Shown here one piece after another: positions 1 to 47,367 of a stretch of DNA of 47,367 nucleotides. Each line of letters starts with the position of its first letter. The stretch's first letter is position 1. A model generated the notes under the pieces. It saw only the letters and a program-made list of their open reading frames with translations, was not told where the DNA came from and searched no databases. Source of the stretch: Photorhabdus khanii NC19. Lineage in GTDB: Bacteria > Pseudomonadota > Gammaproteobacteria > Enterobacterales > Enterobacteriaceae. The stretch spans positions 313,705-361,071 of the forward strand of contig NZ_AYSJ01000014.1 of NCBI RefSeq assembly GCF_000517265.1. The letters are read 5' to 3'. The translations under genes were made by a program, and so were the position numbers.

Positions 1-157
1 CCGCACAAAGCGTTTTAGCCACCTGAGTGACAGAATCGCCACGATGTAACATTAACATCGCCATTAACCTCCTGGCGTGGTTTTTATCCTGCGTTTGATG
101 AACAACTTTTTGCATCAGGCGACGTTCATTTCGGGGTATAGGTGCTATGATTGGCAT
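1..157 (-). mobile_element. IS630-type transposase, N-terminal part (cut by window edge)
   Basis: An open frame on the minus strand starts at the ATG at 157-155 and runs off the left edge. The 52 visible residues begin MPIIAPIPRNERRLMQKVVH and continue into RRLMAMLMLHRGDSVTQVAK, the N-terminal helix-turn-helix of IS630/Tc1-type transposases that recognises the element ends. Without the remaining sequence it cannot be said whether the element is intact. The stretch up to about 240 probably contains its terminal inverted repeat (around 212-231), but the partner end is outside the window. It is a different IS from the one at 15646-16469, so the NRPS locus is flanked by two unrelated IS630-type elements. 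Confidence 0.75.
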
Positions 158-478
158 CACTCAGTCCGGTTGGGTGGTTTTTTTCTTTATTGGTGATTGA
201 TCAGATCGCTCAAACCGGATTGAGTTCCCTCAAAGTGATTTACTATTTTGAAAAGTTATTTAGAGTAGGGTTTTAATAAGAATAAAATTCTACCGCTATG
301 ATAAATGGGTTATAATTTTAACATTAAATACTTAATATGTTAGTGGAATTGCCTTAGTTTTTTATATTTTTTGATTTAGAGTGTTGTCGTCTAATTACTC
401 ATTTATTAAAAAGCTTATTCGTTTTTTATTTTTAGTATAAATATAACAGGTTCATATAAAAACTTTATAGGTGAATTT
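158..478. other. AT-rich leader region upstream of the NRPS genes
   Basis: No gene is seen here. The left part is probably the end of the flanking IS630 element. The right part is very AT-rich and must carry the promoter of the NRPS genes. A perfect TATAAT lies at 311-316, but no good -35 box is placed before it, so the promoter is only a guess. The ribosome binding site of the first NRPS gene is weak (TAGGTGA at about 468-474). No regulator gene sits next to the locus. Confidence 0.4.
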
Positions 479-3400
479 ATGGATAAGATAAATAATTTAA
501 GTCAAGAAAAAGGCAGACAACTTCTGCGGAAAATTAAACAACGTAATTCGGGAAAAAGAAAAATAATAACTCAAAAATATGACAATAATTTAGTTTCTTT
601 TTCGCAACGTAGGTTGTGGTTTCTGGATAAAATGGAAACAAAAAACACTAACTATAATATTCACTTATGTTTTTCTATTATTGGTAAACTCCAGGCCGTT
701 GTTCTCTGTGAAGCTTTGAAGAAAATTGTTGAACGCCATGAAAGCTTGCGTACAGTCTATCAGGAGATAGATGGGGAGATATTACAGGTAGTATTAGTTC
801 CTTCGCAATTTGAGGTGCCAGTAATCGATATTGCTGGGTTGGATGAGGTAAAAGTGGAAAACATTCTGGTAACAGAAGCAAGGAAAGCATTTGATCTTTC
901 TTTGGATCTGATGCTGCGTGCCACATTGTTTCGGTGTTCAGAGCAAGAGCATCTGTTATTGTTGATGGTACATCACATTGCGGCAGATGGGTGGTCATTG
1001 GGGATTATCAGTCATGAATTGAACTTGCTTTATGAAGCGGGTCTGAAGGGAGCACCGTATCCTCTGATGCCGTTAGCACTACAGTATAGAGACTATTCTC
1101 ATTGGCAGCGGGATCAGCTTCAGAATGGTAGTTTAAAAGAAGCTGAATGGTATTGGTTGGAACAGTTAAAAGGGTTACCGGCGGTGCACAGTCTGCCGTT
1201 GGATCATCCTCGATCAGTAGAACAGAGGTTCCGTGGAGCAGTTCACCGTCAGACGCTGAACGAGGAGTTGACAGCGAAGCTAAACTGTTTGAGCCAGGCG
1301 CAAGGAGTCACTCTGTTTATGACATTGCAGACGGCCTTTGCTGTCTTGCTTTCCCGCTACAGCAACGAAACAGATATTGTGATGGGAACTCCTGTTGCGG
1401 GAAGGGAGCTGGTAGAGTTGGAAAATCTGGTAGGTCTGTTTGTCAACACGTTGGTATTAAGGACCGATCTGTCTGGAAATCCTCGTTTCAGTGAACTGCT
1501 GGAACAGACAAAGGTAATGGCACTCAATGCCTATACGTATCAGGATTATCCGTTTGATTTACTAGTAGAGAAATTGAATCCTGTAAGATCACTGAGTTAT
1601 AACCCGGTATTTCAGATTATGTTCATTTTTCATAATCATGATAAGGGAAAGATTAAGTTATCAGATTTAGAAACGAGGTATAGAGATTTTGCGACTAATA
1701 ATACTAGGTTTGATTTAAGTTTAATTCTTTTCCCCAATGAAAAAAACATTGAGATAAGTTGGGAATTTGATATCGATATTTTCAATGTATCGATGATAAA
1801 AAGTATGGCATCAGTATTCAGATGTATTATTGAAGACATCATTTTGGATTTAAATAAGCCAGTAGATAAAATTTCATTTATGCCTTTAGAGGAAATGAAT
1901 CGACAGTTTGATATTTCTTTTTGTGAAGATAGTTGTAAAGATTTTTTAATGCAAAGTTTGCAAGAACAATTTGAGGCACAAGTGGCACGGACGCCGGAGC
2001 AGGTGGCGTTGATTTACCGGGAAACGGCGCTGAGTTACCGGGCGTTGAATGCGCGGTCGAACCGGCTGGCGCATGCGCTGAGGTGCAGGTATGCAAAGGA
2101 GACCGGCGGGGCGTTGGTAGCGGATACGCTGATAGGGCTGTATGTTGAGCGGGGTCTGGAGATGGTAACGGGTATGCTGGCGATATTGAAGGCGGGCGGG
2201 GCGTATGTGCCGCTGTCCCCGGAATATCCGGCAGAGCGGGTGGCGTGGATGCTGGCAGATACGGGGTCGCGGTTGGTCTTGACGCAGGGGGCCTGCCGTT
2301 CGCAGCTGGAAGGGGTGATAGCGGGGATGGCGCAGCCGCCGGGATTATTGGTGGTGGATGATGAGGAGGCGGTATCCGGGTATGCGGAGGAGAACCCGGT
2401 CAGGAGAAGTGGCGGTGAAGATCTGGCGTATGTGATTTACACCTCGGGCACCACCGGGCGACCGAAGGGGGTAATGGTGCCTCATGCAGGTGTTCTGAAT
2501 CGTATTCACTGGATGCAGGAGCACTATCCGCTGGATAGTCATGACCGAGTGTTGCAAAAAACCCCGTATACGTTTGATGTTTCAGTATGGGAATTGCTCT
2601 GGGCGAACTGGACGGGAGGGGCTATCGTGATGGCAGAGCCGGGAAGTCATAAAGAGCCGGAGCAAATTTATCGGCAGTTAGTGGAAAATAAAATCACGAC
2701 CCTGCATTTCGTACCGACCATGCTGTCGGGATTCTGCCATGCGCTGCAAAGTATGAAATTAACACTCCCGGAGACGGTTAAGCAGATATTTTGTAGCGGT
2801 GAAGCGTTAACACGGGAGCAAGTTAAAGCGTATGAGCAAATAAAACATCCGGGAACTCGGTTGCATAATCTGTATGGCCCGACAGAAGCATCGATAGATG
2901 TGAGTTACTTTGATGATGTAAATTCGTCGCTTTCGGTAATTCCGATAGGGCGAGCGATCAGTAATACACGCTTATTAGTCCTGTCACCTGGAGGAATGCT
3001 GTGTCCGGTCGGTGTCCCTGGCGAGTTGTATCTTGGCGGGGTGGGGCTGGCGCGAGGTTACCTGAATCAGCCGGCATTGACGGCGGAACGGTTTGTGCCG
3101 AACCCGTTTGCGACAGAGTCAGAACGGGCTGAGGGATTGACCCGGCTTTATCGTACCGGTGACCGGGTGCGCTGGTTAGCGGACGGGACACTGGCCTATC
3201 TTGGCCGGCTGGACAGCCAGATTAAATTACGGGGGTTCCGTATCGAGCCGGGTGAAATTGAATCGCTCCTGCGTACGGTGCCCGGTGTGGCCGATGCCGT
3301 GGTTCAGCTGCGTGAAGACCATCCCGGTGAAAAACGGCTGGCGGCTTATCTGGTGGCCGAGCCTGACGACCAGTCCGGTCCGGCCTTGTTGACACGCGGT

Positions 3401-6400
3401 CATCACACCCTGACTACCCGGCTGCCCGACTATATGCACCCCGCCGGCTGGGCGCTGCTGCCGGCCCTGCCCCTGATGCCCAGCGGCAAACTGGACTGGC
3501 AGGCGCTGCCGGTGCCGGCGCCGCTGCCGCAGGAGCCGGCGGGGTATGTTGCGCCGGTCAGTGAAGCCGAACGCCTGTTGTGTGATATCTGGCAGGCGGC
3601 CCTGCATCTGCCGCAGGTCGGGGTGAACGATAACTTCTTTACGCTGGGCGGGGACTCCATTCTGGCGATTCAGGTGACCTCGCGGGCGGTACGGGCCGGG
3701 CTGGCGGTCAGTGTGCGCCAGTTGTTTGAACACAAGACGGTGCGGGGACTGGCGGCGCATCTGGGGGCGGTTACGGCGGTGTCGCAGGCGGCCCTGCGGG
3801 GGGAGGTTGGGCTGCATCCGGTCCAGCAGCGCTTCTTCGATGAAACGCCGGCTGACTGTCACCACTATAACCAGTCGCTGCGGGTCAGTGTGCCGGCGGA
3901 TTTCAGTCTGCCCCGGCTGGTGCAGCTGGTAACGGCGCTGTATGAACGTCATGACGGGTTGCGGCTGCGTTACCGGCGGGGGGCGGGGGGACGCTGGTTT
4001 GGGCAGTATGATGAAACGCCGTTGGCCTTACAGGTGGCGGCGAGTATTCAGCACCGGCGGTTCTCGGGCGAGGGGCAGGTGCTGGCGGCCCGGGCCGCGC
4101 AGCGGAGTCTGTCGCTGGAAAAGGGGCCGCTGTTGCGGGTGGTGTACTTTGATGAAGAGGACGGCGGGGGCACGTTGCTGCTGGTGATGCATCACCTGAT
4201 AGTGGACGGGGTGTCGTGGCGTATTGTGCTGGATGATATGGCGGTGGGGTATCGTCAGATAGTGGCGGGCGAGGCGGTCAGGCTGGCACCGAAAACCAGT
4301 AGTTATGCGCAGTGGCTGGCGCGTTTGCAGGCGTATGCCGGGAGTGAGGCATTGCAGGCGGAACGGGAGTACTGGCAGGCGCAGCTGTCGGCCACGGGAG
4401 ACGGGCTGGCGGTGGATTATCCCGGGGCGGGGGTGTCGTTACAGGCGGACAGCGAGGAAGTGGTTATCCGCCTGACGGAGGCGGAGACCGGGCAGTTATT
4501 GCAGACGGCGGGAGCGGCCTACCGAACCCGGGTTGATGAGTTGTTACTGGCCGGGGTGTTGCAGGGGTTCTGGCGCTGGAGCGGTCAGGGCGAGTTGTGG
4601 GTCTGGCTGGAAGGTCATGGGCGGGAGCTGTTGTTTGATGAGCTGGATACCAGTGGCACGCTGGGGTGGTTTACGTCGGTGTACCCGGTGAGGCTGTCGC
4701 TGACGGCCGCCGGGGGGCTGGCGGGGTTAATCCGGCAGGTGAAGGAAACGTGTCGGGGGGTGCCGCATCATGGGATAGGGTACGGTATTTTGCGTTATCT
4801 GGCCGGCGACCCGGCACTGGCGGCGGCGGAAGCGGCGGGCGGGCCGGCAGTGGTGTTTAACTACCTGGGTCAGTTTGATGGGGGCGAAGGGGGCCTGTTT
4901 ACGCCGGTGCCGGGTGAAACGGGTGAGCCGGTGAGCGGGCAGCATGAACGGCATCACCGGTTAGGGTTGAACGGCTGGGTGGCCGGGGGCCGTCTGCATC
5001 TGGTGCTGGATTACAGCCGGCGGGAGTACGAGCGGGTCACGATGGTGGGGCTGGGTGAGGCGATAGAACAGGGGTTGCAGGCGGTGACGGCGCACTGCGT
5101 GGCGGTCGGGCATGGGGGGTATACGCCGGCGGATTTTCCGCTGGTGCGGGTGTCAGAGTCGCAGTTGTCGGCCTGGGAGCAGCAGTACCCGGGGTTAGAG
5201 GACCTCTATCCGGCGACGCCGATGCAGGCGGGGATGTTGTATCACGACCAGCTGTCGGGGGAGAGCGGGGGTGTGTATCTGTGTCAGACATTGGTGGTCC
5301 TGGAGGGGTCGCCGGATATTGCGCGGTTACGGTGGGCCTGGGAAACGGTGGTGCAGCGGCATGCGGTGTTGCGCACGCAATTTGTGGCGGACAGTGAGGG
5401 GGGCCTGGTGCAGATGGTGCGTTCCCCGGTGACGGTGAGGTTGCCATGGTCGGAGGCGGACTGGTCGGGGCTGACGGAGGCGGAGCAGGCGGTGGCGAGT
5501 GAGGCGTGGCGCCGAGAGGACCGGGCACGGGGATTGGATGTGACGGCAGCGCCGCTGATGCGGATAGGATTAAGGGTGTGTGGCGGCGGGCGTTACCGGC
5601 TGTTGTGGACATGCCATCATATGTTGCTGGACGGGTGGAGCGGTCCGCTGCTGTGGCAGGAGATACAGCGGTTGTACCGGGAAGGGGAGACGGCAGCGCT
5701 GCCGTTACCGGTGGCGTATAAGGAGTATATTGCCTGGCTGGGCAGGCAGGACAGGGAACGGGCACGAGCCTTTTGGCGAACGGAGTTATCGGGGGTGGAA
5801 GGGCCGACGTCGTTGCATGTGGAGCGGGTATCGCGGGGAGGGGCGGAGACGGCGGGGAGGAGGCACACGGTCAGGCGGGTGTTATCACGGGCGGAGACGG
5901 CGCGGTTGCAGCAGGTGGCGCGGCGGAGTCAGACGACGATGAGTACGCTGTTGCAGTGTGCGTGGGGGTATCTGCTGCACAGTTACAGCGGCGAGGAGAC
6001 GGTGGTGTTTGGTCTGACGGTATCGGGTCGTCCGGCGGAGGTGGCCGGGGTGGAGGGGATGGTGGGATTGTTAATCCAGACGGTGCCGGTGAGGATGGAG
6101 TTTGGTGAGGGGGTCGGTCTGGATACCTGGTTGCGGGCCCGGCATAGCCGGCAGGCGGCGTACACGGAATACGGTTATCTGGGGCTGAGTGAGATCCGGC
6201 GGTTGAGTGAGGTCTCGGGAGAGCAGGGGTTGTTTGAGAGTCTGCTGGTGTATGAGAATTACCCGGTAGATGAACGAAATGAACAGATTGAAGAGGCACT
6301 ATCAATCAAAGGTCTCCATAGTTATATGGAAACTAATTATAAAATAACGTTACAAATAGTTCCTGAGGAGGAACTGGAAATAAGAATAAAGTATTTCGCC

Positions 6401-8401
6401 GATGTTATTGATGAAGTCTATGTTAAGGATATGCTCGTAGGGATGTATGAGTTATTGATTAAAATGTCATACTTTAGCAGTGATACATCATACCGGCAGT
6501 TAACGATGTTTTCTGAAAAAGATCATAAAAATCGACTAGCTATAATTTATGGGAAAAGTTATATTCATGAAGTAGATATAGGTATTCATGAGCTCTTTGA
6601 AAAACAGGTGTATAAGACACCAGAGAAGAAAGCAATTGTTTGTGGACAAACTTCCATAAGTTACGTTGAGTTAAACACTAAAGCTAACTTTCTCTCAAGT
6701 AACCTAATGAAAATTGGGATAGCTAAAGATGATAGAGTAGCTATTTACATGGAGAAATCCATAGATTTTGTGATAAGTATTTTGGCTGTATTAAAAAGTG
6801 GCGCGTCATATATTCCTATTGATGCTAATACCCCGATTCAACGTATTAAATATATTATAGAAGACTCAAGGCCAAAAGTTTTTATTTCTAAAGAAAATGA
6901 ATTAGATGAATTGCATAAGTTTAATTTAAATCTTAATAAATTAGATATTGATAAGGTCTTCTCTTCCTATTGCAGAAACTTTGATGCGTATGAATATGAA
7001 AGTAAAAATATGTTTTCAAAATGTTCTCATATAATTTATACATCAGGTACTACAGCGGAACCTAAGGGAGTTATGGGAACGCACGAGTCTGTCATAAACA
7101 GGATCACATGGATGAATAGACGTTTTCCAGTGTTAAAAAACAGAAATGCATGCCATATAACTGATTTTTCATTTATTAGAGCCGTATGGGAACTTTTTGC
7201 TCCATTGTTACATGGTGTTGAACTTCATTTAATTAATGTAAATTATTATCAGTCTCTTGATGATTTCTCGGAATTCTTAGTGAATAAGAATATACAATCA
7301 ATCATTACAACACCTACGATGTTGGGTGAGATTATACGGATGCCAAAATATGTATTGGATGGATTTAAAAAACTCTCCTATTGGTTTATAAGTGGTGAGA
7401 AATTCCGTATGGATATTGCTAATAAAGCCATTAATCTATTTCCAAAAATGTCTTTTGTTAATCTTTATGGTTCGACAGAAAATATGTCGGATGTATGTTT
7501 TTATGAATTAGATAATAATATTAAGGATAAGGAAGTACTTATAGGGAAACCGATAGATAATACAGCGGTTGCTATTGTTAATAGAGATTATGAGCTTCTC
7601 CCTGTAGGAGCTGTGGGTGAAATATGTGTATCTGGTCGCTCTTTAGCATTGGGTTATTTCGGTGGGGGAAAAATTCAGAGTGCTAAACTCATAGAGGGTA
7701 AACGTAATCTATTTAATGGTGAAAAGTTTTATTGCACTGGTGATTATGGTATTTGTAGATATGATGGTAATATAGAGTTTATAGGTAGAAAAGATGAATT
7801 AATTAAAATTCGTGGATATAGAGTAAGTATAACAGAAATAGAAAGTGCCTTCTTATCTTTGGAGTATATTGATTCGATATCCGCGTTTTATAGAAAAAAG
7901 AGTGGTAGAATATCAGCATATATTATTTTGTCTGATGTTAATGGAAAAGATAGTGATGTTTTTTTAGATAGAATAAATAGAGACATTCGTGATTTTATTT
8001 CTTACAGAATATTACCGATAGATATTATATTTTGTCAGGAAATACCTAGAACAAGCAATGGAAAACTAGATAAAACTTTATTTGATACTGAGCATTATGT
8101 TGCTATAGAGCATGAACCGCAACAACAACCATTGAATTATATAGAACAATATCTTTATAATATTTGGAGCGATATATTAGCAAGAGAACCGGAAAATATC
8201 CATATGACATTTTTTGAGTCTGGTGGAAATTCTATATCAGCAATGAGAATGATATCGAAAATATATGATGAATTAGGTGTAAAAATTCCCATGAAATCAA
8301 TATTTGATAATTTGACGGTATATAAGTTAGCAAAGATATTATCCGATAATTTAAAAGAGGAGATAGAAGAAATACTGAAGGATGAAGAGATTAAAAAATA
8401 A
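479..8401 (+). CDS. Non-ribosomal peptide synthetase C-A(Ser)-PCP-E-C-A(atypical)-PCP
   Basis: A 2640-residue bimodular synthetase. Domains in order: condensation (about 40-470, HHIAADG with His165/166), adenylation (about 495-1015, Lys1004), carrier (GGDS, Ser1060), epimerisation (about 1095-1540, HHLIVDG at 1238-1244), condensation of the kind that follows an E domain (about 1550-2010, HHMLLDG at 1713-1719), adenylation (about 2030-2535, Lys2529) and carrier (Ser2585). There is no thioesterase or reductase. The first A domain reads DVWHFSLIDK, the serine code, so the module should deliver D-Ser. The second reads IRWIFSLSDK: the Asp that normally holds the alpha-amino group is Ile2233, so an ordinary alpha-amino acid is unlikely. 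Base composition is a mosaic: AT-rich to about 1965, GC-rich to about 6255 with a dip inside the first A domain, AT-rich again to the end. The N-terminal C domain expects an upstream donor, probably NRPS-2. No MbtH gene is nearby. Confidence 0.95.
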   Translation: MDKINNLSQEKGRQLLRKIKQRNSGKRKIITQKYDNNLVSFSQRRLWFLDKMETKNTNYNIHLCFSIIGKLQAVVLCEALKKIVERHESLRTVYQEIDGEILQVVLVPSQFEVPVIDIAGLDEVKVENILVTEARKAFDLSLDLMLRATLFRCSEQEHLLLLMVHHIAADGWSLGIISHELNLLYEAGLKGAPYPLMPLALQYRDYSHWQRDQLQNGSLKEAEWYWLEQLKGLPAVHSLPLDHPRSVEQRFRGAVHRQTLNEELTAKLNCLSQAQGVTLFMTLQTAFAVLLSRYSNETDIVMGTPVAGRELVELENLVGLFVNTLVLRTDLSGNPRFSELLEQTKVMALNAYTYQDYPFDLLVEKLNPVRSLSYNPVFQIMFIFHNHDKGKIKLSDLETRYRDFATNNTRFDLSLILFPNEKNIEISWEFDIDIFNVSMIKSMASVFRCIIEDIILDLNKPVDKISFMPLEEMNRQFDISFCEDSCKDFLMQSLQEQFEAQVARTPEQVALIYRETALSYRALNARSNRLAHALRCRYAKETGGALVADTLIGLYVERGLEMVTGMLAILKAGGAYVPLSPEYPAERVAWMLADTGSRLVLTQGACRSQLEGVIAGMAQPPGLLVVDDEEAVSGYAEENPVRRSGGEDLAYVIYTSGTTGRPKGVMVPHAGVLNRIHWMQEHYPLDSHDRVLQKTPYTFDVSVWELLWANWTGGAIVMAEPGSHKEPEQIYRQLVENKITTLHFVPTMLSGFCHALQSMKLTLPETVKQIFCSGEALTREQVKAYEQIKHPGTRLHNLYGPTEASIDVSYFDDVNSSLSVIPIGRAISNTRLLVLSPGGMLCPVGVPGELYLGGVGLARGYLNQPALTAERFVPNPFATESERAEGLTRLYRTGDRVRWLADGTLAYLGRLDSQIKLRGFRIEPGEIESLLRTVPGVADAVVQLREDHPGEKRLAAYLVAEPDDQSGPALLTRGHHTLTTRLPDYMHPAGWALLPALPLMPSGKLDWQALPVPAPLPQEPAGYVAPVSEAERLLCDIWQAALHLPQVGVNDNFFTLGGDSILAIQVTSRAVRAGLAVSVRQLFEHKTVRGLAAHLGAVTAVSQAALRGEVGLHPVQQRFFDETPADCHHYNQSLRVSVPADFSLPRLVQLVTALYERHDGLRLRYRRGAGGRWFGQYDETPLALQVAASIQHRRFSGEGQVLAARAAQRSLSLEKGPLLRVVYFDEEDGGGTLLLVMHHLIVDGVSWRIVLDDMAVGYRQIVAGEAVRLAPKTSSYAQWLARLQAYAGSEALQAEREYWQAQLSATGDGLAVDYPGAGVSLQADSEEVVIRLTEAETGQLLQTAGAAYRTRVDELLLAGVLQGFWRWSGQGELWVWLEGHGRELLFDELDTSGTLGWFTSVYPVRLSLTAAGGLAGLIRQVKETCRGVPHHGIGYGILRYLAGDPALAAAEAAGGPAVVFNYLGQFDGGEGGLFTPVPGETGEPVSGQHERHHRLGLNGWVAGGRLHLVLDYSRREYERVTMVGLGEAIEQGLQAVTAHCVAVGHGGYTPADFPLVRVSESQLSAWEQQYPGLEDLYPATPMQAGMLYHDQLSGESGGVYLCQTLVVLEGSPDIARLRWAWETVVQRHAVLRTQFVADSEGGLVQMVRSPVTVRLPWSEADWSGLTEAEQAVASEAWRREDRARGLDVTAAPLMRIGLRVCGGGRYRLLWTCHHMLLDGWSGPLLWQEIQRLYREGETAALPLPVAYKEYIAWLGRQDRERARAFWRTELSGVEGPTSLHVERVSRGGAETAGRRHTVRRVLSRAETARLQQVARRSQTTMSTLLQCAWGYLLHSYSGEETVVFGLTVSGRPAEVAGVEGMVGLLIQTVPVRMEFGEGVGLDTWLRARHSRQAAYTEYGYLGLSEIRRLSEVSGEQGLFESLLVYENYPVDERNEQIEEALSIKGLHSYMETNYKITLQIVPEEELEIRIKYFADVIDEVYVKDMLVGMYELLIKMSYFSSDTSYRQLTMFSEKDHKNRLAIIYGKSYIHEVDIGIHELFEKQVYKTPEKKAIVCGQTSISYVELNTKANFLSSNLMKIGIAKDDRVAIYMEKSIDFVISILAVLKSGASYIPIDANTPIQRIKYIIEDSRPKVFISKENELDELHKFNLNLNKLDIDKVFSSYCRNFDAYEYESKNMFSKCSHIIYTSGTTAEPKGVMGTHESVINRITWMNRRFPVLKNRNACHITDFSFIRAVWELFAPLLHGVELHLINVNYYQSLDDFSEFLVNKNIQSIITTPTMLGEIIRMPKYVLDGFKKLSYWFISGEKFRMDIANKAINLFPKMSFVNLYGSTENMSDVCFYELDNNIKDKEVLIGKPIDNTAVAIVNRDYELLPVGAVGEICVSGRSLALGYFGGGKIQSAKLIEGKRNLFNGEKFYCTGDYGICRYDGNIEFIGRKDELIKIRGYRVSITEIESAFLSLEYIDSISAFYRKKSGRISAYIILSDVNGKDSDVFLDRINRDIRDFISYRILPIDIIFCQEIPRTSNGKLDKTLFDTEHYVAIEHEPQQQPLNYIEQYLYNIWSDILAREPENIHMTFFESGGNSISAMRMISKIYDELGVKIPMKSIFDNLTVYKLAKILSDNLKEEIEEILKDEEIKK
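2480..2995 (+). other. Composition dip covering the Ser-specificity subdomain of A1
   Basis: Inside the GC-rich half of NRPS-1, GC content falls by eye from about 60% to the mid-40s from just after core motif A3 (YTSGTTGRPKG, nt about 2434-2475) until just before the GELYLGG motif (nt about 3020). This block encodes the pocket residues D,V,W,H,F,S,L,I,D. The coincidence of composition break and pocket boundaries suggests a subdomain exchange. Confidence 0.55.
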
Positions 8402-8515
8402 TTTTAATCATGTTTATATTTTTAAATTTCTGGTGTTTGTTTTTAATGACAGGGAAAAACTGACTCTTCTTCATAGCCAATTTTATTTTAATTATTTGAT
8501 AAAAGGAAGAATAAT

Positions 8516-11500
8516 ATGAATTGCTCGGGGCGGGCCTCATGTGTTTTGATAGGCAACACTTCTATGGTGATAGAATGTGCAGAACAGTTATTACGTCGAA
8601 ATGTTGAGATAAAGGCAGTTATTACCGGTGATAATCTTTTATCTACATGGGCTTTTGAATGTGGGATTAGATGTTTTACCACAATAGATGAGTTAGATGA
8701 TTTAGTGTCTATAGAGCCATGCTCTTGGTTGTTTTCAATTATTAATCCGATATTGCTGCCTTTATCTTTGATAGAAAAGTTTCTACATGGGGTATTTAAT
8801 TACCATGATGCACTTTTGCCCCGTTATGCGGGCTCTTATTCTACCGCATGGGCTGTTCTAAATGGTGAAAAGCAGCATGGAATAACTTGGCATAGAGTTG
8901 ATGAGGTTATTGATAGGGGGGATATAGCAGTAAGAATAGTTGTAAATGAAGTAAAGGATGATACAACTTTTTCTTTGAATTTAAAATGTTTTCAGGCTGC
9001 AATAGAAGGGTTTAGTATTTTATTGGATAAGCTTTTAAATAATACATTAGAGTTGATAGCTCAGAATAAGGCAGAAAGAACCTATTATGCTAAGGATTTT
9101 AAACCAGTATCATGTGGTTTTCTGCTCTGGAATTTAAAGGCAAAAGAATTATCAGCTTTAGTTAGATCGATGAATTTTGGCGAGGATAATTATAATCCTA
9201 TTACTACGCCTAAAATGTTATTGAATAATGACATAGTATATATATCTGAACTTCTGGTAACTACTCAGCTTTCTCTTTGTTCTCCGGGAACAGTACTCAA
9301 TATTAATGAAAGCGGTATGGTTGTCGCGACCAGCGATTATGATGTAATAATTAATAATTTTAGAGATAATTTTGGCAATAAGTTAAGTGCATCGGAGTTT
9401 TTTCCTGAAATAGGGAATGTCTTACTCTTACCTGATATACAGGACTTGAAAGAATTAAATAAACTTTTGAGAGAATTTTCTGCGAGTGAAGAATTTTGGA
9501 TTGAAAAACTGATTAATTTTAACAGATTAGATTTTCCATTGCTTGGTAAGAATATTGATTTATATAAAGCTAAATATTCTACTTCTGATTGGAATAATAC
9601 TGATTTTCTTAATGAATTTAACTTTCAGGATAAAATTAATCTTATAGTTTCTTCTATTATTGTTTATTTGTATCGAATGTCTGGGCAGCATGATATACAA
9701 TTAGGAATAATAAATGATTGTTCTGTTGCGTCTCAAGATATCTTTTTAAGTAAAATAGTGTCATCTATTATTCCTGTCAATTTAACTATTAATGAGAATT
9801 TTTGTTTTTTTGATGTCATGAAGAAATTTAATGAAGGAATTAGTGACTTATTAGAAAAAGGAAGCTTCCCTTATGATATTTTTATAAGAAAACCAGAACT
9901 TAATCCAATTCATTGGGGAGTAATTATTCAGTATGTGACGAATCACTCGCTTAGTATCAATAGCTATCATGATGATCTGTGCACAGGTCTGAATGAAAGT
10001 ATAATAAAAGGAGGATGTTTAATTTTTCAGATAAATACAGATACCGGTGAGTTTAGATATTTGTATGATGATATTTTTCTTTATAAAAAGAATTATATGT
10101 GTGATTCTATTTTGTTAATATTGAATACTATTGTTGAAAAAGAGAATCTATTTCAATCTATAAATAAAATAGATTTCATGGTTGTTGAAGAGAGAAAACT
10201 TTTACTGGAAAATTGGAATCATGTAGAAGAGTATTATCCAAATAATCTTTGTTTGCATCAATTATTTGAAGAACAGGTAATTCGTTATCCTACTGCAATA
10301 GCACTTGTTCATGGTGAAATTGAGCTGACTTATGACACTCTAAACCGTCGGGCTAACCAGTTGGCTCATCGTCTTATCCAGATGGGGGTGACTCCTGATT
10401 CTTTGGTTGCACTTTGTGTTGAACGCAGCCCGGCAATGATCATTTCCCTGTTGGGTATTTTGAAAGCCGGGGGAGCTTACCTGCCTATGGAGCTTGGCAG
10501 TCCACAGCAGCGTCTATGTCAACAGTTAATGGATGCTTCGCCAATACTACTGCTTACCGATAAGGTAGGTCATCGGCGGTTGGAAAGGTATAAGCCTGAG
10601 GAGTTGCCAGAGCTGGAGTTTTCTGTGATGGAAAATGAGGAGGGGAATTTTAGTGAAGATAACCCAGATCCTTATATAACCAAGGTATGTGAGAAGCATT
10701 TAGCTTATGTTATTTATACTTCGGGCTCAACAGGGAAACCGAAAGGGGTGATGGTTGAGCATGATCAAATTGTTAATATTGTCCACTGGCATATTTTTCG
10801 ATTTCGATTGGGTTTAGGTAGCCGTAGTGCTATGACGACAAGTCTATCTTTTGATGCTAGTGCTGGTGATATATGGCCAGCATTATCCTGCGGTGGAACG
10901 TTGGTGCTTGCACCCAGTCAGCTTGCCAACAATGTACCTGTTTTGCTTGAATGGTTGAACAATCAAGCATTGGATATCACCTTTTTAGTTAGCCCAATTG
11001 CAACTTTGGCGATTGAGGAGGGTAAATTAAATCATCATTTACGTTATTTGCTAATTGGGGGAGATCGTTTTACGTTCCCTCTTATATCGCTTCCATCTCA
11101 ATTAACGTTGATTAATAGTTATGGTCCGACAGAAACCACGGTATTAGTGACCTCTGGTGAGCTTGGTCACAATGATCATGTTGTTCACATTGGCCGTCCG
11201 GTAGCCAATGCACGTATTTATTTATTGAATGAATACAGGGAACCAGTACCACTGGGTTGTGTCGGGGAAATTTATATTGGTGGCGTTGGGGTGGCAAGAG
11301 GTTACCTTAAAAATATTAAACTGACCATAGAGCGTTTTATGGTGGATCCTTTTAGTCCCATATTAGGTGCACGTATGTATCGTAGTGGAGATCTTGCGCG
11401 CTATCTTCCAGATGGTCGAATTGAATATGTTGGCCGCAATGATCAACAAATAAAATTACGAGGTTACCGGATTGAACTTGGAGAAATTGAAAAACGACTG

Positions 11501-14500
11501 AATCAACATTCTGATATCAGTGATAGTGTTGTTGTGCTCAGGGAAGATATAGTAGGTGATAAACGGTTAGTTGCCTATTTTATTCCTATAAAAGAACAGA
11601 AGAAAATGGGGAAAAATTTATTAAATAGGATGTTGCGTAATTTTCTCTCACAAACATTGCCAGACTATATGTTGCCTTCTGCCTATGTGTTGCTGGAATC
11701 ATTTCCGTTGACTTCGAATGGAAAAATCAACCGGCAAGCTTTGCCTAAACCGGATATAGAGGCTGTGCGCTTTATCACTTTTGAGGAACCGAAAGGTGAG
11801 GTTGAACAGCGTTTATCGTTACTTTGGTCAGAGCTTTTAGATGTGGCTCAAATTGGACGGCAAGAGGATTTTTTTGAAATTGGAGGACATTCGTTACTTG
11901 CTGTACGATTGCTTAATAGAATTAATCAGTTATTTTGTATTTCTTCGACTCTTGAACGTCTTTATAAGCATCGTACTTTGGCTGATCAAGCAGATATGTT
12001 GGTCAAATTACAGGGGCAAGAAGATGTGTTAGTGAAACTGCCTCCTGTAGTACGCTTTCCTCGCGTAAATAAATTACCTTTATCCGCTTCTCAGCGGAGG
12101 TTGTGGTTTTTAATGCAAATGGACCCGAAGGAATATTCTTATAATGTTCCTTTACTTTTAGAAATATGTAGTTGGGTTAATATTGAGGCCCTACGTATTA
12201 CATTAGGTAAGCTTTTCGAACGTCACGAAGTATTACGGGCAACCTTTTCCGTAGAAAATGGAGAACCTTACATCCAGTTATTACCCGCTGACTCTTGCAT
12301 ACCGTTTACTGAGAGTAATCTTAGTGACCAAAGAAATATATCTAAGCAGCGATTGAATAAACTGTTTCAGTTTGAAGCTTGTCAATTATTCGATATGGAT
12401 CAAGGTCCATTGTTTAGAGGGCATTTATACCGGATGGATAGTGAAGAGAATTATCTTCTATTAACTTTTCATCATATTATATTCGATGGCTGGTCTGTCA
12501 ATATTCTGCTAAATGAACTTAATATATTATATCAAGCAGAATGTAATGGTTTGGAGGCACAATTGCCGGAATTAGATATTCAGTATATCGACTATGCACT
12601 CTGGCAATCACAGTGGTTAACCGATGAATATCTTAAAATGTATGCAATGTATTGGCAAGAAAAGCTCTCTGGTGTTATTCCATTGTTGCCATTGCCAATT
12701 GACAGGCCGAGGGTAGAACAACAGAACTTTATGGGTTCCGCCTTACCTATTGAAGTTGGGGCATTACTTTCTTTGCAATTAAAACAATTAAGTCAATGCT
12801 ATGAGACAACATTATCCACTACTTTGCTTTCAGCCATAGCCATTGTTCTTGCCCGTTTGTCGGGTCTTGATGATGTCATTGTTGCAATTCCAGTTGCTAA
12901 TCGTGGTAGGTATGAATTAGAACCGTTAATTGGTTTCTTTGTTAATACGTTAGTACTGCGGATTGATCTCTCGGATGAGCCTGATGGAGCAACATTGCTT
13001 GCTCGCGTGAAACAGACTGTACTTGAAGCGCAGGATAATCAAGAGTTACCGTTTGAGAAGGTTGTGGAAATTGTTAACCCGCCGCGTAGTATGGCTTACA
13101 CGCCTTTATATCAAGTTATGTTTTCATGGGAAGAGAATGTTAAACACGAATTTCCTGGATTCAGGGTACATACGAAAGAAATTTTTTTAAATAGAGTGAA
13201 AACAGACTTAGAGTTTATTTTCAGTGAGAATGAACATGGAATAATTACTGGGCAAATTCGATATGCTTGTGCTGTTTTTGATGTTGATACAATCGAGAGA
13301 TTTCGCATATATCTGTTAAGCATATTGCAATCTATGGTAGAAGGTATCTATCTCCCTGTTTTTACATATAATATGATTGGAGAAGAGGAACGAAAACTTT
13401 TACTGGAAACGTGGAATCAAGCAGAAAAATGTTATCCAAATAATCTCTGTCTGCACCAATTATTTGAAGATCAGGTGATACGTCACCCTGATGCAATAGC
13501 ACTTGTCTATAATGAGACGGTGCTTACCTATGAGACTTTAAATCGTCAGTCTAATCAACTGGCTCATTGTCTTATTGAGATGGGTGTTATACCTGATTCT
13601 CTGGTTGCCCTTTGTATCAAACGTAGCCCAGCAATGGTTATTTGTCTGTTGGCTGTTCTGAAAGCAGGTGGCGCCTATTTGCCTCTAGATCCTGGTAGCC
13701 CGGCACAGCGTCTGTTTCAACAGCTGGAGGATGCTTCGCCAATACTACTGCTTACCGATAAGGTAGGTCACCGGCGGTTGGAAGGGTATAAGCCTAATGA
13801 GTTGCCAGAACTGGAACTTTTCACATGGCAAGATAAGTGGGATAATTTCAGTGAAGATAATCCGGATCCTAATGTAACAAGAGTATGTGAAAAGCACTTA
13901 GCTTATGTTATCTATACCTCCGGCTCAACAGGCAAGCCCAAAGGAGTGATGGTCGAGCATGTTCAGGTAGTGAGATTGTTTCAGTCAACTGATTCTATTT
14001 ATAAATTTAACGAAAAGGATATATGGTGCCTTTTTCATTCCTATGCATTTGATTTCTCTGTTTGGGAAATATGGGGAGCTTTGCTTTATGGAGGAAAGCT
14101 GGTTATTGTTCCAGAACAGTCCGTTAAAGACACGAAGGAATTTTATGAATTGGTTTGTAGAAAGAGAATTACTATTTTAAATCAAACTCCTAGTGCTTTT
14201 GAACTTTTTATTGATGAGCAGGGAAAAAGAAGATTACCGAATGATTTAAGATATGTTATTTTTGGTGGAGAAGAATTATCTCCATCAATGCTTTCTGGGT
14301 GGTATTTTGAACCTTCTTCACCTAAAACACAATTCGTCAATATGTATGGAATTACTGAAATTACTGTGCATGCAACTTATCATATCATTCAGATGTCCGA
14401 TATAAAATCTTCTTGTAAATTAATAGGAAAACGTTTGAAAGATCTATGTATTTATATATTGGATACTTACCTTAGACCTGTTCCGACCGGTGTGAAAGGA

Positions 14501-15289
14501 GAGATATATATCGCTGGGCCTGGAGTAGCTCGTGGATATTTAAATAGGCCAAGATTAACACAAGAAAGATTTATACGTAATCCATTTTCATCGACTGATG
14601 AGATAATGTATCGCACAGGTGATATAGCTTGTTATTTGAATGATGGAAATATTGAGTACCTTGGTCGTAATGATCGGCAAATACAGTTAAGAGGTTTCCG
14701 TATTGAATTAAAAGAAATTGAAGCTATAATAACAGCATTAGAAGGGGTTTTAAAAAGTGTTGTTGTTATTAGAGGAGAAGGCGATAATAAGTATTTATCT
14801 GCCTATTTAGTATGTTCTAACGTTTATGTTTGGAGTAAAATAAAAATTAAAGAAAAATTATCTTATACTTTACCAGAATATATGGTACCAACCACATATA
14901 CCTTTCTTGATTCCATACCTCTTACTATCAATGGAAAAGTAAACTATTCTTTGTTACCAGAACCAGATCGCAATGACGAATGTAGTTATGTGGCACCAAG
15001 TAATATTCTGGAAGTGAAAATATGCCAGTTATTGAGTCAACATCTAAAGTTAGAGCGTGTGGGGATATTTGATGATTTTTTTCAATTGGGGGGTAATTCT
15101 ATATTAGCTGTCAGATTAGTTGCAGCTATGAACGATTCTTTGAATATAGCTGTCGAGTTGTCTGATATTTTCCTTGGACGCAATGTATTTGGAATTGCTA
15201 AAATGCTTCAAAACAGAGGAAAAAGCGAGGATAGAATACCTAAAATTTTCTTAAGAAATAAAAATAATAAAGGAGGTTTGGTAATTTAA
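8516..15289 (+). CDS. NRPS with N-terminal formyltransferase: F-half C-A-PCP-C-A(Thr)-PCP
   Basis: A 2257-residue synthetase 114 bases after NRPS-1, with a good ribosome binding site (AAAGGAAG). Residues 1-310 resemble methionyl-tRNA formyltransferase/ArnA, with the catalytic trio kept as Asn95, His97 (NYHDALLP) and Asp133 (IDRGDI) and a C-terminal OB-like part. Residues about 315-560 look like only the second lobe of a condensation domain, without HHxxxDG, so it cannot condense. Then come A (about 575-1075), carrier (GGHS, Ser1126), full C (HHIIFDG, His1319/1320), A (about 1645-2150) and carrier (GGNS, Ser2195). There is no release domain. The second A pocket reads DFWNIGMVHK, the threonine code. 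The first reads DAGVLGSVLK, which I cannot assign. As in linear gramicidin synthetase, an N-terminal F domain marks a chain-starting protein, so this enzyme probably feeds formyl-X-Thr to NRPS-1. Confidence 0.93.
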   Translation: MNCSGRASCVLIGNTSMVIECAEQLLRRNVEIKAVITGDNLLSTWAFECGIRCFTTIDELDDLVSIEPCSWLFSIINPILLPLSLIEKFLHGVFNYHDALLPRYAGSYSTAWAVLNGEKQHGITWHRVDEVIDRGDIAVRIVVNEVKDDTTFSLNLKCFQAAIEGFSILLDKLLNNTLELIAQNKAERTYYAKDFKPVSCGFLLWNLKAKELSALVRSMNFGEDNYNPITTPKMLLNNDIVYISELLVTTQLSLCSPGTVLNINESGMVVATSDYDVIINNFRDNFGNKLSASEFFPEIGNVLLLPDIQDLKELNKLLREFSASEEFWIEKLINFNRLDFPLLGKNIDLYKAKYSTSDWNNTDFLNEFNFQDKINLIVSSIIVYLYRMSGQHDIQLGIINDCSVASQDIFLSKIVSSIIPVNLTINENFCFFDVMKKFNEGISDLLEKGSFPYDIFIRKPELNPIHWGVIIQYVTNHSLSINSYHDDLCTGLNESIIKGGCLIFQINTDTGEFRYLYDDIFLYKKNYMCDSILLILNTIVEKENLFQSINKIDFMVVEERKLLLENWNHVEEYYPNNLCLHQLFEEQVIRYPTAIALVHGEIELTYDTLNRRANQLAHRLIQMGVTPDSLVALCVERSPAMIISLLGILKAGGAYLPMELGSPQQRLCQQLMDASPILLLTDKVGHRRLERYKPEELPELEFSVMENEEGNFSEDNPDPYITKVCEKHLAYVIYTSGSTGKPKGVMVEHDQIVNIVHWHIFRFRLGLGSRSAMTTSLSFDASAGDIWPALSCGGTLVLAPSQLANNVPVLLEWLNNQALDITFLVSPIATLAIEEGKLNHHLRYLLIGGDRFTFPLISLPSQLTLINSYGPTETTVLVTSGELGHNDHVVHIGRPVANARIYLLNEYREPVPLGCVGEIYIGGVGVARGYLKNIKLTIERFMVDPFSPILGARMYRSGDLARYLPDGRIEYVGRNDQQIKLRGYRIELGEIEKRLNQHSDISDSVVVLREDIVGDKRLVAYFIPIKEQKKMGKNLLNRMLRNFLSQTLPDYMLPSAYVLLESFPLTSNGKINRQALPKPDIEAVRFITFEEPKGEVEQRLSLLWSELLDVAQIGRQEDFFEIGGHSLLAVRLLNRINQLFCISSTLERLYKHRTLADQADMLVKLQGQEDVLVKLPPVVRFPRVNKLPLSASQRRLWFLMQMDPKEYSYNVPLLLEICSWVNIEALRITLGKLFERHEVLRATFSVENGEPYIQLLPADSCIPFTESNLSDQRNISKQRLNKLFQFEACQLFDMDQGPLFRGHLYRMDSEENYLLLTFHHIIFDGWSVNILLNELNILYQAECNGLEAQLPELDIQYIDYALWQSQWLTDEYLKMYAMYWQEKLSGVIPLLPLPIDRPRVEQQNFMGSALPIEVGALLSLQLKQLSQCYETTLSTTLLSAIAIVLARLSGLDDVIVAIPVANRGRYELEPLIGFFVNTLVLRIDLSDEPDGATLLARVKQTVLEAQDNQELPFEKVVEIVNPPRSMAYTPLYQVMFSWEENVKHEFPGFRVHTKEIFLNRVKTDLEFIFSENEHGIITGQIRYACAVFDVDTIERFRIYLLSILQSMVEGIYLPVFTYNMIGEEERKLLLETWNQAEKCYPNNLCLHQLFEDQVIRHPDAIALVYNETVLTYETLNRQSNQLAHCLIEMGVIPDSLVALCIKRSPAMVICLLAVLKAGGAYLPLDPGSPAQRLFQQLEDASPILLLTDKVGHRRLEGYKPNELPELELFTWQDKWDNFSEDNPDPNVTRVCEKHLAYVIYTSGSTGKPKGVMVEHVQVVRLFQSTDSIYKFNEKDIWCLFHSYAFDFSVWEIWGALLYGGKLVIVPEQSVKDTKEFYELVCRKRITILNQTPSAFELFIDEQGKRRLPNDLRYVIFGGEELSPSMLSGWYFEPSSPKTQFVNMYGITEITVHATYHIIQMSDIKSSCKLIGKRLKDLCIYILDTYLRPVPTGVKGEIYIAGPGVARGYLNRPRLTQERFIRNPFSSTDEIMYRTGDIACYLNDGNIEYLGRNDRQIQLRGFRIELKEIEAIITALEGVLKSVVVIRGEGDNKYLSAYLVCSNVYVWSKIKIKEKLSYTLPEYMVPTTYTFLDSIPLTINGKVNYSLLPEPDRNDECSYVAPSNILEVKICQLLSQHLKLERVGIFDDFFQLGGNSILAVRLVAAMNDSLNIAVELSDIFLGRNVFGIAKMLQNRGKSEDRIPKIFLRNKNNKGGLVI
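10531..10597 (+). repeat. Intragenic direct repeat, copy 1 (first A domain of NRPS-2)
   Basis: A stretch of 67 bases that matches 13729-13795 with only two differences (T/C at 10573 and A/G at 10586). It is the best-conserved part of a longer similarity that covers the C-A linker and the front of the A domain up to core A3 in both modules. Confidence 0.9.
13729..13795 (+). repeat. Intragenic direct repeat, copy 2 (second A domain of NRPS-2)
   Basis: Partner of 10531-10597, lying 3198 bases downstream in the same gene. The proteins stay close from EERKLLLE to YTSGSTGKPKGVMVEH and then diverge sharply in the specificity region, so the two A domains share their front end but not their pocket. 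Confidence 0.9.
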
Positions 15290-15317
15290 GGCGATTTTAT
15301 ACACTGAACTTTAAGTA

Positions 15318-15641
15318 TTAAGCCTCTCGAAAATACCCTCCAACGTATTGTTTTTTATTGGATTTTCTTTGAGTAAGCTTCAACGCATTTTTAGAGAGAT
15401 ATTTCATGGCCGAATCCAGAGGGTGTTCTATTTCCGACCCGGCATAATGAATAATCGCGCCTAATATCGGCAACAACTAAATAAGTTTTCATAATTATGC
15501 TTCACTTCCAACCAGCCCTTATGTACCAAGACATACAGCCTTTTCATCTAAACGGCCCGTGGAAACAGTGAGATAGACTATAGAACCAATATTGTTCAAG
15601 AAGAAAACAAAGTGAATAGGTGTATCGGTATTATGGAAAGC
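15318..15641 (-). pseudogene. Decayed coding remnant, unidentified
   Basis: No intact gene lies between NRPS-2 and the IS element at 15646. Two protein-like stretches are readable on the minus strand in different frames: 15641-15519 (includes IHFVFFLNNIG and VSTGRLDEKAV, ends at TAA) and 15476-15318 (includes IIHYAGSEIEHPLDSAMKYL, ends at TAA). They could be parts of one frameshifted gene cut by the IS on its 5' side, or chance. I recognise neither. The tail end of the NRPS transcript must also lie here, but no good terminator hairpin is visible. Confidence 0.3.
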
Positions 15642-15645
15642 TATT

Positions 15646-16469
15646 TATACCCAAGAAACTTCAAGATGCAGTTTTTAGCACCTGAAAATGGTCGTTAATT
15701 CTAGACGTTAGCGAGTCCGCTATATCAGGTAGCGTTGTGGTGAAAAATTTGAAGACTTTGTCTCGAAATTCATGTTTATCCGCGAAATAACGGTTATTTC
15801 GAACATGTTCATTCATGACCTTCCATAATCGCTCTATTGGGTTTAAATTTGGGCTGTATGGCGGAAGGTAATGTAATTCAATATTGCTAACATAAGCCCA
15901 CTCCTTCACAAGAAAAGGAGGGGTTCGTCTTTCGCTGTGACTTTAAGATTTTCATAATATTCAATAAATTGTCGCTGTTTCTCTGCCTCGAATTTATGAG
16001 GAACGCCACACGGTTTTTTATAAGAAAAACCCTGACGGTGTAGCCATTTATTCATGCCGGGAATGCTAAAGGTAATATTCCAGAGCTGAGCGACATAGGC
16101 CACGATTTCATGGGTGTGATGGAAAAGATGTTGAGATAAGTGGTTGACTAAAAAATCAGTTTGTTCTCGGGAAAGTAAACTGTCAGACCCCCCATTACCC
16201 GATTTAAGTTTACCGTGATTAAGGTAATCACTGATATGGCGGTCAACCGTGGTCTGATGGAGTCGCAATGCCTGGGCTATCATAACAGAACTCCACCCTT
16301 CAGAAGCCCGAAGGATAGCTTTTATTCTGTCTCGTACTTGACCATCGCGAGTGGTGTCGTGAAGACGCTCAAGTTTGATTTTTTGTTCTGATGTAATAAA
16401 TATTTTCATAGCGGGGATAATGATCTCCATTTCGGATAAAATCAAGCATCTTCAATGATTACGGGTATA
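15646..16469 (-). mobile_element. IS630-family element with internal deletion
   Basis: The ends are imperfect inverted repeats: TATACCC-AAGAAACTTCAAGATGC at the left and, read on the minus strand from the right end, TATACCCGTAATCATTGAAGATGC. Both sit at TA dinucleotides, as expected for this family. The element is about 824 bases, shorter than the usual 1.0-1.2 kb, because the middle of the transposase gene is missing. It probably can no longer move by itself but keeps both ends. Confidence 0.8.
15661..16445 (-). pseudogene. IS630 transposase, frameshifted by internal deletion
   Basis: The N-terminal part (16445-15906, most likely from the ATG at 16409) has the helix-turn-helix domain and ends DEPLLFL-stop. 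The C-terminal part (15909-15661) has the DDE end with YLPPYSPNLNPIERLWK, which carries the final catalytic Glu. In intact relatives some 80 residues with the first two catalytic Asp lie between these parts. Here they are gone and the junction is out of frame: TTCTTGTGAAGGAG can be read as FL-stop or VKE. The product would be inactive. Confidence 0.85.
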
Positions 16470-16535
16470 TAATATATCTCCGAGATATTCGCGTAAAACA
16501 AATCCGGGATGTGCCGGGTTATACATTCTGCTCAT
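16470..16535 (-). pseudogene. higA: higA antitoxin fragment, truncated by IS insertion
   Basis: From the ATG at 16535-16533 the minus strand reads MSRMYNPAHPGFVLREYLGD and a few more residues before the IS boundary at 16469. This is the start of HigA/VapI-type antitoxins (xre fold). The DNA-binding part is missing and is not found beyond the IS, so insertion went with a deletion. Confidence 0.7.
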
Positions 16536-16546
16536 TTTGTTATTCC

Positions 16547-16672
16547 TCAGTGATAATCTTGATAGTTGACGAGAATGGTATTTTCACCTTCAAATCTAAA
16601 TGTTAATCGCCAATTGCCATTAACCGATATAGCCCAGTGACCTTTTAAATCAGCTCCTTTTAGCGCTGATTT
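16547..16672 (-). pseudogene. higB: higB toxin C-terminal fragment
   Basis: The minus strand reads ALKGADLKGHWAISVNGNWR followed by LTFRFEGENTILVNYQDYH-stop, the C-terminal third of HigB/RelE-type mRNA interferases, ending 11 bases before the higA start in the usual toxin-first order. The N-terminal part is missing, with an in-frame stop just upstream (around 16679), so the toxin is dead. Both halves of the toxin-antitoxin pair are therefore remnants. Confidence 0.7.
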
Positions 16673-16679
16673 GTGGGGT

Positions 16680-17155
16680 CACTTCACTATGGGGCCCCTG
16701 TGGGGCAAGGTCGCCTAAATTTTCCTTCATGATGAAGAGCCGCTGGGTAAAATATCCAATAAATGGGATTGGCTTCACATTAGTGGTTTTTTTGTTATAG
16801 CAAACAATGAGTTTTGGATGTTGCACGTATAGGTTGAATTAAGCTTTTTATATGCGAAATTGGGTATTAAGGTTATTCTTGTTTCGCCGGGTTAGATATT
16901 GACAGAATGATACAGATTGAAATTTCTGAATGGAGCTGCTTAATAATTTTCAACTCTAATTTTTGAGTGTAAGGTGAAGTTGTTGATAAATATAAAAAAG
17001 ATAAGGGGAATGAATAGCATATCCTGTTATCGTTGAATCTTGAGTTTTTATTTTGGTTCCATTAATTCATCAAAATTTACTGAATGTTTAATAATAGATT
17101 GAAAGTTGAATCATATAGTTTGATTTTTAATTATTTATAAATGTAAGGAAATAGT
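16680..17155. other. Intergenic region, no gene seen
   Basis: AT-rich DNA without a convincing reading frame. It starts with a phrase rich in GGGG (ATGGGGCCCCTGTGGGGCA around 16689-16707), similar in style to GTGGGGCATATTTGGGGCAA after the tRNA at about 31061-31080; such phrases often lie next to old integrase or attachment sites, but nothing more supports this. The right end must hold the promoter of the 17156 gene, which has a good ribosome binding site (AAGGAA). Confidence 0.35.
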
Positions 17156-17962
17156 ATGTCTGAAATTATGAAACCTGAGAATGAATGTCCGTTTGATCCT
17201 AAGCAATATGAATGCCATTGCCTCGTTGCTCCGCTCGGTTCTTTTTCTTGGGCTTTGATTCAATTAAAACTACGTAAGCGTGTTGCTCGTTCTGTTTGGG
17301 GTGATAAAGGTATGTATTTGGCTATCACTCCACGTGTAAATGATTTAACCGTTGAGAAAGATAGTGCTTATGCTGTTGATGGTGTAGCCGTTGGCACTAA
17401 ATATGATTATTTGACGCATATTGATCTACGCAATGAACATGGCAATTTTGTACCATGGCAGCCAACGCAAGAAGATATGATGGCGTGTGATTGGGAATTT
17501 TTTGAAGATAAGGCTAAGCCTGAACCGCAGCCAGAGCCGAAACTAGAGACTCCAAAGTATAGTTTAGCTTTTGATGTAAAGACTGAAGTAGCATCACTGT
17601 CCGGTACTGGCTTGTGGGGAGCGCAACCAACAAATGTTGAAAATAATCTAACAACAAATGGAAGGCCTTACAATATTTATTGGTTTGGTCCTGGGTATGG
17701 TACTGCGGCAGCTAATCAACTCAGAATAGATTTTAAGGCTGTAACTGGCTCGGCTGCTCAAGTTCCAGATTTGGATAATAAAACTTTGATAACTACTGTA
17801 GATGGCAAAAAGTATAATCTTGGAACTTTAACAGAAAAAAGTAGCAACTCAACAGGCCAAGAGGTGCATATTCACTATCGGAATGGTGACACAGCAGAAC
17901 TTGGTAAGTTGTTAGAACAAGTAGGAAAAACATTCCGCTTACATTGCGGATGGTATGATTAA
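17156..17962 (+). CDS. DUF2829/Tad2-like domain protein with unknown C-terminal domain
   Basis: A 268-residue protein, ATG start with AAGGAA eight bases upstream. Residues about 28-118 fit the DUF2829 (Thoeris anti-defence 2-like) fold: SWALIQLKLRKRVARSVWGD, then GMYLAI, a middle strand, and PWQPTQEDMMACDWEFFE at the end. Phage Tad2 proteins bind and sequester cyclic ADP-ribose type signals made by Thoeris; whether this one does is unknown. A linker rich in Pro, Glu and Lys (about 119-133, PEPQPEPKLETP) leads to a C-terminal domain (134-268) rich in Gly, Asn and Tyr that I do not recognise. There is no signal peptide or membrane segment. The gene stands alone between the NRPS debris and the flagellar genes, with no phage genes next to it. 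Confidence 0.7.
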   Translation: MSEIMKPENECPFDPKQYECHCLVAPLGSFSWALIQLKLRKRVARSVWGDKGMYLAITPRVNDLTVEKDSAYAVDGVAVGTKYDYLTHIDLRNEHGNFVPWQPTQEDMMACDWEFFEDKAKPEPQPEPKLETPKYSLAFDVKTEVASLSGTGLWGAQPTNVENNLTTNGRPYNIYWFGPGYGTAAANQLRIDFKAVTGSAAQVPDLDNKTLITTVDGKKYNLGTLTEKSSNSTGQEVHIHYRNGDTAELGKLLEQVGKTFRLHCGWYD

Positions 17963-18075
17963 ATTGTAATTCTTTATCTATTTCTTATAACCTGAATTGC
18001 AATCAATGCATTCTAAACTAAACTCACAAGATGAGTAAATAATGGTGATGAAGATACATCACCTTTATTTCTCAA

Positions 18076-18450
18076 TTACTTCTGTTCCGTAGAGCTCATA
18101 AGAGTATGATAGGGTTCAACAGGAAATTGGCCGTAGCTATCATTTAATAATTGCTGTCGGCCTGCTTGTTTGATGAGTTTGCTGAGTTCATCAAGTCTTC
18201 TCTGTAGCAGTCCTTTTATCTCATTTTCATTATCTAAAATTGTCTGCAAAATGTGGGTCATTTTCTGCTGTAACGAAAGAGAGGTGGCAGATGATATTGA
18301 AGATTGGCTGATCACTTCTACTGCTTTGAGGTAGGTGATTTCCATATCAACAAGCTCATCCCATTTTTCGTTTTTAGCTAAATTAAGCATCTGCTCACTT
18401 AAACTTAGGATCCGTTGGTAAGCTGACAAAAGATCCATTTCATTATCCAT
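18076..18450 (-). CDS. fliT: Flagellar chaperone FliT
   Basis: 124 residues. In enterobacteria FliT is the export chaperone of the filament cap FliD and also binds FlhDC to lower class 2 transcription. The start MDNEMDLLSAYQRILSLSEQ was chosen because its ATG overlaps the fliS stop by one base (TAATG), which indicates translational coupling; the frame is open further upstream but that part lies inside fliS. The protein is helical and charged, weakly conserved as usual for FliT, and the assignment rests as much on the fliD-fliS-fliT order as on sequence. Confidence 0.88.
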   Translation of the reverse strand: MDNEMDLLSAYQRILSLSEQMLNLAKNEKWDELVDMEITYLKAVEVISQSSISSATSLSLQQKMTHILQTILDNENEIKGLLQRRLDELSKLIKQAGRQQLLNDSYGQFPVEPYHTLMSSTEQK

Positions 18451-18860
18451 TAAACAATATCCTGACTGGCGTTGTAATGAGGGCCAATTTGCCGCCAAGC
18501 TTCTGAAATCTCGGTGAGTAACTTTATAACTTCGGTAATGGCTGGCTCATCATTGCGTAAATTAGCGTGGAGTAAACGTTGGGTCATATAGTCGTAAAGG
18601 GAAGCAAGATTGTGTGCCAGCTCTCCGCCTTTCTCGTTATCTAACCCCTGTTTGAGGCCATTATCAATGATATTGATCGCTTTGGAAATAGCTGCGCCTT
18701 TTTCCGCGATATTACCTTGCTCCATCAGAATAATTGCCCGACGCAGGGCGCTTAGCGCCCCGTTGAACAAAATCTGAATCAACTGATAGGGGGAAGCATT
18801 CATAATTTCGCTCTCCACATCTATCTGGGCATATAATTGACTTGCCGAACGTTGATACAT
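18450..18860 (-). CDS. fliS: Flagellar secretion chaperone FliS
   Basis: 136 residues, the usual length. FliS binds the C-terminal helices of flagellin and keeps it unfolded for type III export. The sequence begins MYQRSASQLYAQIDVESEIM and keeps the conserved segment ASPYQLIQILFNGALSALRR. It follows fliD after 12 bases and overlaps fliT, so the three genes form one minus-strand operon driven by the fliD promoter. Confidence 0.95.
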   Translation of the reverse strand: MYQRSASQLYAQIDVESEIMNASPYQLIQILFNGALSALRRAIILMEQGNIAEKGAAISKAINIIDNGLKQGLDNEKGGELAHNLASLYDYMTQRLLHANLRNDEPAITEVIKLLTEISEAWRQIGPHYNASQDIV

Positions 18861-18872
18861 AATTTCCTTTAA

Positions 18873-20306
18873 TTATTTCATCTGTTGTAATAGGAAGTTA
18901 CTGGTTTGCTTCAGGGAAGAGACCATCTTATCCAGTTGTGAAAATTGGCGTTTGTAACGTTCAATCGTTTCGTTAATGTTGATTTGTGTTCTGCCCACTT
19001 GCTTTTCAAGTGTTTTCAGACGCTTGTTAATGCCGTTAGTTGCGGTGACTAATATACCTTCATGGCTATCCAAGGCATTTTTTAATAGTTTGTGTGTTTG
19101 GGTGGCAAAACCGGTTTCTTTACCGTCACCCATAAAGAAGGCTTTCACATTAGCGGGTTTTTCTTTTAGATTTTTTTCCAGTTTTTCGGTATCGATTTCC
19201 AGTTTGCCGTCAAGTTTCTGTTTAATGCCCAGTTTATTCAGGGTCGAAATATCATTAACGGCCTGAAAACTGAAAACTTGGCTTCTCAGTTGGTTTTGTA
19301 TTCCACGTAATGTGCTATCACCTAATAAAGCGCCATTATCTTTCGACGGTTCTTCCCCCTGTTTTACCGGTTTAAATTTGGTCAGAGAATCAAACGTCGT
19401 TTGCAGCTCATTATAAGCATCAACCCAGTTTTTAATCGCCTCTTTCGTCGGCTCAATATCACGGGATACCACTAGCAATTCAGGCTTATGTTCCCCCGGT
19501 TTATCTTTATCGTGAGTCGTTTTTTTCAGATCCAGCTTAACGCCTTCTGGTGCGTCAGTAATATGGTTTGTTTGACGCTCAATTTCGATATTGTTAACTT
19601 TCAAGAGTGCGTTCTTAGCTTCAACGGTTTGAGTTAACCCACCTGTGCCTTTACCGCCATCTGTGCCCGGAGTGTAGTTCAGAAACTGACCCAGTTTGTC
19701 GTCACCTTCAACCTTGATTGTCATGATTGATTTAGTGCCGGCTTTTTTAGCCGTCAGAACTAAATAGTTTTCGCCATCTTTTGCCTTAATAATACTGGCG
19801 TTGACATTACCTTCCTGTTTATTAATTGCGTCACGCAGTTCAAGGATGGAAGTTTGTGCGTCTGTCAACTTGATTTGCATTGGCTTTTTTTCGCCAGGCT
19901 GAGTGATGGTGATTGTCCGGGTTTTGCCTTCGCCCAGAGATTCTCCTTGATACGTTTTCAGATCATCGACTTTTCCTGTCTGTAATGCCTGCGCCTGCGC
20001 CAATTGTTCAACTTCAATACGGTAGTTACCTGGGCTGGCTTTAGAGTCAGTCGTAGCAGTGAATGCCTCATGTTTTTCACTGGCGGTGGTTGTATTGAGT
20101 TTATCGAATTTTTTCAGTGATTCAGACGCAGTTTCCAGCTTTTCCAGGCTGCCTTTTAGCGTACCAAAAGCTGTTAGCTTACCTTTATAACTGGTTTGTT
20201 GTTGTGTCAGTGGTTCTAAACGTTTTTGTTCTGCTGCCTGAAGTTTATCCAGTATAGAGCCCAGATCCATCCCCGATCCGGCTCCTAATGAAGAAATGCT
20301 AGCCAT
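18873..20306 (-). CDS. fliD: Flagellar filament cap protein FliD
   Basis: 477 residues. FliD caps the growing filament and helps flagellin to fold at the tip. The start MASISSLGAGSGMDLGSILD at 20306 is chosen over the longer open frame because it matches the family N-terminus, has AAAGGAGT upstream, and lies downstream of a sigma-28 promoter. The N-terminal D0/D1 helices and the C-terminal coiled segment (ETIERYKRQFSQLDKMVSSL) are conserved; the middle is the variable, surface-exposed part with many Lys and Thr. First gene of fliDST. Confidence 0.95.
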   Translation of the reverse strand: MASISSLGAGSGMDLGSILDKLQAAEQKRLEPLTQQQTSYKGKLTAFGTLKGSLEKLETASESLKKFDKLNTTTASEKHEAFTATTDSKASPGNYRIEVEQLAQAQALQTGKVDDLKTYQGESLGEGKTRTITITQPGEKKPMQIKLTDAQTSILELRDAINKQEGNVNASIIKAKDGENYLVLTAKKAGTKSIMTIKVEGDDKLGQFLNYTPGTDGGKGTGGLTQTVEAKNALLKVNNIEIERQTNHITDAPEGVKLDLKKTTHDKDKPGEHKPELLVVSRDIEPTKEAIKNWVDAYNELQTTFDSLTKFKPVKQGEEPSKDNGALLGDSTLRGIQNQLRSQVFSFQAVNDISTLNKLGIKQKLDGKLEIDTEKLEKNLKEKPANVKAFFMGDGKETGFATQTHKLLKNALDSHEGILVTATNGINKRLKTLEKQVGRTQININETIERYKRQFSQLDKMVSSLKQTSNFLLQQMK

Positions 20307-20343
20307 TATTGACTCCTTTATTAGTAAAGCTTTGTTGAACCGG

Positions 20344-20370
20344 TTATCGGTAAGTTTCGAAAAAAGTTTA
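20344..20370 (-). promoter_or_regulatory. Sigma-28 (FliA) promoter of fliDST
   Basis: On the minus strand TAAA is followed after exactly 15 bases by ACCGATAA, one base off the sigma-28 consensus TAAA-N15-GCCGATAA. It sits about 40 bases upstream of the chosen fliD start. Confidence 0.85.
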
Positions 20371-20475
20371 CTAATAAAAATAATTTTTTGATGGTAGGAA
20401 TAATCGCCAAGAACGGGCGCTGTTTGGCTTATAAGGGAAGTGTGATAAAAAAGAAAAAGTTTTTTCAAGAAAAAT

Positions 20476-20502
20476 TAAAGGTTTTTTGAGGAACGCCGAT
20501 AA
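20476..20502 (+). promoter_or_regulatory. Sigma-28 (FliA) promoter of fliC
   Basis: TAAA (20476-20479), 15 bases, GCCGATAA (20495-20502): a perfect match to the enterobacterial sigma-28 consensus, about 78 bases upstream of the fliC start. fliC is thus a class 3 flagellar gene controlled by the fliA product encoded downstream. Confidence 0.95.
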
Positions 20503-20579
20503 AACTGTTGGCGGTGGTGAACACCGTGGGCAAAGGCCCAAACTTATTTATCGACTTGATTTTAAAAGGAACTCTAACT

Positions 20580-21656
20580 ATGGCACAAGTCATCAACACC
20601 AACAGCTTGTCCTTGCTGACTCAGAATAACCTGAATAAATCCCAGAGTGCTTTGGGTAACGCTATCGAGCGTTTGTCTTCTGGTCTGCGTATCAACAGCG
20701 CGAAGGATGACGCTGCTGGTCAAGCGATCGCTAACCGTTTCACTGCAAACATTAAAGGTTTGTCTCAGGCAGCACGTAACGCTAACGACGGTATCTCTAT
20801 TGCACAGACTACCGAAGGTGCGCTGAACGAAATCAATACCAACTTACAGCGTATTCGTGAACTGACTGTTCAGGCGCAAAATGGCAGCAACTCTGAAAGC
20901 GATATTAGCTCTATTAATGACGAAGTGACTCAACGTTTCGACGAGATTGATCGTATCTCTAAACAAACTCAATTTAATGGCGTTAATGTCTTAAGTAAAG
21001 ATAGTGAATTGACCATCCAGGTTGGTGCTAACGATAATGAAACTATCACCATCAATCTGAAACAAATCGACAAAGGAACACTGGGGCTGGACAAATTTAA
21101 TGTTAACTCATTAGTTGGAGTACATGTTGGCGTGGAAGTTAAAGAAATTCCAAAAGGTGACGGTAGCCCTGACAAGACTCCAGTAAAACCAGTAACTGAT
21201 CTTGATAGTGTTAAAGATCCCAAAGTCGTTAAATCCATCGATAAAGATGGTAAGGAAATTGAGGGCGAATACGTTATAACCGGTAAAGATAAAGAAACTG
21301 GTGAAGACGTATATTATAAAGCCACTATTGACAATGAGGGTAACGTTAAGGTAGGCGTTAAAACAAACCTGATTGACAAGAATGCTAAGCCATTAGGCGA
21401 TTTAGACAATGCTCTGTCACAAGTTGACAAACTGCGCAGCTCTCTGGGTGCTATCCAAAACCGTTTTGAATCTACCGTTAACAACCTGAACAACACCGTT
21501 AACAACCTGAGCGCTGCTCGTAGCCGTATCCAAGATGCTGATTACGCGACCGAAGTGTCTAACATGAGCCGTGGTCAAATCCTGCAACAGGCGGGTACTG
21601 CGGTTCTGGTTCAGGCTAACCAGGTTCCTCAAACTGTCCTGTCTCTGCTGCGTTAA
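20580..21656 (+). CDS. fliC: Flagellin FliC
   Basis: 358 residues, main filament subunit. The start MAQVINTNSLSLLTQNNLNK at 20580 is preceded by AAAAGGAA; an open frame upstream overlaps the promoter and is not coding. The N-terminal D0/D1 (about 1-170, with LSSGLRINSAKDDAAGQAIA) and C-terminal D1/D0 (about 275-358, ending VPQTVLSLLR) are highly conserved. The central variable part is only about 100 residues, rich in Lys, Asp and Glu, so D2/D3 are much smaller than in E. coli (around 500 residues). Only one flagellin gene is present here. Confidence 0.97.
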   Translation: MAQVINTNSLSLLTQNNLNKSQSALGNAIERLSSGLRINSAKDDAAGQAIANRFTANIKGLSQAARNANDGISIAQTTEGALNEINTNLQRIRELTVQAQNGSNSESDISSINDEVTQRFDEIDRISKQTQFNGVNVLSKDSELTIQVGANDNETITINLKQIDKGTLGLDKFNVNSLVGVHVGVEVKEIPKGDGSPDKTPVKPVTDLDSVKDPKVVKSIDKDGKEIEGEYVITGKDKETGEDVYYKATIDNEGNVKVGVKTNLIDKNAKPLGDLDNALSQVDKLRSSLGAIQNRFESTVNNLNNTVNNLSAARSRIQDADYATEVSNMSRGQILQQAGTAVLVQANQVPQTVLSLLR

Positions 21657-21710
21657 TTTCTCGGCTAAGACAATATGTGAACCTGATTCACATAAAAATT
21701 CAAATAAATC

Positions 21711-21739
21711 AAGGATCGGCTCGCCGGTCCTTCTTTTTT
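21711..21739 (+). terminator. Rho-independent terminator of fliC
   Basis: Nine-base stem AAGGATCGG/CCGGTCCTT with a CTCG loop (one G-T pair), followed by a run of T (CTTTTTTAG). A second small palindrome, TATGTGAA-N5-TTCACATA, lies just before it at 21673-21693. Confidence 0.85.
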
Positions 21740-21902
21740 AGTCGTTTATCGTGAACAGCCTAAAATTTGTGTTACTATTAGGCGGGCAATAAATTTCGCA
21801 TAGGTGAAAAAGAAGTGCTTTTACTACATTGTTCAAACGATTGCCCTTGTTAGGGGATTGGATAATGGTAGTTAGTCTCTTATTCCAAAGGTGTCTGTTG
21901 TT

Positions 21903-22625
21903 GTGAGCGATTTGTATACCGCCGAAGGCGTGATGGACAAAAACAGCCTCTGGAAGCGCTATGTACCATTAGTTCGCCATGAAGCGTTAAGGCTACAAGT
22001 TAGGTTACCCGCGTGTGTGGAGCTGGATGATCTGCTTCAGGCCGGGGGAATCGGCTTACTAAATGCGGTGGAACGTTTTGATTCCTTACAGGGAACCGCG
22101 TTTACCACTTATGCGGTACAGCGCATCAGAGGTGCAATGTTGGATGAGTTAAGGAGCCGCGATTGGGCTCCGCGTAGCGTGCGACGTAATGCGCGCGAAG
22201 TGACGCAAACCATCCGTAAACTTGAGCAAGACTTAGGCCGTCCAGCCAGTGAGCAGGAAGTTGCTAAAGAATTAAAGATTGATCTGGTAGAATATCGGCA
22301 GATACTGTTAGATACGAATAACAGTCAATTGTTTTCGTATGATGAATGGCATGAAATGCATGGTGAAAGCTGTGAGCCTGCTATTGAAGAAGGGCATGAA
22401 ACCAATCCCTTACAACAATTGCTGGAAAGTGACGTTCGTCAGCGGGTAATTGATGCTATTGATTCGTTACCTGAGCGAGAAAAAATGGTTCTGACGCTGT
22501 ATTATCAGGAAGAACTTAATCTGAAAGAGATTGGCGCAGTACTTGAAGTCGGGGAGTCCCGTATAAGTCAGTTACACAGCCAGGCGATTAAACGCTTGCG
22601 GGCACGCTTAAATCCGGAAAAGTAA
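21903..22625 (+). CDS. fliA: Flagellar sigma factor FliA (sigma-28)
   Basis: 240 residues. Directs RNA polymerase to class 3 flagellar promoters such as those of fliC and fliD in this window. Conserved region 2 (ELDDLLQAGGIGLLNAVERF, then RIRGAMLDELRSRDW) and region 4 (LTLYYQEELNLKEIGAVLEV, then SRISQLHSQAIKRL) are complete. The start is a GTG at 21903 (SDLYTAEGVMDK), matching the family N-terminus, with AAAGGTG about ten bases upstream; a second GTG at 21891 is in frame and cannot be excluded. Forms an operon with fliZ. Confidence 0.95.
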   Translation: MSDLYTAEGVMDKNSLWKRYVPLVRHEALRLQVRLPACVELDDLLQAGGIGLLNAVERFDSLQGTAFTTYAVQRIRGAMLDELRSRDWAPRSVRRNAREVTQTIRKLEQDLGRPASEQEVAKELKIDLVEYRQILLDTNNSQLFSYDEWHEMHGESCEPAIEEGHETNPLQQLLESDVRQRVIDAIDSLPEREKMVLTLYYQEELNLKEIGAVLEVGESRISQLHSQAIKRLRARLNPEK

Positions 22626-22677
22626 CTTTTTGCTTATTTGTTTTTTGTTTAAGACTACACACAGGGCTTTATCTCTT

Positions 22678-23190
22678 ATGTCTGTTACAACACAAAAGAA
22701 ACGGCCGCTCAGCCGTTACATTAAAGACTACAAACATAGTCAAACTCATTGCTTGCATTGTCACAAAGCTCTTGACCGCATCTCTTTGGTTTTTAATGGC
22801 CAGGTGATCAACAAAGAGTCTATCTCCGAAATGACGGAGTTGATTGATGACAAGACCTGGGATGAACTGCAAGATAAATTTGTCGCGTTATGCCGTTTTT
22901 GCAGTGAGATTTACTGCAATAGCGAGACAGATTATTTTGACATCATGTCTTTCAAACAGTACCTGTTTGAACAAACTGAAATGAGTCATAGTACTATTCG
23001 TGAGTATGTGGTTCGTTTACGACGTTTGGATGAATTGCTCACTTCAAGCAATTACCCTGTAAAAGAGTTCACAACAGAGAAAATTCAGGAACAACTGAGT
23101 GATAAACTGTCACAGTCAGCATTCAGTAACTACAACATTGCTTTGCGGAAGTATGAGCAGTATTTGAGCTGGCAACAGGGCGGCCACTAA
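22678..23190 (+). CDS. fliZ: Flagellar regulator FliZ
   Basis: 170 residues. FliZ raises flagellar gene expression and in E. coli competes with sigma-S at its promoters; in Xenorhabdus it also controls haemolysin and other virulence factors. Visible features are the N-terminal KKRPLSRYIKDYKHSQTHC, two Cys pairs (CLHC, CRFC) and the DNA-binding helix segment EMSHSTIREYVVRLRRLDEL, which looks like a core-binding integrase domain. The ATG at 22678 was chosen over the upstream in-frame start because of the family N-terminus. No fliY follows, unlike in E. coli. Confidence 0.93.
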   Translation: MSVTTQKKRPLSRYIKDYKHSQTHCLHCHKALDRISLVFNGQVINKESISEMTELIDDKTWDELQDKFVALCRFCSEIYCNSETDYFDIMSFKQYLFEQTEMSHSTIREYVVRLRRLDELLTSSNYPVKEFTTEKIQEQLSDKLSQSAFSNYNIALRKYEQYLSWQQGGH

Positions 23191-23228
23191 GCTGGAAATA
23201 TAATATAGCAAAGAGATGTTCAATTTCA

Positions 23229-23263
23229 GGGGAACACATTTTCAGTGTGTTCCCCTTCGCTTT
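23229..23263. terminator. Terminator between fliZ and putA
   Basis: A perfect ten-base stem GGGGAACACA/TGTGTTCCCC with a seven-base loop, followed on the plus strand by TTCGCTTTT. It ends the fliAZ unit and, since the genes converge, may also serve putA, which stops at 23271. Confidence 0.88.
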
Positions 23264-23270
23264 TCTGGAA

Positions 23271-26200
23271 TTAACCGATAGTCATCAGACTGGCATTGCC
23301 CCCTGCCGCGGCAGTGTTAATGCTCAGTGAACGTTCATGCAGCAGACGTTCTAACAGCAGGTTAGTTTCTCCACGGGCAAAACCTTGTACGGAGATGATG
23401 GCGCCTTTACGTTGGGCGATGTGTTCACAAACCTGACGGAGTTGATCAGAATCGCCGTGGTAAATGACGGCTTCAAATTTCGTATCTTCATTCTGCCAGT
23501 CCCGCACCAGAGTGATTGTTTTACGGACACTATCCGGCAATTGGCGGAACAGTTGTTGATGTATTTCATCATCTTGCCACAGTAACTGACAGCCAACAGA
23601 TAATGTCGCTACCAGTTGGATCCATGTATCCTGTTGATTATCCGCCAAACACAGTACCTGACCACGAGGTAACAGGGTATAGGTATTGCGTTCACCTGTC
23701 GGCCCAGGCAACAGGCGGGTTGTTCCCCCTTGTGCCAGCAATTTGTACTGTTGAACTAACTGATTTAGTTCTTCATTGTGCTGAGTGGTAATCCATTCTG
23801 CCAGTGCATCAAATGGTGCCATCAGCACTGAACGAGCATTGGCATCCAGCGGATACTCAACATCCTGACGTTCCAGCGTCTGATTAATGGCATTCTGAGG
23901 GCGGCAAGAGAGCAGGCGATACAGATAGAGCGGACCACCCGCTTTTGGACCTGTACCGGATAAGCCTTCACCACCGAACGGTTGCACACCAACAACAGCG
24001 CCTACCATATTGCGGTTAACATACAGGTTACCCACTTTCGCTTTAGAGGTGACTTGTACAATAGTTTCATCAATACGGGTATGTACGCCCAGTGTCAGGC
24101 CGTAGTTGGAATTGTTTATCTGATCAAGTAACTTATCCAGCTCATTACGTTTAAAACGGACAACATGCAGAACCGGGCCGAAGATCTCTTGTTTCAATTC
24201 ATCAAAACTTTCCAGTTCAATCAGTGTCGGTTTAACGAAAGTACCTTGCTCCCACTCTTTACTGTCAGCCACATTGTCTTGCGCTGCTTGATAAATCACA
24301 CGTCCTTTGGTGCGCATTGCCTGAATATGACGATCAATACCGGCTTTGGCTTCAGCGTCAATGACCGGGCCGATATCGGTAGAAAGACGTTCAGGATTGC
24401 CCATTCGGCATTCAGACATTGCGCCTTTCAACATGGTGATGGTGCGTTCTGCCACATCATCTTGGATACAGAGGATGCGCAAGGCAGAACAGCGTTGACC
24501 TGCACTGTCAAAAGCAGAGGCGACCACATCAGTAACAACTTGTTCTGTGAGAGCGGAAGAGTCGACAATCATGGCGTTCAGGCCACCGGTTTCTGCAATG
24601 AGCGGGGTTGGGCGCCCTTGTGTGTCAAGCCGTCCGGCAATATTACGTTGTAACAGGCCAGCCACTTCAGTGGAGCCAGTAAACATCACACCACGTACTC
24701 TTTCATCACCAACCAGAAGTGAACCAATGGTTTCACCCCGGCCAGGTAATAATTGCAGTACATCATGGGGAATTCCTGCCTGATGCAATATTTTGACCGC
24801 CGTCGCGGCGATTAATGGGGTTTGCTCCGCCGGTTTTGCCAACACACTGTTACCGGCAGCCAACGCAGCCGCTATCTGTCCGGTAAAAATGGCTAATGGG
24901 AAGTTCCACGGGCTGATACATACAACTGGCCCCAGCGGGCGGTGGGTATCATTAGCGAAATCGTGGCGGACCTGCCCTGCATAATAATGGAGGAAATCTA
25001 CCGCTTCGCGTACCTCAGCAATCGCATTATTAAAGGTTTTGCCAGCTTCCCGGACCAGAATACCCAACAGCGGCTGCATTTGGCTTTCCATCAATTCAGC
25101 AGCGCGAACCAGAATTGCTGCGCGCTCTGATGGCGGAGTCGCAAACCAGATTGCTCCGGCTTCTGTTGCGGCATTCAGAGCATAAGCGACTTCTTGTTCA
25201 GTTGTTTCACGAACATGGCCGACGATATCCAGTGGTGCAGCAGGGTTAATGACAGGCTTGGCAGCAGGTAGTTCACCTTGATGGCAATAATTGCCACCCA
25301 ATAGTGGTTCACTGTACCGTTCTTCAGTAGAAGAACTTAATAGCGCACTGGAAAGAGAAGCCAGCCGATGTTCGTTGGAAAGATCCAGACCGGCTGAGTT
25401 TGCGCGATCTTTGCCATACAGGTCATGAGGAAGCGGGATTTTCGGATGTGGAAGACCGATTTGCCCTTCGGTTTCGGCCATCTTTTGAACTTTTTTCACT
25501 GGGTCAGCAACAAGTTCATCCAGTGGCAACGTGGTATCGGCGATACGGTTGACGAAGGATGTATTAGCACCATTCTCCAGCAGACGACGGACCAGATAAG
25601 CTAATAGTGTTTCGTGAGTGCCTACCGGTGCGTAAATACGGCATGGGCGGTTTAATTTCCCATCAGCAATTTTCCCGACCACTTGTTCATACAGTGGTTC
25701 TCCCATGCCATGCAGGCATTGGAACTCATATTGACCAGGGTAGTAGTTTTGACCGGCCATATGATAAACCGCAGATAAAGTATGAGCGTTATGGGTAGCG
25801 AACTGAGGGTAGATCAGGTTTGGTACTGACAGTAGTTTGCGGGCACAAGCCAGATAGGAAACGTCGGTATAGACTTTGCGGGTGTAAACCGGATAGCCTT
25901 CCAGCCCATCTATTTGCGCACGTTTAATTTCACTATCCCAATACGCGCCTTTTACCAGTCGCACCATTAGGCGACGACGGCTGCGTTGTGCTAAATCAAC
26001 TATCGTGTCGATAACAAATGGACAGCGTTTTTGATAAGCCTGAATGACGAAACCGATGCCATTCCAACCGGCCAATTGTGGTTCAAAACAGAGTTTTTCC
26101 AGCAAGTCGAGAGAGATTTCCAGACGATCGGCTTCTTCTGCATCAATATTGATGCCAATATCATATTGACGGGCTTGTAATGTCAGGGAAAGCAGGCGCG

Positions 26201-27251
26201 GATACAGCTCGCTCATGACCCGTTCGTACTGAGCGCGGCTATAACGCGGGTGCAGGGCAGAAAGCTTGATGGAAATCCCAGGTCCTTCATAAATACCGCG
26301 GCCGTTGGATGCCTTACCGATAGCATGAATTGCTTGTTGGTAGGAAACCATATAATCCTGAGCGTCTTCCTCAGTTAAAGCGGCTTCACCCAGCATGTCA
26401 TAGGAGTAGCGGAAGCCTTTTTCTTCCAGTTTACGTGCGCTTGCCAATGCCTGAGCGATAGTTTCACCTGTTACAAACTGCTCACCCATCAGGCGCATCG
26501 CCATATCTACGCCTTTACGAACTAATGGTTCGCCGCTTTTACTGATAATGCGATTCAGTGAATGGGAAAGTTTGGCTTCGTTGTGGGTAGAAACCAGTTT
26601 ACCGGTAAACAGCAGGCCCCATGTTGCTGCGTTGACAAACATGGATGAACTTTGGCCCAGATGGGAGTGCCAGTTGCCATTGCTGATTTTATCGCGGATC
26701 AGCGCGTCACGGGTGGCTTTATCTGGAATACGGAGCAGGGCTTCTGCGAGACACATCAGGGCAACGCCTTCCTGAGATGACAGTGAAAACTCCTGCAACA
26801 ACCCTTGAACCAAGCCAGAACGTCCAACGCTGTTTTTCTGGTTACGCAATTTTTCTGCAATGCTGTAAGCCAGTTTATGCGTCGCTTGTGCCTGATCTTC
26901 TGGTAATTGCGCCTGTTGCAGCAGCATTGGCACTGCTTGTGTTTCCGGCAGGCGATAACCTGCGGTGATTGCAGAACGTTTTACTGATTGAGGCAGGATA
27001 TGTTCTGCGAAGTCGAGGAAAGGTTGATGAGAAGAGTCTATGACAGTTTCTTCTGCGGTTATCTTCTCTTCTTTAAGATCCTGACTGGTAGATAGCTCAG
27101 TGATCTGCTCATCATTTTCAAGACGTTCAAGGTAATTGAAAATAGCTTGTTTAATCAGCCAATGCGGAGTGCGGTCAATCCGCAGTGCAGCGGCTTTAAT
27201 GCGATCACGAGTTGCCTCATCAAGCTTCACGCCCATTGTTGTACTACCCAT
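23271..27251 (-). CDS. putA: Trifunctional proline catabolism protein PutA
   Basis: 1326 residues, almost the same as E. coli (1320). Oxidises proline to glutamate in two steps at the inner membrane and represses put genes when proline is scarce. Domains: ribbon-helix-helix DNA-binding domain (about 5-47, MGVKLDEATRDRIKAAALRI), FAD-dependent proline dehydrogenase barrel (about 260-570), P5C dehydrogenase (about 640-1120) with the Glu in LIAETGGLNAM and catalytic Cys921 in GQRCSALRI, and a C-terminal lid domain. All key motifs are present. Divergent from putP across a 486-base control region. Confidence 0.97.
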   Translation of the reverse strand: MGSTTMGVKLDEATRDRIKAAALRIDRTPHWLIKQAIFNYLERLENDEQITELSTSQDLKEEKITAEETVIDSSHQPFLDFAEHILPQSVKRSAITAGYRLPETQAVPMLLQQAQLPEDQAQATHKLAYSIAEKLRNQKNSVGRSGLVQGLLQEFSLSSQEGVALMCLAEALLRIPDKATRDALIRDKISNGNWHSHLGQSSSMFVNAATWGLLFTGKLVSTHNEAKLSHSLNRIISKSGEPLVRKGVDMAMRLMGEQFVTGETIAQALASARKLEEKGFRYSYDMLGEAALTEEDAQDYMVSYQQAIHAIGKASNGRGIYEGPGISIKLSALHPRYSRAQYERVMSELYPRLLSLTLQARQYDIGINIDAEEADRLEISLDLLEKLCFEPQLAGWNGIGFVIQAYQKRCPFVIDTIVDLAQRSRRRLMVRLVKGAYWDSEIKRAQIDGLEGYPVYTRKVYTDVSYLACARKLLSVPNLIYPQFATHNAHTLSAVYHMAGQNYYPGQYEFQCLHGMGEPLYEQVVGKIADGKLNRPCRIYAPVGTHETLLAYLVRRLLENGANTSFVNRIADTTLPLDELVADPVKKVQKMAETEGQIGLPHPKIPLPHDLYGKDRANSAGLDLSNEHRLASLSSALLSSSTEERYSEPLLGGNYCHQGELPAAKPVINPAAPLDIVGHVRETTEQEVAYALNAATEAGAIWFATPPSERAAILVRAAELMESQMQPLLGILVREAGKTFNNAIAEVREAVDFLHYYAGQVRHDFANDTHRPLGPVVCISPWNFPLAIFTGQIAAALAAGNSVLAKPAEQTPLIAATAVKILHQAGIPHDVLQLLPGRGETIGSLLVGDERVRGVMFTGSTEVAGLLQRNIAGRLDTQGRPTPLIAETGGLNAMIVDSSALTEQVVTDVVASAFDSAGQRCSALRILCIQDDVAERTITMLKGAMSECRMGNPERLSTDIGPVIDAEAKAGIDRHIQAMRTKGRVIYQAAQDNVADSKEWEQGTFVKPTLIELESFDELKQEIFGPVLHVVRFKRNELDKLLDQINNSNYGLTLGVHTRIDETIVQVTSKAKVGNLYVNRNMVGAVVGVQPFGGEGLSGTGPKAGGPLYLYRLLSCRPQNAINQTLERQDVEYPLDANARSVLMAPFDALAEWITTQHNEELNQLVQQYKLLAQGGTTRLLPGPTGERNTYTLLPRGQVLCLADNQQDTWIQLVATLSVGCQLLWQDDEIHQQLFRQLPDSVRKTITLVRDWQNEDTKFEAVIYHGDSDQLRQVCEHIAQRKGAIISVQGFARGETNLLLERLLHERSLSINTAAAGGNASLMTIG

Positions 27252-27737
27252 CCTCGCTCCTCAATAGGTAAGGTTTATCTAAGTTACATGATAATATCTG
27301 ACATGTTGCAACTTTGTGCAACCTTATGAGCATTACTTGTTTGATTTTTGTGAAATTAATCCAGTTATTATAATTAAGAGGGGATATTTATTTTTGTGAC
27401 TTTATCTAATTGATATATATTGGTTTGGCATTTTATGGTTAATGCTAGGGGGGTAACCATGAAATGGTTAAAAAGTATAACCTTTAAATCAAATAAATGT
27501 GACTCAGCAAACGTTTTTTATAAAAAATGGCGTTAATTAGTTGTTAAATTACCTGCTGCTAATCTAGGATTCATTGTGACTTGCTAATTTGTTACAAAAA
27601 TAATTATTTCAATTTTAAATTATAAACCATCTTTAGGTGCAATCAGGTGCAACGTTCCTGAACCTGACAGGGAAAACTCTGTGTCCCCAGGAGAACTGCG
27701 GCTTTGCAAAACACAGATAACACTATGGAGAACCTGC
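27252..27737. promoter_or_regulatory. Shared put control region with PutA boxes
   Basis: The divergent promoters of putA and putP lie here. Copies of the PutA operator core GTTGCA (or TGCAAC on the other strand) occur at 27305-27310, 27307-27312 and 27317-27322 near putA, and at 27648-27653 near putP, with a degenerate TGCAAT at 27638. In E. coli PutA uses several such boxes in the same region. Apart from these the region is AT-rich without a gene; an open frame that extends putP upstream is not used. Confidence 0.65.
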
Positions 27738-29222
27738 ATGACAGTAAATACACCAATGCTAATCACCTTTATTGTCTACATTACTGGAATGTTGTTGATA
27801 GGTTTTTTGGCTTATCGCTCAACCAAAAATTTTGATGACTATATTTTGGGAGGAAGGCGATTAGGTAGCGTGGTAACGGCTTTGTCTGCCGGTGCTTCGG
27901 ATATGAGCGGCTGGCTATTAATGGGTTTGCCTGGCGTAGTTTATTTCGCTGGGGTTTCAGAAAGCTGGATAGCGATTGGCCTTTCTTTAGGCGCTTACCT
28001 GAACTGGAAATTAGTTGCGGGCAGGTTAAGGATCCAGACGGAAGTCAATAATAATGCGCTGACACTACCCGATTATTTCACCAGTCGTTTTGAAGATAGC
28101 AGTAAGATCCTGCGTATTATTTCCGCACTGGTTATCCTGATCTTCTTTACTATTTATTGTGCTTCTGGCGCTGTTGCCGGAGGATTGTTATTTGAAAGCA
28201 CTTTCGGTATCAGTTATCAGAAAGCCATGTGGCTTGGTGCTGCGGCAACGATTGCCTATACATTCCTCGGTGGCTTCCTGGCTGTCAGCTGGACGGATAC
28301 TGTTCAAGCGTCACTAATGATCTTTGCGCTTATTTTGACCCCGATTATCGTTATTTTCTCTATCGGCGGCATTGATACTTCTATTGCTTTGATAGCAGCG
28401 AAAAACCCCGCTTATATGGATATGTTTAAGGGGTTGAATTTTGTCGCTATTATCTCGCTATTGGGTTGGGGATTGGGTTATTTTGGTCAGCCACATATTT
28501 TGGCGCGTTTTATGGCGGCAGATTCCCATCACACTGTTCGTAAAGCTCGTCGCATCAGTATGACCTGGATGGTGTTATGCCTGGCAGGAACGATTTCTGT
28601 CGGTTTCTTTGGTATTGCTTATTTTGAAATGCACCCTGACCTGGCTGGTCCGGTCACTGCCAATCGTGAGCGTATCTTTATGGAACTGGCAGTTGTTCTG
28701 TTTAATCCGTGGATAGCGGGCATTTTATTGTCGGCGATTCTGGCTGCGGTGATGAGTACGCTTAGCTGCCAGTTGTTAGTCTGTGCAAGTGCATTGACTG
28801 AGGATCTTTATAAGCCCTTTATTCGCAAATCTGCCAGCCAGAAAGAGCTGGTATGGGTGGGGCGTTTCATGGTGCTATTAGTGGCAGCCGTCGCTATGGT
28901 AATAGCAACTAATCCTGACAATAAAGTGCTGGCACTGGTAAGTAATGCCTGGGCCGGGTTCGGCGCGGCGTTCGGTCCGGTGGTACTGATCTCTGTTGTC
29001 TGGAAACGTATGACACGCAATGGTGCACTGGCGGGTATGTTGGTGGGTGCAATAACCGTATTAGTGTGGATGAAGTACCAGTGGTTTGCGTTGTATGAAA
29101 TTATCCCTGGTTTTATCTTTGCCTCTATTGCGATAGTTGTTGTCAGCTTGTTGGGTAAAGCGCCAAGCAGAGAAGCGCAACAGCGTTTTATTGATGCTGA
29201 AGCGCAATACAACACTAAGTGA
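27738..29222 (+). CDS. putP: Sodium/proline symporter PutP
   Basis: 494 residues, a solute:sodium symporter with about 13 membrane segments. Imports proline for PutA. The start MTVNTPMLITFIVYITGMLL has GGAG nine bases upstream. The sodium and proline binding stretch GASDMSGWLLMGLPG near the N-terminus (equivalent to Asp55/Ser57 in E. coli) and SAILAAVMSTLSCQLLV in the eighth or ninth helix are conserved. Expression is expected to be repressed by PutA without proline. A good hairpin ends the gene. Confidence 0.96.
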   Translation: MTVNTPMLITFIVYITGMLLIGFLAYRSTKNFDDYILGGRRLGSVVTALSAGASDMSGWLLMGLPGVVYFAGVSESWIAIGLSLGAYLNWKLVAGRLRIQTEVNNNALTLPDYFTSRFEDSSKILRIISALVILIFFTIYCASGAVAGGLLFESTFGISYQKAMWLGAAATIAYTFLGGFLAVSWTDTVQASLMIFALILTPIIVIFSIGGIDTSIALIAAKNPAYMDMFKGLNFVAIISLLGWGLGYFGQPHILARFMAADSHHTVRKARRISMTWMVLCLAGTISVGFFGIAYFEMHPDLAGPVTANRERIFMELAVVLFNPWIAGILLSAILAAVMSTLSCQLLVCASALTEDLYKPFIRKSASQKELVWVGRFMVLLVAAVAMVIATNPDNKVLALVSNAWAGFGAAFGPVVLISVVWKRMTRNGALAGMLVGAITVLVWMKYQWFALYEIIPGFIFASIAIVVVSLLGKAPSREAQQRFIDAEAQYNTK

Positions 29223-29242
29223 TTTAAAGTAAAACCGGAAAT

Positions 29243-29275
29243 TGTGAAGGCAAAATGCCTTCACATTAATCTTTA
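29243..29275. terminator. Terminator between putP and cycA
   Basis: A perfect ten-base stem TGTGAAGGCA/TGCCTTCACA with a three-base loop lies between the two convergent genes, followed by TTAATCTTT on the plus strand. The T-run is poor, so the strength is uncertain. Confidence 0.7.
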
Positions 29276-29281
29276 AATAAG

Positions 29282-30688
29282 TTAGCTGTATAAGCGAGTT
29301 CTACGTTTTTTTACAATTTGAAAACCAATAATTAATACCAGAAACCAAACCGGTGTGATGGTTAATGCCTGGCGGGTATCATCTCGTAATGTGAGCAATA
29401 TCAGAACAAATGCAAAGAATGCCAGACAGACCCACGACATAATAATCCCCAGCGGCATTTTATATATTGAAGCCTTATGTAATGCAGGGCGACGTTTCCG
29501 GTAAACCAGATATGAACACAGGATCATACTCCAGACAAACATAAACAGAATGGCTGAAATGGTTGTCACCAATGTAAATACATGCATCACATCAGGAATT
29601 AAATAAATCAGCACCACACCGCAGGATAAACATAAACAGGTGAAAATTAATCCTGACGCGGGCACGGAACGGCGTGAAAGGCGGCTAAATTGCTGTGGTG
29701 CATCACCTTCTTTTGCCAATCCAAATAGCATACGGCTGGTGGAGAAGACACCACTGTTTGCTGAAGATGCGGCAGACGTTAATACTACGAAGTTCACGAT
29801 ACTGGCGGCAGCGGGTAAACCAATCAGAACGAACAGCTCAACAAAAGGGCTTTTGTCTGCAATGATTGAACGCCACGGTGTGACTGACATGATAATTATC
29901 AGAGCCAGTACGTAGAAGGTGATAATACGAACCGGGATAGCATTAATTGCTCTGGGAAGTGATTTCATTGGATCTTTAGTTTCTGCGGCAGCGGTACCCA
30001 CTAATTCAATTCCTACAAAGGCGAATATGGCTATCTGGAACCCGGCAAAAAATCCACTTAACCCTGTTGGAAATAATCCACCATCATTCCATATATTTGT
30101 CAGTGAGGCGGTATGACCCGCAGGGGATTGAAAATGCATACCAATCAAAACAGCGCCAATCACAATTAACGCGACAATGGCAACTATTTTTATCATGGCG
30201 AACCAGAATTCCATTTCACCGAATAATTTCACTGTTGCCAGGTTAAGGGCCAGCAATAGTGAAACGCAGAGCAGGGAAGTGATCCATTGGGGAAAATCGG
30301 GTTGCCAGTAGCTGATATATGAGGTGATGGCGACTACATCGGCGATACCGGTAATGACCCAACAGAACCAGTAAGTCCAGCCGACAAAAAAACCAGCCCA
30401 GGGTCCTAATAAATCTGCGGAGAAATCACTGAATGATTTATATTGCAGGTTCGAGAGCAGTAGTTCACCCATTGCGCGCATAACGAAAAACAACATGAAG
30501 CCGATAATCATATAAACGAATATAATCGATGGTCCGGCAAGAGAGATGGTTTTCCCTGATCCCATAAACAGACCTGTGCCAATGGCACCACCGATAGCAA
30601 TAAGCTGTATATGCCGATTGCTTAGATTGCGTTGTAGTTGCGTTTCCCCGGTTTTAGCGGAAAGTGTTGTTTGTATATTTTCTGCCAT
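29282..30688 (-). CDS. cycA: D-serine/D-alanine/glycine transporter CycA
   Basis: 468 residues, amino acid-polyamine-cation family with 12 membrane segments. In E. coli CycA brings in D-serine, D-alanine, glycine and D-cycloserine with protons. Long stretches are the same as I remember for CycA, for example LSNRHIQLIAIGGAIGTGLF, SFSDFSADLLGPWAGFF and the segment LPAAASIVNFVVLTSAASSA. It is not next to dsdCXA, but only two kilobases away, so this chromosome region holds two D-serine transporters. The ribosome binding site is weak (AGGAAAATATTGG). Confidence 0.93.
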   Translation of the reverse strand: MAENIQTTLSAKTGETQLQRNLSNRHIQLIAIGGAIGTGLFMGSGKTISLAGPSIIFVYMIIGFMLFFVMRAMGELLLSNLQYKSFSDFSADLLGPWAGFFVGWTYWFCWVITGIADVVAITSYISYWQPDFPQWITSLLCVSLLLALNLATVKLFGEMEFWFAMIKIVAIVALIVIGAVLIGMHFQSPAGHTASLTNIWNDGGLFPTGLSGFFAGFQIAIFAFVGIELVGTAAAETKDPMKSLPRAINAIPVRIITFYVLALIIIMSVTPWRSIIADKSPFVELFVLIGLPAAASIVNFVVLTSAASSANSGVFSTSRMLFGLAKEGDAPQQFSRLSRRSVPASGLIFTCLCLSCGVVLIYLIPDVMHVFTLVTTISAILFMFVWSMILCSYLVYRKRRPALHKASIYKMPLGIIMSWVCLAFFAFVLILLTLRDDTRQALTITPVWFLVLIIGFQIVKKRRTRLYS

Positions 30689-30937
30689 AGAATAGTGTCC
30701 AATATTTTCCTAGGTAAATTGTTACGGCTCTTTAAGTGGCCTTATATGTGGTGATGTTTGCGGAAAATATTGTGACACAGATTACTATAATAATAACAGC
30801 TTGATCTCACGTTAAAAACAAATTGGTTACAATTTGGCTTATTAGTACTCTTGGGATTGAATATGAATTATTCGTTTAGAAAAAAAGAGTAATAGATATT
30901 GACGACAGCTTTGTATAGGAGAATAATCGTTCACATT

Positions 30938-31013
30938 GGGTTGTTAGCTCAGTCGGCAGAGCAGTTGACTCTTAATCAATTGGCCCGGGGTTCGAGCCCC
31001 CGACAACCCACCA
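30938..31013 (+). tRNA. tRNA-Lys (anticodon CUU)
   Basis: 76 bases with encoded CCA. The acceptor stem GGGTTGT/ACAACCC pairs fully, the T arm is CGGGG-TTCGAGC-CCCCG, and the anticodon stem GTTGA/TCAAT encloses the loop CTCTTAA, giving anticodon CTT (reads AAG). The body is very like enterobacterial tRNA-Lys(UUU), from which it differs at the first anticodon base, so it may be a duplicate turned into an AAG-only tRNA. Confidence 0.95.
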
Positions 31014-31452
31014 GTTAAATCAGTCAGTTATCATTAACTTCCTTTATTTTACTTCTAATGTGGGGCATATTTGGGGCAAGCTTACCGAATATTGTATCTA
31101 TTTTTTTGTATGCTCAGGTAAATGAAACTGTTAAGACCGGGTACTATTCTACCTCGGTCTTTTTCCAGTGACTATAATTGCAAAGTTGGCCAATTAATTT
31201 CCGGTATTTTAGATGTATCAACCCGATTAAGCATGACTCGATATTTTTTCCAAGCCTATTGTAGGGCTATAGTGATACATGTGCATTCCTTACCAGCCAA
31301 TAGCAAACCAAAAAACTCTGGCTGGATTAAACTAAAGAAGTTAATGTCACTGACATGCAGAATTAAGATGAAATTTTTGAATAGATCACCAAGATTATAA
31401 ATCATATAACATGACTAACCTTGGTGATGATATGATCTTTTTATTGCTTAAA
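31014..31452. other. Region downstream of tRNA-Lys, no gene
   Basis: An open frame at 31122-31400 has no recognisable features, no ribosome binding site and an odd composition, and is not called. The phrase GTGGGGCATATTTGGGGCAA (31061-31080) is of a kind often seen at integrase-bearing tRNA junctions, so an element may once have used the tRNA, but no integrase is present. A nine-base inverted repeat ATCACCAAG/CTTGGTGAT (31385-31393 and 31420-31428) lies near the end of the ail-like gene. Confidence 0.4.
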
Positions 31453-31983
31453 TTAGAAACGATAGCCGACGCTTATATTAAAGCCATTGGTGGAAATTTT
31501 ATATTTATCCACACCGTCTTTGATATCAAATCGGCTGCCTTCGTAACCGGCTGTAATTGATGTATTTGTTGTTGGGTTTACAATAAAGCCAGCTCCCCAA
31601 CCTAAGGCATTTTCTTTTATTTTTCCATCATTATCGTTAGAAAATTTTATATTTAATTTGGATAGACCCACTTGGCTGTATAAACTAATATAATCGTTAA
31701 TTCTATAAGTTGGGCCAGTCATCAAAGAATAATACTTAGTATCAATTGTTGGGAAATCCTCGGTTTTTTTCTCATCTCCTTTAGCAAAGGTAAATGATGA
31801 TAACACTCCCCATTGATCATCCAATTCATATCGGTAACTGAGCGTCGCGCCATTTAGCGCTTTAACGTCTTTTGGTTTCACATGGGCATATCCGATAGAA
31901 GCTGTATGTTGTTCAGCATGAGCAGGTAAAGTTATTGCGGATACAGAAAAAAGAACGCCACAGCTTAGTAAAAGTTTTTGCAT
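31453..31983 (-). CDS. Ail/OmpX-family outer membrane protein
   Basis: 176 residues. A signal peptide (1-23, cleavage after AHA) leads into an eight-stranded barrel of the Ail/Lom/OmpX/PagC family: ASIGYAHVKP first strand, YRYELDDQWGVLSSFTFA, YYSLMTGPTYRINDYISLYS, GWGAGFIVNP, and a C-terminal NISVGYRF that ends in Phe as outer membrane proteins do. Relatives take part in host cell attachment and serum resistance, or in envelope stability. Which role applies here cannot be read from sequence. It is a single gene with long AT-rich DNA upstream, as expected for a horizontally gained factor. Confidence 0.9.
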   Translation of the reverse strand: MQKLLLSCGVLFSVSAITLPAHAEQHTASIGYAHVKPKDVKALNGATLSYRYELDDQWGVLSSFTFAKGDEKKTEDFPTIDTKYYSLMTGPTYRINDYISLYSQVGLSKLNIKFSNDNDGKIKENALGWGAGFIVNPTTNTSITAGYEGSRFDIKDGVDKYKISTNGFNISVGYRF

Positions 31984-32792
31984 TTAATTACACTCTATAT
32001 AATTTCGAAGTAAACTAATTTATAACTATTTGAATGACTTTCTAACCAACAGCTATAATAAATATCATAAATTAAACTATTAGATATATTTTTTCACAAA
32101 ACTCACATTTAAGACGCAAATAACTAACTATTATTATTACTTTTTCCTGGTGGATAGCAGTAGATAAGGATGGCTTTAATTATTATAAATAATTTCTTTA
32201 TTGTTTTAATATTCATCAGTTATTAGCTGGAAATTCTTTACTCTTTTCTTGCCAATAATTTATCTATACTAAAGACTCCTTATTCCTATATTAAGAAAAA
32301 CGCCAATTTATATGCTTTATTCTAATAAAATTAAATATAAATCGTTTATTACTATTAGCAAAAAAATAATTTTATCTATTTCTATCTCATTCGATAAGAA
32401 TGGTTGTCAGACGTAAGCTAGATAAAAATGAATAAGCTTTACTGAGTTAGCTAACTTAGTAGTCTAATAATATAGGAATGTCTATTCTTATAGCCGAAAA
32501 TTGTGATAAAGATTTATAATTATCTTATATGGAATCATTATATAAAACTAATCTCACTGAGGTATTTATGTATAAATATATTTGTTTCATTTGATCTGTG
32601 ACCTTAAGCTTACCTTGGTAAGGATGGACTTTGCAGAAGAGGGAGTTCAGCCTTGTTGGTCATATTTTACTGGAATCAATAAATGATGAGTTCAAAGGCA
32701 CGGTAGAATGCCTTGTTAAATTCTATGGCGATGAGTAATCGCCACTGAAAACAGAACAGATTTGATGTATCTATTAACGGCTGACTGTATTT
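31984..32792. other. Long AT-rich intergenic region
   Basis: About 800 bases without a convincing gene on either strand. It must contain the promoter of the ail-like gene at its left end. One feature stands out: a near-perfect 20-base palindrome centred on AGTTAGCTAACT at 32441-32460 (one mismatched pair), possibly an operator or small hairpin. The part from about 32600 to 32760 is less AT-rich and may be residual coding DNA, but all frames are broken and I do not recognise it. Confidence 0.4.
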
Positions 32793-33731
32793 TTATCCAT
32801 TTATGGTTGATTTCAACCATTGAATAAATGCATTGACTTTCTCATTCTGTTGTTGGGGTAGGGTACAGGTATAGTAATACTGTTTACATAGCACTTCGGT
32901 GTTGGGGAAGGGCGCGACTAATTCGTTGTTTTCAATTTTTTCCCAAATCATATTTTTTCTTCCCATTGCAACACCTGCGTGGTGCATTGCAGCGACGGAA
33001 GCTAAGTCAGAGCGATCGAAAACTATACACTTTTGTGATGGGTCCAGTGTAATATCAAAGTGTTCTGTCCAGGTGTCCCACTCTTTGGTGTCAGAATCGT
33101 AGCTCCATGCTTGTTTATCATGCAATAGTGTACAATATTGCAGATTATCGATATTTCCCATCAGGTTATGTTTTTCTGCATATTGTGGACTACAGACCGG
33201 GGTAATGTATTCACTCATCAGATATTGATGTGATAGCTCATTGGACATAATATCATCAAAGTAAATCGCAAGATCGATACCATAACCGCGGAAATTCACA
33301 TTTTCGTTACCGACCAGAATATTCAGATTAATGGACGGATATAGTTGATTAAAAGCAGCCAATTTGGGAACTAACCAGCATTGAGTAAAAGTAGGGCGGG
33401 AGTAAATAGTCAGATTACCTGATAACTCCTGATTTTTTATTTCCAGAATTTCCTGATTCAAATGCTCCAGAGTCGATTTAATTGTCCAAAATAAACGCTT
33501 TCCTTCACAAGTTAATTCAATCTTTCTGTGAAAACGTTGGAAAAGTTTGAACCCCAGTTCTTGTTCCAGTGAACTGATTCGATGGCTGACTGCACTGGCA
33601 CTGATAGCTAGCTCATCAGCAGCCAGAGCAAAAGAACAGTGACGGGCCGCTATCTCAAATGTATGCAGTTTTGATAACTGGTTTCCATTGAGTAGCTTAT
33701 TTACAACCATGAAATTATCATCTGTGTACAT
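32793..33731 (-). CDS. dsdC: LysR-type D-serine regulator DsdC
   Basis: 312 residues (E. coli 311). LysR-type activator that switches on dsdXA when D-serine is bound. The helix-turn-helix (about 20-80) reads FALAADELAISASAVSHRIS and the effector domain keeps SGNLTIYSRPTFTQCWLVPK and GIDLAIYFDD, close to E. coli DsdC as remembered. It is divergent from dsdX with a 242-base gap, the usual arrangement. The first ATG (33731) gives an N-terminus of the right length; a second Met seven residues later is possible. Confidence 0.94.
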   Translation of the reverse strand: MYTDDNFMVVNKLLNGNQLSKLHTFEIAARHCSFALAADELAISASAVSHRISSLEQELGFKLFQRFHRKIELTCEGKRLFWTIKSTLEHLNQEILEIKNQELSGNLTIYSRPTFTQCWLVPKLAAFNQLYPSINLNILVGNENVNFRGYGIDLAIYFDDIMSNELSHQYLMSEYITPVCSPQYAEKHNLMGNIDNLQYCTLLHDKQAWSYDSDTKEWDTWTEHFDITLDPSQKCIVFDRSDLASVAAMHHAGVAMGRKNMIWEKIENNELVAPFPNTEVLCKQYYYTCTLPQQQNEKVNAFIQWLKSTING

Positions 33732-33837
33732 ATGTATAATGTTTCTGTTTCATCGACGACGAGATAATGCAACCGTATCATTAAGGCGGCATGTTTCAGA
33801 TAGTTTTAGTGATTCAAATCTCAAATAAAGTAAAAAA

Positions 33838-33853
33838 TTTGATCTGCATCACT
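33838..33853 (+). promoter_or_regulatory. Putative CRP site upstream of dsdX
   Basis: TTTGA-TCTGCA-TCACT matches the CRP consensus TGTGA-N6-TCACA with one difference in each half and lies about 120 bases before the dsdX start. In E. coli dsdXA needs both DsdC and CRP, so the site is plausible. The DsdC operator itself was not recognised. Confidence 0.55.
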
Positions 33854-33973
33854 TAATTGGCTCAATCTGGCTCATGCATGACTATGTATTAATCATTTGT
33901 CAAAAATTGAATATTCATATTCAATAGTGAAAATGCATGTAACAAGCAGAGGCTAACTGTGGGGAATGGTTAA

Positions 33974-35311
33974 GTGGATTCACAACCTTGGGTGATAGGT
34001 ACGTTACTCACAAGTATTGTGTTAATTGTATTTACGATAATTAAATTAAAGATTCACCCTTTTTTGGCGCTGTTGTTGGCAAGTTTTTATGTCGGTGCAT
34101 TGATGGGAATGAACCCTGTTGAGATGGTAAGTGCTATTGAGAGAGGGATTGGTGGTACGCTGGGTTTTTTAGCCGCGGTGATTGGTTTGGGAACCATTCT
34201 TGGTAAGATGATGGAGATATCCGGTGCAGCAGAGCGTATTGGTATCACATTGCAAAAATGCCGATGGCTTTCACCAGATATCATTATGGTACTGATTGGC
34301 CTGGTTTGTGGTATTACGCTGTTTGTTGAAGTGGGGGTGGTCTTACTAATCCCACTAGCGTTTTCTATTGCCAGGAAAACCAACACGTCACTGCTGAAAT
34401 TAGCGATCCCATTGTGTGTGGCATTGATGGCGGTTCATTGTATTGTTCCTCCACACCCGTCTGCATTATTTGTGACGAATAAACTGGGTGCGGATATTGG
34501 TTCAGTCATTGTTTATGGGTTGGTAGTTGCTCTGTTTGCTGCTTTAATTAGTGGCTCATTATTTCAGAAATTCCTCGGTAGCCGTCTGCCTTTTAAATCG
34601 GTTCCGGCTGAATTTTTTAAAATTAAAGTTCACAAGGAAGAGGATTTACCCTCTTTAGGCATGACATTATTTACTGTGTTATTGCCAATTGGGTTAATGC
34701 TGATTAAAACGGCTGCCGAATTAAATATGGAAAAAAGCACCACGTTTTACACGGTGTTGGAATTTATCGGCAACCCTACTACAGCCATGTTTATTGCCGC
34801 GTTTGTTGCCTATTATACTTTGGGCATTAAGCAAAATATGGGCATGAGCACACTGTTGACGAAGACGGAAGATTGTTTCGCTTCTATCGCTAATATCTTA
34901 TTGATTATCGGCGCAGGCGGAGCATTCAATAGCATTCTGAAAGCAAGTGGGCTTAGTGATATGCTGGCCGTTATTTTGTCGGGCCTGGATATGCATCCAA
35001 TTCTTTTATCTTGGTTGGTTGCTATTATTTTGCATGCAGCGGTTGGTTCAGCAACCGTCGCAATGATGGGCGCAACAGCGATTGTTTCACCAATATTGCC
35101 GTTATATCCGGATATCAGCCCTGAAATTATTGTGTTAGCTATTGGTTCCGGGGCTATCGGTTGTACTATCGTCACTGATTCACTGTTTTGGTTAGTTAAG
35201 CAGTATTGCGGCGCAACCCTCAGTGAAACTTTTAAATACTATACAACTGCAACATTTATTGCATCTATTGTTGCGTTGGCTGGGACATTTCTTCTTTCTA
35301 CCATTGTGTAA
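33974..35311 (+). CDS. dsdX: D-serine transporter DsdX
   Basis: 445 residues, the same as in E. coli; GntP family permease with about 12 membrane segments that imports D-serine. The start is a GTG at 33974, preceded by GGGGAATGG. Highly conserved stretches include GTLGFLAAVIGLGTILGKMM, GITLFVEVGVVLLIPLAFSI and the C-terminal AIGCTIVTDSLFWLVKQYCG. DsdX, unlike CycA, is specific for D-serine in E. coli. Confidence 0.95.
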   Translation: MDSQPWVIGTLLTSIVLIVFTIIKLKIHPFLALLLASFYVGALMGMNPVEMVSAIERGIGGTLGFLAAVIGLGTILGKMMEISGAAERIGITLQKCRWLSPDIIMVLIGLVCGITLFVEVGVVLLIPLAFSIARKTNTSLLKLAIPLCVALMAVHCIVPPHPSALFVTNKLGADIGSVIVYGLVVALFAALISGSLFQKFLGSRLPFKSVPAEFFKIKVHKEEDLPSLGMTLFTVLLPIGLMLIKTAAELNMEKSTTFYTVLEFIGNPTTAMFIAAFVAYYTLGIKQNMGMSTLLTKTEDCFASIANILLIIGAGGAFNSILKASGLSDMLAVILSGLDMHPILLSWLVAIILHAAVGSATVAMMGATAIVSPILPLYPDISPEIIVLAIGSGAIGCTIVTDSLFWLVKQYCGATLSETFKYYTTATFIASIVALAGTFLLSTIV

Positions 35312-35605
35312 TCAGAGGGAATAATAGCTCAGTCTTGAAAAATAAGAATAAGAAGTGCGGATGTGTCAGTACCAGGGAAGCCTATAAAATAGGCAGCTTT
35401 ATAGCTAAAATAATAAAAAATAAACAGTAACGTAGTAATCAAAGTGAGGGGAAGATAAAAAATAGATAAACTGTGATGTGCTGATGTTGTGTAGAAAATC
35501 GTAGTAAAAATAACATATTGAATATAATAAAAATTCTAATAATTAAAGAAGTAAGAGTTGTTTTTTTATATACCAGGGAAACACCAATCTTGGGTTAACA
35601 CATAA
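35312..35605. other. dsdX-dsdA spacer, unusually long
   Basis: 294 bases with no gene. In E. coli the two genes are nearly contiguous. The spacer has a small stem GCCTA/TAGGC (about 35380-35396) without a T-run, so it is not an obvious terminator. dsdA may have its own promoter here. The region directly before dsdA has no clear ribosome binding site (AACACATAA before ATG). Confidence 0.5.
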
Positions 35606-36937
35606 ATGAAAAGTACTGAGATTCAACAATTACTAAATGAATATCCGTTAGTAAAAAATTTAATGGAATTGGAGGAAATCTTCTGGTTTAACCCTTGTAA
35701 CACCACGTTTAAAGAGGGATTACCTTTCGTGGGTTTGGATGCTAATGATGTCGGGGATGCTGAAGCGCGCCTGAATCGTTTTGCACCTTATTTATGTAAA
35801 GCTTTCCCGGAAACAGAAGCCACACATGGCTTTATTGAATCAGAGATAGTCGCTATTCCTGCGATGCAGAAAACACTGGAGCAACATTATGGTGTGGATA
35901 TCGCAGGAAAAGTTTTACTCAAAAAAGATAGTCACTTGCCCATTTCTGGTTCGATTAAAGCCCGTGGCGGAATTTATGAAGTATTAACTCACGCGGAAAA
36001 ATTAGCATTACAGGCTGGTTTGCTTTCTGAAAACGATGATTACAGCAAACTGTTTTCAGAAGAGTTCAGGCAGTTTTTTAATCAATACAGCATTGCTGTA
36101 GGCTCCACCGGTAATTTGGGGTTATCCATAGGTATTATCAGTGCGAAGCTGGGTTTTAATGTCAGTGTGCATATGTCTGCCGATGCCCGTGAATGGAAGA
36201 AGCAAAAGCTACGTTCACATGGGGTTAATGTTGTGGAGTATAAACAAGATTATGGGGTGGCCGTGGCCCAGGGCCGTAAAGAAGCGGAATCTAATCCCAA
36301 CTGTTTCTTTATCGACGATGAAAACTCCCAAACGTTGTTTCTGGGATATTCTGTAGCAGGTGAGCGGGTAAAAGCGCAGCTTGAGCAAATGAATAGGGTC
36401 GTTGATGAAGATCATCCATTATTCGTTTACCTGCCGTGTGGCGTTGGTGGTGGTCCTGGCGGTGTCGCGTTCGGATTGAAGTTAGCTTTTGGTGATCATG
36501 TGCATTGTATTTTTGCTGAACCTACCCATTCTCCATGTATGTTGTTGGGTGTATATACTGGTCTGCACGACAATATTTGTGTACAGGATATTGGTATCGA
36601 CAATATTACTGCTGCTGATGGTCTTGCGGTAGGAAGGGCTTCCGGCTTTGTTGGGCGCGCTATGGAACGCTTGCTGGATGGTTTTTATACCGTTCATGAT
36701 CAAGAAATGTATAACCTGTTGGGCTTACTTAATCGTGATGAGGGTATCCGATTAGAGCCTTCGGCGTTAGTTGGGATGGCTGGTCCTGCTCGTGTTAACG
36801 GGAACCTTGATTACTTGAGTAGTAAAAACCTTTCGGTGAACAAGATGAAACAGGCTACACATCTAGTCTGGGCAACCGGCGGTGGTATGGTGCCTGATGA
36901 TGAAATGACAAAATACCTGGCTGCCGCCAAAATCTAA
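35606..36937 (+). CDS. dsdA: D-serine ammonia-lyase (dehydratase) DsdA
   Basis: 443 residues (E. coli 442). PLP enzyme, fold type II, that turns D-serine into pyruvate and ammonia; it detoxifies D-serine and lets it serve as carbon and nitrogen source. The PLP lysine is Lys118 in [11 protein letters not shown], the same number as in E. coli, and the phosphate-binding glycine loop is seen in [15 protein letters not shown]. No damage is seen. With dsdC, dsdX and cycA it completes a D-serine pathway. Confidence 0.96.
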
Positions 36938-36956
36938 TCGTAAGTAATTTGAAAGT

Positions 36957-37016
36957 ACCCGATTTGTATTATGAGTGTAATTCATTGGTGAATCTGTTCA
37001 AAATCGGGTCTTTTTA
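36957..37016 (+). terminator. Terminator of dsdA
   Basis: ACCCGATTT (36957-36965) pairs with AAATCGGGT (37001-37009), followed by CTTTTT. The loop is long (35 bases) but the stem is perfect and the T-run is in place. Confidence 0.75.
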
Positions 37017-37107
37017 TTGATGTCCTGCCGGCCTCCGGGCTATTGCTGAAAAACGCTTTGATTTGGTTTTCTACTCTGAAAAGTCATCTCCTTAATGCTT
37101 TTTACGT

Positions 37108-37138
37108 TATATTCCCGCCTGCATTTGGCGGGAATATA
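37108..37138. terminator. Strong hairpin after the phospholipase gene
   Basis: A perfect 12-base stem TATATTCCCGCC/GGCGGGAATATA with a seven-base loop lies 22 bases downstream of the minus-strand phospholipase stop. It has no T-run on that strand, so it may work as a weak terminator or as a transcript-protecting hairpin. Confidence 0.55.
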
Positions 37139-37159
37139 TCAGTACACTTGTTACTTACA

Positions 37160-38959
37160 TCAAGTATTTTTGTGATTAAATGAATGTGTTCCTGAATATT
37201 TCCACAACGGTTCCCAGTAGGATTCTATGAAAGCTTTCACCGCATCTTCTCCCTCAATAAGATAGTTGAACTCCGAAAGATACCCCGGATAGAGATTATC
37301 AGAACCAACCACGTAGAGTTCATCATCAATTATTGTTACTTTTGCATGATTTCCAGGAGCAGGGGGGACTTTGGGATATACCGGACCACTTGCTTTAATT
37401 AAGGATCGGAATGGGCGTCCTATAGCACCTACCTGTGGAGCTCTTTCAGAAAGAGACGGTTCTTTTAGCGTGGCAGTATAAGAATTTTCATCCGGGGTTG
37501 GCCATTTGTATGTAGTACCTTCAATCAAAAGATCTTCAGGTACTTTGTCTGTAAAGAAAAAAGGGGCAACTGCTATTCTTTTCAGTGCGGCTTGCCTGAT
37601 TCCATCCGGATCTTCCAGTTTCTCATCGGTATGCTCATCATGTGTTAAATAGTATTTAAATATTTCAAACGTTCTTTTGGCTCCAGAACCAAAAGAATAT
37701 TGATCACCAGCAGCACCTGCTGCTGCATCAAGTGGCGATACAACAATTTGAACTTCCAGCTCGGGGTTGGAAAGTAATGCTTCGATCAACCATCGGCACA
37801 CATGATGGTCTCGCCATTGTTTTTTCCATGCACTGACAAGATCTTGTTGGGACATGCGAATTTTTTTCTTTGCATTCTTTATTATAAACTCTTTCATTAT
37901 TTCAGAGCCTTTTTTATAATCCGTTCGCATATCAGGCCCAGACCAATATTTACCTACGGATAATATCCTGCTGGCTTTCTTATATTCTGGGTCCTTAGGT
38001 GGGTTTTTTAGGCATTCTTCTTTTTTTCTGTCTATATATTCAGTAATGTACTCTTTTTTTAATGGATCTTCCGGCTTTCCCACAATACCATTTGCATTAA
38101 TCCACCTATTTTTATCTATATCAAAGAATTCTTTAGTTAAGAGGTCTGTATTAGCCTGCCACATGTTATTTAAAAATAATTGTGAGCTTAATGATGCCGT
38201 TCCTATAACTTTAACTGAGACATCATGAACTGGAGGGTAATTTCTAAAAAGATCCATATTTAAATTATGGCCCCCGACAAATGACTCAATTCCATCAACG
38301 GCGATAATTTTTGTATGATTCCATGTCATTCTGGTATCAGCTTCTGGGATCATTTCCTCTGGCAGCAGCTTCTTATCTAATGATATTTTAAGCCCGTCTA
38401 CTATCCTGTAAAACCTACCAATCCATATTTCAGGTATACACTCCCAATTATCTCTCCTTTCCTGAATTAATTTGATAATATCATTCTTCAATGCCAGATA
38501 TTCAGGGGTACCTTCAAAATATGAATTCACACCGTTTAACAAAGATGTTGGTGTTTGAGCGAATAAGAACCTTATCTGAGTTCTGTCCTTCCTGTTGATT
38601 TTTTTTGTAAATGCGCTATCAATAGCTGATAGGATAACTTTCCTCCACTCTGCATCTGGGGCATTCAAGGAGGAAATATCACAGCGATAACGCATGTTTT
38701 CCAGAATGCTGACAATAGCATCTTCAAATTCCTCTGCTCTTTTAACAGCCTGTGGCATTATCTCCTTTCCAAAAGGAAGCCCCCATATTTTGGGAGTATC
38801 AAATATTTTTACATAGTTAATTCCACTTGTTTTATTAAAGTAACCATCTAGTTTTTTTTGTAAATTATCTAATAAATTCATATAGGTATTCTCCTCGCAA
38901 CAATTTTCTGACATATCAATTAACAGCCGGTCAGCATCAGGTAAGCCATTTGTAATCAT
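37160..38959 (-). CDS. Phospholipase D, Yersinia murine toxin (Ymt)-like
   Basis: 599 residues from the ATG at 38959 (a TTG two codons upstream is possible). Two HxKxxxxD catalytic motifs are complete: WNHTKIIAVDG (His215, Lys217, Asp222) and GNHAKVTIIDD (His538, Lys540, Asp545), each followed by GGHN or GSDN. The overall pattern, from the N-terminal NLLDNLQKKLDGYF and MRYRCDISSLN through MDLFRNYPPVHDVSV and PLDAAAGAAGDQYSFGSGAK to SEFNYLIEGEDAV, resembles Yersinia pestis Ymt, which protects the bacteria in the flea midgut. There is no signal peptide, as in Ymt. No secretion or VgrG/PAAR gene is next to it, so a type VI effector of the Tle5 kind is less likely but not excluded. The ribosome binding site is poor. 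Low GC fits acquisition by transfer. Confidence 0.87.
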   Translation of the reverse strand: MITNGLPDADRLLIDMSENCCEENTYMNLLDNLQKKLDGYFNKTSGINYVKIFDTPKIWGLPFGKEIMPQAVKRAEEFEDAIVSILENMRYRCDISSLNAPDAEWRKVILSAIDSAFTKKINRKDRTQIRFLFAQTPTSLLNGVNSYFEGTPEYLALKNDIIKLIQERRDNWECIPEIWIGRFYRIVDGLKISLDKKLLPEEMIPEADTRMTWNHTKIIAVDGIESFVGGHNLNMDLFRNYPPVHDVSVKVIGTASLSSQLFLNNMWQANTDLLTKEFFDIDKNRWINANGIVGKPEDPLKKEYITEYIDRKKEECLKNPPKDPEYKKASRILSVGKYWSGPDMRTDYKKGSEIMKEFIIKNAKKKIRMSQQDLVSAWKKQWRDHHVCRWLIEALLSNPELEVQIVVSPLDAAAGAAGDQYSFGSGAKRTFEIFKYYLTHDEHTDEKLEDPDGIRQAALKRIAVAPFFFTDKVPEDLLIEGTTYKWPTPDENSYTATLKEPSLSERAPQVGAIGRPFRSLIKASGPVYPKVPPAPGNHAKVTIIDDELYVVGSDNLYPGYLSEFNYLIEGEDAVKAFIESYWEPLWKYSGTHSFNHKNT

Positions 38960-39297
38960 AACCAATTTTTGAGGGGAGAGGGCTAAAAAAGATAAAACTG
39001 AGCTTCATTGCGCCCTTTCTAATGGCGTTAACGAAGAGCTTGCATGGATCGTTTAGAAAGAATGATGCTGGTGAACAGCATATGTCCTGACATCGAATGT
39101 CAGATCCCTCTTGTTTAATGTAACTGTGTAAGTTACATTAATTCATATCAGGCGGATCCCCCGTTGCTAAGGGTTTGAGAATGAATACATTCCCTGACCG
39201 ATGTTGTTTGCTGGCGGTATTACCTGGTTATGTACCTATTGATGATTTGCAACGAAGTGCATTTATTTAGTCCATAGTCCATATGAGAGAAAAAAAT
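38960..39297. other. Intergenic region upstream of the old yellow enzyme
   Basis: No intact gene. A 29-codon open frame at 39181-39270 (MNTFPDRCCLLAVLPGYVPI) has no known relative and may be residual coding DNA. The main feature is the palindrome at 39116-39140, listed separately, which probably controls the downstream gene. Confidence 0.4.
39116..39140. promoter_or_regulatory. Perfect palindrome, putative operator
   Basis: TAATGTAACT, five bases (GTGTA), AGTTACATTA: perfect ten-base arms. Lying about 160 bases before the old yellow enzyme gene, it is a likely repressor site. The half-site AGTTACAT resembles the AGTTATAT of the palindrome before the Rrf2-type gene at 41133, which suggests that the Rrf2 protein or another local regulator binds both. 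Confidence 0.55.
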
Positions 39298-40353
39298 ATG
39301 CCTACACTTTTTGACCCAATTCGCATTGGTGATCTCGACTTGCCGAACCGTATCATTATGGCTCCTCTGACGCGTAGCCGTGCAGTGGGAGAAGGACGTA
39401 TCCCCAATGCTCTGATGGCGGAATACTATGTTCAGCGCGTATCTGCTGGTTTGATTATTAGTGAAGCGACTTCAGTAACGCCACAGGGTGTGGGTTACGC
39501 TGATACTCCTGGCATTTGGTCAGACGAACAAGTTGCTGGGTGGCGGTTGGTTACGGATGCGGTACATGCTGCCGGTGGGCGTATTTTCATGCAGCTTTGG
39601 CATGTGGGGAGGGTATCGGATCCCGCTTTCCTTAATGGGGAGCGACCCGTGGCTCCAAGCGCGATTGCAGTTGATGGTCATGTCAGCTTATTACGCCCAA
39701 AACGTCCTTTTGTGGTTCCACGGGCTCTGGAATCGGATGAAATTCCCGGCATTGTCGAGATGTTCAGACGTGGAGCGGAAAATGCGAAAGTGGCAGGATT
39801 TGATGGCGTGGAAGTACATGGCGCCAATGGCTATTTGTTCGATCAATTCTTGCAAGATAATGCTAATTTTCGTACGGATCAGTACGGTGGTTCAGTAGAA
39901 AACCGGGCACGGTTGTTGCTGGAAGTGACAGATGCTTGCATTTCAGTCTGGGGAGCATCTCGTGTTGGTGTACATTTGTCACCACGTGGTGGTCATTACT
40001 CCATGGCGGATTCTAATCCTATGATGACTTTCGAATACGTCGCGCGTGAACTGGGTAAACGTGGAATTGCTTTCATTTTCTCACGTGATCCTGTTGTTGA
40101 CGGTGATTTGGGTAAGATGATAAAAGAAACTTTTGGGTCAACTTATATTGCCAATGAGGAACTGACAAAAGAGAGTGCCGCGCAAGCGCTTGCTGACGGC
40201 AGGGCTGATGCAGTGGCTTTCGGTCACTTGTTCATCTCTAACCCAGACTTACCTCACCGGCTTTTAATTGAAGCGCCATTTAACGACCAACAACCGGAAA
40301 CCTTTATGGCTCCTGGGCCTGTAGGCTATATCGATTATCCTGTGCTTACCTAG
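39298..40353 (+). CDS. Old yellow enzyme family oxidoreductase (NemA-like)
   Basis: 351 residues from the ATG at 39298, which has GAGAG upstream; the ATG at 39283 lacks a site. FMN-dependent ene-reductase, TIM barrel. Family motifs: FDPIRIGDLDLPNRIIMAPL at the N-terminus, QLWHVGR, the substrate-binding His/Asn pair in EVHGANGYLFDQFLQ and DQYGGSVENRARLLLE, and a phosphate-binding end around ADAVAFGHLFISNPDL. Such enzymes reduce activated alkenes, quinones, nitro compounds and maleimides; the true substrate is unknown. Forms a locus with the NTF2-like gene and the Rrf2-type regulator. Confidence 0.92.
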   Translation: MPTLFDPIRIGDLDLPNRIIMAPLTRSRAVGEGRIPNALMAEYYVQRVSAGLIISEATSVTPQGVGYADTPGIWSDEQVAGWRLVTDAVHAAGGRIFMQLWHVGRVSDPAFLNGERPVAPSAIAVDGHVSLLRPKRPFVVPRALESDEIPGIVEMFRRGAENAKVAGFDGVEVHGANGYLFDQFLQDNANFRTDQYGGSVENRARLLLEVTDACISVWGASRVGVHLSPRGGHYSMADSNPMMTFEYVARELGKRGIAFIFSRDPVVDGDLGKMIKETFGSTYIANEELTKESAAQALADGRADAVAFGHLFISNPDLPHRLLIEAPFNDQQPETFMAPGPVGYIDYPVLT

Positions 40354-40534
40354 GTAAGGGGATATCTTACCCACAATGGATAGCCTAAGATGAAAGATGT
40401 TCGAGTTATTTTCCGGGGATGTGAATTCAACGTTCCATAGAATTTCTTTACTGAACATTCCGGGATATCAGGTCGGCTCGTTTTACCAGAGTCGACCCTA
40501 TTTCATCGCGGGATAATTTGAAGGAGAAGTATCA

Positions 40535-40930
40535 ATGTCAGATTCATTAAATATATCTATTGTTCGTCGTTTTTACGATTCTATGGGGGATGTCGGTATT
40601 CTTCGCCAGATCATGGGGAGTGATATTGTTTGGGATATTACCGAAGGCTCTCGATATAGTGGGGTTTATGAAGGAATTGAAGATATATTGAATAATTTTT
40701 TTGTGCCACTTTTTAACGATACTGATGAATTCGTTGCAGATGGCTCTGAATATTTCGAGTCAGGTGATCATGTCATTGTATTGGGTAATTATTTGGGACG
40801 AGTAAAGAAAGGCAAACGATTTATTTCTCGTTTCGTTCATATATGGACAGTGCGGGATGGGCGGTTAATTAAATTACAGCAGGTTGCCGATACTCTTCAG
40901 ATTGAACGTGCCCATGCAAATCGTATCTAA
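40535..40930 (+). CDS. NTF2/SnoaL-like fold protein
   Basis: 131 residues with a strong ribosome binding site (AAGGAGAAG). The pattern IVRRFYDSMGDVGILRQIMG, then DIVWDI, GVYEGIEDILNNFFVPLF, SGDHVIVLGNYLGRV and FVHIWTVRDGRLIKLQQVAD is that of the cone-shaped NTF2-like/SnoaL family. Members include ketosteroid isomerases, polyketide cyclases and many proteins of unknown function found beside oxidoreductases. It lies 181 bases after the old yellow enzyme gene, same strand, and may act on the same compounds; that is inference only. Confidence 0.82.
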   Translation: MSDSLNISIVRRFYDSMGDVGILRQIMGSDIVWDITEGSRYSGVYEGIEDILNNFFVPLFNDTDEFVADGSEYFESGDHVIVLGNYLGRVKKGKRFISRFVHIWTVRDGRLIKLQQVADTLQIERAHANRI

Positions 40931-41057
40931 CCTGATATATCAAGCTCGTCACACTCGCTAAACCAGATAGTGATGTGGGTAACAGATCGGGAGGAGCAGG
41001 AATGTTAATCAGACAGATTGACATCCTGAATTTCACTATTTACTATGCGGCGAAATT

Positions 41058-41076
41058 AGTTATATATCATATAACT
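41058..41076. promoter_or_regulatory. Palindrome before the Rrf2-type gene
   Basis: AGTTATAT, ATC, ATATAACT: perfect eight-base arms, about 57 bases before the regulator start and overlapping its probable promoter (TTTTTTCTTATTTTCTGC-TATTCT follows). A likely autoregulatory operator. Confidence 0.55.
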
Positions 41077-41132
41077 TTTTTCTTATTTTCTGCTATTCTC
41101 AATGACATTTTTAAGATATACAGGGTTTTCTA

Positions 41133-41588
41133 GTGCCGACATCTACTCGTTTTGCCGTGGCTATTCATATTCTCACTGATATTGCGCTTCATCATGGTCA
41201 AGCTGTACGCTCCGAAGATATCGCAAAAAGTGTGAATACTAACCCAACGGTCGTTCGCCGGCTTCTGGGCGCCCTTGCAGAAGCCGGGTTGACCTACTCG
41301 CAAATGGGTCAGGGAGGGGGAGCGTTATTGGCCTGTCCACCGGAGCGAATCTCATTATTGGATATTTATCGTACAGTTGAAGATCCATTATATTTTACGT
41401 TGCACCGTTCTAAACCCAATCCCAAATGTTATATCGGACACAATATCACTCCGGTTTTAGAAGATGAGTTCTCGCGTATTACCTGTGTGTTGGAAGCTAC
41501 CCTGGCTGAAACGACAATTGCTGACATAGTCAATCGGGTTGAAGACTGTGCGGGTTTTCCTTTTAAGCAGTTGTCAGCAGATAAATAA
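41133..41588 (+). CDS. Rrf2-family transcriptional regulator (YwnA-like)
   Basis: 151 residues, GTG start. N-terminal winged helix (about 3-60: STRFAVAIHILTDIALHHGQ, SEDIAKSVNTNPTVVRRLLG, GLTYSQMGQGGGALLACPPE) as in Rrf2 proteins. The closely spaced Cys triplet that holds the iron-sulfur cluster in NsrR and IscR is absent: Cys appears singly in LLACPP, PKCYIG, ITCVLE and DCAG. It therefore fits the cluster-free YwnA/CymR-like branch. It follows the oxidoreductase and NTF2-like genes and is their likely repressor. Confidence 0.88.
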   Translation: MPTSTRFAVAIHILTDIALHHGQAVRSEDIAKSVNTNPTVVRRLLGALAEAGLTYSQMGQGGGALLACPPERISLLDIYRTVEDPLYFTLHRSKPNPKCYIGHNITPVLEDEFSRITCVLEATLAETTIADIVNRVEDCAGFPFKQLSADK

Positions 41589-41638
41589 TTAGCGCTTTTA
41601 TAGGCTCTTGTGGCACTTTACTGGGATTTTCAACTCCA

Positions 41639-42679
41639 TCAAGCACTTTGTCTTGGCTCAAATTTATACGAAAACAGGTGATATTGATTATTTTGATATT
41701 CTGGCTCATCTTCATCCTGTTTATTAAGTAGTTTTACCAGCCATTTTCCTGTGTCCTTGCCTATTTTGGGGTAATCAATGCGGATTGATGTCAGCGTTGG
41801 TTGCGTGTGATCACAGTTATCCGATCCTTCCAGACAGGCAACAGCCAGATCAGCCGGTATTTTAAGCAGACGACGCTGGCATTCAAACATGACTCCCAGA
41901 GCAATCACTTCATGGCTGCAAATCACGCCTTCCAATTCAGGTTGACGTAATAACATTTCGGCGATTGCCTGACAACCAAATTGCATACTGGCAGCATTTG
42001 GCGTAGTGATATTTTGGTCTGCGTTCTGATAGTGATGTAGCATGGCTTTATTCCAGCCATTAATTTGCTGATTTTGCAAACGATTATCCATTTGTGCGCC
42101 AATATAACCAATATGCTTCCGGCCTTTATTCAGCATATGCTCAGTCAGGGTATAAGCCGCTGCGGAAAAATCCGTTTCTATATTGATTGTTGTCTGTTGT
42201 TGATGAGATCCCGCGACATTGATAATCGGGATATTGATATGCGAAATATTGTCATAGGTTTTATCTGCCAGTTGAGAACCGAAGATAACCAATGCGGCTG
42301 CGTTGCTTTGCAGCAATGTCATGATAATTTCGGCTTCCTTATTGCGGTTATATTCATGACATCCGAGTAAAACCTGAAAGGAATGTTTATTCAGCACTTG
42401 TTGCAGGGACTGTATAAATGTGGCGCTGGCTCTATCTGTCAAAGACGGAACAAGAACCGCGATAATATTGCTTTGGCCGGAGGCAAGTACGCCGGCAGCG
42501 CCATTGGGGATATATCCCAACTCCTGTATGGCGTGTTCAATTTTTTCCCGTAATTTATCCGATACCATGTCTGGTGTTCTCAATGTGCGAGAGACCGTCA
42601 TTGAACCGACACCGGCATACTTAGCAACATCTTGTAATGTTACTCGCCCTGTATTACGGCGTTTTCGTGTCTTTTCCAT
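41639..42679 (-). CDS. LacI-family repressor (GntR-like)
   Basis: 346 residues from the ATG at 42679. N-terminal LacI headpiece VTLQDVAKYAGVGSMTVSRT with hinge YIPNGAAGVLASGQSNIIAV, then a periplasmic-binding-protein fold (about 65-335). The sequence resembles the gluconate repressor GntR/IdnR branch, but its neighbours are PTS genes and not gluconate genes, so the inducer is unknown. It is divergent from the PTS operon with two TAGCGCTA palindromes between, its likely operators. The ribosome binding site is weak. Confidence 0.88.
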   Translation of the reverse strand: MEKTRKRRNTGRVTLQDVAKYAGVGSMTVSRTLRTPDMVSDKLREKIEHAIQELGYIPNGAAGVLASGQSNIIAVLVPSLTDRASATFIQSLQQVLNKHSFQVLLGCHEYNRNKEAEIIMTLLQSNAAALVIFGSQLADKTYDNISHINIPIINVAGSHQQQTTINIETDFSAAAYTLTEHMLNKGRKHIGYIGAQMDNRLQNQQINGWNKAMLHHYQNADQNITTPNAASMQFGCQAIAEMLLRQPELEGVICSHEVIALGVMFECQRRLLKIPADLAVACLEGSDNCDHTQPTLTSIRIDYPKIGKDTGKWLVKLLNKQDEDEPEYQNNQYHLFSYKFEPRQSA

Positions 42680-42807
42680 CAATATTTTTCTATTTTTTTC
42701 ATTAACGGCTATGAATTTGACGGTAGGATTCTACCTTATCTCAGGCAAGTCGTGGGAAAAAAACCATGATGTGTTTTTCGTATTCAGGTAAATCGATTAG
42801 ATAACAA

Positions 42808-42821
42808 TGATAGCGCTATCA
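42808..42821. promoter_or_regulatory. LacI-type operator 1
   Basis: TGATAGCGCTATCA is a perfect 14-base palindrome with the central CG of LacI-family operators. It lies in the divergent region between the repressor and the PTS operon. Confidence 0.7.
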
Positions 42822-42842
42822 CAATAATGAATTACGATGATA

Positions 42843-42855
42843 GATAGCGCTACCA
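42843..42855. promoter_or_regulatory. LacI-type operator 2
   Basis: GATAGCGCTACCA repeats the core of operator 1 with one change. The centres are about 33-34 bases apart, roughly three helical turns, so two dimers could bind on the same face of the DNA. Confidence 0.6.
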
Positions 42856-42927
42856 TTTGTGATTAATATCTCTGGAGAGAGGACAGGGGTATAGAAGACG
42901 GAACACAATTTCAACCAGGAGAAACTG

Positions 42928-43371
42928 ATGCTAAAAACTTTACTTACCCGTAATGTGATCCAAGTGATCCCTGACGCTAAAGATTGGCGCGAAGCTATTG
43001 CTATTGCTTGCCAGCCTCTGGTGGCAAACCATTCAATCTCACTCCGTTATATTGATGCTATTTACTGCTCTCATGAGGCCATTGGGCCCTATTACGTTGT
43101 CGGGCCGGGAATTGCTATGCCACATGCCAGACCTGAGGAGGGGGTCAACAAATTGTCTTTAGCATTAACCGTTATTAGCAACGGTGTTGAATTTGGTTCT
43201 GAAGAAAATGATCCGGTCAAGCTATTGATTGTCTTAGCAGCGACTGACAGCAATAGCCATATCGAAGTGATTTCTCAACTTGCTGCACTGTTTGATAATC
43301 AACAAGATACGGCGCTGCTGATAGGCGCTAAAAGTAAAGAAGAAATTCTTTTCGTTATTAACAAATACTAA
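42928..43371 (+). CDS. PTS IIA component, ascorbate/mannitol-fructose type (UlaC-like)
   Basis: 147 residues, cytoplasmic. Carries phosphate from HPr to the IIB protein; the active His66 sits in GPGIAMPHARPEEGV. Ribosome binding site CAGGAG. Same type as UlaC/SgaA and the IIA domains for mannitol and fructose. First gene of the IIA-IIB-IIC operon, probably repressed by the divergent LacI-type protein. Confidence 0.9.
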   Translation: MLKTLLTRNVIQVIPDAKDWREAIAIACQPLVANHSISLRYIDAIYCSHEAIGPYYVVGPGIAMPHARPEEGVNKLSLALTVISNGVEFGSEENDPVKLLIVLAATDSNSHIEVISQLAALFDNQQDTALLIGAKSKEEILFVINKY

Positions 43372-43401
43372 TTTGTTATTTTTTTGTTATGGGAAAACAG
43401 T

Positions 43402-43689
43402 ATGAAAATCACAGTCGTTTGCGGAAATGGGTTAGGTACCAGCCTGATAATGGAAATGAGCATTAAAAATATTCTGAAAGAGATGGGGATAGATGCTGGC
43501 GTTGATCATGTTGATCTGGGTTCAGCAAAAGCAACTCAAAGTGATATTTTTGTTGGTACTAAAGATATTGCAGAACAACTGGTTGCTCAGGCAGTCGATG
43601 GCAAAATTGTTGCACTGGACAATATGGTGGATAAAGCCGCAATGAAAGCGCGTCTGTCCGTGGCGTTAGCCGAACTTGGTGCGTTGTAA
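43402..43689 (+). CDS. PTS IIB component, lactose/ascorbate type (UlaB-like)
   Basis: 95 residues. MKITVVCGNGLGTSLIMEMS has the phosphorylated Cys7 in the CGNGLGTS loop. The ATG at 43402 is used; a TTG six codons earlier belongs to the same open frame but does not match the family. It passes phosphate from the IIA protein to the sugar held by the IIC protein. Confidence 0.9.
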   Translation: MKITVVCGNGLGTSLIMEMSIKNILKEMGIDAGVDHVDLGSAKATQSDIFVGTKDIAEQLVAQAVDGKIVALDNMVDKAAMKARLSVALAELGAL

Positions 43690-43701
43690 CCGGAGGCTGT
43701 C

Positions 43702-44958
43702 ATGGAATTCTTCCATTTTCTGATGAGTGATGTCCTGTCAGAGCCTGCGATTTTAGTGGGATTTATCGCGCTTATTGGTCTGGTCGTGCAAAAAAAGCCG
43801 GTGACTGAATGTATCAAGGGCACCATAAAAACCATTATGGGTTTTGTGATCTTGGGGGCCGGGGCTGGATTAATCGTCTCTTCATTGGGGGACTTTGCGG
43901 CAATTTTCCAACATGCTTTTGGTATTCAGGGAGTAGTACCAAACAACGAAGCGATTGTTTCCATTGCGCAGAAAAGTTTTGGTAAAGAAATGGCAATGAT
44001 TATGTTCTTTGCTATGGTGATCAATATCTTGATTGCCCGTTTTACCCCGTGGAAATTCATCTTCCTGACAGGGCATCATACGCTGTTTATGTCCATGATG
44101 GTCGCGGTCATTCTGGCAACTGCGGGGATAAACGGCACTATGCTGGTGGTTATTGGTTCGGTGGTTGTTGGGGTTGCTATGGTTTTCTTCCCGGCGATTG
44201 CCCATCCATATATGAAAAAAGTGACCGGTTCTGACGACGTTGCCATTGGGCATTTTTCCACGTTCTCCTATGTTTTGTCCGGTTTTATTGGCAGCAAATT
44301 GGGTAACAAAGAACACTCAACGGAAGAGATGAATGTACCGAAAAGCTTGCTGTTTCTGCGTGATACACCGGTTGCCATCTCTTTCACGATGGCAATTATT
44401 TTCATGATCACTTGTTTGTTTGCCGGTGGTGATTTCGTCAGAGGAGTCAGTGGTGGAAAAAATGGGTTTATGTTTTCGTTAATGCAATCCATTACCTTTG
44501 CCGCAGGTGTATATATCATACTGCAAGGTGTGAGAATGGTGATTGCAGAAATCGTCCCTGCGTTTAAAGGAATTTCTGACAAATTAGTTCCGAATGCTAA
44601 ACCTGCTTTGGATTGTCCGGTTGTATTCCCTTACGCGCCTAATGCGGTATTAGTTGGTTTCCTGAGTAGTTTTATTGCCGGTATCATCGGTATGTTTATA
44701 TTATATGCATTGGGTATGACGGTAATTATTCCCGGTGTCGTGCCACATTTCTTCGTTGGCGCTGCGGCTGGGGTATTCGGTAATGCGACAGGTGGTCGCA
44801 GAGGCGCTATTCTCGGTGCTTTTGCTCAGGGCTTGCTGATAACTTTTCTGCCTGTATTCCTGTTACCTGTTCTGGGGGATATTGGTATTGCTAACACGAC
44901 ATTCAGTGACGCTGACTTTGGTGCATTGGGCATTCTGTTAGGCGTTATTGTTCGTTGA
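43702..44958 (+). CDS. PTS IIC permease of the ascorbate (UlaA/SgaT) family
   Basis: 418 residues, about 11 membrane segments, strong ribosome binding site (CGGAGG), 12 bases after the IIB gene. Family motifs such as FVILGAGAGLIVSSLGDFAA, FTPWKFIFLTGHHTLFM and PHFFVGAAAGVFGNATGGRR are present. UlaA carries L-ascorbate, but no ulaD/E/F/G-like enzyme is near, so the substrate could be another acidic sugar. Confidence 0.92.
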   Translation: MEFFHFLMSDVLSEPAILVGFIALIGLVVQKKPVTECIKGTIKTIMGFVILGAGAGLIVSSLGDFAAIFQHAFGIQGVVPNNEAIVSIAQKSFGKEMAMIMFFAMVINILIARFTPWKFIFLTGHHTLFMSMMVAVILATAGINGTMLVVIGSVVVGVAMVFFPAIAHPYMKKVTGSDDVAIGHFSTFSYVLSGFIGSKLGNKEHSTEEMNVPKSLLFLRDTPVAISFTMAIIFMITCLFAGGDFVRGVSGGKNGFMFSLMQSITFAAGVYIILQGVRMVIAEIVPAFKGISDKLVPNAKPALDCPVVFPYAPNAVLVGFLSSFIAGIIGMFILYALGMTVIIPGVVPHFFVGAAAGVFGNATGGRRGAILGAFAQGLLITFLPVFLLPVLGDIGIANTTFSDADFGALGILLGVIVR

Positions 44959-44979
44959 TTGGAATATCTGGAGTTTGAA

Positions 44980-45015
44980 ACAGGGTTATAAATACCCTGT
45001 CTCGATCTCTTTTAC
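44980..45015 (+). terminator. Probable terminator of the PTS operon
   Basis: ACAGGGT/ACCCTGT stem with a seven-base AT loop (44980-45000), followed by CTCGATCTCTTTT. The stem is short and the T-run is set back. Confidence 0.6.
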
Positions 45016-45280
45016 CAAAATATTAATGCAAACCATTCGACCATAATAAGCTTCAATCAGTGCTCATGCTGGTCTCGTGGTTTCTTAATTTTCTAAAAGT
45101 CTTTAACAAAAGAAACGAGTGAATAAATATTCAGAAAAATGATAATTTAGCCTCGTATTAAGCCCTTTATTTTTATTTATCAAATTGTTTTCCATATATC
45201 AGCTTAGGGGGGAGTTTAATCGAAAAGTAGATTAATTAAACAGGTCAGAGAGAAATACGTAATAATGAAATCGTGATTAT
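45016..45280. other. AT-rich spacer before the luxR-type array
   Basis: No gene seen. It lies between the convergent PTS operon and the first of the regulators, and is clearly richer in AT than the PTS genes. Confidence 0.4.
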
Positions 45281-45976
45281 TTATAGCAAAATGTGGCCTA
45301 TAGACTGAAGGTATTTTGGGGGGATATAAAGATCATAAGCATTCTCTTTGCAAAATGTTCTTAATTCAATAGCTGAGTTAACTGATAGTTTCTCATAGAT
45401 ACTTTCGAAATATTTTTCCACAGTGCGATATGAAATTTTCATTTCTTCAGCAATATATTTATTGCTGACGCCACGGCAGAATAAAAAAATTATTACCCAT
45501 TCTTTCTCTTTTAAGATAGCATTTGGTGGCTGAAATATAATCGATATAGGAATATCATTCTCCATATAATGAGACACGGTAAAGTTATGTATTTCTCTGG
45601 CGTGAGCAATTACGCCAATACACTGATTATTTTCATCCATTAATGGGTATTTATTACAAAAATAGGATGTAAATTGTTCGTTTTTGTTTAGAGCATAAGA
45701 GGTAAGAGATGATATTCTCTGCATATACTGTAAGACCTTACGATCATGTTTCTCAAAAAGGTGAGTAAATTTATTAACTGGTGTTAGTAATTCTTTATCG
45801 GTATATCCAATAACATTAAAGTTTTCAGGTAACTTATTGACTTTAATAAACATTGCATTTGCATAAATAAAGCGGAATTCCTTATCTTTTACAAACCACG
45901 GTTCTGAGCTTTTATCCCACATATTAGTTAGCTGAGGAGTAATAAAAGGGACTTTTTTACATCCTGATTGACTCAT
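45281..45976 (-). CDS. LuxR-type regulator with PAS4-like N-terminal domain (first)
   Basis: 231 residues. The N-terminal half (about 15-130) has the pattern SSEPWFVKDKEFRFIYANAM, then HDRKV, and DENNQCIGVIAHAREIHNF, typical of PAS4-type LuxR solos of Photorhabdus. The C-terminal GerE-like helix-turn-helix (about 150-215) reads EWVIIFLFCRGVSNKYIAEE followed by MKISYRTVEKYFESIYEKL. It lacks the autoinducer-binding domain of quorum sensing LuxR. PAS4 solos are thought to sense small host or insect signals; the ligand is unknown. No luxI gene is present. Confidence 0.88.
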   Translation of the reverse strand: MSQSGCKKVPFITPQLTNMWDKSSEPWFVKDKEFRFIYANAMFIKVNKLPENFNVIGYTDKELLTPVNKFTHLFEKHDRKVLQYMQRISSLTSYALNKNEQFTSYFCNKYPLMDENNQCIGVIAHAREIHNFTVSHYMENDIPISIIFQPPNAILKEKEWVIIFLFCRGVSNKYIAEEMKISYRTVEKYFESIYEKLSVNSAIELRTFCKENAYDLYIPPKYLQSIGHILL

Positions 45977-46030
45977 ATTTGACCTTTATAACATTATTAC
46001 CTTATAAAAATTTGAGTAAATAGACGACAT

Positions 46031-46702
46031 TTATAAGTAAGACAATAAAAATCTTTTTGGTGCATAGAGATCAAAGCTATTTAGTCGGCAATATTCCTCC
46101 AATTGTGAATCTGAACTAATGTTCAACTTATTGTAAATCTTTCTTATGTATACATCTATGGTTTTATCAGCAATATTAAGTAATTGGCTGATTTTCTTCC
46201 TGCTATATTTTTGCAGAAAAAGGAAGACTACCTCCCATTCTCGCTCAGTAAGGAGGTGAGTCGGTGATTGAAATATAATAGAATTGGGTAGTTTGCTATG
46301 GAATAGCCGAGTGAGTGAGTTATCCTGAATTTTCCAGGCATGGAACAGGATGCCGATACATTTTTTTTCATCATCATAGAGTGGAAACTTTTCCTGTAAA
46401 TAAGATGATAAAACTTTATCTCGTCCAAATACATGCGTTTCTAATGATAAAACACTCTCTTCATTTGCTATTACTTTCAAGTCATGTTTAATAAAATCTT
46501 CAGAAAATTCATTGCCTTTCCAGGGAATGTCACTATCATATTTACCTTCATAATCATAAGTGGTATTGATATTTTGAAGTTTAATTAATGCATCATTACC
46601 ATAGAGAAAACAGGAGGATTTATCTTTTACTCCCCACGGTTCGTTGCTGGTTTCCAGGGTGTTTATTATTTGTGACGAAATAGTCGAATTTTTTATAGTC
46701 AT
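46031..46702 (-). CDS. LuxR-type regulator with PAS4-like domain (second)
   Basis: 223 residues from the ATG at 46702; the open frame goes on upstream but that part overlaps the next gene and does not match its neighbours. Same layout as the first: SNEPWGVKDKSSCFLYGNDA, HDLKV, CIGILFHAWKIQDNSLTRLF, then the helix-turn-helix YSRKKISQLLNIADKTIDVY. The C-terminal SSDSQLEEYCRLNSFDLYAP is nearly the same as in the third copy, showing recent duplication. The ribosome binding site is weak. Confidence 0.87.
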   Translation of the reverse strand: MTIKNSTISSQIINTLETSNEPWGVKDKSSCFLYGNDALIKLQNINTTYDYEGKYDSDIPWKGNEFSEDFIKHDLKVIANEESVLSLETHVFGRDKVLSSYLQEKFPLYDDEKKCIGILFHAWKIQDNSLTRLFHSKLPNSIIFQSPTHLLTEREWEVVFLFLQKYSRKKISQLLNIADKTIDVYIRKIYNKLNISSDSQLEEYCRLNSFDLYAPKRFLLSYL

Positions 46703-46727
46703 ATTTATTGTTATATAATATCCTGAT

Positions 46728-47367
46728 TTAGGAAAACATGATGCTCTCTTGTTGCAAAAATCTTTCTGGTACATAGAGATGAAAACCATTAAGTCGACAA
46801 TATTCTTCCAGTTGTCGGTCGGAATTAACTCCAATTTTGCAATAAATCCTTGATATATGAATTTCAAGGGTATGATAGGATATATTCAGTATTTTCCCGA
46901 TTTGTTTACGGGGGGATTTTTGTAGAATCAAGAAAATAATATCACACTCATGTTGAGTAAAAATTTCAGATGGCGCTTGGAACATAATGGATTCGGGTAA
47001 TTTTCCATAAAACAGATGTGTTAGAGAAAAATTTTTTACTTTACCTGCATGAAATAGAGTTCCGATACAATTTCCTGAGTCATTATAGAAAGGGTATAAT
47101 TCAAATAAGTATGAACAAAGAATTTGATTTTTACCAAAAGGATGGGTTTCCAGTGAATATGTTTTTTGCTCCAGTTCTTCTGCTTTACGATCATGTGATT
47201 GAAAGTCTGCTTCAAATTCTGCTGTTGGGGCAGGAAGCTCTCTATCATATTTTCCTTCAATATTATAATTATGAGGTAAATTAAGGAGATCACAATAGGC
47301 TTTATTGGCATTACAATATACTTTGCCAGATTTCACTGATTTGATTGAACAACAGCAAATCATCTTT
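46728..47367 (-). CDS. LuxR-type regulator with PAS4-like domain (third, cut by window edge)
   Basis: At least 211 residues; the true start lies beyond the right edge, since the frame is open to the last base and the PAS4 N-terminus (expected to contain EPW-VKD) is missing. Visible: NANKAYCDLLNLPHNYNIEG, SHDRKAEELEQKTYSLETHP, CIGTLFHAGKVKNFSLTHLF, and helix-turn-helix KSPRKQIGKILNISYHTLEI. The internal Met at 47363 is probably not the start. It is 25 bases upstream of the second copy, so the genes may be cotranscribed or copied as a unit. Confidence 0.85.
   Translation of the reverse strand, partial: KMICCCSIKSVKSGKVYCNANKAYCDLLNLPHNYNIEGKYDRELPAPTAEFEADFQSHDRKAEELEQKTYSLETHPFGKNQILCSYLFELYPFYNDSGNCIGTLFHAGKVKNFSLTHLFYGKLPESIMFQAPSEIFTQHECDIIFLILQKSPRKQIGKILNISYHTLEIHISRIYCKIGVNSDRQLEEYCRLNGFHLYVPERFLQQESIMFS

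Follow-up and report, generated by a model that had tools for sequence, protein, structure and literature searches.

A predicted two-gene, formyl-started peptide synthetase line in Photorhabdus khanii with no built-in release domain and an unusual last adenylation domain

Among nonribosomal peptide synthetases (NRPSs), the linear gramicidin synthetase LgrA carries an N-terminal formyltransferase (F) domain fused directly to its adenylation (A) domain, the alignment of which begins at residue 201–203, right after F. The anabaenopeptilide synthetase is cyanobacterial. Predicted F-started NRPSs are common in Photorhabdus, an insect-killing bacterium, and include the kolossin-type enzymes, in which F is followed by a stretch with the length of a condensation (C) domain C-terminal lobe and then by A. 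The start module of the anabaenopeptilide synthetase is given as an F-started NRPS in the available part of a review (PMC8949500).

We analyzed a stretch of 47,367 nucleotides from Photorhabdus khanii NC19 (hereafter the window), which belongs to contig 14 of a genome of 5.23 Mb and holds two neighboring, co-oriented NRPS genes that are 114 bases apart. The features identified are listed below, where T is a carrier domain and E an epimerization domain.

479..8401, + strand: NRPS-1, 2640 aa, C-A(Ser)-T-E-C-A4-T (intact ORF, Pfam, motifs)
590..1897, + strand: first C domain of NRPS-1 (C1), HHIAADGWS intact; presumably of the LCL type, by its start motif
1940..6230, + strand, approximate edges: high-GC block covering A3, T3, E and most of the second C domain (GC scan)
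1970..3490, + strand, approximate edges: A3 of NRPS-1, code DVWHFSLIDK (Ser)
3800..5098, + strand: E domain of NRPS-1, HHLIVDGVS intact; told from C by its position after T3 and, as we take it, by its motifs
5198..6517, + strand: second C domain of NRPS-1, HHMLLDGWS intact; presumably of the DCL type, by its start motif
6554..8113, + strand: A4 of NRPS-1, code IRWIFSLSDK; Ile in place of Asp235, Arg at position 236, Lys517 retained
8126..8353, + strand, approximate edges: T4 of NRPS-1, Ser2585 in ESGGNS
8516..15289, + strand: NRPS-2, 2257 aa, F-[half C, C-terminal lobe]-A1-T-C-A2(Thr)-T (intact ORF, Pfam, motifs)
8516..9415, + strand: F domain of NRPS-2, N95/H97/D133 intact (Pfam, matches to solved structures)
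9428..10231, + strand: C-terminal lobe of a C domain in NRPS-2, between F and A1, without HHxxxDG (hhalign)
10232..11785, + strand: A1 of NRPS-2, code DAGFLGSVLK (substrate X), read by eye on an alignment
12071..13405, + strand: C domain of NRPS-2, HHIIFDGWS intact
13463..14950, + strand, approximate edges: A2 of NRPS-2, code DFWNIGMVHK (Thr), read by eye on an alignment
15008..15235, + strand, approximate edges: T2 of NRPS-2, Ser2195, followed by a short basic tail and the stop
15661..16445, − strand: transposase-like ORF pair in two frames, IS630-like by eye, the larger ORF with only helix-turn-helix families in Pfam; absent at this place in Photorhabdus noenieputensis

Pfam searches found three Condensation, two AMP-binding and two PP-binding stretches in NRPS-1, and Formyl_trans_N, Formyl_trans_C, two AMP-binding, one Condensation and two PP-binding stretches in NRPS-2. 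HHxxxDG motifs were counted three times in NRPS-1 (two in C domains, one in E) and once in NRPS-2, and the carrier serines are present in all four T domains. A sequence-only reading had proposed a two-protein NRPS with an intact Asn95/His97/Asp133 triad in F, a full C domain of the non-DCL kind at the start of NRPS-1, and pocket codes for Thr (A2) and Ser (A3, followed by E), and all of these were borne out by the intact ORFs, their Pfam domains and motifs, with the type of C1 taken from its start motif. The codes also agree with the literature, as DFWNIGMVHK is tied to Thr, and DVWHLSLVDK and DVWHMSLVDK, which are close to the A3 code, are tied to Ser in the accessible part of PMC12283262.

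Since nothing precedes F in NRPS-2, the C remnant behind F lacks an active site and a loading module is absent from NRPS-1, NRPS-2 would act first and NRPS-1 second, in agreement with the earlier proposal that the starter enzyme is encoded second. Among NRPS loci, a gene order opposite to the order of action is nothing unusual in itself. The opposite assignment, NRPS-1 as the starter, was rejected, as its C1 is a full C domain, presumably LCL, with no loading module before it. The units would then be joined in the order formyl-X, Thr, D-Ser and Z, with formylation, docking between NRPS-2 and NRPS-1 and release being steps that we infer. Taken together, we put at about even the chances that the two genes form one F-started line running from NRPS-2 to NRPS-1, which would assemble formyl-X, Thr, D-Ser and then an unusual Z with no built-in release. 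The formyl-X-Thr-D-Ser-Z proposed earlier is kept for its formylating start module, Thr and D-Ser, which the domains and codes support, and is revised for Z as an ordinary residue; a tetrapeptide product and release in trans are putative.

The start of NRPS-2 differs from that of LgrA. Its F domain is an N-terminal formyltransferase with the catalytic Asn, His and Asp; A and T follow it, and no functional C domain lies ahead of them. Among solved structures, the best matches (E ~1e-20) are 5uin/5uij (formyltransferase) and 4xd1/4xcz (TDP-3-aminoquinovose-N-formyltransferase), and both F and A match LgrA by sequence, with F giving a weaker match (E 5e-7 to 1.4e-6). F domains 41–43% identical to this one occur in NRPS ORFs of the window genome and of sister Photorhabdus genomes, kolossin-type enzymes included. 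In LgrA, A follows F directly, whereas 268 residues lie between F and A1 of NRPS-2 and match the C-terminal lobe of a C domain. We aligned 16 F-NRPSs chosen among the compared loci (NRPS-2 itself, four further ORFs of Photorhabdus, four cyanobacterial, two labeled Tatlockia and five others), in all of which F and A are separated by 235–268 residues. The joint profile of the 16 rows corresponds to columns 193–459 of a 463-column C-domain profile (local hhalign, E 2.5e-20), and an HHxxxDG-like pattern is absent from the stretch in 15 of the 16, the remaining one (L009) having an unconvincing string. The start module of NRPS-2 is therefore predicted to combine F with half of a C domain. The absence of a working N-terminal C domain, as had been claimed, is therefore right with respect to HHxxxDG, with the amendment that the C-terminal lobe is kept after F. 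The available parts of the open literature on F-NRPSs do not mention a half C domain behind F, and a prior description may well exist. Among 392 genomes of the family, the start region of NRPS-2 is matched in six at E ≤ 1e-60, with more than 35% identity only in the window genome and P. noenieputensis. The rule that F can only start a chain does not hold in general: two relatives, L006 (included in the 16) and L018 (outside them), have a C domain ahead of F within one ORF, which apparently puts F in mid-chain; NRPS-2 itself has nothing upstream of F.

Both proteins end soon after a T domain, with a short acidic tail before the stop in NRPS-1, and neither holds a thioesterase (TE), a reductase or a terminal C domain, with reductases sought inside the two proteins. 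No thioesterase family is among the four and six Pfam families listed for NRPS-1 and NRPS-2, which agrees with the earlier claim that no release domain is present in cis, and none of the 16 thioesterase matches in the genome (E ≤ 1e-8) lies in the locus; examples in short ORFs elsewhere are at C4:75279 (279 aa), C13:435388 (255 aa) and C13:584185 (305 aa). The TubC_N docking domain is absent from the Pfam lists of both proteins, and a single one was found in the whole genome (E ≤ 0.001), in an ORF of contig C4 outside the locus. Promoter and terminator scans gave no excess over shuffled sequences (15 versus 13.4 and 7 versus 8.3, respectively).

The larger ORFs beyond the left end of the window encode transposases (Pfam DDE_Tnp_1 domains in one, another partly masked), and after them come fliE and other flagellar genes. 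Further NRPS genes on this side, which the sequence-only reading had listed as a possible refutation, were not seen among the ORFs, with one stretch masked. The comparison genome of P. noenieputensis (G005) has the same gene pair beside fliE without insertion sequence (IS) elements, with one 83-aa ORF between fliE and NRPS-1 at a 60-aa cut-off, and the ORF after NRPS-2 is related to the one at that place in the window genome. Because both genes stand beside fliE there without IS elements, the pair looks like the whole locus, and the IS elements of the window genome probably arrived after the island. No other NRPS, TE or biosynthetic ORF was seen between fliE and the right-hand flagellar genes in either genome. 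That a TE or other genes were lost to IS elements is unlikely, given that the IS-free locus of G005 has only the 83-aa ORF and the same downstream neighbor. Between the island and the flagellar genes, positions 17156–17962 (+) encode a 268-aa protein with Tad2-like (Thoeris anti-defence 2-like) and DUF7823 matches, to which an ORF at 9777–10601 of L001 is related. Farther right, two adjacent PAS_4-LuxR type regulators lie within 45281–47363 (−), and a third ORF (46728–47363) is similar by eye.

The nearest named relative of NRPS-2 is from P. noenieputensis DSM 25462 (L001), at 96%. The genes fliE and fliA are present in all 12 Photorhabdus genomes compared, and the gap between them is 4.2–6.1 kb in ten, 25.1 kb here and divided over two contigs in G005; judged by this distance, 10 of the 12 lack the island, G010 and G007 among them. 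Island DNA is 94.8–96.4% identical between the two carriers and longer flanking stretches are 77.6–91.4% identical, with 93.7% for a 570-base piece between fliE and NRPS-1 and 95.4% for a 65-base piece right of the island. The fliA-fliZ stretch (21401–23256), at 95.2% identity to G005, also stands above its longer core neighbors and perhaps reflects a separate recombination. In a comparison with eight of the ten island-free sites, G010 was the closest match to the flanks of G000, and G007 to those of G005 apart from a 704-base stretch nearer G008 and G001. In NRPS-2 the synonymous divergence (dS) between carriers amounts to 0.116; in NRPS-1 it is 0.132 over C1 and 0.149 over the C-terminal 751 residues. 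Among the core genes it is 0.642 for putA, 0.544 for fliF, 0.587 for fliI and 0.342 for fliG, with fliA (0.104) as low as the island. Because dS of the island (0.12–0.15) is below that of putA, fliF, fliI and fliG (0.34–0.64), the island was probably exchanged sideways between the carriers.

The dN/dS values are 0.18 for NRPS-2, 0.20 for the C-terminal 751 residues of NRPS-1, 0.23 for A4 and 0.20 for C1; for NRPS-1 they cover C1 and the C-terminal 751 residues, the middle being unassembled in G005, where contig-end overlaps did not resolve it and an equal number of modules is a presumption. Within NRPS-2 the values are uneven, with 0.35 for the half C domain, 0.30 for T2 plus tail and 0.09–0.23 for the other parts. 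An overall dN/dS of about 0.2 (0.18–0.23) suggests that the island genes are maintained and in use.

NRPS-1 is also a mosaic in base composition. The block has a GC content of 0.61 and a GC3 of 0.71 over 1946–6430, whereas C1, A4-T4 and NRPS-2 have a mean GC of 0.31–0.39 and GC3 of 0.23–0.38, with local GC up to ~0.46 in C1. GC climbs from ~0.27 to 0.6 between 1880 and 2000 and drops back between 6140 and 6320, which places the right edge inside a C domain and not in a C-A linker. We read this block as a putative exchange between synthetases; it looks as if an A-T-E-C block had been swapped naturally within a synthetase that is AT-rich elsewhere. A recent source within the window genome was not found, as the block matched only itself at E ≤ 1e-60 among the best 40 of 88 candidates scored. 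Pieces of the block are 92–94% identical on three other NRPS-gene contigs of G005. The G005 contigs end at bases matching 2320 and 6143, and a collapsed repeat is suggested because 77 terminal bases are common to two contig ends. Related NRPS fragments lie on G005 contigs C56, C63 and C67 (L048, L047 and L046, respectively), with one thioesterase match, on C56; the C domains of L046 and L047 are 62–65% identical to C1 of NRPS-1, and for the stretch tested no close DNA copy was found in the window genome.

The last A domain departs from the common pattern. Alignments to LgrA, other A domains and the nearest homologues show that the FDxS motif reads FIRA in A4, with Ile for Asp235 and Arg at position 236, and the code IRWIFSLSDK is identical in G005. 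Asp235 is present in 19 of 22 aligned A domains, the exceptions being A4, its G005 orthologue and one G008 A domain (VDTVVSFGDK). According to the available parts of PMC11355689 and PMC12283262, A domains for alpha-amino acids keep both Asp235 and Lys517; A4 has Ile235 in both carriers and retains Lys517. The loss of Asp235 from A4 in both species makes it probable that Z is something other than an ordinary alpha-amino acid, and the earlier treatment of Z as just another residue is not upheld.

Codes like VDWVISLADK are known from beta-alanine A domains. With this code, A4 shares five of ten positions (W239, S301, L322, D331 and K517) and is similar at four, and Asp236 is replaced by Arg. In the tree, A4 is not grouped with the only VD-type domain included, its join carries a warning of possible long-branch attraction, its branch is very long (3.06 changes per column) and its letter make-up is unusual; for these reasons the beta-type likeness is a lead and not a classification, and A4 could be failing. 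By E-value, A4 is nearest in the genome to a Ser-type domain; the G008 domain comes next and a Thr-type one third. Beyond G005, relatives in the 12 Photorhabdus genomes reach only ~31–33% identity (E ≤ 1e-70), and wider searches of 394 genomes of the order (E ≤ 1e-90; three candidates per genome scored where there were many) and 369 of the class (E ≤ 1e-80; four candidates) returned the window genome only, although remote relatives may be missed by both. The core of T4 reads ESGGNS, versus LGG or IGG in the other three carrier domains.

It is unlikely, though worth weighing, that A4 is degenerate and that synthesis stalls at the tripeptide, yields formyl-X-Thr-D-Ser by hydrolysis or makes nothing. 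The loss of Asp235, the long branch and the altered T4 core point in this direction, whereas the code is identical in two species, the dN/dS of A4 is like those of A1 (0.23) and A2 (0.20), and several A-domain core residues besides Lys517 are kept. A similarly unlikely account holds that the line continues past T4, with NRPS-1 passing its chain to an NRPS or PKS encoded elsewhere that has a release domain. The short acidic tail after T4 is consistent with this, since donor docking tails are often short and acidic, and the genome contains 94 condensation-domain matches and at least one other ORF (L053) that starts with C; on the other hand, only the one TubC_N domain was found in the genome, and the gene pair forms an island common to two species.

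We consider it distinctly unlikely that the genes serve separate lines, NRPS-2 starting another synthetase and NRPS-1 taking its chain from another L-donor. The docking pair is putative and other F-started NRPS loci exist in the genome, but the two genes lie side by side in one orientation with a mere 114 bases between them, both carriers have the two together, and no further NRPS gene was seen in the island. The preferred reading remains one line from NRPS-2 to NRPS-1, with the long A4 branch, the T4 core, the uneven dN/dS, the lack of a linked TE and of TubC_N, and the unassembled middle of NRPS-1 in G005 counting against it. Within it, a more specific and improbable proposal is that A4 is a beta-type A domain in which Arg236, in place of the amine-binding Asp236, holds a carboxylate, for example that of isoaspartate activated at the Asp side-chain carboxyl; the product would be formyl-X-Thr-D-Ser-isoAsp or the like, released without a TE by attack of its own Thr or D-Ser hydroxyl, and would, if so, represent a new class of short peptide.

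The locus was not named in any title or abstract among the listed literature on Photorhabdus formyltransferases, kolossin, N-formyl products and gene clusters, and neither "formyl" nor "noenieputensis" occurs in the available main text of the cluster surveys PMC9177418 and PMC10676414. As a short line of four modules that could be expressed whole, it offers a tractable test case for formyl initiation, which matters because the F-domain-formylated NRPS products tallied in the available part of a 2022 review (PMC8949500) number only three. Its TE-less end and A4 without Asp235 also raise testable questions, namely what the last module loads without an alpha-amine anchor and how the chain leaves.

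Several other F-started NRPSs of Photorhabdus are long and have a TE in the same ORF, such as a 16367-aa ORF of G008, presumably the kolossin synthetase from its size, and a 10196-aa ORF of the window genome, assigned to an F-started locus by position, whereas the pair described here consists of two shorter proteins without TE. Asp235 is likewise missing from an A domain (VDTVVSFGDK) of an F-started region of G008 (C1:1277392–1298998), where T and TE come after it, but this region has more modules and a thioesterase; it is broken into two ORFs, the gap falling within an A domain, and we infer that they form one line. Its VDTVVSFGDK domain is ~30–32% identical to A4 and has Asp at position 236, versus Arg in A4. 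The locus belongs to a known kind, the F-started NRPSs, and is apparently complete and maintained, with two odd features, namely an end with no release domain and an A4 that has lost Asp235.
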